Source of the DNA: Pseudoalteromonas ruthenica
GTDB taxonomy: Bacteria > Pseudomonadota > Gammaproteobacteria > Enterobacterales > Alteromonadaceae
Reading direction: 5' to 3'
DNA length: 64,000 bases
Assembly (NCBI RefSeq): GCF_008808095.1
Contig: NZ_CP023396.1
Coordinates: 2,807,501-2,871,500 of the forward strand
Of this stretch, positions 1-64,000 are shown in pieces. Below the pieces are notes generated by a model that ran no database searches, was not told the DNA's origin, and saw only the letters and a list, made by a program, of their open reading frames with translations. The translations under genes and the position numbers were made by a program. Position 1 is the stretch's first letter, and each line of letters opens with the position of its first letter.

Positions 1-193
1 AGGGCTATTTCTCGCGCACTTTGTTCCGTCACTCCAGTCTTATATGCAAGGCGGATGGAAAGCCATGGGATATGAGGGCGCGCCCTGGTACTTTGAGTTT
101 GCAGTCGTTGGCATACTGGTAAGTACACTCGGACTGATGCGATTATTTAGAGTCTTCTTTGAACGGCTAAAACCCACGCGCGCCCCAGTCTAA
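1..193 (+). CDS. C-terminal end of a phage holin-like membrane protein (partial)
   Basis: An open frame enters from the left edge (first full codon at 2) and ends with TAA at 191-193, giving about 63 residues. It has one clear hydrophobic segment (FEFAVVGILVSTLGLMRLF) followed by a basic tail. Its place at the end of a rightward gene series in a prophage and its single late membrane segment resemble the last part of 3-TM phage holins, but the start and the other segments are missing. The holin call is an inference. It runs convergent into the PapB-like gene and overlaps its 3' end by 27 bases. Confidence 0.45.
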   Translation, partial: GLFLAHFVPSLQSYMQGGWKAMGYEGAPWYFEFAVVGILVSTLGLMRLFRVFFERLKPTRAPV

Positions 194-418
194 CTCCTTT
201 ATTTCTTCGACAACGGCGGCTACTTGGTTTAGCCGCTCAGCCCCACGTTTCACGTTTTGCGCTGGTACGTTATTTAACAATGCTGCATCGGCTTGCTTCA
301 TACCACGCACATAGTGATCGACGAGTGCTGCGCGTACATCCTCACTGGCTATTTTAGTTAACCTGAAAAGTAACTCTAAGCGCTCAAGGCTTAATTGTCC
401 TTTGTGGAGATAATTCAT
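167..418 (-). CDS. PapB-like transcriptional regulator
   Basis: Small protein of 83-87 residues with the pattern of the PapB/FocB family of fimbrial and phage regulators: a helical N-terminus, then a segment around SEDVRAALVDHYVRGM and a putative recognition region around NVKRGAERLNQVAAVVEEI. In E. coli, PapB binds DNA as an oligomer to control pilus genes. Similar small proteins occur in prophages, where the role is usually unknown. The ATG at 418 is used here. A GTG at 430 is also possible, and neither has a strong ribosome site. It sits alone between late genes and the Ogr-type activator, so it may act on phage genes; this is inference. Confidence 0.6.
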   Translation of the reverse strand: MNYLHKGQLSLERLELLFRLTKIASEDVRAALVDHYVRGMKQADAALLNNVPAQNVKRGAERLNQVAAVVEEIKELDWGARGF

Positions 419-430
419 AAAAGTAATCAC

Positions 431-752
431 TTAACTGATTATTAATATTCATTTTAGCAATACGACGTATTGAACACCAGATACATGGCTGCAATGTCCT
501 GTGATTGTCATAGCGTGTCACAGCTTTGACATAGCCGATCCATTTCACTGTTCTTTTAGATCCTTTCAGATCAACGGATAGGGCCAAATACCCATTTCAT
601 TGGCTATGTCAAAATGATCACTTTTTTGTGCGAAAGCGGAAGGCGAGGAGGAGTGATTTTTTCGAGCTTTTGAATGTCGCTAATATTGGTGGATTGCCAA
701 ATACTGTATATAATCACAGCATTAATTTTAGGTAAGTAACTGAGGGTGAATT
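431..752. promoter_or_regulatory. Intergenic region upstream of the Ogr-type gene with a 12-bp inverted repeat
   Basis: This 322-base gap holds no convincing gene. A perfect 12-bp inverted repeat, TTTGACATAGCC at 525-536 and GGCTATGTCAAA at 602-613, encloses 65 bases. Downstream are an AT-rich stretch with TATATAAT at about 711-718, which could be a -10 region, and a purine-rich ribosome site (GAGGGTGA) just before the ATG at 753. The repeat could be a regulator site or a stem. Nothing in the sequence says which protein binds it. Confidence 0.4.
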
Positions 753-998
753 ATGGCTAGGGTTTCATGTCCTAACTGTGAAGCAAAGGCGATTGTTACA
801 TCAAGGGAAAAGCAAACGAATGGCGTTAGTCATTTGTACTGTAGTTGTACCAACTCGAAGGAATGCGGTGCCACGTTCCGAGTAACGCAAAGCTTTGATC
901 ACTATCTCAACCCGCCAGTACGTAGCACCCAAGACTTAGCCGCCGCCCTCCTTAAAGGCTTACCCAAAGAACAACAGCTAGATTTACTGGGTGTTTAA
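753..998 (+). CDS. ogr: Ogr/Delta-type zinc-finger late gene activator
   Basis: An 81-residue protein with the Ogr/Delta zinc-binding pattern: CPNC near residues 6-9, then C-x-C plus C around residues 30-38 (LYCSCTNSKECGATF), followed by the family-typical VTQSFDHYLNPP. In P2 and P4, Ogr and Delta bind upstream of late promoters and contact the RNA polymerase alpha subunit to turn on capsid, tail and lysis genes. The ATG follows GAGGGTGAATT. In P2, ogr is at the end of the late tail operon; here it lies next to the early operon and converges with it. The late genes it should activate are presumably to the left of the window. Confidence 0.88.
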   Translation: MARVSCPNCEAKAIVTSREKQTNGVSHLYCSCTNSKECGATFRVTQSFDHYLNPPVRSTQDLAAALLKGLPKEQQLDLLGV

Positions 999-1003
999 CT
1001 CTT

Positions 1004-1225
1004 TCAAAGCTTGTTTAATTTTTCACTTATCTGCTCTTTGGATAATGGCTTATTGTTAATTTCAGGAGCATATTCAAACACACCATCATCTGAGACTAAT
1101 ACTTTTTCACTTACTCCGGTGCCCACATCGCGAGACATTGCCAAACCTGGCGGGTGAAGAACCTCCCTATTTATACGTTCTATCAACCCCAACTCAGACA
1201 TTTGATTCCAATTAATCGTTTTCAT
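1004..1225 (-). CDS. Small phage protein of unknown function
   Basis: A 73-residue ORF, the last gene of the leftward early operon, 24 bases after the Dam-like gene. It looks soluble and has no catalytic motif I recognise. The N-terminus (WNQMSELGLIERINREVLHPPGLAM) resembles small uncharacterised proteins found in P2-like phages of enterobacteria and vibrios, so it is likely a real phage gene. Its stop is 5 bases from the end of the Ogr-type gene (convergent). Function unknown. Confidence 0.6.
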   Translation of the reverse strand: MKTINWNQMSELGLIERINREVLHPPGLAMSRDVGTGVSEKVLVSDDGVFEYAPEINNKPLSKEQISEKLNKL

Positions 1226-1249
1226 GCTTTTGACTCTCAGTTATTTAAG

Positions 1250-1951
1250 TTAATCGACAGCTAGTAAAGCCGCCAATACTGCTTGCCTTTCTGCTGGCGG
1301 TAACGCTTGATAATTATTTGCCCAACGCTGGGCTTTTCTCTTTATTCGCTGCCTATCTGTATAATTTTCACCGGCATACGTATGATAGTGAATTTCACCT
1401 GGCATGAAGTTGCACCAAACCGTTTCAGTTCTCACACCGCCGCGTGTCATTGCTTGAAAGCTCTTACTCCACCAATCATCCAAAATCTCTGCATATAATT
1501 TATTGTTATATCCTGAGATAATGATTTTTGTCATATCGCTGTCTATGCGTTTAATGGCCGTAAGCAACCTATAGTGATCATCATGAGTTAACTCGTGTTC
1601 ATATCTGGCGTTGCTAGTACGGGTGCTTAGGTAATAAGGCGGATCCAAGTAAATAAGCGTGTTTGGTTTTGCTTGGTAGTTCTCCAAATACTCAATAGTA
1701 CAACCAGTGATCTTTTCTGCACCTGGGTAAACAAACTGCCCTACCATGCAAGGGCTTTTATCAATAACAATGTTATATTCGGCAGGAGCTTTCTTTTTGA
1801 AGATGGCGCCAGTTCCTAAAAACCCCTCTATGTATGTTTCATGCGGCGGCATTAAGTTAATAATGGCCTGATAAACACCACTGCCACCTTTGGCGCCTAA
1901 ATAGCTTTTATGTTCTGATTTGTCTTTCATTTTCATTCCAGCAGCTGACAT
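1250..1951 (-). CDS. DNA N6-adenine methyltransferase, D12 (Dam) class
   Basis: A 233-residue protein with motif order of alpha-class (D12) adenine methyltransferases: the SAM-binding motif I region at about residues 37-50 (ETYIEGFLGTGAIF) and the catalytic DPPY at residues 103-106. Such phage enzymes usually protect phage DNA from host restriction or alter regulation; the target is not evident here. It is the second methyltransferase of the early operon, 148 bases downstream of the C5 enzyme and separated from it by a strongly structured gap. The first ATG (1951) is used; internal ATGs at residues 6 and 8 also fit, and the one at residue 6 follows a CTGGA stretch. Confidence 0.85.
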   Translation of the reverse strand: MSAAGMKMKDKSEHKSYLGAKGGSGVYQAIINLMPPHETYIEGFLGTGAIFKKKAPAEYNIVIDKSPCMVGQFVYPGAEKITGCTIEYLENYQAKPNTLIYLDPPYYLSTRTSNARYEHELTHDDHYRLLTAIKRIDSDMTKIIISGYNNKLYAEILDDWWSKSFQAMTRGGVRTETVWCNFMPGEIHYHTYAGENYTDRQRIKRKAQRWANNYQALPPAERQAVLAALLAVD

Positions 1952-1977
1952 AGCCGCTTTTATCTATTGTGGCCAAC

Positions 1978-2052
1978 ACAGATAAATTTAACTATGCCGC
2001 CTGGTAACTGCAGCATAGTTACCGCTGGTACCACATAGTTAAATTCGTCTGT
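1978..2052. repeat. Nested inverted repeats between the two methyltransferase genes
   Basis: The arms ATTTAACTATG (1986-1996) and CATAGTTAAAT (2034-2044) form a perfect 11-bp inverted repeat. It extends after a 3-base internal loop through ACAGA (1978-1982) and TCTGT (2048-2052). Inside sits a second hairpin, GGTAACT (2003-2009) with AGTTACC (2017-2023). Further palindromic pieces follow: GTACT/AGTAC near 2051-2066 and CATAG/CTATG near 2073-2092. There is no trailing T-run, so a plain terminator is unlikely. An RNA element or a priming/protein-binding site is possible. Confidence 0.6.
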
Positions 2053-2099
2053 ACTCGAGTCAGTACTTCATAGCTAGGCTTATCTATGGTCGACCTCTG

Positions 2100-3602
2100 C
2101 TATGCCGCTACGCGGCGCTCATCTACACCAAAGTTGGCCTTCACAAGAGCTTCAGCAGCAGCTGGACTAACCGAGTTACCGCATCGTGCTACCTGGTTCT
2201 TTTTGGTGTTCTTGTTGCCGTTAGAGTCATAAGCTATTTTATAACTAGCAGGAAAGCCCATTGCTGCGAACAGTTCGTGTGGCTCGAGCATACGCATGCC
2301 GATATCAACAATTTGGTATTGCTCACCATGAATGGTGACAAGGCCAAATCTATCTTTAGTGGTAACAGTCCCTAAAGGCGCATTGATCGCTTGGGCATCA
2401 CTGGTGCCATAATATTTAACTAAGAACGCTTGAACGTTACCCAAATGGTTGCCGCCGGCTGAAATGGTATGCAGTGGCTCGTTGGTAGAATGCCCCAAGT
2501 TATCACCGCGTAGTTTTATCATGTGGCTTGTTACCAAGGCGTTATGATCTGTTGTTGTGACGGTGTGCAATGGGTCGCGAACGTCTGACCCAGTAACACC
2601 TGTGTAATGCTTTGCTATATGCGCAGACACCAACGCAAAGTGACCACCTTTAACCTGTGCACAAATGGTGCGCAACGGTTCATTAGCCGCCATGTTTCGT
2701 TGATTAGATGCGTTGGCATGTTCTGTAATAAATGGCAATGCTTTGGCCTGATCAACAATGAACGGTTGTTCGGCATCAACAATGAACTTTTGAATGCCCT
2801 TTGCGATTCGCTTTAGGGTGCTTTCAGCAAGCGGGCGCTTTCTATCAAAGATAGACTTAACTGGGATGCTCCAATCAATAATATCTGCCGCCGTTTTATA
2901 TGGCTGCAATCCTTCACCATGCGTTGGTTCAGGCCAGTTGATTGCTTCCCCATCATTGCGACCAACCATAAACAGGCGTTGGCGCGTTGTGGGTACGCCG
3001 TAATCGCACATTTTCAAAATACGATGGTCCAGCTCATAGCCCAAGCCGCGCTCTAACTTATGGTATGGGAAATCATCACCCAGTGCGCCGCGTATTTCTT
3101 CCCATGCAGGGTGATCCTTTTCGAGTCCTGTTGTCATACACGCAACGAATGCGTTGAACGTTTCACCTTTCCTATCAGGGCATGGCTTAAACTTACCTGG
3201 CTCTACCTCAACAACTGGCCCCCACGTTAAGAACTCTTCAACATTCTCGAGCATGAAGACTCGCATAGGAACCAATGCCGCCCAGCGAACCACAACCCAT
3301 GCAAGGCCGCGAATGCTTTTATCTACTGGGCGTGAACCCTTTGCCTTGCTGAAGTGTTTGCAATCAGGCGAAAACCATCCCAATCCTACAGGGCGGCCAG
3401 CACAAGCCTCTATCGGGTCTACGTCCCATACAGATTCGCAATAATGCTTTGTCTCTGGATGATTGACTTTGTGCATATCAATAGCCGCAGGGTCATGATT
3501 TATTGCAATATCAACATGGCGATTCAACCCAAGTTCCATGCCAGTGGAAGCACCGCCTCCACCCGCAAAGTTATCGACAATAATTTCATTTGCTCTCAAC
3601 AT
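2100..3602 (-). CDS. DNA C5-cytosine methyltransferase
   Basis: A 500-residue protein with the ordered C5-methyltransferase motifs: motif I DNFAGGGGAST at residues 10-20, catalytic loop SPDCKHFSKAKG with Cys81 (a phage-type variant of PCQPFS), motif VI ENVEEF at 119-124, motif VIII RQRLFMVGR near 200-210, and the C-terminal motif X GNSVSPAAAEALV. The long region before motifs IX-X contains repeated T(V/I)(T/S)T-type segments, typical of phage enzymes of this class. It transfers methyl groups to cytosine C5; the target site is unknown. The ATG at 3602 follows TGAGGCACGGCT, a good ribosome site. It lies in the early operon after the exonuclease. Confidence 0.92.
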   Translation of the reverse strand: MLRANEIIVDNFAGGGGASTGMELGLNRHVDIAINHDPAAIDMHKVNHPETKHYCESVWDVDPIEACAGRPVGLGWFSPDCKHFSKAKGSRPVDKSIRGLAWVVVRWAALVPMRVFMLENVEEFLTWGPVVEVEPGKFKPCPDRKGETFNAFVACMTTGLEKDHPAWEEIRGALGDDFPYHKLERGLGYELDHRILKMCDYGVPTTRQRLFMVGRNDGEAINWPEPTHGEGLQPYKTAADIIDWSIPVKSIFDRKRPLAESTLKRIAKGIQKFIVDAEQPFIVDQAKALPFITEHANASNQRNMAANEPLRTICAQVKGGHFALVSAHIAKHYTGVTGSDVRDPLHTVTTTDHNALVTSHMIKLRGDNLGHSTNEPLHTISAGGNHLGNVQAFLVKYYGTSDAQAINAPLGTVTTKDRFGLVTIHGEQYQIVDIGMRMLEPHELFAAMGFPASYKIAYDSNGNKNTKKNQVARCGNSVSPAAAEALVKANFGVDERRVAA

Positions 3603-3611
3603 AGCCGTGCC

Positions 3612-4166
3612 TCACTTGCCATTTAACTTGCTGTAAATTGCAGACACATAACGTGCTTGGTGCACAGCATCATCCATAGCGTTGTGGCGCGTGCCAACAA
3701 AAGGCATATCATTTTTAGGGTCGAACCCATGCAAGGTGCGGCCAAGGTCAACAAGTGTTCGCACATCACGATCACCAAAATACGGCCAAGGCTGACGCAT
3801 TCGGCAAGCCTTGTATGCATTACCCAAAATAACGTTATCGAAAGTGCAACCATTTCCCCACACCACACGCTCTTTAAAGTTTTCTATTTGACTGATCCAC
3901 TCGTCAAATTCACCTAATGCGTCTTTTAGCGAAACAGCCATATCATCCAGTAGCACTTTACGCGCATCGTCGCTTTGCTCCATCCACCAAATCACGGTTC
4001 CTGCGTCCATTTCACCGTAGTAAGCCGAGCTTTTAAGGTTGACGATCGTGTGGAACTGCGCGCCAATTTCTCCCGTTGTTGGCTCAAAGAAGCACGCGCC
4101 TATAGATATGATCGCCGCTTTTGAACCATTACCCATAGTTTCTAAATCTAACATTACATTATTCAT
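3612..4166 (-). CDS. Phage 3'-5' exonuclease, DEDD superfamily
   Basis: From the ATG at 4166 the protein has 184 residues. ExoI motif: MLDLETMG, with Asp7 and Glu9 binding metal. Later motifs: FDNVILGN (ExoII region) and HNAMDDAVHQA (ExoIII, DEDDh type). This matches phage exonucleases of the RNase T/Rv2179c-like group that degrade DNA or RNA 3' ends. The longer frame starting at 4205 is less likely because TTGGAGAAATT directly precedes the 4166 ATG. It lies 11 bases after the gpA gene and just before the C5 methyltransferase, so it probably acts in phage DNA replication or processing. Confidence 0.85.
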   Translation of the reverse strand: MNNVMLDLETMGNGSKAAIISIGACFFEPTTGEIGAQFHTIVNLKSSAYYGEMDAGTVIWWMEQSDDARKVLLDDMAVSLKDALGEFDEWISQIENFKERVVWGNGCTFDNVILGNAYKACRMRQPWPYFGDRDVRTLVDLGRTLHGFDPKNDMPFVGTRHNAMDDAVHQARYVSAIYSKLNGK

Positions 4167-4177
4167 AATTTCTCCAA

Positions 4178-6664
4178 CTAACCCCATGCTGCGGCTATGT
4201 CCCACCAGTCCTGCTCGGTTTCACCGGCAAGCACCTGGTGTGCATACTCATAGTCGCTACCTGAATAAACGCCGCCCACTGTTGGGGTATTGCGGCCAGC
4301 GTTATTTGCGTGCGCATAAGCTAGGTTCACCAGTTCTCGCGCGCGCTGCCAATGTGTATCTGTTACTTTGATTGGGCGTGCTGGTGTAGCACGCTCTAGG
4401 TTGGTCTGAGCAAAGGATTTCAATTCCTCTGCTTCCATAAAGTAGACGCGGCCATAGTGGACCACACTGCCGCCCTCGCTCAGCGCTTGGCGTTCTTCCT
4501 CTGTCATATCATCAAGCACAGCGATAGGGTCAATCATGCTTTCTTCAGGCAAAGCCTCGCTATCTTGTTGGGCAAAGATGTGTGCGTGGTACTCAATGTC
4601 TAAGCGTTTGCGTTCATTTAATGCACGCTGTTCATCCAATACTTGTAATTGGCCGTCTCGTATTCGGTAAATAAATCCATCAATAGCGATCTGCCTACCC
4701 GCTTTCAGATCCTTTTCATGATCTTTCACCTGATCTTTATCAAAACCAAAGTCGTTAAACGCAAACTGGGTGCTATCCCCCGCCGCTATTGGCGTACAGT
4801 TATTCCCACTAGTCCAAGATAGGTCGGCGGAGCCGACGAGGGCGTTGTCTTTAAGCTGGTTTTTCTCTGCTGTTCCTTTGAGTTGTCTGGTCCATTCCAC
4901 AAGACGCGTCATTAGCACTGACTCGCTCAAGGTATTGAGCACACCTTTAATGCGGCTAACTAGCTCGCCATAGGCGTTACCAAAGGGAGTGTGTTCGTAG
5001 AAAGGTTTAAACCGCGCGTTGCGGCCAATACACATGCCACCTTGCAATTTCACATAGTCTTTCCAGCTGCCCGAGTCGGCCGCCGCACGCACCTCTTCTA
5101 TTTGCGGATCATCAACGGCTTCACGCTTTCGGCGCAGCTCTCGCCATACTGTCACCGACGGTGAGCCCTGAAATTGGAACTGGCGAATATTCCAAGTACT
5201 GGCCCAGGCCTGCACTGGATTAACTTGCTTCTTTATAAGCTCGCCGGTCTCATCATCCTCATGATCAGATATTTGATAACCATCGATGTTTTTGGCGATG
5301 TACTTGGCGATATAGCTAGCGGCACTGCCCTTTTTCTTATCAATTAAGATTGCCTCGAAGCGCGGTGAAAAAGTGCGGTGAAACTTCTGAGGTTCTTTAG
5401 CCTTGATGCCTTGGCTCTTTTTAAATCCCCACGCCTGGCGTTGCTTCTTATAAGCAGTAAAAAGCTCTTTCTTGCGAGCGTAACGCTCTATGAGTTCTTC
5501 ACGGTCTTCAGCAATAAAGTACTTGCGCATAATGGCGTTGACCCACTGCACTTTATCTTTAGGAATAAACAAGAGCATGTGCCAATGCGGGGTTGCATCA
5601 GCATGGGGCTCCGCCACACGCACACCAAAATAGTTGATACCAAGGCGGCCTAGTTTAGCCCTTACTCGAGACCACACTTTATTTAAATAGGCATTGGCAT
5701 CCTTCGGTGTGGTTCCTTGGTACTTAGGTGAATTTGCATGAAAGCGGCTAGGTGTTGTTATGGTCGAAAACACACCTTGATAGCCTATCTCTTCGGCTAG
5801 TTCTTCAGTTTCACGAATACGCAGCATTAGCTCATTGCGGCGGTTGTCTGTGTTAGCCATGCCGCTTTTCACTGCATCCATTAGGTTTATAACACTTCCA
5901 TCGCTGCCTTCTAGTTCCATCATTTCGAGGAACTGTCGGCCACTTTCTTGTGATGCGCTGTACTCCCGCTGCGCCGTTTTACTGGCATACGGGCTGACGC
6001 CACGGCGCTTGCTCTTCTTCGATTTAGGGCAGTGGTAAAGGTCTTTGCCTACCTGACCGGTGGCAATTTCTAGTAGTTCAATATACTGGCGGCGAACGGA
6101 TTTGAGCTTACGCGCCCACCATTTTTCACACTGCATTTTCAGCAAGGCGATTTCGATGTGCTCAATGGGCACCTTATCGCCTTTTTCAGAATAAAAGGGG
6201 GCTTTCACCCCTCGCTCCAAGGAGAATTTGGAAAGCTTTTCATGTATCAGCGTCGCAATCTCTGCATAATCGAGGTGCTGATTTTCGTCGCTGATATCAA
6301 TGGCTATTTGCATGCACTCGCGTGCAGCGTCAGTGCCATATTCTTTGGTTTTTTCAACACTACTCAAAATATGCCAAGGCAAAGGCATACTTTGAGTAAT
6401 CCTGAATAGCACTTCAAAACGAGGCTGCAATCTTGCAATCGTGCGGCTTAACCAGCGATTAGCACGATAAATCGAACCCTGTTTTTTCTGGTTGTAGCGG
6501 TCAATGTAGCGGCGTGCCATGCGCCCTTGTAAAGGCGTGGGGATCACTGCAAGCTTGCGTGCCACATAATTAAAATTATCTACATCATCAATGGCCGCAA
6601 CAATTCCGCGTGCCATTGATGATAGACGCAGCTGCGCCAAATCAACGGGCTGATTCGCTAGCAT
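4178..6664 (-). CDS. P2 gpA-type rolling-circle replication endonuclease
   Basis: An 828-residue protein of the phage gpA (HUH) family. It shows the metal-binding HUH motif as HWH around residue 360 (ATPHWHMLLFI) and the paired catalytic tyrosines in YIAKYIAKN at residues 451 and 455, almost the same positions as Tyr450/454 of P2 gpA. The enzyme nicks one strand of the phage origin, stays bound to the 5' end and starts rolling-circle replication. In P2 the origin lies inside the A gene, so the origin is expected within this ORF, but I could not point to it. The gene follows a small unknown ORF by 3 bases and is the core of the leftward early operon. Confidence 0.93.
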   Translation of the reverse strand: MLANQPVDLAQLRLSSMARGIVAAIDDVDNFNYVARKLAVIPTPLQGRMARRYIDRYNQKKQGSIYRANRWLSRTIARLQPRFEVLFRITQSMPLPWHILSSVEKTKEYGTDAARECMQIAIDISDENQHLDYAEIATLIHEKLSKFSLERGVKAPFYSEKGDKVPIEHIEIALLKMQCEKWWARKLKSVRRQYIELLEIATGQVGKDLYHCPKSKKSKRRGVSPYASKTAQREYSASQESGRQFLEMMELEGSDGSVINLMDAVKSGMANTDNRRNELMLRIRETEELAEEIGYQGVFSTITTPSRFHANSPKYQGTTPKDANAYLNKVWSRVRAKLGRLGINYFGVRVAEPHADATPHWHMLLFIPKDKVQWVNAIMRKYFIAEDREELIERYARKKELFTAYKKQRQAWGFKKSQGIKAKEPQKFHRTFSPRFEAILIDKKKGSAASYIAKYIAKNIDGYQISDHEDDETGELIKKQVNPVQAWASTWNIRQFQFQGSPSVTVWRELRRKREAVDDPQIEEVRAAADSGSWKDYVKLQGGMCIGRNARFKPFYEHTPFGNAYGELVSRIKGVLNTLSESVLMTRLVEWTRQLKGTAEKNQLKDNALVGSADLSWTSGNNCTPIAAGDSTQFAFNDFGFDKDQVKDHEKDLKAGRQIAIDGFIYRIRDGQLQVLDEQRALNERKRLDIEYHAHIFAQQDSEALPEESMIDPIAVLDDMTEEERQALSEGGSVVHYGRVYFMEAEELKSFAQTNLERATPARPIKVTDTHWQRARELVNLAYAHANNAGRNTPTVGGVYSGSDYEYAHQVLAGETEQDWWDIAAAWG

Positions 6665-6667
6665 ACT

Positions 6668-6928
6668 TTACAGTGCGCTGTGTTCGATTAATTCAGGCTC
6701 ATGACCTTTGAGCACCGCATCTAAACGTTGTTGCAGCACATTATGTAGCTCTGCGCCCTCACCTTCTGGTTGCTCTGCAGCCAGTATTTCAGTTATACGC
6801 AGCAAGTTGGTGAACGTATCTTCGCAATAAATCAGCATGCCTGTAGTGGCTCTACTGTTAAAAAAGCGAATGGCCTCATTAGCTGTGTTAATTACTTCGT
6901 TAGCGATTTTTGTTGTAAGCGAGTTCAT
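6668..6928 (-). CDS. Small phage early protein of unknown function
   Basis: An 86-residue, largely helical acidic protein with no motif I recognise. It lies 9 bases after the NPPF methyltransferase gene and 3 bases before the gpA gene, so it is clearly a member of the early operon. The ATG at 6928 is preceded by AAGGATTAATA. In P2-like phages this position often holds small accessory early genes. No function can be assigned. Confidence 0.6.
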   Translation of the reverse strand: MNSLTTKIANEVINTANEAIRFFNSRATTGMLIYCEDTFTNLLRITEILAAEQPEGEGAELHNVLQQRLDAVLKGHEPELIEHSAL

Positions 6929-6937
6929 TATTAATCC

Positions 6938-7534
6938 TTAAATAACGTGAATAGTGGCAGGGTTCGGCGTCATGCCTTTGCTGCTTTTTTTAAATACAAA
7001 GTGGGCGTATTCGATAGAGTCGGTTTTCCCTTTTTTATCGGGAAAGAATGAGGGGCGCTTGCTATGCACATACACACTTTGCAGTGGTGCTTTATCCCAA
7101 AATGATTTGCGGTCTTTTGTGCCCAACCAGTTAAGGCGTTGAAGCATGACCACATAGCCATCCGGGCAAACGTGTTCTAATGCTTTGTTCACAAAGTCGA
7201 TGGAGATATTAAAAGGCGGATTAGTTATCACCACGCCGTAATCACCTACCCCGCGTGACTCAAGAAAATTCAAGCCCGTAAACGGTGTTCTAGCGTCGAT
7301 GCGTATATCGGCTGTGGTTAAGTTAATACCGTTAAAACGCTGTGCGAGCACTGCCGGGTAACTCGGCTCATACAATGAGCAACCGCCACAAGAGGGATCG
7401 AGTACATCGTCCGTCATAAGACGGTTTTCTAAATCTGTGCCTTTGATAGCATCGAGGAACTGCTCAATTAGCCAATGTGGTGTCACGTAATAATCATCTT
7501 TATTGCGCACGGCGCCGCGATTCGTTGAACTCAT
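6938..7534 (-). CDS. Phage SAM-dependent DNA adenine methyltransferase-like protein
   Basis: A 198-residue protein with a SAM-binding motif I, VLDPSCGG (residues 44-51), and the catalytic NPPF at residues 105-108, the gamma-type N6-adenine methyltransferase signature. It has no evident separate target-recognition domain, so it is a compact enzyme. Substrate is most likely DNA adenine, but NPPF also occurs in N6-modifying RNA and protein glutamine methyltransferases. It is the third methyltransferase of this prophage and the only one upstream of the replication gene, which suggests early methylation of incoming or replicating phage DNA. Start ATG at 7534 follows AGGAGCCCTC. Confidence 0.82.
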   Translation of the reverse strand: MSSTNRGAVRNKDDYYVTPHWLIEQFLDAIKGTDLENRLMTDDVLDPSCGGCSLYEPSYPAVLAQRFNGINLTTADIRIDARTPFTGLNFLESRGVGDYGVVITNPPFNISIDFVNKALEHVCPDGYVVMLQRLNWLGTKDRKSFWDKAPLQSVYVHSKRPSFFPDKKGKTDSIEYAHFVFKKSSKGMTPNPATIHVI

Positions 7535-7542
7535 GAGGGCTC

Positions 7543-7941
7543 CTAGTGCTGCTTTGGCAGTTGGTTGGCTGGGTCAAAGTGGCCGCTGGTCACAGTCCGC
7601 TTTGCTCCCTGGTAGAACTTGGCCGGTGCCATGGCATTGGCTGAAGTGAACGCTTTTACAATTTCATCGAGCTCTAATACTGCTTTGCGCAATGCATCAC
7701 GCTGCTCGTAACTCAGCTGGCTAAATGGCTTATCAATATCGGTGCGCTTTAAGCCAGCCGCAAAGCATAAAATGGTACGCTCACGTTCGCTCAGTACTTG
7801 GGTATACACATGCTTCGGCGTGTGGCGCTCATCACCTAACATGGCGCGGATCTCGCGCAATCCTTGTGGTGTATGGCTCCCCTCTATCGCCTCAAGGCTC
7901 GGCACCGGGTTTTGTGTTATCTGCTTAGCGGTTGCGGTCAT
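7543..7941 (-). CDS. Phage early protein of unknown function
   Basis: A 132-residue protein with a predicted helical middle part (residues 45-95: SERERTILCFAAGL, then SQLSYEQRDALRKAVLELDEIV). No catalytic or metal motif is seen. Its start overlaps the 3' end of the zinc-ribbon gene by 17 bases, and it precedes the NPPF methyltransferase by 8 bases, so it is translated as part of the early operon. Function unknown. Confidence 0.6.
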   Translation of the reverse strand: MTATAKQITQNPVPSLEAIEGSHTPQGLREIRAMLGDERHTPKHVYTQVLSERERTILCFAAGLKRTDIDKPFSQLSYEQRDALRKAVLELDEIVKAFTSANAMAPAKFYQGAKRTVTSGHFDPANQLPKQH

Positions 7942-8119
7942 GAAGTTGCTCCCATTCAGTCATACATCGTTTGTCACACCAGCGGCGCCCTTGCTCGGCT
8001 GGCTCTTTGCAATTCCAGCATCGACCCGTGCTTTGCTTGGGCGGCTCTGGCTTGCGGTAAGTTAAAGCGCGAGATAACTCGCGCTCTTGTTCGGTCGTTG
8101 CCACATCGGCTAAATCCAT
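7925..8119 (-). CDS. Small zinc-ribbon phage protein
   Basis: A 64-residue protein. The C-terminal half carries CWNC, then C in RRWCDKRC, giving a four-cysteine ribbon (CxxC-x13-CxxxC) likely to bind one zinc. This resembles the small C4 zinc-finger proteins common in P2-like early operons (TraR/DksA-related or DUF2116-like). The N-terminal acidic helix MDLADVATTEQEREL would fit a TraR-like protein, but the assignment is not firm. The preceding bases AAGGAAGCCAAG give a plausible ribosome site. It overlaps the next gene by 17 bases. Confidence 0.65.
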   Translation of the reverse strand: MDLADVATTEQERELSRALTYRKPEPPKQSTGRCWNCKEPAEQGRRWCDKRCMTEWEQLHDRNR

Positions 8120-8136
8120 CTTGGCTTCCTTATTGT

Positions 8137-8421
8137 TTAATCATTAACGTGCTGCCACTCGTCACGAGCTTGGTCGTAACGCGACTGCAAATAGGCACCT
8201 AAGTCAGTCACGTTCACCATTGTTGGTGCACGTTCTGAATCTCGTAATTTAAAAGTGGGAAATGGCAACGCAGCGGCTTTCGCTTTTTGCTCTGCTGTTT
8301 TAGGCTCAATACCCAAATACTCTTTGCAAATTTCTCGCAGCGGTACCGTGGGGCTGTTAAAACAGGCCAGCAAAGCAAAAGTCATATTCATATCGCCTGT
8401 CCGGGGCTGGTGCTTACCCAT
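8137..8421 (-). CDS. PrtN-like (pyocin activator family) regulator
   Basis: From the ATG at 8421 the protein has 94 residues. It matches the general form of PrtN-family proteins: MNMTFALLACFNSPTVPLREICKEYLG near the N-terminus, then LPFPTFKLRDSERAPTMVNVTDLGAYL. In Pseudomonas, PrtN activates pyocin genes after SOS-driven loss of the PrtR repressor. Here it sits directly after a Cro-like gene and opposite an S24 repressor, so an SOS-to-PrtN relay is plausible but inferred. The start at 8421 is chosen over 8466 because AAAAGGAGAAAAGC directly precedes it; it then overlaps the Cro-like stop by 8 bases, suggesting translational coupling. Confidence 0.72.
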   Translation of the reverse strand: MGKHQPRTGDMNMTFALLACFNSPTVPLREICKEYLGIEPKTAEQKAKAAALPFPTFKLRDSERAPTMVNVTDLGAYLQSRYDQARDEWQHVND

Positions 8422-8641
8422 GCTTTTCTCCTTTTCTGCCTTTTTCGTGGTCGGCAAGTAACTCATCTACTGTCACGCTTCCATGCGTAAGCTCGGAAAT
8501 GCGTTTTATATACTTAGCTGGAGCCTGTTGGTGACGATGAACCCAATTCCATACTTGAGTTTGTGTTACACCCCCGCCTAAAGCTTTAGCAGTTGCTGTT
8601 TGCCCTAGTAGAGCATCAACGGCTTTCTCAATGGCTGACAT
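8414..8641 (-). CDS. Cro/YdaS-like DNA-binding protein
   Basis: A 75-residue protein with a YdaS-type helix-turn-helix: TATAKALGGGVTQTQVWNWVHRH at residues 15-37. Such proteins occupy the cro position of many prophages and repress the lysogenic promoter. It is divergent from the S24 repressor across a 205-base operator region, which is the classic switch layout. Two ATGs are adjacent; the second (8641) has better spacing from GGAGGA. It is the first gene of the leftward early operon. Confidence 0.8.
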   Translation of the reverse strand: MSAIEKAVDALLGQTATAKALGGGVTQTQVWNWVHRHQQAPAKYIKRISELTHGSVTVDELLADHEKGRKGEKHG

Positions 8642-8644
8642 CAT

Positions 8645-8846
8645 TCCTCCAAGTCAAAACCACTTTTTTATATAATAAGATCGCTTTAAGTTGTTTGTAA
8701 ACACTTTTTGTTGTTTTGATTTCAAGAAAGACCAAAAATATATATTTGACGATAACCACTTAAAGTGGTGATAATCGTCCAACAACACAAATGTTGTTTA
8801 TAAAAAACCACTTTCCCTGTTTTCAGGAACAACTTTTGGAGATGAT
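8645..8846. promoter_or_regulatory. Genetic-switch operator region with two palindromes
   Basis: The divergent gap between the Cro-like and repressor genes holds a perfect 15-bp palindrome, ACCACTT-A-AAGTGGT at 8755-8769, and an 18-bp palindrome, AACAACA-CAAA-TGTTGTT at 8781-8798. Copies of the half-site ACCACTT recur near 8659-8665 and 8808-8814, and TTGTTT/AACAAC half-sites recur near 8690-8720. Two motif types suggest separate sites for the repressor and the Cro-like protein. Promoters for both directions must also lie here. The pairing of motif with protein is not determined. Confidence 0.65.
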
Positions 8847-9461
8847 ATGGATATTGCACATAGGGTCAGAGAGCTAAGGAAAGGCTTAAGTTTGACTCAG
8901 TACCAGTTAGCCGAGCTGGTTGGTGTAGCACAAAACTCAATTCAAAAAATAGAAGTCGGGCACACTAAAAACCCTCGGAATATAGAAGCTTTAGCAAGAG
9001 CTCTTCAGACTACTCCCGAATACCTCCGTTTTGGCGTGGGCACTAGTGATAGTTTTACTGCTGGTCCTACAGTAAAGAAGCAGCTACCACTCATCAGTTG
9101 GGTTCAAGCTGGCGCTTGGTCAGATATTCAAGAGGTGAATCCGCTAGAAGCTGAGCATTTTATGTGTCCGGTGAACTGCTCTGAGAAGTCATTTGTATTG
9201 AAGGTGCAAGGAATCAGTATGGAACCGAAGTTCTTGGATGGTGATTTAATATTTGTTGATCCTGAAGCGAGACCAGAACATGGCTCCTATGTTGTCGCTC
9301 GGCTTGATGACGAGAACCAAGCCACATTCAAACAGTTAATTATTGAGGGCGGCCAAAAGTTCTTAAAAGCACTCAACCCCAACTGGCCTGATCCACTCAT
9401 GCCTATCAATGGCAATTGCACCATCGTTGGCAAAGTTGTTTTTACAGGTAAGTCTTTATAA
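8847..9461 (+). CDS. CI/LexA-like prophage repressor (HTH + S24 autoprotease)
   Basis: A 204-residue repressor. Residues 5-60 form an HTH of the XRE type (LTQYQLAELVGVAQNSIQKIE). The C-terminal S24 peptidase part has the self-cleavage site Ala88-Gly89 in SWVQAGAW, catalytic Ser124 in GISMEP and catalytic Lys162 in ATFKQL. All residues needed for RecA-stimulated self-cleavage are present, so this prophage should be SOS-inducible, unlike P2 itself, whose C repressor is not cleaved. ATG at 8847 follows TTTTGGAGATGAT. It is followed by a strong hairpin terminator. Confidence 0.93.
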   Translation: MDIAHRVRELRKGLSLTQYQLAELVGVAQNSIQKIEVGHTKNPRNIEALARALQTTPEYLRFGVGTSDSFTAGPTVKKQLPLISWVQAGAWSDIQEVNPLEAEHFMCPVNCSEKSFVLKVQGISMEPKFLDGDLIFVDPEARPEHGSYVVARLDDENQATFKQLIIEGGQKFLKALNPNWPDPLMPINGNCTIVGKVVFTGKSL

Positions 9462-9488
9462 TTCATTTATAGTTACACAGATACGAAA

Positions 9489-9508
9489 AAGCCCGTAATC
9501 ACGGGCTT
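9489..9508. terminator. Terminator between repressor and CsgG-like gene
   Basis: AAGCCCGT and ACGGGCTT form an 8-bp stem with a 4-base loop (AATC). It lies between the convergent repressor and CsgG-like genes. On the minus strand the stem is followed by TTTTTCG, so it should end transcription of the CsgG-like gene well; on the plus strand the T-run is weak. Confidence 0.75.
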
Positions 9509-9517
9509 CAAGCTTCA

Positions 9518-10462
9518 CTAGAATAGAGACAACTTTTTAGTCTCTTTTTTCTGTTTTGTAGTCTCATTTTTAACTATTCTAGCTATCATACCTTTTTCAA
9601 ACTGTTGGCCTGAGATAATTTTTGCTTTCGAAAATTTCGTTTGAGGACTGCTGACTTCGATTTTACCAACTAGCTCTTCTTCAGCCCCTAGCACCTCACC
9701 TGTATCTGGATCAGTAAATGCCTCTCCTTGGGAGAAAACGTTTAGCACATCCCCCTTTTTCAAATAACCATTTCCATAATTCAGGATGATGGTGTCTCCG
9801 CCTGTTTTTGCAATTACTTTAATAGGATAGAAAGTTGATACTATTAGGTTGGTTACGTTAGTTGAAGTCTCTCTCATTACTTCACCTAACAGAGCGCCTG
9901 AGCTATCGTTATCACCCTGTATAAAACCATCCACAGATAGGGAGCTACCTCCGTCTCTTTCAGCTCTCACTGTTTCAGCTATTCCAACAGTCCCGTCCGC
10001 GACTTTTAAAACTCTGATATCTACTGCCATGGATGCTTTCCTACTAGACGTTGAAAAACCACCGATACTAGTCCCTTTAGCTACTTCACCATACTCAGTG
10101 ATAGAACCTGTTAAGATATAGTCAACACCCTGCAAATTAAAGCTTTTACCCTCATAGCCACCTTTAGCAATACCGTTTATTGACATTCCTTGCTCTTTAA
10201 GCAACTCCTCAACTTTATCCCGTTCGATAACATTAAACTTGCGTGTTTTAACAAGGGCCGTAGTTAACATATCACCAAAAGCCCTAGTATCTTCGCGGGT
10301 ACCCCTTCCATATGCTGAGTATCGCTTATTTTCACTAGAGTCCATCGCCCGATATTCAATATCACCTATAGCAATTGTTACTTTATTTGAAGCTTGAGCA
10401 TTAAATGTGCAGAGCACTAAAGAATAAACAAAGCCTAATAAGACTAATTTCACTTTTTCCAT
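9518..10462 (-). CDS. CsgG-family secreted/outer-membrane protein
   Basis: From the ATG at 10462 the protein has 314 residues with a signal peptide (KVKLVLLGFVYSLVLCTFNAQA). Residues of about 25-215 resemble the CsgG/HfaB domain: TIAIGDIEYR, an FGDMLTTALVKTRKFNVIERDKVEELL segment, GVDYILTGSITEYGE, and AVDIRVLKVADGTV. A C-terminal beta-rich domain (VIAKTGGDTIILNYG to GMIARIV) resembles the FlgT C-terminal fold. CsgG forms the curli export pore in the outer membrane. Here no curli genes or proper lipobox cysteine are seen, so the role is uncertain. It lies in prophage cargo, downstream of a toxin-immunity pair on the same strand. Confidence 0.75.
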   Translation of the reverse strand: MEKVKLVLLGFVYSLVLCTFNAQASNKVTIAIGDIEYRAMDSSENKRYSAYGRGTREDTRAFGDMLTTALVKTRKFNVIERDKVEELLKEQGMSINGIAKGGYEGKSFNLQGVDYILTGSITEYGEVAKGTSIGGFSTSSRKASMAVDIRVLKVADGTVGIAETVRAERDGGSSLSVDGFIQGDNDSSGALLGEVMRETSTNVTNLIVSTFYPIKVIAKTGGDTIILNYGNGYLKKGDVLNVFSQGEAFTDPDTGEVLGAEEELVGKIEVSSPQTKFSKAKIISGQQFEKGMIARIVKNETTKQKKETKKLSLF

Positions 10463-10593
10463 GTTAATTTCCATTACCTGATTTTTGTATTTGTGGGTTC
10501 TAGAGTAACCCCATACAAACTTTAAGGGTTTTACTCCGAATTTGAAAGAAAAGCTAGAGTTAACAAGACCCTAAAAAAGGAACCGCAAAGAGA

Positions 10594-10692
10594 TGAAAGA
10601 TAAAATATCTAAATATTATCATGGGGTTGCATTATTAATAGTTAATATAACACTTTATATCGCGCTCATATCAAGAACACTGCTAATATAAG
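10594..10692 (+). CDS. Possible 32-residue membrane peptide
   Basis: A short frame, ATG at 10594 to TAA at 10692, encodes a basic N-terminus (MKDKISKYYHG) and one hydrophobic segment (VALLIVNITLYIALI). It resembles small toxic or regulatory membrane peptides, but a chance ORF in AT-rich DNA is equally possible. AAGGAACCGCAAAGAG lies upstream. It is the only plus-strand frame between the CsgG-like and immunity genes. Confidence 0.25.
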
Positions 10693-10711
10693 TAAGTTAG
10701 TTGGTTCAGTC

Positions 10712-11293
10712 CTAACTTAGGTTAACCTCTCTGAATTCCAAACCCTCAAGATTCAATCGATGGTATAGCTCGTGCAACCCTCCTTTCTCATCTGTACAAA
10801 ATGTAAAAATGCCGCTTCCTTTCGCCTTAAATAAAGTACCACATACAATCTTCTCCTTGTCTAAGACTAACTTTTTGAAACGCCTAACACGGTTCACGCG
10901 TCCGTTTTTCATGTTGTACTCAGTCTTTTCAGGATCAATAACATCTTGTACACCCAAAATATTAAGGGCATACCAAGTCTCACCATTCAGCTCTAACGGT
11001 AAGAGCTCTACACATTCCCCGAGCCCTTCCTCGAACGCACTCTTTAGCCTTTCAGGTATAGCAAACGCCATTGCACCCCAACCTGCTATATCAGGTCTCT
11101 TTTCTGGTGTCTCTCCTTCGACGACCAACCAATCAACACTAACCGGGCGCCAAGCATCTCCTTTAGGCTTGCCGTCAAAGGTATATAGGTCGTTTTCTGT
11201 CATTTGAACTGATTGCTCAAACATCGTCTCTTGAAGCAGCTGGTACTCTCCGGCGTTTACACCCACTGCATATACTTTGTTAAAATCACTCAC
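10712..11293 (-). CDS. Imm11-like (DUF1629) immunity protein
   Basis: A 193-residue soluble protein. Its C-terminal half has the pattern of the Imm11/DUF1629 family (MXAN_0049-type immunity proteins): LNGETWYALNILGVQDVIDPEKTEYN, then a beta-rich stretch ending in KGSGIFTFCTDEKG and GLEFREVNL. These proteins neutralise nuclease toxins of polymorphic toxin systems. It begins 7 bases after the stop of the AHH nuclease gene on the same strand, the expected toxin-immunity order. The specificity for the AHH toxin is inferred from this adjacency. Confidence 0.72.
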   Translation of the reverse strand: MSDFNKVYAVGVNAGEYQLLQETMFEQSVQMTENDLYTFDGKPKGDAWRPVSVDWLVVEGETPEKRPDIAGWGAMAFAIPERLKSAFEEGLGECVELLPLELNGETWYALNILGVQDVIDPEKTEYNMKNGRVNRVRRFKKLVLDKEKIVCGTLFKAKGSGIFTFCTDEKGGLHELYHRLNLEGLEFREVNLS

Positions 11294-11300
11294 TGTCTAA

Positions 11301-11915
11301 TTACCTCGGCAGCATAGTTGATAGTTCTTCATTTATAGGGAAATCCCCACTCTGTAGCTCATCACCAATATCACGCAGTAAATCGATAATACCTTGTCGC
11401 CCCAAGCCCTCGCCTATGGTCTCAACAAGCAAAGCTTCGACGTTTAAATAGTATTCGTTTGTATGGATCTTCGAATGCGCTTCAGCATTAGGCATAGATT
11501 CCATGGGCTTATGCTTAGCAAACCGGGGTAAAAAAACACCGTTGGCTTCATGATCAATATCTATCCCAAAAGCAGCTAAGCGAAGTCTTGATTTAGCAGC
11601 TCGTATATCATTCCAAGATACAATGTGGTGCGCAGCTGTATTTTCTTCTCTTGGGCCACGCCCTGCTGCAATCATGTTATCGCTCAGACGCTTACTGTGT
11701 GACTTATTGTGTTCCCAGCGAATATGCTTACTGTAAATAAGCTCTTCTTTGCTTATAAGGCCCTTGCGGTAACGCATTGCGTCAATAACTTCACCACGAT
11801 AAAAAATGGCGTATTGCTGCGCTTGTGCTTTGGCTAATGCTGGGTTGCCGGTGGCACTGGTGAGGTCCTGTTCAAGTTCTTGAACAGTTATGTACTCTTC
11901 CTGCTGTCCTTGCAT
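11301..11915 (-). CDS. AHH-family nuclease toxin (HNH/EndoVII superfamily)
   Basis: A 204-residue protein whose second half contains the AHH signature: AAHHIVSWND with AHH at residues 95-97, followed by LAAFGIDIDHEANGVFLP and a late His in HSKIHTNEYY. AHH domains are metal-dependent nucleases that usually sit at the C-terminus of large secreted polymorphic toxins. Here the protein is free-standing: AAGGACGATGAG before the ATG at 11915 is a good ribosome site, and no secretion domain or signal peptide is present. The N-terminal ~90 residues are helical and unassigned. It is followed by the immunity gene, inside a prophage. Confidence 0.8.
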   Translation of the reverse strand: MQGQQEEYITVQELEQDLTSATGNPALAKAQAQQYAIFYRGEVIDAMRYRKGLISKEELIYSKHIRWEHNKSHSKRLSDNMIAAGRGPREENTAAHHIVSWNDIRAAKSRLRLAAFGIDIDHEANGVFLPRFAKHKPMESMPNAEAHSKIHTNEYYLNVEALLVETIGEGLGRQGIIDLLRDIGDELQSGDFPINEELSTMLPR

Positions 11916-12089
11916 CTCATCGTCCTTGAGTTTTTAAATCAAAATCTGTACTTAAAGTATTTATGAGCCTTAAGTTAACCTCACTTTCGGAATAGTTCAA
12001 GGCAACTAGATATAAAGTTGATATAGAAAGAACTTCCAAAGATTGTAGAATTAGGAGTTATGGATCTGGAACAAGTATAGGGAAATCTT

Positions 12090-12440
12090 ATGAAATTACT
12101 GGACAGTGCAGGCGTAGCGGCTGCCATTACAGCCTACCTTTATTGTGCAAGTACTGCTTTCAACCACGGCTATTTAAATACTCTAGGTTTGGATAGTGAC
12201 CTTTTGGAAAGAAGCTTTCACCAAACTATATATTCTGGCTTAATCCTTAGCCTAAGTAATTTTTTGTGGCTTACGCTGGGCATCTTTTGCCTTACCGTTT
12301 TGCACTTTTTGTGGCAAGAACTAAAAGACCTGGTAGGTTCTTGCACTAGGCTCACAGTCTTCTTTAGTAAAGTTAAAAAAAACTCGGCATTACTAATAAG
12401 AAAACTGAAACATATCATAAAAAATATGAGGCCCGGGTAA
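12090..12440 (+). CDS. Membrane protein of unknown function
   Basis: A 116-residue protein with about two membrane segments, residues 7-27 (GVAAAITAYLYCASTAF) and 48-76 (YSGLILSLSNFLWLTLGIFCLTVLHFLW), and a strongly basic tail (SKVKKNSALLIRKLKHIIKNM). No family is recognised. Its stop TAA overlaps the ATG of the next gene (TAATG at 12438-12442), so the two are translationally coupled. It is divergent from the AHH toxin gene and lies in the cargo part of the prophage. Confidence 0.6.
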   Translation: MKLLDSAGVAAAITAYLYCASTAFNHGYLNTLGLDSDLLERSFHQTIYSGLILSLSNFLWLTLGIFCLTVLHFLWQELKDLVGSCTRLTVFFSKVKKNSALLIRKLKHIIKNMRPG

Positions 12441-12709
12441 TGACTTCACTTGGTGTACTTCTAACCTTTATTGGAGTTTCCTTAGTTCTGATGGGCCATG
12501 AAAGTAAAGGAGCAGATATGGCTCATAAGATTTTGGATAAAGTACATGACCAATCTGCGGCAACCATGAAGTCTGAAGATTATGAAAACGACCTTGTCTT
12601 CTTATACTGCGGAACAAATAACTGCGCGGGGTACGACCCAATCAAGAAGCGAGTTGTCTACCTTCCTCAGCAAATATTATCAATACAAACAAGTTTTAGT
12701 AAGCAATAA
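12440..12709 (+). CDS. Small membrane-anchored protein of unknown function
   Basis: An 89-residue protein: one N-terminal membrane segment (LGVLLTFIGVSLVLMG) and a soluble part with two cysteines in LYCGTNNCAGYDP, probably periplasmic and able to form a disulfide. It starts inside the stop codon of the upstream membrane protein. The pair behaves like one unit; together they could be the two halves of a single ancestral membrane protein. No family recognised. It is the last gene before the prophage end. Confidence 0.6.
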   Translation: MTSLGVLLTFIGVSLVLMGHESKGADMAHKILDKVHDQSAATMKSEDYENDLVFLYCGTNNCAGYDPIKKRVVYLPQQILSIQTSFSKQ

Positions 12710-12868
12710 CGAAGTGATTAATTCGCTTCCCAGTACAAACTCAGAAATCTAAAAAGCACAGCGATCATAGGAAGTATATTCAGTGAAGAGGGCCAAACAC
12801 AGTCACCCTCAAATTTTATCAGGCCTCCTATAGTCACCCTTGAATTCATAAAGCCTATAAAGTAAAGA

Positions 12869-12967
12869 CTAAGCAGTCCAATCCAGCATTGGCGCGACAC
12901 TGAAGCGACGAAAAGTCGATTGTTGCCAAGAAGGGGTGAGTTGAGTCTGTGTTGTCGCTTCGTTCAT
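12869..12967 (-). pseudogene. dusA: 5' fragment of dusA cut by prophage insertion
   Basis: Reading leftward from ATG at 12967, 32 codons encode the start of tRNA-dihydrouridine synthase A: a variable leader and then FRRFSVAPMLDWT, the conserved N-terminal FMN-barrel start of DusA. After Thr31 the homology stops at once and a TAG follows (12869-12871). DusA reduces U20/U20a in tRNAs. Phages with dusA-specific integrases insert at exactly this part of the gene, and the downstream part of dusA usually gets a new start from phage DNA at the other end. That other end is outside the window. Confidence 0.88.
12872..12895. other. Predicted attR core in dusA
   Basis: The last bases that still encode DusA (VAPMLDWT codons, about 12875-12898) mark where phage and host DNA meet. 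On the minus strand this reads CGCGCCAATGCTGGATTGGAC. Published dusA-associated integrases use a core in this codon stretch. A matching copy should occur at the left prophage end, outside this window, so the exact core length cannot be set here. Confidence 0.7.
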
Positions 12968-13128
12968 AAACCTGTGCCTGCATTACCAAGAAAACCAACG
13001 GGCTCTTTGCGCCGAGTTGTGGGCGCGCAATTATACGTCAATCACACCCTGATTGGTATTATCTAGGCCAATACCGACTTTCACAGCAACCTGCACCTAA
13101 AGAGGTTCACTGATTTTACCTTTGAGTA

Positions 13129-14127
13129 TTAATGGTTTTTCGCGCAGCTCTGCGCGTTATCAGGGGTGCAGTAATGAAAAGGTAAGTAATATTGCTCTTG
13201 TTCAGGAAGGTGTTGGTGCTTTACTGCATCATAAAGTAGCTGTGCGCCCTTACGGCCCATTTCATAAGGATTTTGACCGATATTCATGGTGCCAAGGCCG
13301 CTCGCTAACGCTTGCAATTGCAGTGTTTCAGTATCGGCAGAGATAATCACTCGCTGCTTCTTAGCTAGCTGCTGTTTAAACTCTGTCATCACCTGTTGAT
13401 AATCAGGATTAAACTGTGCAAAGCCAGCGACGGCAACAAAGATTGTCGGCTGCGGGTAACTGATAATGGTGCGTAATTGCTTGAGGGCATCATCGCGACG
13501 CCCAGCAGTGAAAAGCGGACAACGGGGATGCTCCAGCCAACCATTCTCACCGTTCAAACGTTTGGTACTCCCTGACAAGGCATAACGTACGCCGTCGATG
13601 CGCTTGTTTAAGTTCGGCGTAGTGTGATGTCCCGATTGAATACACAAGGTTTGTGGGTGCTCTCGTTTAAACTGCTTTGCCGCCTCACCAAGTGCCACGC
13701 CAAAATCAAAGTTGTTAGTGCCCACATAGGCTAAACGGTAAGTTTGATGTTGTGGTGCCAAGTCTGAGTCAAAAGTGATCACCGCAATCCCTTGCTCCTG
13801 AGCCTTTTTTAGCGCTCTATTGACCAAGTGCTGCGAGTCGGTGGTAGACACCAATATACCGTCCACACCTTGAGCAACTAAATCTTGCACTACCAGTGCT
13901 TGGGTACGAGCGTCTTGGTAGTCATAAGCGCCATCATAAATACAGCGCAAATCGGCTTGGCGCTGGGCAAAGTCTTGGCAACCTTTGAAGGATTGTTCAT
14001 AAAAGCTGTCGTTCTTGGTTTTGCCTACGACGGCAAAGGTGTACTGGCCATAAGCAACAAAAGACAACATCGCGCAGAGCGCCGAAATAAGCACTAATGC
14101 TGATGAGCGAAGATTAAAACAGTGCAA
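13129..14127 (-). CDS. Periplasmic binding protein (LacI/ribose-binding type)
   Basis: A 332-residue protein with a signal peptide (SALVLISALCAMLSFVAYG) and a type 1 periplasmic-binding fold (Peripla_BP_4-like): YTFAVVGKTKNDSFYEQSFKGCQDFA, QALVVQDLVAQGVDGILVST, VITFDSDL, and LAYVGTNNFDFG. Such proteins bind sugars or autoinducer-like ligands for an ABC transporter or a membrane sensor. No permease, ATPase or sensor gene is next to it, so the ligand and partner are unknown. It is the first host gene beyond the dusA fragment. Confidence 0.8.
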   Translation of the reverse strand: MHCFNLRSSALVLISALCAMLSFVAYGQYTFAVVGKTKNDSFYEQSFKGCQDFAQRQADLRCIYDGAYDYQDARTQALVVQDLVAQGVDGILVSTTDSQHLVNRALKKAQEQGIAVITFDSDLAPQHQTYRLAYVGTNNFDFGVALGEAAKQFKREHPQTLCIQSGHHTTPNLNKRIDGVRYALSGSTKRLNGENGWLEHPRCPLFTAGRRDDALKQLRTIISYPQPTIFVAVAGFAQFNPDYQQVMTEFKQQLAKKQRVIISADTETLQLQALASGLGTMNIGQNPYEMGRKGAQLLYDAVKHQHLPEQEQYYLPFHYCTPDNAQSCAKNH

Positions 14128-14229
14128 AATAATTCCCAGTACAACTACCCAAGAAACTTTGGTTTAGAGTAGCTCATCCGCCATTAAAGGCAACATTTAG
14201 TTCACAAAACAAAAACAACTGCTGATTAT

Positions 14230-14802
14230 TTAAGCCACTGTACTCAAATGTGAATATAGAATCCACGAGCCAATCACGACCAGCACAACACCGCCTAGGG
14301 TTTCTGCTCGTTTGCCGATCACCGTTGCTAAACGATGCCCAAGTAAACTGCCCATAGTTACCATCAGTGCTGTGGCTAAGCCTATCATCAGCGCTGCAAG
14401 GTAAATATTGACCGCAACAAAAGCTAGGCTCACCCCTACAGTCAGTGCGTCCAAGCTGGTGCCTATAGCAGTCAGTATCACTTTGGCAATAGAAGACTTT
14501 TGTGCTGCTTCGCTTTGAGTGTCGTCATCCTCTTTCACACTTTCCACAATCATGTGCGTACCAAGTAGCAATAACAAGATAAACGCCACCCAGTGATCAA
14601 ATTCTTCGATGTAGTGGGCTCCAGCATTGCCAATCAGCCAACCGATAAGTGGTGTGGTGCCCTCGATAATACCAAATATCAGCCCCATTTTTATGGCACT
14701 GAGCAGGCGTGGATGGCGTAGGTAAGCGCCCTTACTGATCGATGCTGCAAACGCATCGGTCGACATAGCTAAAGCCAATAGCATTAACGCGAAAATACTC
14801 AT
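14230..14802 (-). CDS. mntP: Manganese efflux pump MntP
   Basis: From ATG at 14802 the protein has 190 residues and about six membrane helices. The N-terminus SIFALMLLALAMSTDAFAASISKG and the internal repeat AIGTSLDALTVGVSLAF each carry the conserved Asp in a DAF/DAL motif of MntP. It exports Mn2+ when the ion is in excess. A longer frame from 14919 would add 39 non-membrane residues and is rejected. The 191-base divergent gap before lysE gives space for a leader. Confidence 0.92.
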   Translation of the reverse strand: MSIFALMLLALAMSTDAFAASISKGAYLRHPRLLSAIKMGLIFGIIEGTTPLIGWLIGNAGAHYIEEFDHWVAFILLLLLGTHMIVESVKEDDDTQSEAAQKSSIAKVILTAIGTSLDALTVGVSLAFVAVNIYLAALMIGLATALMVTMGSLLGHRLATVIGKRAETLGGVVLVVIGSWILYSHLSTVA

Positions 14803-14808
14803 AACAAC

Positions 14809-14910
14809 GTCATAACTGTGTATGCATCCGGCTCTAATCTTGCTGTCACCGATATGCTTGCCCCTGAAAGCGCGAATTATGCGCGCTCCCTCAAGCAAGT
14901 GCAACTCAGT
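14809..14910 (-). promoter_or_regulatory. mntP leader, possible manganese riboswitch
   Basis: mntP genes are often preceded by yybP-ykoY Mn2+ riboswitches. The leader here has a CTTG...CAAG outer stem enclosing GAGGGAG and a GCGCG/CGCGC hairpin, and a later GCAAGATTAGAG that is loosely like the family's GCAAGACC element. The match to the conserved GGGGAGTAG and loop sequences is incomplete. This is a candidate only. Confidence 0.25.
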
Positions 14911-14993
14911 ATTCAGCATGAGCGATGTTAGCCATGCAAACAGGCGTAATTCGAGATACAGTGTCAGGTCTAACCCGGTAAACGGAATAATCT

Positions 14994-15635
14994 ATGGAGC
15001 TGTCAGCCTATTTACCCCAGTTATTGTCCATCGCTACGCTAGCAACGATCATGGCAATTAGCCCCGGCGCCGACTTTGTCATGATCACCCGCAATAGCCT
15101 AGTATATGGACGTCGTGCCGGTTTTTATTCGGCGCTGGGCGTGGGGTTAGCGATTTGGATTCACGTTGCTTATTCCATAGCCGGCGTGGCGCTGCTCATT
15201 GCCCAATCGGTGGTGCTATTCACGGTGATAAAATACATCGGCGCAGCGTACTTAATTTACCTTGGCTATCAAAGCCTGCGAGCAAAGCACCATATCGCCT
15301 TGGAGCTAGCGCCCAAGGCAGCGCCCAGCAAAGCGTTATCCGCCTGCTCGGCTCTGCGTCAAGGTTTTATAACTAATGCCCTAAACCCCAAAACCACGTT
15401 GTTCTTTTTAAGTATATTTACTCAGCTGGTGAGCGCCGATACGCCCGTTGCCATCCAGCTTGTGTATGGGCTTATTATTTCTTTGGCACACTTGCTGTGG
15501 TTTGTGTTGGTAGCCATGTTTTTTAGCCACTTTGCATTTGTACACGCCCTACAACGTTATCAACGGCTTATCGAAAAAACCTTAGGTGTCATATTAATGG
15601 GCTTAGGCGTTCGCGTTGCCACACTCAGCCAATAA
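14994..15635 (+). CDS. LysE/RhtB family amino-acid exporter
   Basis: A 213-residue membrane protein with about six helices and the LysE signature near the start: TIMAISPGADFVMITRNSLVYGRRAGFYSALGVGLAIWIH. Later, GYQSLRAK and GFITNALNPKTTLFFLSIFTQ are also typical. It exports amino acids or related compounds (threonine, homoserine lactones and others); the substrate cannot be told. It is divergent from mntP. The ATG at 14994 is the expected family start. Confidence 0.92.
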   Translation: MELSAYLPQLLSIATLATIMAISPGADFVMITRNSLVYGRRAGFYSALGVGLAIWIHVAYSIAGVALLIAQSVVLFTVIKYIGAAYLIYLGYQSLRAKHHIALELAPKAAPSKALSACSALRQGFITNALNPKTTLFFLSIFTQLVSADTPVAIQLVYGLIISLAHLLWFVLVAMFFSHFAFVHALQRYQRLIEKTLGVILMGLGVRVATLSQ

Positions 15636-15663
15636 GTAGCTTAGTTTTGGCAGCGGCCGCGAG

Positions 15664-16272
15664 TTACAGCGCGAAGTAGTCTTTAATGCCACCGAGAATA
15701 TTTGTCACCGCCACGGAGCTCAGGATCAGCCCCATGACTCTGGAGATAATGCTTGCACCGCCATCACCAATGAGGTTATGTACGTAGCGCGCCAGCAAAA
15801 GTAACAATAACACCACGCCTAAGACGCTAAGCATCATTGATGAGGTAATGGCCTGCTCGACCCAAGTATATTCATTATTACGAGTCATCAGCACCGCCCC
15901 TAGCATAGCCCCTGGGCTGGCTATTGATGGGATGGCTAGAGGAAATATGGCGGTTTCTGTGGAGTCGCGCACACTTTTAATTTCCGACTCGGGTTTGCCT
16001 TCACCAAAAATCATGGTCAGCGCAAACAGCAGCAGTACAATGCCACCGGCAATCTGAAACGCCGCAAGCGGAATACTAATAGCGTTGAGTAGCAACTCAC
16101 CGACAACGACAAACAGCAGCAGCACTAGCGCCGATACCAGCACCGCTTTGTAAGCCACTTTGCGCTTAAATGCAGCATCTTCACCTCGCGTCACGGCAAT
16201 AAATACCGGCACTGTGCCTATGGGGTCAATTACCGCGAAAAAGAAAATAAAGGTGGCCAGTAATTCGTGCAC
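15664..16272 (-). CDS. MarC family integral membrane protein
   Basis: A 202-residue protein with six predicted membrane helices and the MarC (UPF0056) hallmarks: FFFAVIDPIGTVPVFIAVTRG at the N-terminus, LLLFALTMIFGEG in the middle and the PSIASPGAMLGAV motif. The family was once linked to multiple antibiotic resistance, which was not upheld; its true function is unknown. It converges with the LysE gene (28-base gap) and is transcribed alone. Confidence 0.9.
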   Translation of the reverse strand: MHELLATFIFFFAVIDPIGTVPVFIAVTRGEDAAFKRKVAYKAVLVSALVLLLFVVVGELLLNAISIPLAAFQIAGGIVLLLFALTMIFGEGKPESEIKSVRDSTETAIFPLAIPSIASPGAMLGAVLMTRNNEYTWVEQAITSSMMLSVLGVVLLLLLLARYVHNLIGDGGASIISRVMGLILSSVAVTNILGGIKDYFAL

Positions 16273-16387
16273 ACTTGCTCCTGAAAATTAAAACAAAATG
16301 ATACCGCTCTCATGCAGACAGAGATAGTAATTTTTATGCGTCATAGTATGCTAGTATAGGTGGCGTTAAGATGAACGAAGGTTAGCT

Positions 16388-16822
16388 ATGAATGTAGATG
16401 CGCTTGTCAGTAAAGCTAAAAGAATGTGCGACAGCAAAGGCGCCCGCTTTACTCCCATCCGTGAAAAAGTATTCCGTTTACTTGCCAGCACTAAAAGCGG
16501 TGTTGGTGCGTATGACTTATTAGAGCAATTAAAAGTGACAGAAACCAGCGCAAAACCTGCGACGGTTTATCGCGCACTGGACTTTTTAGCTGAACAAGGC
16601 TTTATTCATAAAATAGAAAGCACCAACGCGTTTATGTTGTGCCACCATTTTGATTCAATTCATCCGGTGCAGTTGCTTATCTGCGATCAATGCGGTCATG
16701 TAGACGAGCTGCACTCGAGCGTGCTGTCGCATGAGTTAAGTGAGCTCGCCTCACAAAGCGGCTTTAGTGTAAGCTCGCAAACTATTGAAGCGCATGGCAT
16801 TTGTAAACGCTGTCAATCTTAG
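16388..16822 (+). CDS. zur: Zinc uptake regulator Zur (Fur family)
   Basis: A 144-residue Fur-family protein. The wHTH spans about 20-80 (RFTPIREKVFRLL, PATVYRALDFLAEQGFIHKIES). The metal site region shows CHHFDSIHPVQLLICDQCGHV and the closing C-x-x-C in ICKRCQS, so the structural zinc tetra-cysteine site is complete. NAFMLCHHF is typical of Zur rather than Fur. With zinc bound it represses zinc importers; none of those genes is adjacent. ATG at 16388 follows GAAGGTTAGCT. Confidence 0.9.
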   Translation: MNVDALVSKAKRMCDSKGARFTPIREKVFRLLASTKSGVGAYDLLEQLKVTETSAKPATVYRALDFLAEQGFIHKIESTNAFMLCHHFDSIHPVQLLICDQCGHVDELHSSVLSHELSELASQSGFSVSSQTIEAHGICKRCQS

Positions 16823-16895
16823 TAACAACTTGCTAGGGTAAAACACGTGCTGCAAGAACAGCAAAATTCACCTTCTGCGAACAAAGGTATGGACA

Positions 16896-17363
16896 ATGAA
16901 CGTCGAGTTTATTAACCCTTTTCTTTCTTCTTTGGTCAATGTGTTGGCCACGATGGCACAAACTGAACTAAAACCGGGTAAACCTCGCGTTAAAAAGGAC
17001 GAGGTCGCGGCAGGCGATGTGTCAGGGTTAATCGGTATGGTCGGCCCTCAAACAAAGGGCTCACTCTCTATCACTTTCGATGAAAGCCTAGCGCTTACCA
17101 TCATGGAACGTATGCTAGGCGAGCGCCCCAGTGCCATTAATGAAGAAGTGACCGACATGGTTGGCGAAATCACCAACATGGTTACTGGTGGCGCCAAAAA
17201 CTTACTGGGTGAAAAAGGTTATGACTTTGATATGGCGACTCCAGCAGTGGTTTCAGGCACTGGCCACACCATTACCCACAAATGCGAAGGAACCACAATT
17301 ATCATGCCTTTCACCTCAGGTGATGGCAATGCCCACATCGAGATCAGCTTCGACACCTTATGA
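16896..17363 (+). CDS. cheX: CheX-type CheY-P phosphatase
   Basis: A 155-residue protein of the CheX/FliY phosphatase family. The conserved E-x-x-N catalytic motif is seen in [16 protein letters not shown] (about residues 89-104), the region that removes phosphate from a response regulator. It would act in the cytoplasm on CheY or a related receiver. No other chemotaxis genes are adjacent, but a chemoreceptor and a receiver protein lie at 50-56 kb. Its stop overlaps the start of yjbQ by four bases (ATGA). Confidence 0.88.
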
Positions 17364-17797
17364 GTTGGCAACAACACAGCATTACTTTAAGCGCAAAGCG
17401 CCGGGGCTTTCATCTAATTGATGAGGAAATTCTGCGCGCGCTGCCGCAAATTCAAGATTATCAGGTCGGCCTGCTGCATTTAATGCTGCAACACACCTCT
17501 GCAAGTTTGAGCATTAACGAAAACGCCGATCCCACTGTGCGCCAAGATATGGAAGCGCACTTTAACTGGGCCGCTCCCGAGCGCCAACCTTTTTATAGCC
17601 ATACCTACGAAGGTGATGACGATATGCCCGCGCACATTAAAGCCAGTACTTTAGGGTGTGAACTCACCTTGCCAATCAGTCATGGCCAGCTGCAGCTAGG
17701 CACATGGCAAGGTATTTACCTGGGTGAGCACCGCGACCAAGGTGGTTCTCGTCGTATTGTTGCCACCTTGCAGGGACAGCTAATAACCTCTGGATAG
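17360..17797 (+). CDS. yjbQ: YjbQ/UPF0047 family protein (secondary thiamine-phosphate synthase)
   Basis: A 145-residue protein of the UPF0047 family: [38 protein letters not shown] with the conserved His and Asn/Asp residues, [14 protein letters not shown] and [13 protein letters not shown]. The family can complement thiamine-phosphate synthase mutants, but its real role is unknown. It overlaps cheX by four bases, so the two are co-translated; this pairing has no obvious functional logic. Confidence 0.9.
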
Positions 17798-18178
17798 CTT
17801 ATTTTTCACGCTATCTACACTGATATGCGCTGTGCGCAGACTTTATCCAAGGTTGGCATGACATAAAGCGGTGTGGACCTGTCACTGTGCGGCGAAGAAA
17901 AACGCCAAAACTCCCCCTGTAATAGCTCTTCATCCTGAGCCCATAATTTCGACTAGGTGTCTGCGTCGCTGTAACAGCGCTCGAAAGTAAAAATTACTCT
18001 GTACTTAAGAACGATAACGCCTTGAACCCTATGCAGCATGCGCCTTTCATTGCCTCAATAAGTTGTTGCCTTACAAGCGATTACAAAAACTATACTTTCC
18101 TCACTTACGCGCTATAGTTATAGCCATTCCCAGATAAAGTAATCAAAAACGGTCCATTGTCTTAATAAGGAAATGATC
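17798..18178. other. Intergenic region with no recognised element
   Basis: This 381-base gap between yjbQ and the next plus-strand gene holds no convincing ORF, RNA or strong hairpin. The end has an AT-rich promoter-like stretch (ACTATACTTTCC, CTATAGTTATAG near 18091-18124) and a ribosome site, AATAAGGAAATGATC, just before the ATG at 18179. Confidence 0.5.
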
Positions 18179-18715
18179 ATGTCTGAACAAGCCCCTGAAA
18201 TCCAAGTCCCATGTGAGCCTGGTAATGTTTCGGTCCAAGAGCAGCTAGAGCTGATCCCAAGCGTTAACGAGCCTTGGCAAACATATGTTGTAGTTAATGG
18301 CAGTAAGCAAAATATCAACGGCCAAGACTACCCTATTCTATTCACTAACAACCCAGCTCATGCAGATTTACAACCGACTCAACATGCTGAGTTAGTTGTC
18401 ACCATCAGTGACAATGATTGGGAGTTTTTTGGCAACGGTGTGGAATACATAAAAAACTACAGCAACTGTAACTACAATGTCGACTCGTCTATCAGTGCCG
18501 ATAAGAAGCAGCTGACTCTCAAGGTTCATCAAGTAGATACCACGTTTTGTTACGGTAAAGCAGACGACAGCCCTCTTGATCAAGTTATTGAGGTTGCCCC
18601 TTCGAGTACTGCTGAGCCATTGAGTATCGGTTTCCGCTTTACTGCGAAGAACACCGCGAACGGTAAATACTATATGTCGCAAGACCCTCGCGTGATAGTT
18701 TCGCCGTCCAGATGA
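18179..18715 (+). CDS. Protein of unknown function next to kinase locus
   Basis: A 178-residue acidic soluble protein without signal peptide. It looks beta-rich, with four cysteines, but shows no motif I recognise. The ATG at 18179 is preferred over 18173 because AAGGA sits 7 bases upstream of it. It converges on the Ser/Thr kinase gene, its stop being 12 bases from the kinase stop. Whether it works with that locus is unknown; no terminator hairpin separates them. Confidence 0.6.
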   Translation: MSEQAPEIQVPCEPGNVSVQEQLELIPSVNEPWQTYVVVNGSKQNINGQDYPILFTNNPAHADLQPTQHAELVVTISDNDWEFFGNGVEYIKNYSNCNYNVDSSISADKKQLTLKVHQVDTTFCYGKADDSPLDQVIEVAPSSTAEPLSIGFRFTAKNTANGKYYMSQDPRVIVSPSR

Positions 18716-18727
18716 AGATTAATTAAC

Positions 18728-21283
18728 TCAGTTCACACAGAGCTGAGAGTGGGAGCTGACCATCGCTCTAAACTTTTCAAAATCGCAAAGTGGTTTAAAC
18801 CAAGGCTGTAAAAACCAGTTTTGGTGGTAACCACTTTTTAAAGCCTCTTCCACATAGTAAAGGCTGGAGTTAAAGTCTCCGCCCAGAGCATGCACTAATG
18901 CCGCTGTATAACTTAACTCTGACTTATCCTCTGCCAACTTGAAACTATGCTTCAGTGATTTAATAGCTTGCTCGTTGTCACCCAATTGAGCATAGGCCTG
19001 CGCATTTTCAGACCACGCCAAGGCTGATTCACGCCCGTTATTTAGCTGTAATAAGCGCTGATACAGCTCTTTTGACTCCACAAGCTTACCGTTGAGCATA
19101 TTTATGTCTGCCATATTGAGCATCATCCCGGTGTTTTTTGGGGAGCTCAAAAGCGCTTGCTTGGCAAACTTTTCTGCCATAGGGTAGTTCTGCACCATCA
19201 TGTAGGCGATAGAGAGGTTTGATAAATCAATGCTGTCACTATTCTCATTGAGTGTTTTGCTGTAGCTTTCTATCGCAGAGATGAAGTCACCTTCAATTAA
19301 AGCAATATCAGCTAGGTACTGGTGAGTTCTTCTATCACTAGGGACTTTTTCAACTAAATCAGCGAGCAAGTTTTTCGCTGACTGAAAATCACCCAGCCAA
19401 TACAAAACGAGCGCAAGCTTTCTTTGTAACCGCAAATTGGGTCTCAAGCTCAACGCTACTTCTAACTTATCTCTGGCCTGTTTATCTTCACCCTCAGCAA
19501 GCAGAATTGAAGCCTCCAAATTCAAAATAGCAGCTTGGTCATGACTCACTTTGGTTAACATACCCAAAGCATGCTTGGCCTCTTCTATTTGCCCCAGCTC
19601 TATATTGAGCAGCACTAGGCTTTTGTAGTAGCTGGACAACTTTTTAAATTCACCTGGGGCATTATGGATTGCTGAAATTGCCTGCTTAAGATAAGTTTTT
19701 TCATGGGTTGAGTGATACAGCTGCAGCGCAATTTCACGTAGAAGGTTATAACCCTCGACACTGGTTGCACTCTCTTTGACCGTCGCCAGACTTTTCTCAA
19801 ACATCTCCGGCGTTGCTACGTTGTCGACATAAAACAACGTATACATCTCAAATAATGGGCTGTTACTTTTCATTGTCGATAGCGAGCGATACTGTTCACT
19901 ATCAATGCCCGGGGAAATAAGGCGTGCAGTATTGTATTTCGCCACGTCATGTAAATTAGTTGTGCCTGCAATATCTGTCTGCCACTGCATACTCTCCTGC
20001 ACTTGCCAGTTGGGAGCACGTAGTGTACTTATTTCAACGCTACAGTGGCGTTGCTGACAATCCAACGAGCTGCTAATCAGGGTATCGGCGCCGGTGTAGT
20101 CGGCCAGCATCTGAAAGTAGCTTTTAGGGTCTCTAAATTGATCACTATCTCGGCCTAGCGCCAACATATTCATTTCTGCACGGCTAACTATTTGCTGGTC
20201 TTGCTGGAGCAACTGCTGCCACATAGCACTTTGTACCGAGCCTTTCAAAGCGCTTTCATAATGCTTAAATTCATCAGGTAGGTTATAGATCTGAGTGGGT
20301 AGAATCGCGACCACAGGCTGGTGTAACAGATAAGGCCGTAGCAAGTAGCCTCCCACCAACACTGCCGCACAGACAAAGGCCATCACAAGGTAACGCCAGC
20401 GCAACTTCTTTGCTCTTAATGGTGCGCTTTTCTGCGTGGTATTTGATGGTGTAACCGGTTCTGTTTGCTGCTCTAAAATAGCGGCTTGAACTCGTTGTTG
20501 CAGTAACTGCTCAAGCTGTTTGCTAAAAGGGCCTCGGCGCAGATTTAAGCGCGCCGCAGGTTTTACGCTAAGCGCTTGGCCTAATAGTGCTTGCAACTGC
20601 TGCGGTAATTGCGTGGTGCTGAGATCTAAGTGGTGTCCTTGCAATATTGCCGCGCTGATATCTTGGCCACCTTGTCCAGCAAAGGGGTGCTCGCCTGTCA
20701 GTAATTCAATTGCAACAACGGCAAACGAGAACCAATCGCTGTGGTGGCTGAGTGCTTGCCCTTGCAACTGCTCAGGCGACATATAGCCCTTAGTGCCTGC
20801 GCTTTGACTAACATGGCTGTTACCGCCCACGAAGCCAGCGATACCAAAGTCAGCCACTTTGACTTGCCCAGCTTCACTGATCAAGATATTGCTCGGTTTC
20901 AAGTCACGGTGAATAATGCTATTGCGATGCGCATGCTCTAAACCCTTGGCAATATCCACCAGCATAGCCAGCTTTTGTTCAAGCGTTAACACATGCTGCT
21001 TCTGGTATTGCAGCAGGTTTTTACCCCGACAAAACTCCATCACTAAGTACTGCTGGCCATCGCTTTGGCCACAGTCAAATACTTGAATAATATTGGGGTG
21101 ATTTAAGCGTGCCAGAAAGCGCGCTTCACTAAGGGCGTCTTCGTCTAACTCACTGTCACCGCTAGTATTAAGCACCTTAAGTGCCACGGTACGTTCTAGT
21201 TTAGTATCAAAAGCTTCGTAGATGGTGCCCATGCCGCCCTGGTACACCACTCTATTCAATTCATAATGAGCAAGCGTGCGCAT
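18728..21283 (-). CDS. Membrane Ser/Thr protein kinase with periplasmic TPR domain
   Basis: An 851-residue protein. Residues 7-265 are an intact Hanks-type kinase: glycine loop VYQGGMGT, Lys36 in VALKVL, catalytic HRDLKPSN (Asp127), DFG at 145-147 and the activation segment GTKGYMSPEQL. One membrane helix follows at about 298-317 (YLVMAFVCAAVLVGGYLL). The extracytoplasmic part has a region with CQQRHCSVEIS, then TPR-like helical repeats to the C-terminus (for example AAILNLEASILLAEGEDKQA, AYMMVQNYPMAEKFAKQAL). It should sense a periplasmic signal and phosphorylate cytoplasmic targets. The FHA protein gene lies 9 bases upstream in the same operon and is the likely partner. Confidence 0.9.
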   Translation of the reverse strand: MRTLAHYELNRVVYQGGMGTIYEAFDTKLERTVALKVLNTSGDSELDEDALSEARFLARLNHPNIIQVFDCGQSDGQQYLVMEFCRGKNLLQYQKQHVLTLEQKLAMLVDIAKGLEHAHRNSIIHRDLKPSNILISEAGQVKVADFGIAGFVGGNSHVSQSAGTKGYMSPEQLQGQALSHHSDWFSFAVVAIELLTGEHPFAGQGGQDISAAILQGHHLDLSTTQLPQQLQALLGQALSVKPAARLNLRRGPFSKQLEQLLQQRVQAAILEQQTEPVTPSNTTQKSAPLRAKKLRWRYLVMAFVCAAVLVGGYLLRPYLLHQPVVAILPTQIYNLPDEFKHYESALKGSVQSAMWQQLLQQDQQIVSRAEMNMLALGRDSDQFRDPKSYFQMLADYTGADTLISSSLDCQQRHCSVEISTLRAPNWQVQESMQWQTDIAGTTNLHDVAKYNTARLISPGIDSEQYRSLSTMKSNSPLFEMYTLFYVDNVATPEMFEKSLATVKESATSVEGYNLLREIALQLYHSTHEKTYLKQAISAIHNAPGEFKKLSSYYKSLVLLNIELGQIEEAKHALGMLTKVSHDQAAILNLEASILLAEGEDKQARDKLEVALSLRPNLRLQRKLALVLYWLGDFQSAKNLLADLVEKVPSDRRTHQYLADIALIEGDFISAIESYSKTLNENSDSIDLSNLSIAYMMVQNYPMAEKFAKQALLSSPKNTGMMLNMADINMLNGKLVESKELYQRLLQLNNGRESALAWSENAQAYAQLGDNEQAIKSLKHSFKLAEDKSELSYTAALVHALGGDFNSSLYYVEEALKSGYHQNWFLQPWFKPLCDFEKFRAMVSSHSQLCVN

Positions 21284-21292
21284 AGAGTTTAC

Positions 21293-22276
21293 CTAGTTGG
21301 AGGATGCGCGTTTAACCGACTCTTCGAGTTGGTGGCCTTTATAGATTTCGAAATTACTGGCGCTAAAACGCACCTTACGTAGTTTACGCTCGATGATACT
21401 ATCGGCATCCTCTATATGCGCAAGGGCATCGCTAAATTGCTTACGGGCGCGGTGAATTTGAATATTTAGATAGCGAGAATCGATACCCAAATCGCGGGCT
21501 ATTACTTCAGTTTCGACCCAACCTTGACTGAGCTCATGTACGCCGTTGGCGGCATCTTGAGCCTTGTAACGGGCCAAATTTAACGTTAGATAATGATGGC
21601 AACGCTCGTGCAAATCAATTTCCTCACCTGGGCCTCTGACCGTAAGCTCTGCAGACTCTTCATCTAGGGTAAGGTGAAAAATAAAGTTTAAGTCGGCTAA
21701 CTGGGTATTGCTCACATCGCGCAGCGCTGTGGCTTCTTCCAAATGGCTTAAATGCAATTGATAGCTTCGCTGGCTATCATTGAACTGATCGTTCTCTATT
21801 AAAATAGTGTGATCAAGCATCGGCCCATCCAGGTGCTCAAAGCACCAAAAACCACTCTCACGTTGGTTAAATACGGCTATTTCTGGGGACTCTTCAGGGA
21901 TAAGGTTGTAATTTGCTAAGCAAATAAACTCCGAAGTAGGCTTGGCGTATTCATCAAGGACGATCAATAAGTCTTGCGGCTTATCTAAATTCGCAACTTT
22001 GAATTGCTTGCCATCATTTCCTGGCAGAGCAATCACATCATGAAGCTTAAGCGTTTGGCTGTGATCTTTATCTAAGCGTTTGCTATTAAGCCAAGTGCCG
22101 TTACGGCTGAGGTCACGAACCTGCCATTCATTCCCCTGCCATTCAATGATGGTATGAATTTTCGACACGCTAGGATCGCTGATCAGCGTGTCTACACTGT
22201 ACTGAAAACGCCCAAAGCTATGGTGGGCGTGCAAATAGATCACATTGTCCGTATCCGCTTCGATAAGGTAAGCCAT
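21293..22276 (-). CDS. FHA-domain protein with C-terminal winged-helix-like region
   Basis: A 327-residue soluble protein. The N-terminal FHA domain (about 20-95) keeps the phosphothreonine-binding residues: G22-R23, S36-x-S-K-I-H41 and N59-G-T. The C-terminal part (about 225-310) has HYLTLNLARYKAQ, EVIARDLGIDSRYLNIQIHRARKQF, which resembles a winged-helix DNA- or protein-binding domain. FHA domains bind phosphothreonine peptides, so this protein is a likely reader or substrate of the kinase encoded 9 bases downstream. It may be a phospho-controlled transcription factor; the targets are unknown. Confidence 0.82.
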   Translation of the reverse strand: MAYLIEADTDNVIYLHAHHSFGRFQYSVDTLISDPSVSKIHTIIEWQGNEWQVRDLSRNGTWLNSKRLDKDHSQTLKLHDVIALPGNDGKQFKVANLDKPQDLLIVLDEYAKPTSEFICLANYNLIPEESPEIAVFNQRESGFWCFEHLDGPMLDHTILIENDQFNDSQRSYQLHLSHLEEATALRDVSNTQLADLNFIFHLTLDEESAELTVRGPGEEIDLHERCHHYLTLNLARYKAQDAANGVHELSQGWVETEVIARDLGIDSRYLNIQIHRARKQFSDALAHIEDADSIIERKLRKVRFSASNFEIYKGHQLEESVKRASSN

Positions 22277-22387
22277 AATCGCTCCAAGCGCCTTTTGTAC
22301 CTAATTATTATTATAAGGGATGAGTGGCTTATTCTCTGCTTTTTTCGAACAAAAATAAACAGCTGCTTAACAATTGTGGGAATAGTA

Positions 22388-23473
22388 TCAGCTTGATGCG
22401 ATATATTGATAACTAACGCGCGGGGTAATATTGCATAGAAGTTCATAAGCGATGGTGTCGGCGCAGGCGGCAATTTCTTCAATGGCTAACTCGCGTCCCC
22501 ACATAATGGCTTCATCACCTACTGCAACAGCGCTGGGGTCTGGGCCAATATCAACGGTGATCATATCCATAGACACGCGCCCAACCAACGGGTAACGCTG
22601 CGCGTTTATAAGCACAGGCGTGCCGTTTTGAGCATGACGCGGATAGCCGTCTCCATAGCCAATGGCCACCACCGCCAGGTAGGTATCTTTGTCGGCTCGC
22701 CAATGTCCGCCATACCCCACCGGCTCGCCCTGGCGTACCGGACGCACGGCAATCACTTCGCTACTTAGGGTCATCACGGGGGTCAGCTGAAGTTGCGCAG
22801 AAAAAGTATTTTTCACGGGCGAAACACCGTACATCATCAACCCCGGGCGTACCCAATCACCGTGACTTTGCGGATAATTAATGATGGCGGCAGAATTCGC
22901 CAAACACAGCGGCTCAAGTTTATCGGCTACTAAGGTTTGAAATAACTGCAGCTGGGTCTCATTGTAGGCATCCTGATTGTCATCTGCACAAGCAAAGTGA
23001 GTCATTAGATTTACTTCATCTTGCACATATGGGCAATCTTTTAAGCGGCGATAGAAGGTATTGATGCTATCTGGGTTTATGCCCAAACGATGCATGCCGG
23101 TGTCTACTTTTAACCATACTTTAATGGCCCCTGCTAACTGGGCTTGCTCTAGGGCTTCAAGCTGATATTCGTCATGCACCACTGTTTGGAAGTTATTAGC
23201 CAACATAATTTCGATATCGCTGGCTTTAAAAAAACCTTCCAGCAGCACGATGGGCTTAGTAATGCCACCGGTGCGCAAGGCCAGAGCCTCTTCAATGCGA
23301 GCAACGGCAAAGGCATCGGCATCGGCGAGCTGTTGCGCAATAGGCACTAAGCCATGGCCATAGGCATTAGCTTTAAGCACGGCCATTACTTGGCTATCAG
23401 GGGCAAGGCTTTTAACGCGCGCTAAATTAGCGCGCAGGGCACAAAAATCAATGGTTGCGGTTGCCAACGCCAT
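22388..23473 (-). CDS. alr: Alanine racemase
   Basis: A 361-residue PLP enzyme. Lys34 in the signature AVLKANAYGHG carries the cofactor; the second catalytic base, a tyrosine, is in the C-terminal domain (PVKN...MMYGVS region and GYGDGYPRHA). It makes D-alanine for peptidoglycan. Length fits the family. It follows dnaB by 5 bases, as in E. coli and relatives (dnaB-alr). Confidence 0.96.
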   Translation of the reverse strand: MALATATIDFCALRANLARVKSLAPDSQVMAVLKANAYGHGLVPIAQQLADADAFAVARIEEALALRTGGITKPIVLLEGFFKASDIEIMLANNFQTVVHDEYQLEALEQAQLAGAIKVWLKVDTGMHRLGINPDSINTFYRRLKDCPYVQDEVNLMTHFACADDNQDAYNETQLQLFQTLVADKLEPLCLANSAAIINYPQSHGDWVRPGLMMYGVSPVKNTFSAQLQLTPVMTLSSEVIAVRPVRQGEPVGYGGHWRADKDTYLAVVAIGYGDGYPRHAQNGTPVLINAQRYPLVGRVSMDMITVDIGPDPSAVAVGDEAIMWGRELAIEEIAACADTIAYELLCNITPRVSYQYIASS

Positions 23474-23478
23474 AGTGG

Positions 23479-24858
23479 TTAATACTCGTCGTCCATCGCC
23501 GGGCCAGCGTAATTATCAAAGCGTGAGTATTGCCCTTGGAAGGTTAACCTGACCTTACCAATAGGACCATTCCGCTGCTTACCAAGGATAATCTCTGCAG
23601 TACCTTTATCTGGACTGTCTTCGTTGTACACCTCATCACGGTAGATAAACATGATTAAGTCAGCGTCCTGCTCAATTGACCCCGATTCACGTAAATCCGA
23701 GTTAACTGGGCGCTTATCAGCACGTTGTTCAAGTGTCCGGTTCAACTGCGAAAGCGCCACAACAGGACACTCGAGTTCCTTCGCCAGTGCTTTTAAGGAG
23801 CGCGATATTTCGGCAATTTCTAAGGTTCGGTTGTCCGATAAGCTTGGTACCCGCATTAATTGCAGGTAGTCGACCATGATCATGCTAATGCCACCGTGGT
23901 CGCGAGCAATTCGCCGCGCGCGTGAGCGCACATCGGTAGGAGTTAGGCCCGAGGCATCATCAATGTACATTTTGCCTTTTTCAATCAACAAGCCCATGGT
24001 TGAAGACAAGCGTGCCCAATCCTCGTCGTCCAGCTGGCCCGTTCTCACCTTGGTTTGGTTTATGCGCCCGAGCGAGGCGAGCATACGCATCATGATTTGC
24101 TCTGAGGGCATCTCCAACGAGTAAATAAGCACCGGCTTATCTTGGGTCATCGCCGCATGTTCGGCCAAGTTCATGGCAAACGTGGTTTTACCCATGGATG
24201 GGCGCGCTGCAACAATGACTAAGTCCGAAGGCTGCAAACCCGCAGTCATCTGATCAAGGTCAGAGTAACCGGTACTGACTCCCGTAACCCCGTCTTGTGG
24301 CGACTGGTAAAGCTCTTCAATTTTATCCACGGTCTTTTCTAGGATAGTGTGGATATTTTGCGGCCCTTCAGTGCTTTTAGTGCGCTGTTCAGCAATTTTG
24401 AATACTTTGCTTTCTGCAAAGTCGAGCAAATCATGGCTGCCGCGCCCTTCGGGGTTAAACCCGGCTTCGGCAATTTCATTGGCAACACCAATCATTTCGC
24501 GGATCACCGCCCGCTCACGCACAATAGCAGCATAAGCGCTAATGTTAGCGGCACTGGGAGTGTTTTTAGCTATTTCACCGAGGTAAGCAAAGCCACCCAC
24601 ACTGTCGAGTTGATTGTTTTTCTCTAACGACTCGGAAATAGTGATTAGATCGATAGGCTGGCTGTCTTCAACCAAGCGCTCCATAGCCTCAAAAATCAGT
24701 CTGTGGGTACGCGTATAAAAGTCCTGAGCCACGACCAACTCAGCAACACGGTCAAAGGCCTCGTTATCGAGCATTAACCCACCAAGCACGGATTGCTCGG
24801 CTTCAATGGAGTGGGGAGGAACTTTTAGGCTATCAACCTGTTTGTCTATTTTTGCCAT
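23479..24858 (-). CDS. dnaB: Replicative DNA helicase DnaB
   Basis: A 459-residue protein of usual length. The N-terminal DnaG-interacting domain starts PPHSIEAEQSVLGGLMLDNEAFD; the RecA-like helicase core has Walker A ARPSMGKTTFAMN, Walker B IMVDYLQLM and the arginine-finger region EISRSLKALAKELECPVVALSQLNR. No intein is present. It unwinds DNA at the replication fork. It leads the dnaB-alr operon. Confidence 0.97.
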   Translation of the reverse strand: MAKIDKQVDSLKVPPHSIEAEQSVLGGLMLDNEAFDRVAELVVAQDFYTRTHRLIFEAMERLVEDSQPIDLITISESLEKNNQLDSVGGFAYLGEIAKNTPSAANISAYAAIVRERAVIREMIGVANEIAEAGFNPEGRGSHDLLDFAESKVFKIAEQRTKSTEGPQNIHTILEKTVDKIEELYQSPQDGVTGVSTGYSDLDQMTAGLQPSDLVIVAARPSMGKTTFAMNLAEHAAMTQDKPVLIYSLEMPSEQIMMRMLASLGRINQTKVRTGQLDDEDWARLSSTMGLLIEKGKMYIDDASGLTPTDVRSRARRIARDHGGISMIMVDYLQLMRVPSLSDNRTLEIAEISRSLKALAKELECPVVALSQLNRTLEQRADKRPVNSDLRESGSIEQDADLIMFIYRDEVYNEDSPDKGTAEIILGKQRNGPIGKVRLTFQGQYSRFDNYAGPAMDDEY

Positions 24859-24948
24859 ACATACTCAAAAGGCGGGGTGAATGGCTTTATTTTATCGGCT
24901 TGGCATCGCAGTGCAACAACTGCTTCGCTTTTTTGCTGACTGGTAAAC

Positions 24949-24976
24949 AAGAAAAATAGCGAGCCCTAAGGGCTCG
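24949..24976 (-). terminator. Terminator of the ECF sigma operon
   Basis: CGAGCCC and GGGCTCG form a 7-bp stem with a 3-base loop (24960-24976). Read on the minus strand, the stem is followed by CTATTTTTCTTG, a T-rich tail. It lies 11 bases after the DUF4097 gene end. Confidence 0.8.
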
Positions 24977-24987
24977 CCGAGGTTGGG

Positions 24988-25941
24988 TTAGTTTTTACGT
25001 AGGTGGGTGTTGCCACTAATGGTGGTTACTTGCACTTCGGCTTCGCCTTGGCCTAGTGTGAAGTGCAGGCTTTCACCCGTACCATACTTGGCTTCCACGG
25101 CTTTATCATCGCTCAGTTCGTTGCGAATATCGCCGCCAGCATGGGCTTCTAAATCAAACCGTGCTGACAGATCGCTGGGTAGGTAGAGATCTAAATCACC
25201 ACTGACGCTCTCGGCGCGGATTTGCCCGTCGGCATGAAGCTTCGCCACACGGACCTCAAGCTCGCCATTGACGGTATTAATTTTTAAGCTACCTAGGGCT
25301 TGGGCATTGAGCTGTAGATCACCGTTGACGTTTTCAAAGCGGATATCTTCAGCGCGGGTGCTCGATTCCACGTCGCCATTGACTAAGGTCATTTGTAATT
25401 GCCCTTGTGAATCAAGGTCGTTGATATCACCATTGACGGTTTGATAACGGATCTCTCCAGCTAGGTTTACGCCGTCAATATCGCCATTTACGGTCTCTAA
25501 ATTGAGCTTGCCCTGTAACTGCTTGGCGTCAATATCGCCATTCACCGTTTCCACACGGGTATCATTGTGCAGTTCACTGACCATAACATCAACGCTCACC
25601 CCTTCCATCACTAAGGCACTGGCATGGGGCATGTATATGGTTAACTTAGACCCCTCGTCATTGTCATTATTATGCCCCCAACCTTGATTGTAGCGTTTGG
25701 GCATATCAACAATAAAATCAGTACGCTGACCACGGTTCTCAAGGGTATAGCCCTCGGCTTTGTCATCCAGCTCGCCGGTCACTTTAAAAGTGTTTTTATC
25801 CCAACCTTTGATAATGACTTCGCCACGTTGGTTATCGATATAAATACGGCCATCCTTTGGCACGTCGAGTTGCTCATCAATTTTTTCGCCAGCGAAGGCC
25901 AAAACCGGGGCTAGCGCTAATGTATAAATAATTGCTTTCAT
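24988..25941 (-). CDS. Secreted DUF4097-type beta-solenoid protein
   Basis: A 317-residue protein with a signal peptide (MKAIIYTLALAPVLAFAG). Residues of about 95-275 are built from ~20-residue repeats with the core VNGD/VNGE (ETVNGDID, QTVNGDIN, LVNGDVES, ENVNGDLQ, TVNGELEV, ESVSGDLD), the DUF4097 adhesin-like beta-solenoid. It should be periplasmic or at the surface. It is the third gene of an ECF sigma/anti-sigma operon, a setting common for this family, and is probably an envelope-stress target or sensor. Exact role unknown. Confidence 0.85.
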   Translation of the reverse strand: MKAIIYTLALAPVLAFAGEKIDEQLDVPKDGRIYIDNQRGEVIIKGWDKNTFKVTGELDDKAEGYTLENRGQRTDFIVDMPKRYNQGWGHNNDNDEGSKLTIYMPHASALVMEGVSVDVMVSELHNDTRVETVNGDIDAKQLQGKLNLETVNGDIDGVNLAGEIRYQTVNGDINDLDSQGQLQMTLVNGDVESSTRAEDIRFENVNGDLQLNAQALGSLKINTVNGELEVRVAKLHADGQIRAESVSGDLDLYLPSDLSARFDLEAHAGGDIRNELSDDKAVEAKYGTGESLHFTLGQGEAEVQVTTISGNTHLRKN

Positions 25942-25951
25942 TGTTATGCTC

Positions 25952-26446
25952 CTAAATACGCTGTAATACTGCGCCCTGCTTGGGCTGGTGTACGTTGTTA
26001 ATTAAATTCAGTTGTTGTTGATAAACCTGCGCGAGCATATTAAGCAAAGCGCGGTTGTTAGGTTGTTCTTCAAGCGCGGTTTTGATTGCTTGCTCCGCTT
26101 GCTCGAGCTCTTGTAATTGCTGTTGCCAATTATCGGTCAGCGCCGGTTGTGCTTGATACTGCACCAGTAGACTCTGCTTTTGTTGCTCGAATACATCGCT
26201 TATCACCGCGAATTGGTTACTCGGTTGCGAGCCTTGTTGGCTTGGTAAATTGAGCCCGATTACGGCGACTAAAATGGCAGCGGCGGCACTACCCAAAGCT
26301 GGTTTAAACCAGCTTTTATCGGCTGTATGCGTGTGCGCATTAATCCCCTGCTCAATACCGGGCCAAAGATCGCGCTCCGGGCTGATCTCTTTTTGCTGTT
26401 GTTGCAGTTGCTGGTTTAGAAACTGCTCAAAATCAGGTTTACTCAT
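25952..26446 (-). CDS. Putative membrane anti-sigma factor
   Basis: A 164-residue protein with one membrane helix (SAAAAILVAVIGLNL, about 50-66). The short cytoplasmic N-terminus begins SKPDFEQFLNQQLQQQQKEISPERDLWPGIE, a pattern seen in membrane anti-sigma proteins of this operon type; a periplasmic coiled helical region follows (Q/L-rich). It overlaps the sigma gene by 8 bases and precedes DUF4097 by 10, so translational coupling with the sigma factor supports the role. No zinc-binding ZAS motif is seen. Confidence 0.72.
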   Translation of the reverse strand: MSKPDFEQFLNQQLQQQQKEISPERDLWPGIEQGINAHTHTADKSWFKPALGSAAAAILVAVIGLNLPSQQGSQPSNQFAVISDVFEQQKQSLLVQYQAQPALTDNWQQQLQELEQAEQAIKTALEEQPNNRALLNMLAQVYQQQLNLINNVHQPKQGAVLQRI

Positions 26447-27002
26447 GCTCGTACCACTCCTTTAACAGCCCTCGGGCGCGATGGTATTGTGACTTTGAAG
26501 ACCCCACCGCCATATTCATAATCTTGGCTATCTCTTCATGGCGATAGCCCTCTACTGCGTGCAGAACAAAAACTTGTCGTGCCCGTTCAGGTAGCCGCAC
26601 TATGAGTTTATCAAGGCCGTTAAGCTCTTGGCATTGAGCCACTTGTTCATGCTCCATGCCCTGCTCTTCACTGCTCACGACGCGTTGCAGCCAGTTTTTT
26701 TGTTTGCGTAAATGGCTAATGGCAATATTGCTGGTTACGCGATGCAACCAAGTACTAAATTGCGCTTTGCCATCAAAGCTGTGTATTTTTTGCCACAACT
26801 GCACAAACACCTCTTGGCTCACATCCTCCGCCTGAGTGGTGTCAGCCGCCAAACGCAAACACAAGGCATAGACTCGCTTAATATGCTGCTGATACAGCTG
26901 TGCAAAGGCCTGCTGATTGCCCTTTTTCACCTGTTGTATCAGTTCTGCCTCGTTTGGCGGCGGTGGTGCGGTTGCCCTTGCCTCTGCGGCATGACCCTGC
27001 AT
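26439..27002 (-). CDS. ECF-type RNA polymerase sigma factor
   Basis: A 187-residue group 4 sigma factor. Region 2: AFAQLYQQHIKRVYALCLRLAADTTQAEDVSQEVFVQLW and FSTWLHRVTSNIAISHLRK; region 4: LPERARQVFVLHAVEGYRHEEIAKIMNMAVGSSKSQYHRARGLLKEW. It directs polymerase to stress promoters, probably including its own. It is first in the operon with the anti-sigma and DUF4097 genes. The upstream gap (27003-27196) holds an AT-rich stretch where its promoter should be. Confidence 0.93.
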   Translation of the reverse strand: MQGHAAEARATAPPPPNEAELIQQVKKGNQQAFAQLYQQHIKRVYALCLRLAADTTQAEDVSQEVFVQLWQKIHSFDGKAQFSTWLHRVTSNIAISHLRKQKNWLQRVVSSEEQGMEHEQVAQCQELNGLDKLIVRLPERARQVFVLHAVEGYRHEEIAKIMNMAVGSSKSQYHRARGLLKEWYEHE

Positions 27003-27196
27003 GCGATATATCCTGTTGTTGTTATTCGCTTTGTTACTGTATTAGACGCGCACTAAAGTACAAAGGGTTTAAATGGGTTTTAAATTTTTTTATTTATTTT
27101 TTTGCGTTCACTGAAAGTGTAAGGACATTGGATTTTTAGGGCGTATAGGATAATCTTGTGGTGCAAGGAATACGCAGCAATAACGGAGATTCAAGG

Positions 27197-27664
27197 ATGA
27201 TAGACGAAATACAGCCCAACTATGCAAGCTATTCAATAGACGAACTTGAAGACGCATTAAGGCACGTGGACAGCGAGGCCTACCCGCAAAGAGTGCAAGC
27301 GATTAAGCAAGAGCTACAAATCAAACGCGCACAACATACTGCCGCTAAACAAGCTAACACTGAGCACTCAGATAATGAGCAGTTTTTTAAATGCCCGTCT
27401 TGCCTTAAGTCCATTAGCTTTTTCTCTAAAGCAGCAAACTCTTGGGGGAAAACCAAAACATGCCCGCACTGCGGCGCGCACTTCGAGGTTCGCATGAACT
27501 ATGTTGCTTTGGCTATTGCCGTGGTGCCTTTGGTGTTCGTGCATCGCCTGCTATTCATACCGATTTTAGTGGCGATGGGACTACCTGGCGCTATCGGCAT
27601 GGGTATTGTCACCGGCACGGCTATGGCCTTGTCGATGCGCTTTAAAAAGCCCTCTCAGGATTAA
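27197..27664 (+). CDS. Zinc-ribbon membrane protein of unknown function
   Basis: From ATG at 27197 (GGAGATTCAAGG upstream) the protein has 155 residues. A helical N-terminus (YSIDELEDALRHVDSEAYPQR) is followed by a zinc ribbon, CPSC ... CPHC (about 67-95), and then two membrane helices (VALAIAVVPLVFVHRLLFIPILVAM, AIGMGIVTGTAMALSM). It is probably an inner-membrane protein with a cytoplasmic ribbon. No family name can be given with confidence. yidD follows 43 bases downstream. Confidence 0.65.
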   Translation: MIDEIQPNYASYSIDELEDALRHVDSEAYPQRVQAIKQELQIKRAQHTAAKQANTEHSDNEQFFKCPSCLKSISFFSKAANSWGKTKTCPHCGAHFEVRMNYVALAIAVVPLVFVHRLLFIPILVAMGLPGAIGMGIVTGTAMALSMRFKKPSQD

Positions 27665-27707
27665 TTTATGGCAAACGCTCAACGGGAAAACTTATAAAGG
27701 CCTACAT

Positions 27708-28067
27708 TTGAATAACATAGCAATCATAGTGATACGCCTATACCAACGCTTTGTCTCCCCTTACAAAGGATTTCGTTGTGCCCATGCGTGCTTACATAAA
27801 GGTGCATCTTGCTCTAACGCCGTCCTTGCCATAGTAGAGCAACACGGCTTTTTTCGTGGTTACGCCAATATCAAAGCACGATTGCATGCCTGTAAATTGG
27901 CCCACGCCACACTGCAACTCAACGCTCAAGAAGAAAGCAACAAACGCAAAAAGAAAGAAAACCGCCATGACTGCTGCGACCCATCCGCAGCATGTGACGC
28001 AGCCAGCTGTGCCGGCAAAGGTGAGCATTGCGACTTAGCCGAGCTACCTTGCAGTTGTTGGCCTTAG
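27708..28067 (+). CDS. yidD: YidD-family membrane insertion factor with Cys-rich tail
   Basis: The YidD core is clear: IRLYQRFVSPYKGFRCAHACLHKGASCSNAVLAIVEQHGFFRG (residues about 9-52). YidD helps YidC-dependent membrane insertion. No in-frame ATG lies near the core; TTG at 27708 follows AAAGGCCTACA and fits the family's start, giving 119 residues. The C-terminal third is unusual: a basic stretch NKRKKKENRH and then seven cysteines in 31 residues (HDCCDPSAACDAASC..CDLAELPCSC). The gene is not beside rnpA/yidC, so it is a stand-alone paralogue-like form. Confidence 0.82.
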   Translation: MNNIAIIVIRLYQRFVSPYKGFRCAHACLHKGASCSNAVLAIVEQHGFFRGYANIKARLHACKLAHATLQLNAQEESNKRKKKENRHDCCDPSAACDAASCAGKGEHCDLAELPCSCWP

Positions 28068-28114
28068 ATGCAAATACTGACTTTTACCTCGTGTATAGAT
28101 GCAATGCACTAAAA

Positions 28115-28132
28115 AGCCCCTTTATAGGGGCT
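28115..28132 (-). terminator. Terminator of the minor-pilin operon
   Basis: AGCCCC and GGGGCT form a 6-bp stem with a 6-base loop. On the minus strand the stem is followed by TTTTTAGTG. It lies 28 bases beyond the pilX-like stop. Confidence 0.75.
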
Positions 28133-28160
28133 AGATTGGTAGTAGGGATAGTTAAACTCG

Positions 28161-29906
28161 CTAAGGTGATAGCTCCTCCGGGGTTTTATACTGCCAGCCA
28201 AGGAATATCACTCGGCGCTGACCACCTAAATTTCCACCTTGTGACTTTTTCAGCGCGGTGTCGTAATGAATATCACCATCACCACATACACTGACCCTTT
28301 TCCCCCGAATGGCCCCGTACAGCTCACCACTGGCACCAAACTTTACATTGCTATAGGGTGCATAAATAGTTCCGTACATTTGTCCCGTGCCCGATAGCTC
28401 AACACCAAAGTCGCCCCCGCATTGGGTTGCTGCGGAGTTATCTTGATACCCAGAATACAGACTGAAAGGCGGTAGCTTGTTGCTATTAAGTGTTTTCTTG
28501 AGCACGTTAACGGGTTGCTGAATTTGACTTTTACCTTGAACAAATAACGTCAAACTTGCACCTTCATTGATATTTAGTGCGCTATTACCATTGGTTGTAA
28601 GCTTGAAATCGCCATTAATGTAAAAAACGACATCTCCCTTTGCAATCGTCAATTCAGCTCCATTAATAATCAGATCATCTAGAAAGTATACCGATCCGTA
28701 TTGCCGCCCCAATATAGAAGTTGAGGTTGGCATGTAGATAGAACCAAAACTATCACGGCCTTGTTCGTCGTCGAACTGTGCATGATTACCCCATCCTGTC
28801 ACATTGAGTCCCTGACGAGGCAACTTTTGCTGCAGCTTTGCTAACTCAGAGGGCAACGAGTAAGGATCACAGTTGGTGTCTGGGTCTTTAGGGTCGTGGT
28901 TAGGATCCTCGCTGTTACTGGCAGGAACAGCGGGAACGGTAACAGTTTGGTGATAAGGCGCACCTTTATAATTAGTGCCGGCGATAGAGTCTTTATTATT
29001 TTCTTCCGTGGTATTGTTACCACCATACAGAACGGCTAACCCATTATTGTTGATATTTCTAACAGCAAATGAGGGAGTAAAATGAACATCTTGCTCGGCT
29101 CTTACCACCCCTAATATATGGCGCCCCTGATAAGTAACACTGCCTTTTGCCAAAATATCACCGCCAATTCGCGTTTTCACAGGAAAACCAGGCGGTATCG
29201 TATAATCTCCTGAGCTACCGCCACTGACATCAATATCGCCATTGGCATGAACAGTCCCGGATATAAATCCTGCTCCGGTAATGTTGATGTTTCCTGTTGC
29301 ACGGACATCACCCCACGTGGAAGAACCACCACTGACAACGATATCCGCATTAGGTGAAATCGTTTTCACATGCGCCTGGGTTGAGGCGTTGTCGCGATCG
29401 TACTGGCCATCAAGCTGCTGCGAATCATAGCTATCTATGTTCCCACCCGCTGAATTTAAGACTCCATCACAGCCAACTATGGCGGTGTTAAAAGGCGCAT
29501 AGCCACCGTTACTGGTAACAGCGTATCTGGCCACTAAATTAGCCTCTGCTTCACCAGCATAACGCTCTCCTAACGCAGCGATTTCCAGCTCACCCGCCCC
29601 ATTTTTATTTAGCTGTGCGCGATACTTTAGGTCTCCCTTATGAATGGAACCACTGTGTGCTTGCTCAGTTTGCGCTACGAGCTCGTCAATATCAGCATCA
29701 GGGTTTGCATGCAGTTGCTGCTGTACTTTCTCAGCCTGAGCAAAAACGGCTCGTTCAGACATCATCCGCGCATTAACTTTCTTCTGAAAGTTGCCACTGA
29801 GGCGCTCTTGCACGATGCTGTCTTTTAGTGAAGTAAATACCACCACGCTAGCGACCACGGTTAATAACATCACACTGACTAGAGTGAAGCCCTGCTGTTG
29901 CTTCAT
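28161..29906 (-). CDS. pilX: PilX-like minor pilin with large C-terminal domain
   Basis: A 581-residue protein. The N-terminus MKQQQGFTLVSVMLLTVVASVVVF is a type IV prepilin leader with hydrophobic helix (cleavage before Phe), in the PilX position of a minor-pilin operon. The rest (about 125-575) is unlike usual PilX (~200 residues): Gly/Asn-rich beta-helix-like repeats (GDVRATGNINITGAGFI, GTVHANGDIDVSGG, GGDILAKGSV) and a C-terminal part (YGSVYFLDDLIINGAELTIAKG, MYGTIYAPYSNVKF) like the DUF7305 domain of secreted/pilus proteins. It probably sits at the pilus tip. It overlaps pilW by four bases. No pilY1 follows. Confidence 0.82.
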   Translation of the reverse strand: MKQQQGFTLVSVMLLTVVASVVVFTSLKDSIVQERLSGNFQKKVNARMMSERAVFAQAEKVQQQLHANPDADIDELVAQTEQAHSGSIHKGDLKYRAQLNKNGAGELEIAALGERYAGEAEANLVARYAVTSNGGYAPFNTAIVGCDGVLNSAGGNIDSYDSQQLDGQYDRDNASTQAHVKTISPNADIVVSGGSSTWGDVRATGNINITGAGFISGTVHANGDIDVSGGSSGDYTIPPGFPVKTRIGGDILAKGSVTYQGRHILGVVRAEQDVHFTPSFAVRNINNNGLAVLYGGNNTTEENNKDSIAGTNYKGAPYHQTVTVPAVPASNSEDPNHDPKDPDTNCDPYSLPSELAKLQQKLPRQGLNVTGWGNHAQFDDEQGRDSFGSIYMPTSTSILGRQYGSVYFLDDLIINGAELTIAKGDVVFYINGDFKLTTNGNSALNINEGASLTLFVQGKSQIQQPVNVLKKTLNSNKLPPFSLYSGYQDNSAATQCGGDFGVELSGTGQMYGTIYAPYSNVKFGASGELYGAIRGKRVSVCGDGDIHYDTALKKSQGGNLGGQRRVIFLGWQYKTPEELSP

Positions 29907-30427
29907 GAACTTGCTCCGTATAGTTCACTTAAAATTAATCGCGACGCTGCAATATCGATTTGTACTTGGCCTCCAAACTGCTGCGGCAATCCCTGAGGAG
30001 TAACATTAATGGTGGTGAGCTTGGTGGTCGCATCATAGCTAAAACTGAGCGCCGTCACACCGGTCAAGATGTCTTCGCCGCCAGCGCCCATATCACACTG
30101 TATACGCCCATCAACCAAGCGGTATTGCTCAATATAATCAGCGCTAGGCGTGGTGCCCAAACACGATAAAACGCCCGCCTGTTGCTGAACCCGCAGCGTA
30201 CTGCCATCAGCACTGACCACAGGCGCAAATGGGGTTTGTTTAAGGCTGCGAGTGAGCACCTGAGAAGTGAAACGAACCACCTCTTGTGCATTTTCTAGCT
30301 CTTTAGTCGCACTTACAGTGCCTTTGATAGTGGCGTAAGAAAGCCCAATGCCAGCGATTAAAAAGCTACCTACGGCTAAAGCAACCATTAGCTCAACTAA
30401 AGTAAAACCTAAATGAGCGCGTTTCAT
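29903..30427 (-). CDS. pilW: Minor pilin PilW-like
   Basis: From ATG at 30427 the protein has 174 residues: prepilin leader MKRAHLGFTLVELMVALAVGSFLIAGIGLSY with cleavage at Gly-Phe and Glu5 of the mature form. It fits PilW of the minor-pilin set that primes type IV pilus assembly. The start overlaps the pilV stop (ATGA) and its own stop overlaps the pilX start, so these genes are translationally coupled. The upstream ATG at 30436 lies inside pilV and is less likely. Confidence 0.85.
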   Translation of the reverse strand: MKRAHLGFTLVELMVALAVGSFLIAGIGLSYATIKGTVSATKELENAQEVVRFTSQVLTRSLKQTPFAPVVSADGSTLRVQQQAGVLSCLGTTPSADYIEQYRLVDGRIQCDMGAGGEDILTGVTALSFSYDATTKLTTINVTPQGLPQQFGGQVQIDIAASRLILSELYGASS

Positions 30428-30834
30428 AAGCCACACTCCGCAGCCGAGAGCGTTGGATATTGAGCAAAAATGCGCAACTTAGATTGCAGGCCATCATCAA
30501 GGCGACTATCTGGCCACTGCACTTCAATGGCTAAATCGTCGTTAAAATTAGCGGGAAAGGTAATGCTGTAGTCATCGATTTGCGGTGCTAAGGTGGTGTT
30601 TTTGAAGTTGCCGTTAAAACCACCGCCATGCTTGAGCGCGCATAAATTTGGCCAGATGCGCTCTGCAGCATTGTTGGCCTGTACAATGGCCATGGTGTAG
30701 TTGAAGCTGCTCGTCGCATACTGCAATGACTTGAGTTGTGCGCTGCCCAGCCCCAACAAGGCAATGGCTGCAATCGCCACCGACACCATAATTTCTAATA
30801 ACGAAAAGCCAGACTGGATTGCTTTTACACGCAT
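30424..30834 (-). CDS. pilV: Minor pilin PilV-like
   Basis: A 136-residue protein with prepilin leader IQSGFSLLEIMVSVAIAAIALLGLGSAQLKSLQ, typical of PilV. The AQLKSLQYA segment and the C-terminal Cys pattern fit the family. It overlaps the fimT end by 10 bases and pilW by 4. It is a member of the minor pilin complex of the type IV pilus. Confidence 0.88.
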   Translation of the reverse strand: MRVKAIQSGFSLLEIMVSVAIAAIALLGLGSAQLKSLQYATSSFNYTMAIVQANNAAERIWPNLCALKHGGGFNGNFKNTTLAPQIDDYSITFPANFNDDLAIEVQWPDSRLDDGLQSKLRIFAQYPTLSAAECGL

Positions 30835-31289
30835 GCTTCACCTTCCTCAGCTAGCCAGCTTTGGCCGCTGCGTAGTACGCATAAGCGATAGTCCGTGGTA
30901 CTGGCATCATTGTCAGTGATCAATATATTAGTGGCGTTGTTAAGCTCACCAGTGATGGCAACAATGCGGTTAGGCAGCGCAATCGTTAGCGAGCTATGTT
31001 GCTTGGTAAAAGCTCTTAGCACGGCTTCATTTGCTTCACCTGGATTGGCTACCACTTGCCACTGTTCGGCTGAAGCGCGCAAATTAATAGCTCGCTCACG
31101 CTTAACAGCTTCGCTGCGAGCGAACTTAAACACACTATGAAGTTGGTTCGCGTGATTGACAATGCGGTCTTGCTTTATGAACTGTATATACGACGGCGTG
31201 GCGATAATAGCGGCGATAGCGATGATTGCTACCACCACCATTAACTCAACTAAAGTAAAGCCTAGGGCTGAATATCGTCCTTGATGCAT
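30825..31289 (-). CDS. fimT: Minor pilin FimT/GspH-like
   Basis: From ATG at 31289 (CTGGGGGAATTAACCCA upstream) the protein has 154 residues. Prepilin leader SALGFTLVELMVVVAIIAIAAIIATPSYIQF and the following KFARSEAVKRERAINL segment match FimT/GspH. It lies 4 bases after the pilE stop. In some species FimT-type minor pilins bind DNA for transformation; that function is not shown by the sequence here. Confidence 0.85.
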   Translation of the reverse strand: MHQGRYSALGFTLVELMVVVAIIAIAAIIATPSYIQFIKQDRIVNHANQLHSVFKFARSEAVKRERAINLRASAEQWQVVANPGEANEAVLRAFTKQHSSLTIALPNRIVAITGELNNATNILITDNDASTTDYRLCVLRSGQSWLAEEGEACV

Positions 31290-31293
31290 TGGG

Positions 31294-31719
31294 TTAATTC
31301 CCCCAACAATCGTCGTCATCACCACCGCTGGCGCGTTGCTGACCGACTTCGTTGATACTCAGGGTGCCACACTCGTCGCCACTCTGTGCCGCTTTGGGAA
31401 TAGCCCGCAAGGTGAACTTTTTAGCATCATAATGTGCGCCGCCGCTACTAGAGATAGTTGGCTGCGGGGCATACCGCAAGGTGTAATAATCAGATGTGGG
31501 GAGGGTAAAGTTACTAGGGTATCCGCCCATACGAGAATATGTACGTTCAAGCACGGCAACAACTTGCAGCATATTTTGCTGCATATCCGCACGGCGTCCT
31601 TTTTCCATATACTCGCTGTAGGCTGGCATCGCCACTGCATACAAAATACCGATAATAGCGACCACTATCATCATTTCTATCAGGGTAAAACCGCGTTGAA
31701 GCATTCCTTGTAAGCGCAT
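31294..31719 (-). CDS. pilE: Type IV pilin PilE-like
   Basis: A 141-residue pilin: leader [42 protein letters not shown], with the mature N-terminal Phe and Glu5, and two cysteines in the C-terminal part ([15 protein letters not shown]) that can form the D-loop disulfide. It is first in the operon, whereas in Pseudomonas PilE is last. The start at 31719 or the ATG five codons later are both possible. Confidence 0.88.
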
Positions 31720-32208
31720 TGTTTTGCCTAGAATTTTATTAAGACTGGGTTAAGATATAATGACAACGCTGTCAAAGTCAATTTTATTACTCCACATTTG
31801 TGCATAAGTTATTCTTTAATTTAATGCAAAAGTAACAGCAATTTCGTTAATGACTTATAAACGAATAAAAATAACATCTAAGTTGTAGGTTTTTTCCCTT
31901 ATCTAAGGTATAGGTATGAGGATAGTATTAGCCTGGGTAACGAAAACATACGACAAGATCTACCTGTAAGCATTTGCTCGACGCAGAGCATCACCTCCTA
32001 ATATAAAGCGCTTTGTCAGGTTGAAACCTGACCTACAAAAGTCAACCTTTTTGATTCACGCTGTCTATCAAGACTTTTTGTGGAATGCGCTTGAAACAAC
32101 GAATAGGACTGCAGGCGGGTATAAGAAAGAACAGCTTCACTGTCGCCGCTTGAGGATGACAAGCTCTGCAAGAAACGAGCAATGCCAACATCAGACAGGC
32201 ATAAAAAA
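31720..32208. other. Intergenic region upstream of pilE with a short palindromic element
   Basis: This gap holds no convincing gene. On the minus strand near 31755-31790 a TTGACT/TTGACA box and TATATC/TATCTT lie at suitable spacing for a pilE promoter. At 32016-32031 TCAGGTT-GA-AACCTGA forms a short perfect palindrome followed by CCTAC, which looks like an intergenic repeat unit, though no second copy is in this window. Confidence 0.4.
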
Positions 32209-32226
32209 ACCGCGCCTAAGCGCGGT
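32209..32226 (-). terminator. Terminator after rplI
   Basis: ACCGCGC and GCGCGGT form a 7-bp stem with a 4-base loop. On the minus strand it is followed by TTTTTTTAT, a strong intrinsic terminator, 21 bases after the rplI stop. Confidence 0.9.
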
Positions 32227-32247
32227 CTTTATAAAGCTAATCGACGA

Positions 32248-32700
32248 TTAAGCTTCAGCAATAACGATCACTTTGATAGAAGCCATCACTTCTGCGTGAA
32301 CCTGGATTGCTACGTCGAATTCACCTGTTTCACGGATAGTACCGTTAGGTAGGCGAACTTCTGATTTAGCTACTTCGATGCCCGTTGCAGAGATCGCATC
32401 AGCGATGTCACGAGTACCGATTGAACCAAATAGTTTACCTTCGTCACCAGCTTTAGAAACTAGCGTCACTTCTGCAAGTGCTTCAAGTTTCTCAGCGCGA
32501 GCTGTAGCAGCAGCTAGCTCTTCAGCGATTTTCGCTTCAAGCTCAGCACGACGTGCTTCGAAAGTTTCGATGTTAGCTTTAGTTGCAGGAACTGCCTTAC
32601 CTTTCGGGAACAGGAAGTTACGTGCGAAACCAGATTTAACAGAAACCTGGTCACCTAGGCCACCTAGGTTTGCGATCTTGTCTAGTAGAATAACTTGCAT
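32248..32700 (-). CDS. rplI: Ribosomal protein bL9
   Basis: A 150-residue protein with the L9 signature [40 protein letters not shown], the long connecting helix ([18 protein letters not shown]) and the C-terminal domain. It is part of the large ribosomal subunit. Last gene of rpsF-priB-rpsR-rplI, as in E. coli. Confidence 0.98.
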
Positions 32701-32735
32701 GTCTCTACACCTTTTAAAAACTGTTAATCCGCTGC

Positions 32736-32963
32736 TTACTTGTGTAAGTCAGTGTATGGAAGAAGGGCTAGGTAGCGAGCACGCTTGATAGCAGTTGCTA
32801 GCTGACGCTGATACTTAGCGCTAGTACCTGTGATACGGCTAGGTACGATTTTGCCACTTTCGGTAACATAGTTTTTAAGAGTAGCTAGATCTTTATAATC
32901 GATTTGTTTTACGCCTTCCGCTTTGAAGCGGCAGAACTTACGACGTCTGAAGTAACGTGCCAT
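32736..32963 (-). CDS. rpsR: Ribosomal protein bS18
   Basis: A 75-residue protein, [13 protein letters not shown] at the start and the S18 core [47 protein letters not shown]. The start at 32963 is chosen because GAGGAAAATACTC precedes it and it is the family start; the five extra upstream codons are not needed. It lies 11 bases after priB. Confidence 0.98.
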
Positions 32964-32974
32964 GAGTATTTTCC

Positions 32975-33304
32975 TCAATTAATTCTTTCAATTTGCTGAG
33001 CATGCAGTACCAGTTGACTGAGGCCGTTTCGGCCTTGGTGGCGGTTTAAAAACCCCCGTACTCGCACTGACTGCTCAACTTGCAAATATTGTGTTGCTGA
33101 TTGATGCTCCGAACCACTTGCTACCACCTGAATACGCACATAACTTTGACGGTTTAGTTGCGCTTCAACCTGTATTGAACGGTGCTCTAGCACGAAAATA
33201 CAGTGGGGTACACCGGCCGGGCTTTGACTGAACTTAGGGGCCTTACAAACAGTGCCACCTAATTCGACTAGATTGAGCGCTTGCTCACTAGGCGTTTCAG
33301 CCAT
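32975..33304 (-). CDS. priB: Primosomal replication protein PriB
   Basis: A 109-residue OB-fold protein: [38 protein letters not shown] and the later [29 protein letters not shown]. PriB binds single-stranded DNA and helps PriA restart replication. Its place between rpsF and rpsR is the conserved enterobacterial/alteromonad order. The ATG at 33304 is the family start; the longer frame from 33313 adds three residues. Confidence 0.95.
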
Positions 33305-33322
33305 TACAACCACGCAGAACGA

Positions 33323-33664
33323 TTAAGCTTCAGCAGCTTCTTTTTTCTCTTCTTTTGCAAGAGGAGAAGCTTCAGTTACTGCATCTTTAGTGCGCATAAC
33401 TAGGTTACGAAGCACTGCATCGTTGTAGCGGAAAGAAGTTTCAAGCTCGTTGATTACTTCAGTAGGTGCTTCAACGTTCATTAGAACATAGTGTGCTTTG
33501 TGAAGCTTTTCGATTGGGTAAGCCAGTTGGCGACGGCCCCAGTCTTCTAGACGGTGAATCTTACCGCCAGCTTCAGTGATAGAACCAGTATAACGCTCGA
33601 TCATACCAGGAACTTGTTCACTTTGATCTGGATGAACCATGAATACGATTTCGTAATGACGCAT
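33323..33664 (-). CDS. rpsF: Ribosomal protein bS6
   Basis: A 113-residue protein with the S6 start [27 protein letters not shown] and the core [26 protein letters not shown]. The acidic/alanine-rich tail EEKKEAAEA is typical and is where RimK can add glutamates. First gene of the rpsF operon; an upstream stem (33689-33724) may be its autoregulatory leader. Confidence 0.98.
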
Positions 33665-33688
33665 GGGTATTCCTTACGGTTAATATAG

Positions 33689-33724
33689 CCTTCCACCGTT
33701 TCGGCCGGTCGGTTTAAGGCAAGG
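33689..33724 (-). promoter_or_regulatory. Candidate S6:S18 autoregulatory leader of rpsF
   Basis: In many bacteria the rpsF mRNA leader folds into a stem with a bulged CCG bound by the S6:S18 pair. On the minus strand this region reads CCTTGCCTTAAACCG...CGGTGGAAGG: outer arms CCTT/AAGG, inner arms ACCG/CGGT, and CCG copies in the internal parts. Position (25 bases before the rpsF ATG) and shape fit; the exact bulge is not verified. Confidence 0.45.
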
Positions 33725-33898
33725 AATTAATGTTAAATGGCCGAAATGAGCGCGTATTCTACGCATTGTTGGCAAATTAAGCAACTTAAAAGAAGGCGAA
33801 TACCAGTAAATTACGCCTGATTGATGCGAGGTAATGACATAGAATACGGAGCCAGACACACACCTTACAATATCAAGGGGGTGCATGCCTAACAGGCG

Positions 33899-34636
33899 TT
33901 ATGCGCTTCGCTGTCTGAGTACTTCAAACAAGCTAATGCCAGTCGCGACCGAGACATTTAGGCTAGATACCGTGCCCACCATAGGGATTTTCACCAGCAC
34001 ATCACAGTGCTCACGCGTTAAACGGCGCATACCATCGCCCTCAGCCCCCATAACCATGGCGATAGGGCCGGTGAGGTTGGCATCAAACAATGTGGTATCG
34101 GTCTCTCCTGCCGTGCCGACAACCCACACCCCAGCATCTTTAATTTCACGCAAGGTCCGTGCGAGGTTAGTCACTTGCACTAACGGCACCACTTCAGCAG
34201 CACCACAAGCGACCTTTCGTACCGTCGCATTTAACTTCGCCGACTTATCCTTAGGCACGATAACCGCGTGCACACCGGCAGCGTCCGCACTACGCAGGCA
34301 GGCCCCCAAATTGTGAGGATCAGTGATGCCATCTAAGACCAACAAGAAGGGCGTTTGCTCTCGGCTAATAATGGCGTCTAAGTCACGCTCGTTATATTGT
34401 TTACCTTGGCGAACTCGAGCAATAATGCCTTGATGCTGTTCGCCTCGGGCTTTGTCATCCAGCGCTTTACGCTGCATAAACTGCACCGAAATACCGAATT
34501 GCCGAGCCTGATTGATCAACGCATTTAGACGCTTATCATCGCGCCCTTTTAAAGCATACAGTTCAATGAAGCGCTCGGGCTCGCGGCTGAGGATGGCTTC
34601 GACACTATGAAAACCAAAGATTAATTCGTTACTCAC
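33899..34636 (-). CDS. rlmB: 23S rRNA 2'-O-methyltransferase RlmB
   Basis: A 245-residue SpoU-family (SPOUT) enzyme: N-terminal substrate domain [18 protein letters not shown], then SPOUT motifs [51 protein letters not shown] and [27 protein letters not shown]. It methylates G2251 of 23S rRNA. It starts 9 bases after rnr, the conserved rnr-rlmB pair. Confidence 0.96.
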
Positions 34637-34645
34637 TGGGACTCT

Positions 34646-37048
34646 CTACTTTTTCGTTTTCTTACGAGCATTTTTACCTGCTCGTGACTTTTTCTTGCTT
34701 TTACTGGCCTTTACATTTTTGCCAGCTGTTGCTTTTTTGTCTTTAGAGGCTTTCTTTTTACCGCCACTTTTCTTACCACTGGGTGTTGGCTTATTACCTT
34801 TTCCTGGAATATCGCCCGCTTTAAGCTTATCGCGCACCGAAGGCTTTTTCGCCTTGCGCCGAGCATAACGATCGGGCTCTTGTTGCGCCAGGGCAAGATT
34901 GATACGGCGCTCTTCTAAAGACACCGAGGCCACTTGCACCGATATTTTATCACCCATGCGATACACAGTACGACTGTGCTCACCGACAAGGCAATGTTTA
35001 GCGCCATCGAAGTGGAAAAATTCATCACCCAGGTTAGCAATATGAACCAGACCGTCTATTTGCAGATCATCTAAGCGTACAAACAAGCCAAAATTAGTGA
35101 CCGACGAAATAACCCCGCCAAAGTGCATGCCAACATGATCCTGCATATACTCGCACTTCAACCAATCAGCGACTTCACGAGTCGCATCATCAGCGCGGCG
35201 CTCGGTCATTGAACACTGCTCACCGAGTTGATCTGCTTCATCATCGTTGTATTCATACTCACCACTGGTTTGCTGCCCTTGCGCTTTGAGTATGGCCTTG
35301 ATAGCGCGATGCACGACCAGGTCGGGATAACGGCGGATTGGTGAGGTAAAGTGCGCATAAGCGGGCAGTGCCAAACCAAAGTGACCAATGTTGTCAGGCT
35401 GATAAACGGCTTGCTTCATCGCTCGCAGCAACATCGTTTGAATCAGCCCCAACTCAGGGCGATCGGCTAATTTGTCGATGGCAGCGGTAATCTCCGCTGG
35501 CTCGGGAGAATCCCCAAAGGGGTTCTCTATGCCGAGTTCACCAAGGAACTGGCGAAAGTGTCCAAGCTTCTCACTGTCCGGTTCATCATGCACACGATAC
35601 AAGGCACTGGCCTCGTGCTTTTCTAGTAACCGCGCCGCTGACACGTTCGCTAAAATCATGCACTCTTCGATAAGCTTATGGGCGTCGTTACGCACAACGG
35701 GTACTATAGACTCAATTTTGCGCTGCGCGTTAAACACAAACCGTGTTTCTAGGGTTTCAAATTCGATGGCACCACGCTCTTGACGCGCTGCTTTTAGCGC
35801 CACATACATCTGCTGCAAGTCTTGCAGATGACCCACTAGGGGCGCGTACTCTTCACGCAATTTTTCATCGCCTTCTAAAATTGCGTGCACCTTGGTGTAG
35901 GTAAGGCGCGCGTGCGAGTTCATCAATGCTTGATAAAAACGATAGCCTGAGAGCTTACCGGCTGCGGAGACGGTCATTTCCGCAACCATACACAGGCGGT
36001 CGACCTTCGGATTCAGTGAGCACAAGCCATTGGATAGCACCTTAGGGAGCATGGGAATAACTTGCTCAGGGAAATACACTGAGTTACCGCGATTAATCGC
36101 TTCTTGATCTAAAGGGGAGCCTTTTTGCACATAATGGGAGACATCAGCAATCGCCACCCATAGGCGCCAACCACCGGACTTTTTGCGCTCACAAAATACA
36201 GCGTCATCAAAATCTCGGGCATCTTCGCCATCAATGGTGACCAAGGGCAAATGACGCAGGTCAACGCGCCCTTGTTTGTCTTGCTCTGCCACCTGCTCGC
36301 CTAAAGGAGCCACCTGCTCCTCAACTTCTTGTGGCCACTGATGAGGGATTTCATGATTTCGCAGTGCTACCTCAATTTCCATACCCGGTGCTAAATGCTC
36401 ACCGAGCACCTCTGTGACCTTGCCTACCGCATTCATGTGGCGGCTTGGGCTTTGGGTGATCTCAATTTGCACCATTTGGTTGTGGCGCGCACCTTTTTCT
36501 GCCCCAGGGACAATAATGATATCTTGCGTAATGCGTGGGTCTTCTGGCACAACCACAGCCATACCATGCTCAACAAAGTAACGGCCAATGATTGGCGCAC
36601 GCTCGCCTTCAAGTACTTTCACAATGCGTGCTTCAACCTTGCCACCTTGGCCACGTGAGCCCGCTTTAGCTAACACCACATCGCCATGTAACACGGTGTT
36701 CATTTGGTGGCGAGCAATAAACCAGTCTTTAGGTTCACCTTCGACTTGCAAAAAACCAAAGCCGTCACGGTGGCCAATGACCTTACCTTTGACTAAGCCA
36801 CTATCATCGGGAATAACGTAACATTTGTGCTTATTGAAATGCAGCTGCCCTTCACGCTCCATGGCGCGCAGGCGGCGCTTAAAGGCAATTTGACGCTCAC
36901 TGTCATATACATCCAGCTCGGAACAAAGTTGGCTGAAATTAGCAGGCTTAGCGCGTTTTTTAATGTGGTCGAGGATGAACTCGCGGCTGGGGACGGGGTT
37001 TTCGTATTTTTGCTGTTCTCTATCGAGGTATGGATCCTGTTTGGTCAT
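34646..37048 (-). CDS. rnr: Ribonuclease R
   Basis: An 800-residue RNase II-family exonuclease: N-terminal helix-turn-helix and cold-shock domains, the RNB catalytic core with LVTIDGEDARDFDDAVFCE (acidic residues binding Mg2+), and the S1 domain (GMHFGGVISSVTNFGLFVRLDD). The C-terminal ~75 residues are Lys-rich, as in E. coli RNase R. It degrades structured RNA 3' to 5'. It leads the rnr-rlmB pair. Confidence 0.97.
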   Translation of the reverse strand: MTKQDPYLDREQQKYENPVPSREFILDHIKKRAKPANFSQLCSELDVYDSERQIAFKRRLRAMEREGQLHFNKHKCYVIPDDSGLVKGKVIGHRDGFGFLQVEGEPKDWFIARHQMNTVLHGDVVLAKAGSRGQGGKVEARIVKVLEGERAPIIGRYFVEHGMAVVVPEDPRITQDIIIVPGAEKGARHNQMVQIEITQSPSRHMNAVGKVTEVLGEHLAPGMEIEVALRNHEIPHQWPQEVEEQVAPLGEQVAEQDKQGRVDLRHLPLVTIDGEDARDFDDAVFCERKKSGGWRLWVAIADVSHYVQKGSPLDQEAINRGNSVYFPEQVIPMLPKVLSNGLCSLNPKVDRLCMVAEMTVSAAGKLSGYRFYQALMNSHARLTYTKVHAILEGDEKLREEYAPLVGHLQDLQQMYVALKAARQERGAIEFETLETRFVFNAQRKIESIVPVVRNDAHKLIEECMILANVSAARLLEKHEASALYRVHDEPDSEKLGHFRQFLGELGIENPFGDSPEPAEITAAIDKLADRPELGLIQTMLLRAMKQAVYQPDNIGHFGLALPAYAHFTSPIRRYPDLVVHRAIKAILKAQGQQTSGEYEYNDDEADQLGEQCSMTERRADDATREVADWLKCEYMQDHVGMHFGGVISSVTNFGLFVRLDDLQIDGLVHIANLGDEFFHFDGAKHCLVGEHSRTVYRMGDKISVQVASVSLEERRINLALAQQEPDRYARRKAKKPSVRDKLKAGDIPGKGNKPTPSGKKSGGKKKASKDKKATAGKNVKASKSKKKSRAGKNARKKTKK

Positions 37049-37125
37049 TCAATAACTTATACGGTGACTTATGGTGTTATTTTAACCCATATCGGGAAAA
37101 GGCAACAGGTAAATACTGTTAAACT

Positions 37126-37749
37126 TTATTGATCAACCGGTAATCGTGCCCGTGCAACCACGCTATCGGGCATTTTTTGCGCCAATTTACTTAACTGCGC
37201 ACCAATTTTCTTGTGTAGGTTGCGATCTGCAACTTGGGTATGAAACAGCCAGCGATAAGCATCTTCATAGTCGCGTGGACTGCCGTAGCCCTGATTAAAC
37301 AGCTTTACCAAACGCATTTGCGCTGGCAGGTTGCCTTGTGCAGCGGCTTCACGCAAATACACGATAGCCATGGCTTTATCGGCCTGAACTAAGCGGCCAA
37401 TATCATAGTAGCGTCCCAGCTGCTCTAACGCCTCTGCTAAGCCTTGCTCAGCGGCTTGGCGCATGTAGTAAACACCTAAGTCCACATCTCGTTCAACGCA
37501 CACATTGTAAGCGAGCATATCACCGTAGAGGAACTGATAACTGGGCAACTTCATTTTACTCGCGCGCGCGGCAATATCTTGCACAAGTTGGCAATCATCA
37601 TCCTGCACCCGCTTTAAATGGGCGTTTTTACGTATTAATTTAACCAACTCATCCTGTGTATACAGCTGTACGGCCTCTAACGGCTCTGCCGCATGAGCTG
37701 TGGTGCTTAGCACACTGGTCAGTAATAACATGGTTAACAAATGGCGCAT
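37126..37749 (-). CDS. motX: Sodium-driven flagellar motor protein MotX
   Basis: From ATG at 37749 (AAAGGAGCGTC upstream) the protein has 207 residues. It has a signal peptide (LLTMLLLTSVLSTTAHA), the MotX-specific N-terminus (LYTQDELVKLIRKNAHLKRVQDDDCQLVQDI, YQFLYGDMLAYNVCVE) and Sel1-like repeats (MRQAAEQGLAEALEQLGRYY, LREAAAQGNLPAQMRLVKLF). In Vibrio, MotX with MotY forms the T-ring around the polar flagellar motor. The rnr-purA neighbourhood is also seen in related marine bacteria. It implies Na+-driven polar motility. Confidence 0.9.
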   Translation of the reverse strand: MRHLLTMLLLTSVLSTTAHAAEPLEAVQLYTQDELVKLIRKNAHLKRVQDDDCQLVQDIAARASKMKLPSYQFLYGDMLAYNVCVERDVDLGVYYMRQAAEQGLAEALEQLGRYYDIGRLVQADKAMAIVYLREAAAQGNLPAQMRLVKLFNQGYGSPRDYEDAYRWLFHTQVADRNLHKKIGAQLSKLAQKMPDSVVARARLPVDQ

Positions 37750-37823
37750 GACGCTCCTTTGACGAATCAACTCTCTCATCAATTTATAGCAAAACTAGTG
37801 CCAAAATTGGTATATGCAGGCAC

Positions 37824-37851
37824 AAAAAAAGCTGCCGCAGCAGCTTTTTTT
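37824..37851. terminator. Bidirectional terminator between purA and motX
   Basis: A-run plus GCTGC, loop CGCA, then GCAGC plus T-run: symmetrical hairpin with seven A before and seven T after. It follows purA (minus strand) by 12 bases. Confidence 0.9.
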
Positions 37852-37863
37852 CACACCCTACGC

Positions 37864-39201
<1,338 letters not shown>

Positions 39202-39294
39202 TTAGGCGCAGATTTTATCAGAAAAGCCGGGGGCAGATCACCCCGTTTTGGTTATTTTTTCCGCTAATAGAAAATTCATTGCTAGCTCAGCAAG

Positions 39295-39489
39295 CTAGAC
39301 GAGGTTAATAAGGTGGAACACAAGCGCGCCAGTAAGGATTAAGATGATACCCACCACTTTCAAGGTGCGTTCATCACTGCTCGCTAGCTGCGCCATGTAT
39401 GCACGCCACTTTTTTGGAAACAGTGCTGGGCCTAGCCCTTCAAAAATAAGCATAAGCGCAAAGGCGCTTACTAACAATTGCCAGCTCAT
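39295..39489 (-). CDS. DUF2065 (YjeT-like) small membrane protein
   Basis: A 64-residue protein with two membrane helices (LLVSAFALMLIFEGLGPALFP and VVGIILILTGALVFHLI), matching YjeT/DUF2065, always found between hflC and purA in this cluster. Function unknown; the position suggests a link to the HflKC complex. Its start follows a terminator hairpin, so it may have its own promoter. Confidence 0.9.
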   Translation of the reverse strand: MSWQLLVSAFALMLIFEGLGPALFPKKWRAYMAQLASSDERTLKVVGIILILTGALVFHLINLV

Positions 39490-39511
39490 TAGACTCTCTC
39501 AGTGACAAAAA

Positions 39512-39538
39512 AGCCCCGAGGCGATGGCACTCGGGGCT
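39512..39538 (-). terminator. Terminator after hflC
   Basis: AGCCCCGAG and CTCGGGGCT form a 9-bp perfect stem with a 9-base loop; on the minus strand TTTTTTGTC follows. It lies 20 bases after the hflC stop. Confidence 0.9.
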
Positions 39539-39557
39539 ATTAATGACTATGACGAGA

Positions 39558-40436
39558 TTACTGTGGTTCTGCGTTCTTCATGTACTTGAAGAATTCACCA
39601 TCAGGCTCAATCACCATCACGTCTTGCTTGTTTTTAAAGGTTTTCTTGTATGCATCTAAGCTACGCAAGAAACCAAAAAACTCAGGGTCTTTGTTATAAG
39701 CGTTGGCGTAGATTTTTGCCGCCTGTGCATCACCCTGACCACGTACAGAACGCGCATTACGCTCAGCATCGGCGAGCATAACCGTCACCCGACGGTCCAC
39801 TGAAGCACGGATTTCTTCCGCTTTCTCTTGACCTTCAGAGCGGTGCTCTTTCGCTACAGCGGTACGTTCAGCACGCATACGTTGGTAAATAGAATTACTC
39901 ACCTCGTCTGGTAGGTTGATTTGTTTAACCCGTACGTCGAGGACTTCAATTCCGAGCTCGCGCGCACTTTCAGAGGCTTGAACCAAGGCTTCTTCCATTA
40001 ACTCACTACGCTCACCAGAAACAATTTCTTTGATCGTACGCGCACCGAAGTTGGTACGAAGGCCATTGTTTACTTTTTGCTTTAGTAACGTTTCAGCGTA
40101 ATTTTTATCGCCACGGGTACGTAGGTAAAAATCACTGAAGTTTTGTACTCGCCACTTCACGTAAGAATCAACGATGAGATCTTTTTTCTCACTGGTTACG
40201 AAGCGATCCGGAGTTCCGTCTAGGGTTTGAATACGCGCATCGAGCTTACGCACTTGCGCCACGAAAGGCACCTTAAAGTGCAAGCCTGGCTCATACACCA
40301 CAGCGTTGTCGGTATCGTCTTTTTGTACTTTAGAGAATAACAACACAATAGCGCGCTGCCCCTCTGGTACTACAAACACCGAAGAAAACGAAAGTACTAC
40401 TGCAGCAATAATGAGGATTATACTAAAATTTCTCAC
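39558..40436 (-). CDS. hflC: HflC, modulator of FtsH protease
   Basis: A 292-residue SPFH/band-7 protein: N-terminal membrane anchor IILIIAAVVLSFSSVFVV, then the SPFH domain (VPEGQRAIVLLFSKVQ, YVKWRVQNFSDFYLR) and a coiled helix (EGQEKAEEIRASVDRRVTVML). It forms with HflK a large periplasmic cage around FtsH. It starts 2 bases after hflK ends. Confidence 0.97.
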   Translation of the reverse strand: MRNFSIILIIAAVVLSFSSVFVVPEGQRAIVLLFSKVQKDDTDNAVVYEPGLHFKVPFVAQVRKLDARIQTLDGTPDRFVTSEKKDLIVDSYVKWRVQNFSDFYLRTRGDKNYAETLLKQKVNNGLRTNFGARTIKEIVSGERSELMEEALVQASESARELGIEVLDVRVKQINLPDEVSNSIYQRMRAERTAVAKEHRSEGQEKAEEIRASVDRRVTVMLADAERNARSVRGQGDAQAAKIYANAYNKDPEFFGFLRSLDAYKKTFKNKQDVMVIEPDGEFFKYMKNAEPQ

Positions 40437-40438
40437 TG

Positions 40439-41617
40439 CTATCTTCCTCCGTTAAAGCGGTCTTTAGAGAAACGATCATTGCCAGAATTTACTTGGCTGT
40501 TACGCGATGCATTGGCACCTAACTTGTTGCGTAAGTCTTGAATGCTATTAGCGCTAGGCAAGGTGATTTTTTGCCCTGACTGATGCTTATCTAGCAGTTT
40601 GTCCAGCGGTAGATACATCATGTTGTTGCCACCTTCGACATCAACAAGCACCTTCGTGCTGCTGCCTAGTACTTGCTCCATAGTCTCTAGATACAAGCGT
40701 TGTCGGGTCACATCTTTCGCTGCTGCATACTCAGGCAATAGCTTTTCAAAACGAGCCACCTCACCTTGTGCTTCCAGGGTAACGCGTTCACGGTAACCTT
40801 CAGCTTCTTGGGTCATACGCGTTACTTGACCACGGGCACGTGGCTCAATTTCACGGGCATACGCCTCAGCTTCGCGGATAAAGCGCTCTTCATCCTCTTG
40901 CGCAGCGATAGCATCATCGAACGCATCTTTTACTTCAGCAGGTGGGCGTGAGTCTTTAAAGTTCACGTCGGTCACTATCAGGCCAAGGTTATATGGTTCG
41001 ATAATGTCGTTAAGCTCATCCCAGGTGTTTTGACGCACAATTTCACGACCTGTAGTGAGTACCTGGTCCATTTGCGAGTGGCCCACAACATAACGTAGAG
41101 CACTGTCCAACGCCTGCTGCAGGCTGTGATCAGCGTCAGTTACACTGTACTTGTAAAGATAAGGGTCAACCACACGGTACTGCACTTCAAACTCAACGCT
41201 CACAACGTTTTCATCTTCGGTGAGCATAAAGCCGGAAGCAGACAACGAACGCACTGCTTCAATATCAACAGGGATAACACGCTCGATAAAGGTCGCTTTC
41301 CAGCGTAAACCTGGCTGCGCAATACGGTCAAACTTACCAAATTGTAGCACCACACCTCGCTCGGCTTCTTTAACGGTGTAGAAGCCACTTAGGCCCCAGA
41401 TGATCGCAGCAATTACAAGCACGATAAGCAATCCAACGCCGCCTAAACCGCCGTTTTTATTGTTACCGCCCCCTTTTTTACCACCAAACAAGCCACCAAA
41501 CTTATCGCTGTACTTTTTCAGTACTTCGTCTAAATCTGGCGGTCCTTGGTCACGACCACCTTTATTGTTCCAAGGATCTTTGTCGTTGCCATTGTTACCC
41601 GGCTCGTTCCAGGCCAT
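40439..41617 (-). CDS. hflK: HflK, modulator of FtsH protease
   Basis: From ATG at 41617 (GGAGT seven bases upstream) the protein has 392 residues. A Gly/Asn-rich cytoplasmic N-terminus (DKDPWNNKGGRDQGPPDLDE, GGKKGGGNNKN) precedes the membrane helix (GVGLLIVLVIAAIIWGLSG) and the SPFH domain (GVVLQFGKFDRIAQPGL). Partner of HflC in membrane protein quality control. The ATG two codons upstream (41623) is the alternative start. Confidence 0.96.
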   Translation of the reverse strand: MAWNEPGNNGNDKDPWNNKGGRDQGPPDLDEVLKKYSDKFGGLFGGKKGGGNNKNGGLGGVGLLIVLVIAAIIWGLSGFYTVKEAERGVVLQFGKFDRIAQPGLRWKATFIERVIPVDIEAVRSLSASGFMLTEDENVVSVEFEVQYRVVDPYLYKYSVTDADHSLQQALDSALRYVVGHSQMDQVLTTGREIVRQNTWDELNDIIEPYNLGLIVTDVNFKDSRPPAEVKDAFDDAIAAQEDEERFIREAEAYAREIEPRARGQVTRMTQEAEGYRERVTLEAQGEVARFEKLLPEYAAAKDVTRQRLYLETMEQVLGSSTKVLVDVEGGNNMMYLPLDKLLDKHQSGQKITLPSANSIQDLRNKLGANASRNSQVNSGNDRFSKDRFNGGR

Positions 41618-41764
41618 AGCCATACTCCATAGTTATCAATGTTTGTTGCTAGGGGTAATGCTATCGCAGCATTACCGTTGTTGTCATACTTAGTCGACAG
41701 ATTTATGCCCCCAAGTTGACGCAAGAAAATCATGGTTGTCGCTACTTTAGCGCATTTTCATGCA

Positions 41765-43048
41765 CTACGTAAGGTAGCCATCAATTTGTTCACCAATTTC
41801 CTTTTTCAACTTATTCCATTCACTCATTGGTACGTTAACGCTAAGCAGCCAGTTTCCTTGCTCATCGAAGTCCTCTGAGCTAATGCTATTGAGATTGTAT
41901 AACGCGCCGCGCAGCCGCCCTTGTGAGGGAGGCACACGCAAGTCGGCATTAAGCATTTGCTTCGCGAGCAACTCACTAATAGCCTGCTTCAGTAGCTCCA
42001 TTCCTTGACCTTGCTGCGCCGATAGCCAAACTCGCATCGGTTTGCCTTCATCATCGCGGTCAATGCGCGCCTCAACGTCTTCAAGCTGGTCAATCTTATT
42101 GTAGATGAGTAGCTGCGGTATTTCGTTCGCCTCAATCTCTTCTAGTACTTCTTGCACCTGCTCTATATTCTCTTTACGACGCGAGTCTGCCGCATCGATT
42201 ACATGGAGCTGTAAATCGGCTTCACGGGTCTCGGTCAGCGTCGCTTTAAATGCCGCGACTAAGTCATGCGGTAAGTGGCGAATAAAACCTACGGTATCGG
42301 CCAAAATAACACTACCGATGTCTGGCACTTCAAGCTTTCTAAGTGTTGGGTCTAAGGTCGCGAACAATTGATCTGCAGCATATACCTCAGACTCGGTAAT
42401 GCGGTTGAATAGCGTTGATTTCCCAGCGTTAGTGTAGCCAACCAGAGAGACACTCGGGATTTCGTTGCGGTTACGTGCACGACGACCCTGCTCGCGCTGC
42501 TTAGCGACCTTATCTAAACGCTTTAAAATACTTTTAATGCGCCCTCGTAACAGCCGTCTATCGGTCTCGAGTTGCGTCTCACCAGGGCCGCGTAAGCCAA
42601 TACCGCCCTTTTGTCTTTCTAAGTGCGTCCAACCACGTATTAAACGGGTGGAGATATGCCGTAGCTGCGCCAATTCAACTTGTAATTTACCCTCGTGGGT
42701 ACGGGCGCGCTGAGCAAAAATATCAAGGATAAGGGCAGTTCTGTCGAGCACACGACATTGACACAACTTTTCCAAGTTGCGCTCTTGTGATGGGCTTAAT
42801 TCGTGGTTGAATATAATGACATCTGCGTTGTGGGATTTGACAATCTCAGCTATCTCTTCTGCCTTCCCCGTGCCGACGAAAAGCTTCGGGTGTGGTGCCT
42901 GGCGACTGCCTTGCACAACCGCCAGACTGCTAACACCTGCAGAAGATACCAACATTTCCAACTCATGAAGATCTTCTCTATCGCCTTCATGGGGAAATTC
43001 GATGTGAACTAAGACTGCCTGTTCGCCGGCTTCATAACGGTCAAACAA
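41765..43048 (-). CDS. hflX: GTPase HflX
   Basis: A 427-residue protein with an N-terminal HflX domain (HNADVIIFNHELSPSQERNLEKL, GETQLETDRRLLRGRI) and an Era-type GTPase domain: P-loop GYTNAGKSTLFN, DTVGF and NKID. HflX splits stalled or heat-damaged ribosomes. It lies between hfq and hflK, as in E. coli. Confidence 0.97.
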   Translation of the reverse strand: MFDRYEAGEQAVLVHIEFPHEGDREDLHELEMLVSSAGVSSLAVVQGSRQAPHPKLFVGTGKAEEIAEIVKSHNADVIIFNHELSPSQERNLEKLCQCRVLDRTALILDIFAQRARTHEGKLQVELAQLRHISTRLIRGWTHLERQKGGIGLRGPGETQLETDRRLLRGRIKSILKRLDKVAKQREQGRRARNRNEIPSVSLVGYTNAGKSTLFNRITESEVYAADQLFATLDPTLRKLEVPDIGSVILADTVGFIRHLPHDLVAAFKATLTETREADLQLHVIDAADSRRKENIEQVQEVLEEIEANEIPQLLIYNKIDQLEDVEARIDRDDEGKPMRVWLSAQQGQGMELLKQAISELLAKQMLNADLRVPPSQGRLRGALYNLNSISSEDFDEQGNWLLSVNVPMSEWNKLKKEIGEQIDGYLT

Positions 43049-43067
43049 GCATTATGCTCCTACTGAT

Positions 43068-43328
43068 TTAATAATTCCCTTCTTCTGACTCCGGTGCGTC
43101 GAGTCCTTGCGCACCATGAAAATTCACTGCTCGGGCTGGCACAACAGTGGAAATCGCGTGCTTATACACCATTTGATTTACAGTGTTCTCTAACAAAATG
43201 ACAAATTGGTCGAAAGACTGAATCTTGCCTTGCAGTTTTATGCCGTTGACTAAAAAAATTGAAACAGGAATACGCTCACGACGTAGCGCATTCAAAAATG
43301 GGTCTTGTAACGATTGGCCTTTTGCCAT
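43068..43328 (-). CDS. hfq: RNA chaperone Hfq
   Basis: An 86-residue Sm-like protein: [34 protein letters not shown] and [28 protein letters not shown], all conserved RNA-contact residues present. The short acidic tail is usual. It pairs small RNAs with mRNAs. Lies between miaA and hflX. Confidence 0.98.
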
Positions 43329-43406
43329 TGTTATTTTCCTTCGTTTTAGGTGTTATTATGTATCTAGTTCAGGACTGACTCTAAAGAAAAAAACGTCCCA
43401 ATAATA

Positions 43407-44324
43407 CTAGCTTAGCGAACTTACTATACGTTGCAAGTTTTCTTGGTCCCCGCTTTCAAGCCACGTTAGGTTCTGCCAACCTCGAAGCCAGGTTAACTGC
43501 CTTTTCGCCAACTGACGCGTAGCAGCTACTCCACGAAAAACCATTTCATCATAATCAATTTCACCCGCGATGTAATCCCACATTTGTCTATACCCTACGC
43601 AACGAATAGAAGGCAGATCCGGGTGCAAATCCTTCCTGTTATATAGGGACAAAACTTCGTTTTCAAACCCCTGCTCGAGCATTATTTGGAATCTTTTCTC
43701 TATACGCTGGTGCAAAACGCGACGATCGCTTGGCGCAATAGCAAATTGATGAACTGGAAACCCTAAGGATTGTGCCTTCGTTTGCTGCAGTTCAGTCATA
43801 CTCTTGCCACTGATACGGTATACCTCTAAGGCGCGATTAATTCGCTGTGAATCATTGGCGTTAATTTTCGCTGCCGCCTGCGGGTCCACCTGCTGTAACT
43901 GCTGATGTAACGCCGGCCATCCATGCTCTTTTGCTTCGGCTTCGAGGGCAGCTCGAATGTCTGCATCAGCTTCAGGTAGTGGCGACAGCCCTTTAAGTAA
44001 GCCTTTGAAATACATCATAGTACCACCGACTAACAAGGGTACTTTGCCTTGATTATGTAGCTGTTCGATGTGCGCTAGAGCGTCGCGGCGAAAGTCAGCC
44101 ATGGAGTAGCTCTGTGCCGGGTCAACAATGTCAATAAGTCGATGGGGTGCCAACGCACGCTCTTGTGCATCAGGTTTGGCGGTGCCGATGTCCATTCCTT
44201 TATACACCAAGGCGGAATCGACGCTGATCACTTCGGTATCGAAGTGTTGGCATAAATCAATGGCTAAGGCGGTTTTTCCTGAGGCGGTAGGCCCCATTAA
44301 ACAGATAACGGGCAATGAACTCAC
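43407..44324 (-). CDS. miaA: tRNA dimethylallyltransferase MiaA
   Basis: A 305-residue enzyme: P-loop [52 protein letters not shown] and KRQLTWLR. It adds the isopentenyl group to A37 of tRNAs reading U-initial codons. The start is GTG at 44324, five bases after the end of the mutL reading frame. Confidence 0.96.
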
Positions 44325-44329
44325 AAGGC

Positions 44330-44647
44330 TTAAACACTTAATTGACTGACGTATTGGGATAGCTCTATTTTAACGGCTTTTTGCTGTAATTGCTGAACAA
44401 TTTCTGGAGTATTCTGTAACTGTGTCTGCCAAGTTGCAAAGTCATTACCATTGAAATAATTGCTCGGCGTAGATGCCGCAAGCCACGTGAGAAAATCCTG
44501 CTGTGAACTCTCAGCCGTCAACTGCGCGCTGAGTATCTGCTCAATCACTCGCTTGGCATCGCTGGCATATAAGCTGCTGGGTAGGCGCTTTACCATGGCA
44601 AATTGTTTTTCAAGCTGGATATCGAACCCTAACACCGAGAGCCAGGA
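44330..44647 (-). pseudogene. mutL: C-terminal part of mutL, separated by an in-frame stop
   Basis: This frame continues exactly the frame of mutL after the TAA at 44648-44650: SWLSVLGFDIQLEKQFAMVKRLPSS and on to SQYVSQLSV. It matches in kind the end of the MutL dimerisation domain (LGIDF-like strand, charged RLP segment, tryptophan-containing helices). It has no start of its own except a GTG at 44635 without a ribosome site. With the upstream part the total, about 605 residues, equals the usual MutL length. It would be translated only by stop-codon readthrough. Confidence 0.82.
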
Positions 44648-46144
44648 TTACAGTCCTTGCAAACACGCCAACTCCTTATCTTGCAAGGCCACACGCACAG
44701 GTAACAACAATGCGCGACTACTTAGCTGCGCTTCAGCTTCGAGTTGCTGCTGCCAAGCCAGCGGTAACACCTGACGCCAGTGGCTAAGGTGTAACTGCCC
44801 TTGCACACTCACTGCACAGTGGCCATCCGTTAAGGGCAGGAGTGACACACTCTCTGCGGCTACATGCTCCGCAGGGGCTGACTCAGCTACATGATTAAAC
44901 TCATGAGCCTGTACTTCACTGATCCCTTGATAAAACTGATTCGCTTGAGCAATACGTTGGGCATCAACAGGGTGCGCTCGCGTGCTCGCTGGCGCTGAAT
45001 CTCGATAGCTTGAACCAGGGCGACTGGCCGTTCCCATAAACTGCCCCGATTGCTGATTATCAGGACTAGGACGCAATTGCGATTTGGGGTAAGCAGGACT
45101 GTCACTGTGAGCAGCGGTTGCTGGTGGTATCGAGGGTTGCGGTATTAGCGTTTGCTCACTGGCCACCAGCTGTTGCACCGCCTGTAAAATAAAGTCATGG
45201 ACTAATCGCGCCTGATGAAAACGCACCTCATGCTTGGCCGGATGCACGTTAACATCAACCTGGCGGGGGTCGACTTCTAGGTAAAGTACAAATGCCGGCA
45301 CTTGCGCTTGTTGGGTATGTTCTTCAAAGGCTTGACGAATAGCGTGTAAAATCAATTTGTCGCGCATCATGCGGCCATTAACATAGGTATACTGCGGCTC
45401 TGTTTGCGTGTGCTGAGGCATAATCCAGCCATGCAAATAGAGCCCTTGGTCACCACTTTGTAAATGCATTCCCTGGCTGGCAAAGCCTTTGCCTGCGACC
45501 TGAGCAATACGCTTTACTGCACCCGCGTCGTCCGCCGACACTGGTCGATATTGGCGCACTACTTTAGCGTTGTGGGTTAAGGTAATGGCAATATCGAAGC
45601 GGCTTAAGGCAATGCGCTTTAGCAGCTCATCAATATGGTTGAACTCAGTTTTTTCGGTTCGTAAGAATTTGCGCCGTGCGGGGGTATTAAAAAATAAGTC
45701 TTTAACTTCAATGGTGGTGCCATCAGGATGCGCTGTTGGCTGCACCTGCACGGCCATATCGCGTCCCTCTGCAAAGGCTTGCCAAGCTTCATTTTGCTGG
45801 GCAGGCTTGGACTTTAACGTTAGTCGCGATACCGAGCTTATGGAGGCGAGTGCCTCGCCACGAAAGCCTAAGGAGTTAATACATTCTAAATCATCCAGTG
45901 TTTTTAATTTACTGGTAGCATGGCGTGAAAGCGCGAGGGTGAGCTCATCTTTGACTATACCCGAACCATTGTCGGTAATGCGGATCAGTTTATGGCCGCC
46001 GCGTTCAATATCAACGCGAATACGTGTCGCTCCCGCATCTAAGCTGTTTTCAACCAACTCTTTCACGACAGAAGCGGGACGCTCAACTACTTCACCAGCA
46101 GCGATTTGGTTAGCTAATCGCGCCGGTAATATCGCTATACTCAT
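44648..46144 (-). CDS. mutL: DNA mismatch repair protein MutL, truncated by in-frame TAA
   Basis: 498 codons: the N-terminal GHKL ATPase is intact ([59 protein letters not shown]), as are the S5-like domain and the Ser/Pro/Gln-rich linker. The C-terminal dimerisation domain starts ([22 protein letters not shown]) but is cut at LACLQGL by TAA (44648-44650). E. coli MutL has 615 residues; the missing part is present in the same frame just downstream. Without the C-terminal domain MutL cannot dimerise stably, so mismatch repair would be impaired. The stop could also be a sequencing error. Confidence 0.9.
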
Positions 46145-46153
46145 ATACGCTCG

Positions 46154-47494
46154 TTAGGTATTAGGAATGGTTAACACTTGGCCAATGTAGACTGTGTCTG
46201 TTTTTAGCTTATTGACGCGTTTAATAGCCCCGACAGAGACGCCATAACGACTCGCCACGACACTTAACGACTCACCGCGACGAATCTTATGTCGTGTTGG
46301 GTTTTGTGCCTTAATCGTTGCAAATAGCGAGTCATCAGGGGGGTTATTACGGTAATAACCACGAATTGATCTGAACACCGCCTTAGCTAGTTTTTCCTGG
46401 TGCGCCGCCGTTTTCAGCAACCGCTCTTCTTGAGGGTTGGATATAAACCCCGTTTCCACCAAGATAGAGGGAATATCTGGCGATTTCAGTACTGCTAAAC
46501 TCGCCGCTTGCGGATAGCGTTTATGCATTTTCGCCACTTTACGTAATTCTTTGATGGCCTCTTCAGCCACTTTAAAGCCGGTTTTCATGGAGTGATCCAT
46601 GGACATGTCGAGTAGCGTCTGCGCTAAATACTTTTCGCTGGCCGTGTCGCGAATGGCATCCGCAGCCCCCCCAAGTAATTCAGAGTGTTTTTCCCTATCC
46701 TCAATCCATTTACCTATTTCTGAATTAGCCCGACGCAGAGACAACACCCACACCGACGCTCCTCGCGGCTGTGGGCTGGTAAAGGCATCAGCGTGAATTG
46801 ACACTAAAAAGTCAGCTTTGCGTTTGCGCGCTTTGGTGCTGCGGTTATTGAGTTTGACGTAATAATCTCCGCTGCGCACCATATAGGCTTGCATGCCCCG
46901 TTCGGCATTAATCAATCGCTCTAAGCGTTTAGCTACTTGCAAAGTGATGTCTTTCTCATAGGTGCCGCTTGGGCCAATAGAGCCGGGGTCTTCACCGCCG
47001 TGACCCGCATCGATCGCGATAACAATGTCACGGTTGGTTTCTAATACTCTATTTTTTGGTATGTTTTGGGCTTGTTGACCGTCACTTTTATCGTAAAGGT
47101 CAATGACTAATCGGTCTTTATACGGCCCGGTAGGAGCCAAAGAAAAAATGACCGGCTTAGTGGCTTTGAGTAACTCAAACACCACTCGAGTAGAACCCGA
47201 CTTTTTCGGCGTGCTAGGACGGATTTTATCAACAATTTGGTGCTTCTTTTCAATTGCTGGGTAGTCTTTACGGTGCGCAGTATTATTGATATCAACGACG
47301 AGGCGTAATGGATTCTTCAGCATGAAATAGCTGAAATCTGGCTTTTCTTGCATATCAAACACCACCCGCGTGCTATCGGGTGATGGCCATACACGCACGT
47401 TTTCTATGGTGTTTTGAGCTGCCGCCACTGTTGCCCATACGAGCAACATGGCGCACAAGGTTGCCTTGCTTGCGGTTATGATTATTTTAAGCAT
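46154..47494 (-). CDS. amiB: N-acetylmuramoyl-L-alanine amidase (AmiB/AmiC type)
   Basis: A 446-residue secreted protein: signal peptide (ATLCAMLLVWATVAAAQ), AMIN domain (about 28-120; TRVVFDMQEKPDFSYFMLKNPLRLVVDI), Amidase_3 catalytic domain with zinc ligands in IAIDAGHGGEDPG, the late Glu in ILVETGFISNPQEERLL, and a C-terminal LysM (HKIRRGESLSVVASRYGVSVGAIKRVN). It splits septal peptidoglycan at division. The tsaE-amiB-mutL order matches E. coli. Confidence 0.95.
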   Translation of the reverse strand: MLKIIITASKATLCAMLLVWATVAAAQNTIENVRVWPSPDSTRVVFDMQEKPDFSYFMLKNPLRLVVDINNTAHRKDYPAIEKKHQIVDKIRPSTPKKSGSTRVVFELLKATKPVIFSLAPTGPYKDRLVIDLYDKSDGQQAQNIPKNRVLETNRDIVIAIDAGHGGEDPGSIGPSGTYEKDITLQVAKRLERLINAERGMQAYMVRSGDYYVKLNNRSTKARKRKADFLVSIHADAFTSPQPRGASVWVLSLRRANSEIGKWIEDREKHSELLGGAADAIRDTASEKYLAQTLLDMSMDHSMKTGFKVAEEAIKELRKVAKMHKRYPQAASLAVLKSPDIPSILVETGFISNPQEERLLKTAAHQEKLAKAVFRSIRGYYRNNPPDDSLFATIKAQNPTRHKIRRGESLSVVASRYGVSVGAIKRVNKLKTDTVYIGQVLTIPNT

Positions 47495-47957
47495 TGCCTT
47501 TTAACTTTGTTACTACATCAGCGCCACGCTCAGATTTTGCGTCGATACTGATCTCACGCGCTTCCCCTGTATACTCTAGCGTGATTTCTAAATCAGCGCG
47601 AGGAATTACCCCCTCACCTTTACTAGGCCACTCCAAAATACACACCGCGCGGTTATCGAAATAATCCCGAATGCCCATGAATTCGAGCTCTTCTGGGTCA
47701 GCTAATCGATATAAATCAAAATGATATACTTTGACCTGCGCTAGCTCATAAGGTTCAACTAAGGTATAAGTTGGACTCTTAACCTTACCTTTATGACCCA
47801 GCCCTTGCACGATTCCACGCGTGAGCGTGGTTTTCCCCGCCCCTAAGTCACCGTACATATAGATCACCGCACCGTCAGCGATAAGTGGGGCTAGTTGCGC
47901 CCCTAATGCGACGGTTGCTTGCTCATCCGCCAAATATTGGTCAAACCGCATGGTCAT
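47487..47957 (-). CDS. tsaE: tRNA t6A synthesis ATPase TsaE
   Basis: A 156-residue P-loop ATPase: MYGDLGAGKTTLTRGIVQGL, KSPTYTLVEPY and VYHFDLYRLADPEELEFMGIRDYF, all TsaE hallmarks. It works with TsaB and TsaD to make t6A37 in tRNA. It overlaps amiB by 8 bases and follows nnr by 6. Confidence 0.96.
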   Translation of the reverse strand: MTMRFDQYLADEQATVALGAQLAPLIADGAVIYMYGDLGAGKTTLTRGIVQGLGHKGKVKSPTYTLVEPYELAQVKVYHFDLYRLADPEELEFMGIRDYFDNRAVCILEWPSKGEGVIPRADLEITLEYTGEAREISIDAKSERGADVVTKLKGNA

Positions 47958-47963
47958 TATTGC

Positions 47964-49451
47964 TTACCCTATTAAAGCTCGTATTACTGGAAATAAATCA
48001 CTGGCGAGCAACCCTTTGCTGCCCTCACTGCTTGCTTGCTGTGCCGCTAAGCCGTGCACATAAGATCCCACACAGGCACTGTCATGTGGACTAACGCCCT
48101 GCGCTAGCAACGCGCCAATTATACCAGATAATACATCACCCATGCCGCCACTCGCTAGTGCGTTACTGCCACTGCTGTTAATTGTTAATTTATCAGCGCT
48201 ACAAATGAGTGTACCCGGACCTTTCAACAGCACTGTTGCTTGGTATGAACGCGCTAACTCCTGCACCTTGGCAAAGCGATTGGCTTCCACCTCAGTAACG
48301 GAGCTTTGCAATAATCGCGCAGCCTCTTTGGGGTGCGGCGTCAAAACACAATCAGTGAGTCGCTGTGGATGCTGTGCCAATAGGTTTAATGCATCCGCAT
48401 CCAGCACTTTTAATCGTTTGTGTTCATAGCTAAGAACCGTGCTGAGCATCTGTTGCGCCCACTGACATTGCCCTAATCCAGGCCCAATAACGACGACGTT
48501 GGCTTTTTCCAATAGTGCTGTGAGTTGCTGAGCAGTTGTTACCCCGTGAACCATAAGCTCATAGCAACCTTGGCTTATGGTTTGCACATTATCTGGATGG
48601 GTAGCCACACTCACCAAACCGGCCCCTGTTCGTAGTGCCGCTTCACTGGCTAATCGCGCTGCGCCCGCCATTCCTAGCCCCCCCGCGACAACTAAGACAT
48701 GACCGGCATTATTCTTGTGACTGCCTTGGTCTCGAACTGGCCGCTTGCGCATCATCGATGCATGATCATTCAAGCAAGCCACTGCACTACATTGGCGGTA
48801 AAAAGCCTGCTCTATTGCCAATGGCGCAAACCATAAGTGACCACATTGGGTTTTAGCACGACCGCTCAATAGACCCTGCTTTAGGGCAATAAACGTCAGT
48901 GTATGGTGGGCATTAAAGGCATTATTATGTACCTGCGCACTGTGGGCATCGACCCCGCTGGGGACGTCAATGGCGATACGCATCACCTTAGCGGCATTTA
49001 CTTTTGCTAATACATCAGCAATAGGTTCCGGCAAAGCACGATTAAGGCCAATGCCAAAGATAGCATCCACCACTATATGATAATGATGTAGACTTACGTC
49101 TTGAACACACTCCCCACCGCTTTGTTTAAAGCGCTCATACATGGTTGCGGCACCTCCCTTAAGAGTATGCACAGCGACCAACGGCCATACCTTAACATCG
49201 TACCCTTGTTGACGTAATTCAGTGGCGACCACAAAGCCATCACCGGCGTTGTTACCGCCTCCACTAAGCACAATAACGCGATTTTTTTCGTCGTAGTGTT
49301 GTTGTATCCAATGAGCCACGGTGCTACCCGCTCGGTGCATTAGCTCCTGCATACTCACTCCGCTGTGCTTGGCAGCGGCACCTTCATATTGCTGCAATTG
49401 TTGGGGAGTAAATACCAGCTGTGGTAAATTAGTACTGTAATGACTATCCAT
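47964..49451 (-). CDS. nnr: Bifunctional NAD(P)H-hydrate epimerase/dehydratase
   Basis: About 495 residues. The N-terminal YjeF_N epimerase domain shows VIVLSGGGNNAGDGFVVATELRQQGYDV; the C-terminal carbohydrate-kinase-like dehydratase domain shows HVLVVAGGLGMAGAARLASEAALRTGAGLV, VLTPHPKEAARLL and NALASGGMGDVLSGIIGALLAQG. It repairs damaged NADH/NADPH. ATG at 49451 is used; a GTG at 49460 is possible. The divergent queG start is only 2-11 bases away. Confidence 0.95.
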   Translation of the reverse strand: MDSHYSTNLPQLVFTPQQLQQYEGAAAKHSGVSMQELMHRAGSTVAHWIQQHYDEKNRVIVLSGGGNNAGDGFVVATELRQQGYDVKVWPLVAVHTLKGGAATMYERFKQSGGECVQDVSLHHYHIVVDAIFGIGLNRALPEPIADVLAKVNAAKVMRIAIDVPSGVDAHSAQVHNNAFNAHHTLTFIALKQGLLSGRAKTQCGHLWFAPLAIEQAFYRQCSAVACLNDHASMMRKRPVRDQGSHKNNAGHVLVVAGGLGMAGAARLASEAALRTGAGLVSVATHPDNVQTISQGCYELMVHGVTTAQQLTALLEKANVVVIGPGLGQCQWAQQMLSTVLSYEHKRLKVLDADALNLLAQHPQRLTDCVLTPHPKEAARLLQSSVTEVEANRFAKVQELARSYQATVLLKGPGTLICSADKLTINSSGSNALASGGMGDVLSGIIGALLAQGVSPHDSACVGSYVHGLAAQQASSEGSKGLLASDLFPVIRALIG

Positions 49452-49462
49452 GGTTTTCACTT

Positions 49463-50632
49463 TTGCCGAATAACACCGTTAATTATCCTGAACTAGCACA
49501 GCAAATTAAGCAATGGGCGAGCGAGCTTGGCTTTGCCGATGCGGCTATTTGTGACATAGATCTCAGTGCTCATGAAGCACAATTACAACGTTGGCTTGAG
49601 CTTGGCTATCATGGCGAAATGAACTTTATGGCCGAGCATGGCACCAAGCGGTCCCGGCCAGACGAACTGGTACCGGGTACCCAGCGTGTCATTGCGTTAA
49701 AGATGCACTATTTACCCCCGGACGCGGGCTTTGCCCGCACCCTGAAAAATCCTCAGTTAGCCTATATCAGCCGTTATGCTCTGGGCCGCGATTATCACAA
49801 GCTGATGCGTAACCGTATAAAAAAGCTCGGCCAGCGTATTGCGCAAGTTGCTGAAGGTTTGGGGTTTCGCCCTTTTGTTGACTCCGCGCCGGTGCTCGAG
49901 CGCCAGCTTGCGGCTAAGGCTGGCTTAGGCTTTACCGGAAAGCATAGCTTATTAATAGACAAACAAGCGGGGTCATGGTTTTTCCTCGGGGAGCTGTTTG
50001 TGGATATTCCACTGCCAGTTGATAACCCTGACATCCGACAAGCCACCCAAGGAGAGTGCGGCAGTTGCGTCGCGTGCATGACCATGTGCCCCACAGGGGC
50101 TATCGTTGAACCCTATGTGATTGATGCGCGAAAATGTATTTCCTATTTAACCATTGAGCTTAAAGGCGCTATTCCTGAGCAATACCGAACAGCGATGGGC
50201 AATCGTATTTATGGCTGTGACGACTGCCAGTTAATTTGCCCGTGGAACCGTTATGGCGAGATCACCGCAGAGTCTGACTTCCATGCCCGCGCCCCGCTTA
50301 AAGATCAACCACTATTGACGCTATTTAGCTGGGATGAAGAGACGTTTTTAACTAATACCGAAGGCAGCCCCATCCGCCGTATTGGCCACCAACGCTGGCT
50401 TCGTAATATTGCCATTGCCTTGGGTAACGCGCCCTACGATAGCGCTATTGTTGAGGCGTTAATGGCCAGGTTAAACGGGGCTAGTGACTTGGTTGCAGAG
50501 CATATTCATTGGGCACTCGCGCAGCAACAACAAAAGCGTGAGGCACTGAGCGTGACAGTCACGGCACATACAAAGAAAACTCAGCGATTGATCCGCGCCG
50601 TACAAAAAGGGCTTCCCAGAGACGCAGAGTAA
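49463..50632 (+). CDS. queG: Epoxyqueuosine reductase QueG
   Basis: A 389-residue cobalamin and [4Fe-4S] enzyme: YHGEMNFMAEHGTKRSRPDELVPGTQRVI, GLGFTGKHSLLI, and two cluster motifs, CGSCVACMTMCPTGAI and YGCDDCQLICPWN. It reduces epoxyqueuosine in the last step of queuosine tRNA modification. The frame begins with TTG at 49463, no ATG lies nearby, and no clear ribosome site is seen, so the exact start is uncertain. Confidence 0.95.
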   Translation: MPNNTVNYPELAQQIKQWASELGFADAAICDIDLSAHEAQLQRWLELGYHGEMNFMAEHGTKRSRPDELVPGTQRVIALKMHYLPPDAGFARTLKNPQLAYISRYALGRDYHKLMRNRIKKLGQRIAQVAEGLGFRPFVDSAPVLERQLAAKAGLGFTGKHSLLIDKQAGSWFFLGELFVDIPLPVDNPDIRQATQGECGSCVACMTMCPTGAIVEPYVIDARKCISYLTIELKGAIPEQYRTAMGNRIYGCDDCQLICPWNRYGEITAESDFHARAPLKDQPLLTLFSWDEETFLTNTEGSPIRRIGHQRWLRNIAIALGNAPYDSAIVEALMARLNGASDLVAEHIHWALAQQQQKREALSVTVTAHTKKTQRLIRAVQKGLPRDAE

Positions 50633-50658
50633 TCTCAGAGCGCTCTCTTTTTACCACG

Positions 50659-51783
50659 TTAGTTGAGCAATTTAGCGAGATCTTGCTCAATGCGAGAAAA
50701 TGCCGCCTGCAAGTTCTCCACCGACTCCTCTCGGGCCACCGAGCGCTGGATGGTGTCGTCTACCTTTTGATAGATAAAGGCTTCTTGGTCATCGTCTAAG
50801 CCCATAGTGGGAATACGCTCCTCAAGCTCCTCTTGTAACGCGCGAAATACTTTTTCATTATCGCTGCGCGTTTGATTTACCGCACTGATGAGCTCACGGA
50901 ATTGTGCTTCAATACGCGATACCGCCTCCCCCAACTGCGCTTGGCGCTTTTGCAGCGCTTGTTTGGTCATAATGGCGGTGAGTTGCTGCTCGGTTACACT
51001 GACTAAAAAGCACACATGATCGCGAATGCGACCATGCTTCTCGGGTTCTTTCTCTGGCATATTCAGGATCAGTAAGCTCACTTTCTCATAGTTAACCAAC
51101 AACCGCTGCGAGAACTCGTGTAAGCGCCCCCGGGTTTTTAACATATCGAAAAGCTCAACGACAATGGGGGAGCACCCTCCACTTAATGAAAAGTGCTGTA
51201 CGCCGTCATCCAATCGCAACTCAGCATTACTTTGTAAGCCAAAACGGTTTAAACAGCTGAGAAGCTCTTTGCCTAACTCTTGGGGCTCCCAAATTTGCCC
51301 AATACGCTCAACAAAGTTGACGATTTCGCCCATTTCGCTGCTATTAGCCATAGCGTTAAAAGCCGTTGATGTGGCATCGTCAACTTGCTTTTGTAAGTCT
51401 TCTTGCTCGTCAAGATACCCTTTGAGCTTCATCAACTTTGATTTGAGTTCATCGTGACTGAAAGGTTTAACAATGTAGTCTTCTGCGCCTACAGCGTAAC
51501 CCTCCATGCGCTCTTCTACCGTGCCTCGCGCAGATACAAACATGACCACAATATCTTCGGTTTCTGGGTTCGCTTTAAGTTGGCGACAGACATCATAGCC
51601 GTTCATATCTGGCATGCTGACATCAAGCAAAATAATATCTGGCTTAAACTCCCCCACCACCGCAAGGCAGGCTGGCCCACTGTCGACCATTTTCAGCTCA
51701 AACCCCTGATCATCGAGAATTTCTTCAATGATTTCTAGATTATATTCTTCGTCATCTACTGCTAATACCCGTTGCACTGTCAT
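50659..51783 (-). CDS. Response regulator with helical output region
   Basis: A 374-residue protein. The receiver domain (5-120) is intact: VLAVDDEEYN, phospho-acceptor in DIILLDVSMPDMNG, and VSARG...DYIVKPFSHDEL. The C-terminal ~250 residues are mostly helical with coiled stretches (LQKQVDDATSTAFNAMANSSEMGEIVNFVERIGQIW; QTRSDNEKVFRALQEELEERI) and no known DNA-binding or enzymatic domain. The SEMGEIVNFVE segment is seen in other receiver proteins of marine bacteria. It lies 28 bases downstream of the histidine kinase gene, its likely partner. Confidence 0.88.
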   Translation of the reverse strand: MTVQRVLAVDDEEYNLEIIEEILDDQGFELKMVDSGPACLAVVGEFKPDIILLDVSMPDMNGYDVCRQLKANPETEDIVVMFVSARGTVEERMEGYAVGAEDYIVKPFSHDELKSKLMKLKGYLDEQEDLQKQVDDATSTAFNAMANSSEMGEIVNFVERIGQIWEPQELGKELLSCLNRFGLQSNAELRLDDGVQHFSLSGGCSPIVVELFDMLKTRGRLHEFSQRLLVNYEKVSLLILNMPEKEPEKHGRIRDHVCFLVSVTEQQLTAIMTKQALQKRQAQLGEAVSRIEAQFRELISAVNQTRSDNEKVFRALQEELEERIPTMGLDDDQEAFIYQKVDDTIQRSVAREESVENLQAAFSRIEQDLAKLLN

Positions 51784-51811
51784 CGTATTGACCTTCCCTT
51801 ATTCAAGCTTG

Positions 51812-53797
51812 TTATTCTACCGGCTTATGCGGCGGCGCCTGAGTTTCTTGTGCTTGCTGAACTTTTGGCAAGCTTATTTCTATAATAGTGCCTCCTTTAG
51901 GATTTTGCTTAGCATGAATGCGGCCATGATGCAGCGCCACAAACTCTCGGCATATCGCCAATCCTAAACCTGTTCCCCCGGCCCCTCGATTGGTTTGGCT
52001 ACTTTGGGAGAATTTATCAAAGACATGTTCTAGCTCGTTTTCTGGGATACCTACACCATGATCAACCACTTGAATTCCCAAGTTGTCACCATCCTCATGT
52101 AAGTAAATGTCTATTTCACTTCCTTCGGTGCTAAATTTAAGCGCATTTCCTAATAGATTAGTTATTACTTGAGTTATTTGCGCACCATCGCAGTCAATGT
52201 GACTATTCACACCGTTATCATGGAGTTTTATGTTGATGTGTTTTTCCATCGCCGTGCCAGACACATCGGTAATGCTCGATTCAATCAACTTACAAACGTC
52301 AGCTCGGCTCGGGCAAAAAGGAAATTTGCCAACGTCTAATTTCGACAAATCAAGTAAGTTATTAAGTAATGACAGCAAGCGCTCGCCGCTGGTATGAATA
52401 CGGTTGAGATACTTGCTTAACTTATCAATGGGCGTTTCACCATTGCTCAACTTGTCGAGCCCAAATCGCGAAAAGCTGAGTATAGAGTGCATCGGGGTGC
52501 GCAGTTCGTGGGACATATTGGCCAGGAACTCTGATTTACTGCGGTTTGCGGCTTCCGCCTGGTCCTTAGCTAACTCCAGCTCCCGAGTGCGTTCCTTGAC
52601 GCGGATTTCGAGCTCATCTCGCGCCTCTTCAAGTAATACTTGGCGCTCTTTTAGGTTAGTTACATTTTTAAAGATTACGGCGTAGGCAATCGCACCATGA
52701 TAGTCAATTTCACTGAAAGAGCCGACCATAGGGATCAGCCCGCGCTTCGAGGTTTGCACTTCAAGCTCACAGCTATGCTGATTTAAGCTTGATGTCGAAC
52801 GCATAGTTTGCAGTAAAGTTTGCTCTGAGCTTGGGCTCAAAAATTGAAACAGGGTATGCTTTGCGAGCTCGGTTTGATTTAGGTTAAGTAACTTCGCCGC
52901 TGCATCATTGGCGTCAATCAGGCTGCCATTACGGGCAAACAAAATGACTGCATCAGGGGTGTTTTTGAATACTACGCGTAACAAACTGTCTTTTTCAATG
53001 AGCGCATCAACGGTGTCTTGTAACCGCTCAAGTAGCTGCGCGTTGTTACGTTTGAGGAGCTCTGTCTGCCATGCCTTATGCACCGATTTAAGGACAATAC
53101 TTTGATCCGCTGGCAGCTCAATGACATCATCCACACCGCTGCGGATCACCTCCAGTAAATTTGCTTTATCTCCTTGGTTTATAAGCAAGATACAACGGCA
53201 ATGTGATTGTATCCTTTTAACCTGTAAATACACATCACTGCCGCTATCCCCTTGCACTTGGTAATGACAGAGCAAAATATCGATATGTGTTCCGTTGACA
53301 ATTTCCAACGCCTGAGTAAGAGAGTGAGCACCGAGTACGCTAATGTGCGCGCCTGTCAGCCACTGCTGGATATGTGCTTGGCTATCTTGTGGACTAACAT
53401 GAAGCACTTGTGGCAAGGCTATCGACTGCGGTCCGTCAATCTCTAAAATGCTTTCTAATAGCGCACTGATTTCTTTGTTTTCATAGAAAGGATAAATAAC
53501 TTGAGCTTGTATAAACAGCTTATTGAGCTCGGCGAAGCTTGCAAATACTTCACCTTGTTCAGCCTTAGGCGCCAATAACGCGACATTACAGCCGCTGAGG
53601 GTTTGTTTGAGCTCACAAGCAAGCGCCATAGGAATGCCATGGGCAAGGATATACATATCATAGTCATTGGGCTCAATGACTTCTAAATTAGCAAAGTGCA
53701 GCAGCTCGACCTCACAATCGAGCAGCTCTAGCAGTACTTTAATGCGCATAGCAAGCACTGTTGTTGCATCTATGATCAATATCCGTCGCTTCACCAT
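51812..53797 (-). CDS. Soluble histidine kinase with two degenerate receiver-like domains and PAS
   Basis: A 661-residue protein. Residues 4-115 and 135-250 look like receiver folds, but the usual phospho-acceptor strand is altered in both ([13 protein letters not shown] and [15 protein letters not shown]), so neither has a proper Asp. A PAS domain follows ([27 protein letters not shown]), then HisKA with [25 protein letters not shown] (phospho-His about residue 430) and a complete HATPase ([50 protein letters not shown]). No membrane segment is seen. It is followed by the response-regulator gene. Confidence 0.9.
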
Positions 53798-53898
53798 GCT
53801 TTCACCAAGCCCTCTACTCTAGTTTAAACGTAGACGTACTTTTGCCTAGTTGGCAACTTTATATTCAACTTAAACCATTGAACCTAAAGAGGAAACGC

Positions 53899-56010
53899 TT
53901 AAGTTTTCAAACGACTCAGTTGCGAATCTTGCTCTTCAACCAAGGCAATGAGCTCTTTCGACCCAGACCCTGTTTGCTGGGCCAAGTCGGCCAAGTGCGA
54001 GGCAGCATCGGAAATGAGCGTTAAATTACGATTGATTTCTTCAGTGACCGAGCTTTGCTCCTCAGCAGCTGTGGCTATGTGAGTCACTTGATTGGTAATT
54101 TCATTCACTTTTTCTACTACTTCATGAAGCGCATCAAAGGCAGATGACGTTTGCGATACAGCGGTATCGGCGCGTGACACACCCTGCTCTATAATGGTTG
54201 ATGCACTGCCCACTTCTTGCTGCAAGCGGGTAATAAGCTCACTGATGTCGTCTGTGGAAGCACGTGTTTTCGACGCCAGTGCACGAACTTCGTCAGCCAC
54301 CACAGCAAAGCCTCGTCCTTGTTCACCTGCTCGAGCCGCTTCGATAGCAGCATTCAGTGCAAGCAGATTCGTTTGCTCGGCAATGGTGCGGATCACATCG
54401 AGTATCTGGTTAATGTCATTACTGCGTGAAGCGACCTTACCCACCGCCACATTGGCATCATTGATCTCCGTAGACATGGTTTGTACTTGGTCAACAGCTT
54501 GCGACAAACTGTGCTCGCTGGCTTGCACTAATTTATTAATTTCTTCCGTTTGCTGTGCTGATTGCTCTGAGGCGCGGGCCACTTCCAACGCCGTGGAGCT
54601 CATTTCGTTCATTGCCGTCACTACACTCTCAATTTCAGCAAACTGTTTCTCTACATTTTCTTGGGTTTGTGTGGCCACTTGCGAGGCACTGTCGGCCTGC
54701 TCCATGGTTTGTGATGAGAGTTGCTTAAGCTGAGAGATAAGAGTACGTAATTTGTCGATAAAGGCATTAAAACCGCTCCCCAAAGCGATAAGTTCGGCGT
54801 GCGTATCAACATTCAGCGACTGTGTTAAATCTCCCTCAGCGCTGGCCAAGTTTTCCATACGCATACGAATGGCATCAATAGGGCCTACAATGGTTCGGGT
54901 CAGCCAGTACATCATGGTCGCAGCGCCTGCAAGTACCACAATGGCAACGATAATAAGTACTGACTTCAGCGCATCAGCATTATCTTCCAAGTTTTGCTGT
55001 AACTCTTGAGCGCCCGCCATGGCCAGTGACTCAGGTACTTCAACAACCAAACGCCAAGTAGAGTCGGCTAGTTTTACATCCAGTGGGTAATTAACAACGA
55101 ATGCGTCATCCACCAGCTCAACGCTTGCTGTACTGCTCTTTATTGCCGCCATAAGTGGTTTATCCACCACCTCAGCAAATGGTTTTCCTAACTGCTCGGT
55201 GTAATGGCTACTACCCACCACCAAGCCCATTGAGCTGATGAGCGACACCTTGCTTTGGCCTTGATAGAGGTTCGCCGAGAGCTGCTCAGTGATTTTCTGA
55301 AAAATAGGTAGGTTTAAATCAACCCCGGCCACACCTAAAAAACGCCCTTGGTGAACGATGGGAGCGGTCAGCGAGGTCATCATCTCGGAATACCCTGGCG
55401 AAATCTCATAAAGATAGGGCTCCATTAAACAAGGTTTGAGTGTATCTTTCGCACACAGATACCATTCGGCCTCGCGCAGCCCCATATCATTGATGGTATC
55501 GACGTGCTTTTCGCTCGCATCTTCCACCACTTGCTGTTCAATAGAGCCGTCTTCATTACGGATCATGTAAATCTCTAAGGAGCCATGTCCGGGTACGGAA
55601 TGCTGGTGGCCGCTGGTAAATTGATTGTCTAGACCATCATAAGCGTTGTCTTCAAACTGCGTGTAAATGGATGATACCAGTTCATTTTGAGCCAATACCG
55701 CCCGGTCTATTTGCTCTACCGCACTTCGCTCCAAAGGCTGATTTTTGGTGCGTCCAAGGATCCCAGCTAGGGTATAAGGAATTCGATAGGCTTCATTGAT
55801 AAAACCGAGGATTTTCTCACCATCTAAGCCGGCCTTAGCCAACAGCTTATCCTCAACCTCTTGGCGCACAAGCACTCTGGATTCACTGGAAACGGCGCTA
55901 TTACTTTGCTCCAATTGCCACCATAAAATACCAATAAGCAGCAACACAGTGACCAATAAGGCACCACAACTAGCAAGTAAGAGTTTTTTAGCAAGGGACT
56001 GATTTCGCAT
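53899..56010 (-). CDS. Methyl-accepting chemotaxis protein with Cache sensor
   Basis: A 703-residue receptor: membrane helix near 10-32 (LLLASCGALLVTVLLLIGILWW), a large periplasmic Cache-type ligand domain (including YEISPGYSEMMTSLTAPIVHQGRFLGVAGVDLNLPIFQ), a second helix near 350-372, HAMP, and the signalling domain with the conserved hairpin RTIAEQTNLLALNAAIEAARAGEQGRGFAVVADEVRALASKT. It senses a periplasmic ligand (unknown) and controls the flagellar motor through CheA. The C-terminus has no CheR-binding pentapeptide. Confidence 0.95.
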   Translation of the reverse strand: MRNQSLAKKLLLASCGALLVTVLLLIGILWWQLEQSNSAVSSESRVLVRQEVEDKLLAKAGLDGEKILGFINEAYRIPYTLAGILGRTKNQPLERSAVEQIDRAVLAQNELVSSIYTQFEDNAYDGLDNQFTSGHQHSVPGHGSLEIYMIRNEDGSIEQQVVEDASEKHVDTINDMGLREAEWYLCAKDTLKPCLMEPYLYEISPGYSEMMTSLTAPIVHQGRFLGVAGVDLNLPIFQKITEQLSANLYQGQSKVSLISSMGLVVGSSHYTEQLGKPFAEVVDKPLMAAIKSSTASVELVDDAFVVNYPLDVKLADSTWRLVVEVPESLAMAGAQELQQNLEDNADALKSVLIIVAIVVLAGAATMMYWLTRTIVGPIDAIRMRMENLASAEGDLTQSLNVDTHAELIALGSGFNAFIDKLRTLISQLKQLSSQTMEQADSASQVATQTQENVEKQFAEIESVVTAMNEMSSTALEVARASEQSAQQTEEINKLVQASEHSLSQAVDQVQTMSTEINDANVAVGKVASRSNDINQILDVIRTIAEQTNLLALNAAIEAARAGEQGRGFAVVADEVRALASKTRASTDDISELITRLQQEVGSASTIIEQGVSRADTAVSQTSSAFDALHEVVEKVNEITNQVTHIATAAEEQSSVTEEINRNLTLISDAASHLADLAQQTGSGSKELIALVEEQDSQLSRLKT

Positions 56011-56231
56011 TACTTCTTTACCTTTTGAACGAACCTGAGATAAAGCTTAGTCGAGCCAGCCAGAATAGGAAACCGCCATCACGAGGATCAGCACAAAAGA
56101 GCACCAAAATACATGCAGCCATAGCCACTGCGGGGGAGATCTTTAATACATCAACAATGCCAGCTTGGCTGCGTGCTTTATACGCGATACATGTGGGAAT
56201 AAAAACTGAGTTTTGAGTGTGTTCAGTGAAT

Positions 56232-56307
56232 TGGAGCGGCACACGAGGTTCGAACTCGTGACCTCAACCTTGGCAAGGTTGCGCTCTACCAGCTGAGCTA
56301 GTGCCGC
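56232..56307 (-). tRNA. tRNA-Gly (GCC), copy 3 in reading order
   Basis: A 76-base gene on the minus strand: acceptor GCGGCAC/GTGCCGC, discriminator T, encoded CCA, anticodon stem CAACC/GGTTG enclosing TTGCCAA (anticodon GCC), and a GTTCGAA T-loop. Identical to the other two copies. The triplet corresponds in position to glyVXY of E. coli, next to orn. Confidence 0.97.
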
Positions 56308-56375
56308 TTCATTGTTTGCTCGGGGTTGCACAGCTGAGCTTGGGCTGCAAACTGTTAGTAACAACAGTAAAAGTT

Positions 56376-56451
56376 TGGAGCGGCACACGAGGTTCGAACT
56401 CGTGACCTCAACCTTGGCAAGGTTGCGCTCTACCAGCTGAGCTAGTGCCGC
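56376..56451 (-). tRNA. tRNA-Gly (GCC), copy 2 in reading order
   Basis: Identical in sequence to the copy at 56232-56307, with encoded CCA and anticodon GCC. It lies 68 bases from each neighbour; the three are probably one transcript cut by RNases. Confidence 0.97.
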
Positions 56452-56519
56452 TTCATTGTTTGCTCTGGATTGTGCAGCTGAGCTTGGGCTGCAAACTGTT
56501 AGCAACAACAGTAAAAGTT

Positions 56520-56595
56520 TGGAGCGGCACACGAGGTTCGAACTCGTGACCTCAACCTTGGCAAGGTTGCGCTCTACCAGCTGAGCTAGTGCCGC
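56520..56595 (-). tRNA. tRNA-Gly (GCC), copy 1 in reading order
   Basis: Identical to the other two copies; first to be transcribed. Its encoded CCA, anticodon GCC and T-loop are intact. Confidence 0.97.
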
Positions 56596-56727
56596 TTCAT
56601 ATGTAACAGCGAGACTGCTACATAGCGCTTAATTTAAGCACACCGACTAATGCGGGGGTGTTCGTCTTAAGCGGGGCAGGATTTTACAAGAATACCTTGT
56701 CTTTGCAAGCCCTTTTTTGCGGTTTTT

Positions 56728-57273
56728 TTAAATTTTGAACACTTCTGTACGATAAACCTGCAATTCCATAATTGAGTCTTTGATATCGTCCAATGCTAAG
56801 TGCGAGCCCTTTTTCTCAACTTTATCTAATACCTCAGGCTGCCAACGTCGAGCCAACTCTTTAATGGTACTGACATCGATGTTGCGGTAATGGAAGAAAT
56901 TATCGAGCTCAGGCATGTAACGCACTAGAAAGCGACGGTCTTGACCAATGGAGTTCCCACATAAAGGCGATGCGCCTGCAGGGACCCACTGCTCTAAAAA
57001 CGCCAATGTTTCAACCATGGCTTGATGCTCACTAACCTCGCTTTGTTGGCAGCGTTTAGTCAGTCCCGATTTACCATGCTGGTTAGTACACCACGCGTCC
57101 ATATTGTTGAGTAACTCGTCGCTTTGGTGAATAGCAATCACTGGGCCCTGGGCGAGGATGTTTAACTCGCTGTCGGTAACAATGGTGGCAATTTCCATAA
57201 TGCGGTCGTGATCGGGATTCAAGCCGGTCATTTCCAAGTCTAACCAGACCAGGTTTGTTTTGCTTACAGCCAT
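56728..57273 (-). CDS. orn: Oligoribonuclease
   Basis: A 181-residue DEDDh exonuclease: Exo[23 protein letters not shown], Exo[14 protein letters not shown], Exo[18 protein letters not shown] and [11 protein letters not shown]. It degrades short RNA oligomers and pGpG. Divergent from rsgA, as in E. coli. Confidence 0.98.
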
Positions 57274-57417
57274 AGTCGTGCGCCCTGCTTCTCTTTCGGT
57301 TTGCTGCGATTAGTTATATCATATTAGCTTCATACGCAGACCTAAAGCCTTTTTTACACCGTCCTTATTTACTCCAAATAGGACAGTGCCAAGATGGGCA
57401 TGAACGAAAGAGATTCC

Positions 57418-58476
57418 GTGGCCAAAAAACAGAAATTGTCGAAAGGGCAAGCGCGACGTATACGCGCTAATCACCAGAAACGCTTACAGCGGGTAAAGTC
57501 CGATGCCAGCAAAGTAGCTGAGCTGGAACTTGATAGCCAGAATTTAGGCACGGCTGAACCGGCTCTCGTTGTCAGCCGCTTCGGTCAGCATGCCGATGTG
57601 GAAACAGCAGATGCCGAAGTATTACGCTGTAATATTCGCCGCACGATATCCAGCTTGGTCTGTGGTGACAAAGTGATGTTCCGCCGCGCAAAAGTCAGTG
57701 AAGGCGATATCGCCGGAGTAGTTGAGTTAGTTGAAGAGCGACATTCGCAACTAACCCGCCCTGATTTTTACGATGGTGTCAAAGTGGTGGCTGCCAATGT
57801 CGATCAAATTCTGATGGTCTCTGCGGTGGTGCCGGAATTTAGCACACAAATAATCGACCGTTATATCGTCGCGTGTGAGGACATGGGTATTCCCCCTGTG
57901 CTGCTTTTGAATAAAGTGGACTTACTCGACGATGAAGACCGTGAGCTATTTGCCGATTATCTCGCTGAGTACGCTCATTTAGGCTATCAGGTGATGATGG
58001 TCAGTAGCGAAAGCGGTGAAGGCATGGATACACTAAAGGCAATGTTGGCGGATAACAACAGCATCTTTGTTGGCCAAAGCGGGGTTGGCAAATCAAGCTT
58101 AGTCAATGCCTTGTTGCCTGATGCCGATATCCTTACCAAGACCGTATCGAGTAATAGCGGGTTAGGTCAACACACCACAACCGTGTCTCGTTTACATCAC
58201 CTCCCCAGTGGCGGCAACTTAATCGATTCCCCAGGGATCCGCGAATTTGGCCTATGGCATTTAGAGCCCGAGCGCGTCGCTTGGTGCTTTAAAGAATTTC
58301 GTCAATATTTGGGCGGCTGTAAGTTCCGTGATTGTAAACATTTAGATGATCCGGGCTGTCTACTGCGAGAGGCTGTAGAACAAGGCGAAATTGCCGATTT
58401 TCGCTTTGAGAACTATCACCGCATAATAGAATCAATGGCCGATGGCCGTGCTGGCGCTCGTAATCCACGAGTGTAG
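57418..58476 (+). CDS. rsgA: Ribosome small subunit GTPase RsgA
   Basis: About 352 residues: N-terminal [21 protein letters not shown]-fold, then a circularly permuted GTPase with LNKVDLL (G4), [15 protein letters not shown] (G1), DSPGIREFG (G3) and the zinc motif [16 protein letters not shown]. It matures the 30S subunit. GTG at 57418 (start of [11 protein letters not shown]) fits the family start; ATGs at 57394 and 57400 would add eight or six residues. Confidence 0.96.
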
Positions 58477-58481
58477 CACTC

Positions 58482-58502
58482 AAAGGCCGGTAACTGGCCT
58501 TT
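58482..58502 (+). terminator. Hairpin between rsgA and psd
   Basis: AAAGGCC and GGCCTTT form a 7-bp stem with a 7-base loop (GGTAACT), followed by ACTCTTTGGTTTCG, only a weak T-run. It may partly end rsgA transcription; psd starts 48 bases further on. Confidence 0.5.
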
Positions 58503-58550
58503 ACTCTTTGGTTTCGTTACCATTTAACAAATTACAGTGGAATCTACACA

Positions 58551-59417
58551 GTGAATTTAGACAAAGTAAAAATCGCTTTTCAATATGCGCTACCAAAACA
58601 CGGCGTATCACGCTTAGTTGGAAAATTAGCCGCAGCAAAGGCGGGTAAGCTTACCACCTCACTCATTAAGCTTTTTATCAAGCAATATAAAATTGATATG
58701 AGCGAAGCGCAGCACGAGGACCCAAGTCACTACCAAAGCTTTAACGAGTTTTTCACTCGCCCGCTCAAAGCCGGTATCCGTCCGCTTTGCGAAGATGACA
58801 ATATTATCGCTCACCCAGTTGATGGGGCCATTAGCCAACTTGGTGATATTAATGAGGGTCAATTACTGCAAGCCAAAGGCCATCATTATAGTGTGCAGAC
58901 GTTACTTGGCGGCAACCAAGCCGATGCCGAGCCCTTTTTAGGCGGGAAGTTCGCTACTATTTACCTCGCACCGAAAGATTACCACCGTATTCACATGCCA
59001 GTAGACGGCACGTTAAAACGGATGATCTATGTACCTGGCGATTTATTCTCTGTAAATCCATTAACGGCGCAAAACGTGCCCAACTTATTTGCTCGCAACG
59101 AGCGCGTAGTGGCGATATTTGATACAGACATTGGCCCGCTGGCGATGGTACTGGTAGGTGCCACCATTGTTGCCAGCATCGAAACTGTGTGGGCTGGGAC
59201 AGTCACGCCACCAGCAGGTAAAGACGTATTCAGCTGGGATTACCCAAGCGAAGGAAACCGCGCAGTGAAGCTGAAAAAAGGTGAGGAAATGGGGCGCTTC
59301 AAGCTTGGCTCCACTGTCATTCTAGCGTGGGGAGCTAATCAGGCTGACTTTCTTGACGATCAAGTTCCCGAGGCCACCACGCGCATGGGCACAGCGTTTG
59401 CAAAACTACGCGACTAG
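58551..59417 (+). CDS. psd: Phosphatidylserine decarboxylase proenzyme
   Basis: A 288-residue proenzyme beginning with GTG. The self-cleavage LGST motif is in [14 protein letters not shown] near residue 253; cleavage makes the pyruvoyl group at the serine. Other conserved parts: [41 protein letters not shown]. It makes phosphatidylethanolamine at the inner membrane. Order rsgA-psd as in E. coli. Confidence 0.97.
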
Positions 59418-59894
59418 CGACTTACCAAGGATGGTCAAGCTGTATAATTGACCATCCATTCTCGCTACATCTGGCAGTTGCCCCCACACCGAAAACCCCG
59501 CCGAGGTAAAAAGCCCGATACTGGGTTTATTATGACTAAATATAAAAGCTAAGAGGTTCTCAATTGCCAGTGTATGGGCATGAGTTTCAACGAAGTTAAG
59601 CGCTTTTCGCCCCAACCCCTGTCCTCTTACCGATTCACATAAATAAATGGCAACCTCTACGGTGCCGTCGTAAGCGGGACGGCCATAAAAAGATTTGAAA
59701 CTCAACCAACCCACAACTCGCTCACCTTGTTTGTAAACGAAAATGGGCCGCTCAGGCGTATGACCTAGAAACCACGAGCGACGCTCTTCAACAGTGACCG
59801 GCTCAGTGTCTGCGGTCACCATGCGACTGGCGATAGTCTGGTTGTAAATATCTACGATACGAGGTAAATCACTTAATTCAGCGGTTTCAAACAT
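59406..59894 (-). CDS. GNAT acetyltransferase (phosphinothricin-acetyltransferase type)
   Basis: A 162-residue GNAT protein: [28 protein letters not shown] at the start and the acetyl-CoA loop [15 protein letters not shown] (motif A), like PAT/MnaT N-acyltransferases of amino acids. It converges on psd and overlaps its end by 12 bases. The natural substrate is unknown. Confidence 0.88.
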
Positions 59895-59972
59895 AAATAA
59901 TGGTTGCTAAAAATGATCATTTACATTGATAGTATCGTACTCTGCGAGACAAACAATGAAAAGGCGACGGTC

Positions 59973-60512
59973 ATGATCCGATTCACTCTCAGCACCCTAA
60001 GCGCTGCGTTATTGCTGCTTAGCTCTACAGTCGAAGCCAGCGAATGTGGCGATTTCACCGATGTTGAAGTGCGTAAGCTACGCTCAGAGCAAAGCATTAA
60101 TCTTTGCCAATTTAAAGATAAGCCTTTGCTTATTGTTAATACGGCCAGCAACTGTGGTTTTACACCGCAGTTCAAAGAGCTTGAGCAGCTGCATCAAAAG
60201 TACAAAGATCAAGGCTTGGTGGTGTTAGGGTTTCCATCTGACGATTTTTTCCAAGAGGAAGATGACGAAAAAGACACTGCTGAAGTGTGCTACATCAATT
60301 ATGGTGTGACCTTCACTATGCTCGCACCCACGCCGGTGAGGGGCGACGATGCTCATCCGGTATTTCAATTTTTGAACGAGCAAACCAGCTCTCCAAATTG
60401 GAATTTTTACAAGCACTTAGTGTCAAAGGATAGACAGCAGGTGCAACGCTTTAACAGCCGCACAAAACCAATGTCAGAAACGCTTACCCAAGCTGTTGAG
60501 CAAGCGCTATAA
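59973..60512 (+). CDS. Secreted glutathione peroxidase-like protein
   Basis: From ATG at 59973 the protein has 179 residues with a signal peptide (FTLSTLSAALLLLSSTVEA). The peroxidatic cysteine is Cys61 in IVNTASNCGFTPQF; FPSDDF and PNWNFYKHLV (Trp/Asn) complete the active site. Family members reduce peroxides, often with thioredoxin rather than glutathione. A periplasmic location is unusual but seen in related marine genera. The longer frame from 59904 lacks a reason. Confidence 0.9.
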   Translation: MIRFTLSTLSAALLLLSSTVEASECGDFTDVEVRKLRSEQSINLCQFKDKPLLIVNTASNCGFTPQFKELEQLHQKYKDQGLVVLGFPSDDFFQEEDDEKDTAEVCYINYGVTFTMLAPTPVRGDDAHPVFQFLNEQTSSPNWNFYKHLVSKDRQQVQRFNSRTKPMSETLTQAVEQAL

Positions 60513-60617
60513 TGACAAATCATTATGTTTGTCTAAACTTAATGGCAGTAAAAAAGGTCCGGCTCACCCACGGCGAAGGGCCTAACAGAATCATGATATT
60601 AACAAATGGAGTAACTT

Positions 60618-60899
60618 ATGGCTTTGGCAAGTGCGCGTCATATATTGGTGGATAACGAGGCCCTGTGCCTAGATTTAAAAGATAAGATTGAACAGGGAGA
60701 AGATTTCGCAGAACTGGCAAAACAACACTCCATGTGTCCGAGCTCACAAGACGGCGGAGCGCTTGGAGAGTTTGGCCCAGGCATGATGGTTCCAGAGTTT
60801 GATAAAGTGGTGTTTTCAGCCCCGTTAAACCAAGTACAAGGTCCAGTACAAACGCAGTTTGGTTATCATTTACTCGAAGTGACTAGCCGTAGCGATTAA
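60618..60899 (+). CDS. ppiC: Parvulin peptidyl-prolyl isomerase PpiC
   Basis: A 93-residue single-domain parvulin: ASARHILVDNEALCLDLKDKIEQGEDFAELAKQHSMCPSSQDGGALGEFGPGMMVPEFDKVVFSAP and FGYHLLEVTSR. It speeds cis-trans proline turnover in cytoplasmic proteins. ATG at 60618 follows AATGGAGTAACTT. Confidence 0.96.
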   Translation: MALASARHILVDNEALCLDLKDKIEQGEDFAELAKQHSMCPSSQDGGALGEFGPGMMVPEFDKVVFSAPLNQVQGPVQTQFGYHLLEVTSRSD

Positions 60900-60987
60900 G
60901 CTCGCCAAATTTCTATTGCATTGCTTGTAAAGCCTGCTATTTTGGAGCTCAGTTATTGAGATTGTTGCTCACAAGGCAGGTTTTACA

Positions 60988-61569
60988 ATGCAATTGTATG
61001 GCTCTGATACCTCCCCCTACGTACGCCGCCTGCGTATTTGGTGCGCCCAGCACACACTTGATGTTCCTTACCAACATATAGATATTTTCTCCCCTGCAGG
61101 GCGAAAACTGCTATTACAACACACACCGGTAGCGAAAATTCCAGTATTGGTCGACGGGCAGCAGAGTATCTATGACTCCACTGTAATTTTTGAATACTTA
61201 AGCCAAGCCCATCAGCTCAAACCATTACATTGGGATGAGCGTAACCAACTAACAACTATCAACGCGGCTAATGATTCCGGTGTTGAGCTGCTTTTATGCC
61301 AGCGTTCAGGGTTTGACACCACACAAGATACGTTATTTTTTAACCTCCAACATCAGCGCATTAGCCAATGCTTAGGGATGTTAGAAGAATTACTTAGCAG
61401 TGGTAAAATAAAGCATGCTTATGTACTAACCAGCCTATTTTGCCTGTTAGATTGGTTGGCATTTCGTCAACTCACCGATTTCAGCGTTTATTCGCAATTA
61501 CATGCGTTTTGGCAACAGTACAGCCGTGAACAACTGGCCCAACAAACCGATCCAAGAAAGGCCGAATAA
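60988..61569 (+). CDS. Glutathione S-transferase family protein
   Basis: A 193-residue protein: thioredoxin-fold N-terminus MQLYGSDTSPYVRRLRIWCAQH with Ser/Thr at the active position, HTPVAKIPVLVDGQQSIYDSTVIFEYL (cis-Pro and the ES/DST motif), and a helical C-terminal domain. Substrate unknown. Its stop overlaps the DUF2750 ATG (TAATG), so they are coupled. Confidence 0.9.
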   Translation: MQLYGSDTSPYVRRLRIWCAQHTLDVPYQHIDIFSPAGRKLLLQHTPVAKIPVLVDGQQSIYDSTVIFEYLSQAHQLKPLHWDERNQLTTINAANDSGVELLLCQRSGFDTTQDTLFFNLQHQRISQCLGMLEELLSSGKIKHAYVLTSLFCLLDWLAFRQLTDFSVYSQLHAFWQQYSREQLAQQTDPRKAE

Positions 61570-61925
61570 TGAATAATAGCAACGATATAGAAATAGAATC
61601 ACAACTTGATAGCTTTTGTGAGCAGGTCCGTGAACAGCAAACATTATGGCTATTGAGCGCCCCAGACGGCGGTGTAGCCAGTGTGACCTCGGCATACGAT
61701 GATAACAAAGATGTGCTGCTACTGTGGCACAGCGAAGCGCTGGCACAGCAACAATGCGTAAATGAGTGGCAAGACTACACAGCCATTGATATATCGCTTA
61801 GTGAGTATTTTGATGAATTAGCTCCCGCTTTGCATGATGATGGCGTGTGGGTAGGTGTTAATTGGGCTGAAGGTGCTTGCAGTGAGTTAAGTGCCCAATC
61901 ATTAGTGAATGCACTGACCGACTAA
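61569..61925 (+). CDS. DUF2750 family protein
   Basis: A 118-residue acidic protein with the DUF2750 pattern: LWLLSAPDGGVASVTS, LLLWHSEALAQQ, WQDYTAIDISLSEYFDELAPAL, GVWVGVNWAEG. The function of the family is unknown. Middle gene of the GST-DUF2750-recombinase-like operon. Confidence 0.85.
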   Translation: MNNSNDIEIESQLDSFCEQVREQQTLWLLSAPDGGVASVTSAYDDNKDVLLLWHSEALAQQQCVNEWQDYTAIDISLSEYFDELAPALHDDGVWVGVNWAEGACSELSAQSLVNALTD

Positions 61926-61928
61926 GCT

Positions 61929-62603
61929 GTGAAAACCCATCTAGGACGGCGGCCATTTTCTGCTATGGAATTACACACCCTGTTTTCAGGGTATGTGTAC
62001 GGCGACGAAAAACAACCACGCGAGCAAGCCAAGCATTGGCATTTCTGGCTGCCTCTGCTGGCCTATTATACCGGCGGCTTTAGTGATGAACTTGGCAGCC
62101 TCACTTTGGAAGATGTGTATTTAGGCACTGGCACCGCTTACTTGCATGTGCATACTCATGGCAAAATCAAAGCACGTAAGATCCCCATCCATCCACACTT
62201 ATTCTCCTGTGGGTTACATGAATATGTGCAATGGTTGACAGTTCATGGACATCAGCGCTTACTGTTTGATTTACCTGCAAAATCTGGTCGTTACAGTGAA
62301 AAGGCACGGATTTGGTTTTCCGGCGAGGGAGAGCGCGCTGGCTACCTACAAAAATGTGCTCTGCCCACCGTGGATCAGCACGGCCATAAAACCGCTTTGA
62401 GTAGTTTACGTTTAAACTTCGAGCAGCAGGTCCGTATTAGTGCCATGCAGTTAGGCAGTAAAGCTGGGTTTTGTTATCTGCTCGGCCTCAAGGAATACCC
62501 ACAACGAGAATTCGCCGATATGCGCTTATTGCAAAAGATAGTCCGAGGGGTGCGCGTAGTGAATGCCCACACCCACTGGCAACGCTTTTGCAATCGCCAT
62601 TAG
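61929..62603 (+). CDS. Degenerate tyrosine-recombinase-like protein
   Basis: A 224-residue protein starting with GTG at 61929, 3 bases after the DUF2750 stop. It looks like the catalytic domain of phage-integrase family proteins: FSAMELHTLFSGYVYGDEKQPREQAKHWHFWLPLLAYYTGGFSDELGSLTLEDVYL, GKIKARKIPIHPHLF. However, the first catalytic Arg (TGAR-x-x-E-L in integrases) is replaced (TGGFSDEL), and the HxxR box and the nucleophile Tyr are not recognisable near the C-terminus. It is probably no longer a recombinase. No phage genes or repeats surround it; it sits in a stable host operon. Confidence 0.7.
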   Translation: MKTHLGRRPFSAMELHTLFSGYVYGDEKQPREQAKHWHFWLPLLAYYTGGFSDELGSLTLEDVYLGTGTAYLHVHTHGKIKARKIPIHPHLFSCGLHEYVQWLTVHGHQRLLFDLPAKSGRYSEKARIWFSGEGERAGYLQKCALPTVDQHGHKTALSSLRLNFEQQVRISAMQLGSKAGFCYLLGLKEYPQREFADMRLLQKIVRGVRVVNAHTHWQRFCNRH

Positions 62604-63484
62604 CTCTCTTTAGCTTTGGCATTACATACCCATGCCAAGGTCTTCTCTGTAGCTAGGTAGCTCACGCGTGTAATGGTACCTTGGCAATGGGCGCTTAAGT
62701 CGTGCCATAGCTGCGCTGGCTGAGCATTACCCAACTGTTTCTTATATAATCGATTTTGATTTGCATAAATCACCGTCTGCGCGTCAAACCAGGTGTAATC
62801 TTGGACACCTTGTGGTAGGCGAAAGGCTTTGCTCGATACATCATCATCAACTGCATAGGTGGCGAACCAACTCTGCCCTTGTTCCTCAAAGGTATAAGTG
62901 TAAACCCGCAGTGCCGAGTTATAGCTCAGTGTGCGACCAGGGTTATCAACGATGTGCTTGCCCTTTTTGGGGTCTTTAAGAGGCAAATAATGAATGCTAT
63001 GTGGCTCGCCTAAGGCAAAAACCATCACGCCTTGCGGCCCCCAAGCGTGATAACCTATGGTCATGCCGTTGTCGAAAATTCGCTGCGGCGCCGTGCCATC
63101 TAACGGAAAACGCCATAACTTTTGTGCTGCATTCGGTTCGACTACCACGGCAGAGATTGCATCGCCATCAAGCATCATCGTTGGTGAATACTCACTACTG
63201 TTTTTGCTTTGTGTAACGTTCACTCGGTTGTTGGTGGCAAAGTCATAAAAGAAGATATCTGTTTGTGATTGCTGTGCTTGAGTCACCGCTTGGGTGTAAT
63301 ACACCCCCTTGGCGGTAAGCCAAGGTTGATTGCTGTACCCTGCTTTATCACTGATGGCGGAAACATCAATACCTTGCGAATGTTCCCGCAAAAGCAATAC
63401 TTGGCTATCTAACGCCCAAGCTGGCGCCGAGGCAGTGACGATAAGAGCGGCACTACCAAGCAGTAGATTTTTGAATTTACGCAT
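62600..63484 (-). CDS. Periplasmic beta-propeller-like (TolB/PD40-like) protein
   Basis: A 294-residue protein with a signal peptide (NLLLGSAALIVTASAPAWA) and repeats like WD40/PD40 blades of TolB-like proteins (IFFYDFATNNRVNVTQSKNSSEYSPTM, LWRFPLDGTAPQRIFDN, IHYLPLKDP). Two cysteines near the C-terminus (HCQG, WVCNA) may form a disulfide. Function unknown. It converges on the recombinase-like gene with a 4-base overlap, and is divergent from prkB. Confidence 0.75.
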   Translation of the reverse strand: MRKFKNLLLGSAALIVTASAPAWALDSQVLLLREHSQGIDVSAISDKAGYSNQPWLTAKGVYYTQAVTQAQQSQTDIFFYDFATNNRVNVTQSKNSSEYSPTMMLDGDAISAVVVEPNAAQKLWRFPLDGTAPQRIFDNGMTIGYHAWGPQGVMVFALGEPHSIHYLPLKDPKKGKHIVDNPGRTLSYNSALRVYTYTFEEQGQSWFATYAVDDDVSSKAFRLPQGVQDYTWFDAQTVIYANQNRLYKKQLGNAQPAQLWHDLSAHCQGTITRVSYLATEKTLAWVCNAKAKES

Positions 63485-63610
63485 AATTTTTTATTGTTAT
63501 TGGCAATCTCCCTATACTAACGTGAATTCACCGTCTCGCAAGTAACTAGGCTTGATTTCACTGCACTGCACCTTTATAAAGGGTATTCTAATTAACAAAC
63601 GGTTAATCTT

Positions 63611-64000
63611 ATGTCGGCGAAACACCCTATTGTGGCAATTACTGGCTCTTCAGGCGCAGGCACAACCACAACAACCAATGCAATCAAGCACATTTTCCGT
63701 GCACTAGACATAAATGCCGCGTTTATTGAGGGTGATAGCTTTCATCGCTATACCCGCCCAGAAATGGACAAGAAGATTCGTGAAGCGGAGCAACAAGGAC
63801 GCCATATTAGCTACTTTGGTCGTGAGGCCAATGACTTTGAGGCGCTAGAGTCGCTGTTTGCCAATTACGGCGAGACCGGTAATGGTAAGGTCCGTCGCTA
63901 CCTTCACACCTTTGACGAAGCCGTTCCCTATAATCAGTTACCAGGCACATTCACCCCTTGGCAAGAACTTGAGCAAGGCACAGATCTGATGTTCTACGAA
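63611..64000 (+). CDS. prkB: Phosphoribulokinase-like PrkB, 5' part
   Basis: The first 130 codons are in the window: P-loop variant ITGSSGAGTTTTTNAI, EGDSFHRYTRPEMD and FGREANDFEALESLF, all typical of PrkB/phosphoribulokinase proteins of heterotrophic gammaproteobacteria. There its role is not in CO2 fixation and is unclear. It runs off the right edge. Confidence 0.93.
   Translation, partial: MSAKHPIVAITGSSGAGTTTTTNAIKHIFRALDINAAFIEGDSFHRYTRPEMDKKIREAEQQGRHISYFGREANDFEALESLFANYGETGNGKVRRYLHTFDEAVPYNQLPGTFTPWQELEQGTDLMFYE

Follow-up and report, generated by a model that had tools for sequence, protein, structure and literature searches.

A premature in-frame stop codon in mutL and a probable second lesion in mutS in a Pseudoalteromonas genome

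How should a mutL gene that is interrupted by an in-frame stop codon be understood: namely, as the mark of a natural mutator, as a gene that is read through, or as a sequencing error? These three options were left side by side in a preliminary description of the locus, which lies in a stretch of 64,000 nucleotides (the window, to which the coordinates below refer) from a Pseudoalteromonas genome of 4,117,705 bases in two contigs. The full frame of mutL runs on the reverse strand (46144-44330) and comprises 604 codon positions, with an internal TAA as codon 499 (44648..44650, reverse strand); as present in the ORF listing, from its ATG to this early TAA, the gene encodes 498 amino acids (44648..46144, reverse strand). 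The ATPase/transducer region (residues 1-330; 45155..46144, reverse strand) is intact, as judged from the Pfam matches to HATPase_c_3, HATPase_c and DNA_mis_repair and from the alignment to E. coli MutL structures, and the segment directly before the early stop (44651..44839, reverse strand) was covered by the alignment of homologues and by profile matches to the E. coli structures 7p8v and 1x9z. On the same strand, mutL is followed by miaA with a GTG start (43407..44324; TIGR00174, 371 bits) and then by hfq, the next gene of the superoperon (43068..43328; NCBIfam search). The gene 5' of mutL (46154..47494, reverse strand) has AmiB as its best NCBIfam match, with 331 bits, under the model cut-off of 532. 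By eye, we also take hflX to belong to the mutL superoperon. The same gene order is found at the mutL-miaA-hfq locus of E. coli (PMC12249760).

The first point to settle is whether the frame beyond the stop belongs to mutL. The ORF listing and the sequence both bear out the preliminary description, in which the TAA at 44648-44650 was followed by an open frame; reading continues in frame over 105 sense codons (44647-44333) up to the original TAA (44332-44330). All of the 105 residues encoded in this remainder (44330..44647, reverse strand, including the original TAA) are the same as those of P0001, a MutL taken to be conspecific. The sum of the parts was also claimed to equal the normal length of MutL, and so it does (498 + 1 + 105 = 604), P0001 being likewise 604 amino acids long. 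When the read-through frame was searched with X at the stop, Pfam MutL_C (PF08676) matched residues 467-557 with 37.2 bits (cut-off 25), but it matched neither the piece of 498 amino acids alone nor that of 105 amino acids alone. Furthermore, the read-through frame aligns over its length, tail included, with 17 homologues. Because the tail aligns and MutL_C is found only with read-through, the frame after the stop is real MutL and not a chance open frame, in agreement with the MutL-like character ascribed to it before. NCBIfam MutL models match the product of 498 amino acids, the top scorer (NF000948) reaching 671 bits against a cut-off of 701. In the alignment to 7p8v, the stop codon corresponds to Gln504 of E. 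coli MutL, and it falls within the C-terminal domain of the solved structure 1x9z; these alignments predict that 44330..44647 specifies the latter half of the domain for dimerisation at the C-terminus, outside the translated MutL. The whole-genome record, which is the same record as the window and gives no independent check of the base at the stop, contains a single mutL with one internal TAA (G000:C1:2851833-2853644).

We then consider the age of this allele. In the MutL protein search (the best 120 listed of 8000 scored), P0001 showed 99% identity over the first 498 residues and has Gln at position 499. Besides position 499, the two proteins differ at four positions, all within residues 1-498, and agree over their whole final stretch of 105 residues; at one of the four, position 414, the state in P0001 is the derived one as judged by T1lg48, T1lg75 and T1lg88. 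No source is given for P0001, which represents a cluster of sequences; its contig has 477 kb, so that it is not the window's own record, and from its near identity we take it for the protein of a conspecific strain. A sister MutL ending naturally at this codon, which the preliminary description had named as evidence against its reading, was not seen, since P0001, the sole conspecific full-length protein among the matches listed, continues through the site. MutL is 603-640 amino acids long in all of the 62 Pseudoalteromonas mutL loci examined (L032-L089, L094, L100, L108 and L111 of 80 loci, assigned to Pseudoalteromonas by title), and the early stop is absent from all 62; at the aligned position, Gln is the commonest residue (36 loci), ahead of Glu (12), Ser (6), Asn (4), Leu (3) and His (1). 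Also, open mutL frames of at least 558 amino acids were found in 40 of 40 relatives, as compared with 501 amino acids in the genome under study. From these comparisons, the stop allele looks recent and private. One comparison could hint at an older change. Between this genome and T1lg48, T1lg75 and T1lg88, pN/pS is 0.35-0.42 in the tail as against 0.32-0.37 ahead of the stop; when these relatives are compared with one another, it is the tail that shows the stronger constraint (0.14-0.16 vs 0.18-0.21), the synonymous sites being mostly saturated and the signal thus weak. These values could be a weak hint that the tail came under weaker constraint in this lineage before its split from P0001. A near-identical MutL on another contig, P0007, is 347 amino acids long and seems by eye to be frameshifted twice; it may represent poor assembly or another damaged copy.

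The other genes of mismatch repair (MMR) were examined in the same genome. The MutS_III profile has one match, a MutS of 859 amino acids encoded outside the window (G000:C1:258845-261421, locus L112), in which codon 665 specifies Asp. Compared with the representative P0121 (859 amino acids), two residues differ, namely Gln412 and Asp665; P0121 and P0001 represent clusters of 20 and 23 sequences, respectively, and possibly come from different strains. At position 665, Gly is present in all 120 homologues listed, as well as in each of the 29 MutS loci that were retained from 59 further genomes across the phylum; in the joint alignment, with P0128 left out, Gly is found in 148 of 148 other sequences and Asp in the MutS under study. 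Among the 120 MutS sequences of the protein search (this one included, P0128 excluded), only two have a private change at an otherwise invariant column: Asp665 here, and a mild D301E in P0195. By a looser yardstick, which uses the protein-search set alone, 22 of 121 MutS sequences have at least one such change; this count includes P0128, a MutS labelled as K. pneumoniae with 64 private positions, which was excluded from the stricter ones. Since private changes are common under the looser yardstick, the weight of Asp665 lies in the deep conservation of the site. By counting along the alignment, Asp665 was matched to Gly658 of the E. coli protein; it lies in Pfam domain V, 44 residues past the start of the GPNMGGKST stretch, and the literature consulted on this glycine contained nothing on that residue. 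The conservation suggests that Asp665 is a probable second lesion in the mismatch-repair pathway, located in the ATPase domain, and the substitution might also be tolerated. MutH and UvrD are both full length; MutH has no private changes against 29 relatives, and UvrD has two mild ones, M47T and I87V, against 28 relatives (the split uvrD of G008 excluded). In the relative G008, the parts of uvrD for residues 1-237 and for residues 238-715 stand about 1.6 kb apart (G008:C1:3439372-3443086), as if separated by an insertion, which would make this uvrD another damaged mismatch-repair gene in the genus. A further candidate, A113E in PurA, was dropped: although none of 22 relatives shares it, it is not private when 120 homologues are compared, and no near-identical conspecific protein was listed.

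Given these results, we consider it probable that the sequenced clone is a natural mutator that has recently lost mutL function and carries a probable second lesion in the same pathway. Of the options in the preliminary description, a natural mutator is the one best supported, by the intact P0001 and by the position of the stop inside MutL_C. Translation would stop at codon 499 inside the C-terminal domain, such that the ATPase domain is kept and the second half of the dimerising domain is lost. Dimerisation of MutL would then be abolished, and the mismatch signal from MutS would not be relayed to MutH and UvrD; methyl-directed repair would be halted, and the clone would mutate faster. MutS Asp665 would damage another step of the same pathway. 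In this scheme, we infer the loss of dimerisation, the loss of repair, the harm from Asp665 and the order of the changes. Both the mutL stop and MutS Asp665 fit G:C to A:T transitions, and the two changes may be linked, one raising the odds of the other. An MMR-deficient mutator is expected to have an inactivating lesion that its relatives lack; mutL is here cut in MutL_C and Asp665 is a probable further lesion, both being presumably inactivating, and the mutL lesion is absent from P0001, from 62 of 62 loci and from 40 of 40 relatives.

MMR mutators arising through mutL nonsense mutations, and those with lesions in both mutS and mutL, are already known kinds. Among isolates of P. aeruginosa, the MMR-negative isolate 22a has a nonsense mutation in mutL at nucleotide 1474 (codon 492), and the hypermutator isolate 2a has L625Q within the last ten residues of MutL, the deletion of which abolishes homodimerisation (PMC2937033). 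In these mutL alleles from cystic fibrosis, as in the present one, a single-base change harms the C-terminal domain of MutL in a natural isolate; the P. aeruginosa isolates, however, came from chronic lung infection and were tested for hypermutability and by complementation, whereas the clone described here is marine and known from its genome alone (PMC2937033). Changes in both genes were likewise described in a hypermutable lineage of P. aeruginosa, in which MutL was causal and transitions made up about 80% of the mutations; both of its changes are missense, whereas MutL is truncated here, and among the transitions of two MMR-deficient lineages of that species, the G:C to A:T type was the most frequent (62-65%) (PMC4199492). 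The mutators of the long-term evolution experiment with E. coli (e.g., mutS Q606* and changes in a mutL repeat) also lost MMR via nonsense mutations or indels in mutS or mutL, but these were laboratory populations, and the changes in the six-base repeat of mutL are revertible by slippage (PMC7523724). In the same genus as the present clone, deletion of mutS from P. lipolytica raised mutation rates about 100-fold; that loss of MMR was engineered, while point changes are found here (PMC10634453). Vibrio splendidus 12B01 is likewise a marine gammaproteobacterium with MMR loss, in which mutS was damaged via excision of a mobile element (PMC5296598).

Does the genome bear the load expected of a mutator? 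For a test of gene disruption, 400 kb of the genome under study was searched for those ORFs of T1lg75 that are at least 120 amino acids long and have a reciprocal full-length match in T1lg88; T1lg75 and T1lg88 are draft genomes, and the ORF sets are mechanical and thus include antisense ORFs. Of 221 reference ORFs, 130 were intact, 83 were absent or too dissimilar (probably lying for the most part outside the 400-kb stretch), and 8 received a disruption flag; a ninth entry, also antisense, matched in part and is already included in the absent class. Of these 8 flags, that of mutL is real. Five others concern ORFs that overlap longer ones in antisense, one arises from an extension upstream of a sigma-factor gene that is itself intact, and one reflects a diverged N-terminus without a stop. 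Reverse controls gave, as raw counts, 7 flags among 131 for T1lg75 and 8 rows among 188 (7 flags and one partial match) for T1lg88. In the 400 kb, therefore, no build-up of pseudogenes was seen on the side of this genome, and mutL is the sole verified disruption, which argues against both poor assembly and long decay. Homopolymer runs of 8 bases are fewer in this genome, at 2.5 per 100 kb, than in two relatives (5.4 and 4.7). The load of private substitutions was counted in 10 of 14 genes; the four set aside, queG, nnr, rnr and the gene at 33899, each had fewer than 15 sequences. With its terminal branch of 0.071, this genome has 9 private changes, as compared with 1-4 in four relatives with branches of 0.061-0.078; per unit branch, its value of 127 is within the range of its clade (T1lg75, 90; T1lg88, 124; T1lg48, 195). 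The lack of a clear genome-wide excess in these indirect tests is compatible both with an allele of very recent origin and with the absence of any mutator history.

The clean neighbourhood also bears on a sequencing or assembly error, in which one miscalled base would have produced the TAA and perhaps another Asp665, for example through long-read errors near methylated bases. Systematic C-to-T and A-to-G errors of nanopore sequencing are linked to methylation (PMC11170131); a CCTGG lies one base past the mutL stop codon, and a gene for a C5-cytosine methylase is present in the window. However, no other frameshift or early stop was verified on this genome's side of the 400-kb test, the mutL and mutS sites have no evident common motif (no CCWGG occurs within 20 bases of the mutS site), and both changes strike a single repair pathway, which random error would not favour. 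This option of the preliminary description is hence weakened by the clean 400 kb but keeps some weight, and we regard such an error as unlikely. Far less probable is the production of full-length MutL, and hence normal repair, by read-through or a suppressor tRNA. Relatives have different residues in this column (Q, E, S, N, L and H), and many inserted residues could be tolerable, but UAA followed by U is a strong terminator, the stop occurs in none of the 62 relatives examined, and the anticodons UUA, CUA and UCA are absent from all 91 tRNA genes found. All 91 matches were assigned an anticodon; 150 of 227 candidates were scored, by which a weak match could escape. With no stop-reading tRNA among those found, the read-through option of the preliminary description is unlikely. 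It is equally improbable that the truncated MutL, perhaps together with a C-terminal piece of 101 amino acids separately started at the in-frame GTG 12 bases past the stop (44635), retains enough function through its complete N-terminal ATPase domain, given that the stop splits the C-terminal domain, that by eye this GTG has no ribosome-binding site at a useful distance, and that the MMR-deficient isolates listed for P. aeruginosa include one with a similar truncation and another with no more than a missense change within the final ten residues (PMC2937033).

The early stop may also affect the genes downstream. Between the original stop of mutL and the GTG of miaA there are five bases, as against six in the three closest relatives, and inspection by eye revealed no clear ribosome-binding site. 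Since translation of mutL would end early, 323 bases ahead of miaA would go untranslated; miaA may then lose translational coupling, and its expression, perhaps with that of hfq, may drop. Such uncoupling is considered here as a possibility, because miaA of E. coli also has promoters of its own (PMC12249760).

Several other features were noticed in the window. Positions 1250-9461 encode a replication gene A protein (828 amino acids, Phage_GPA), an S24-type repressor, a C5-cytosine methylase, a short D12-type adenine methylase and an Rv2179c-like exoribonuclease, and are likely to be a prophage or its remnant. A Ser/Thr protein kinase (851 amino acids) adjoins an FHA-domain protein at 18728-22276, and the kinase part scores with anti-phage kinase models, which match many kinases. 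A protein of 581 amino acids (28161-29906) has DUF7305, of unknown function and located near the C-terminus, as its sole domain match, and three consecutive tRNA-Gly (gcc) genes are found at 56232-56595 with a spacing of 144 bases.

A literature search, which did not cover every paper in full, found no report of this mutL allele. Provided that the strain is kept in a collection, this genome can serve as a test case, given its truncated mutL and its suspect mutS. As a genome used for comparison, furthermore, it may itself come from a mutator clone, which would bias the estimates of divergence and selection drawn from it. A bolder reading, which we hold to be quite doubtful, is that a free-living marine lineage has lost both arms of the pathway, with MutL truncated and the ATPase of MutS damaged, and persists or adapts without methyl-directed repair. 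If this double loss is true, the natural, stepwise decay of a mismatch-repair pathway would be directly observable in Pseudoalteromonas.
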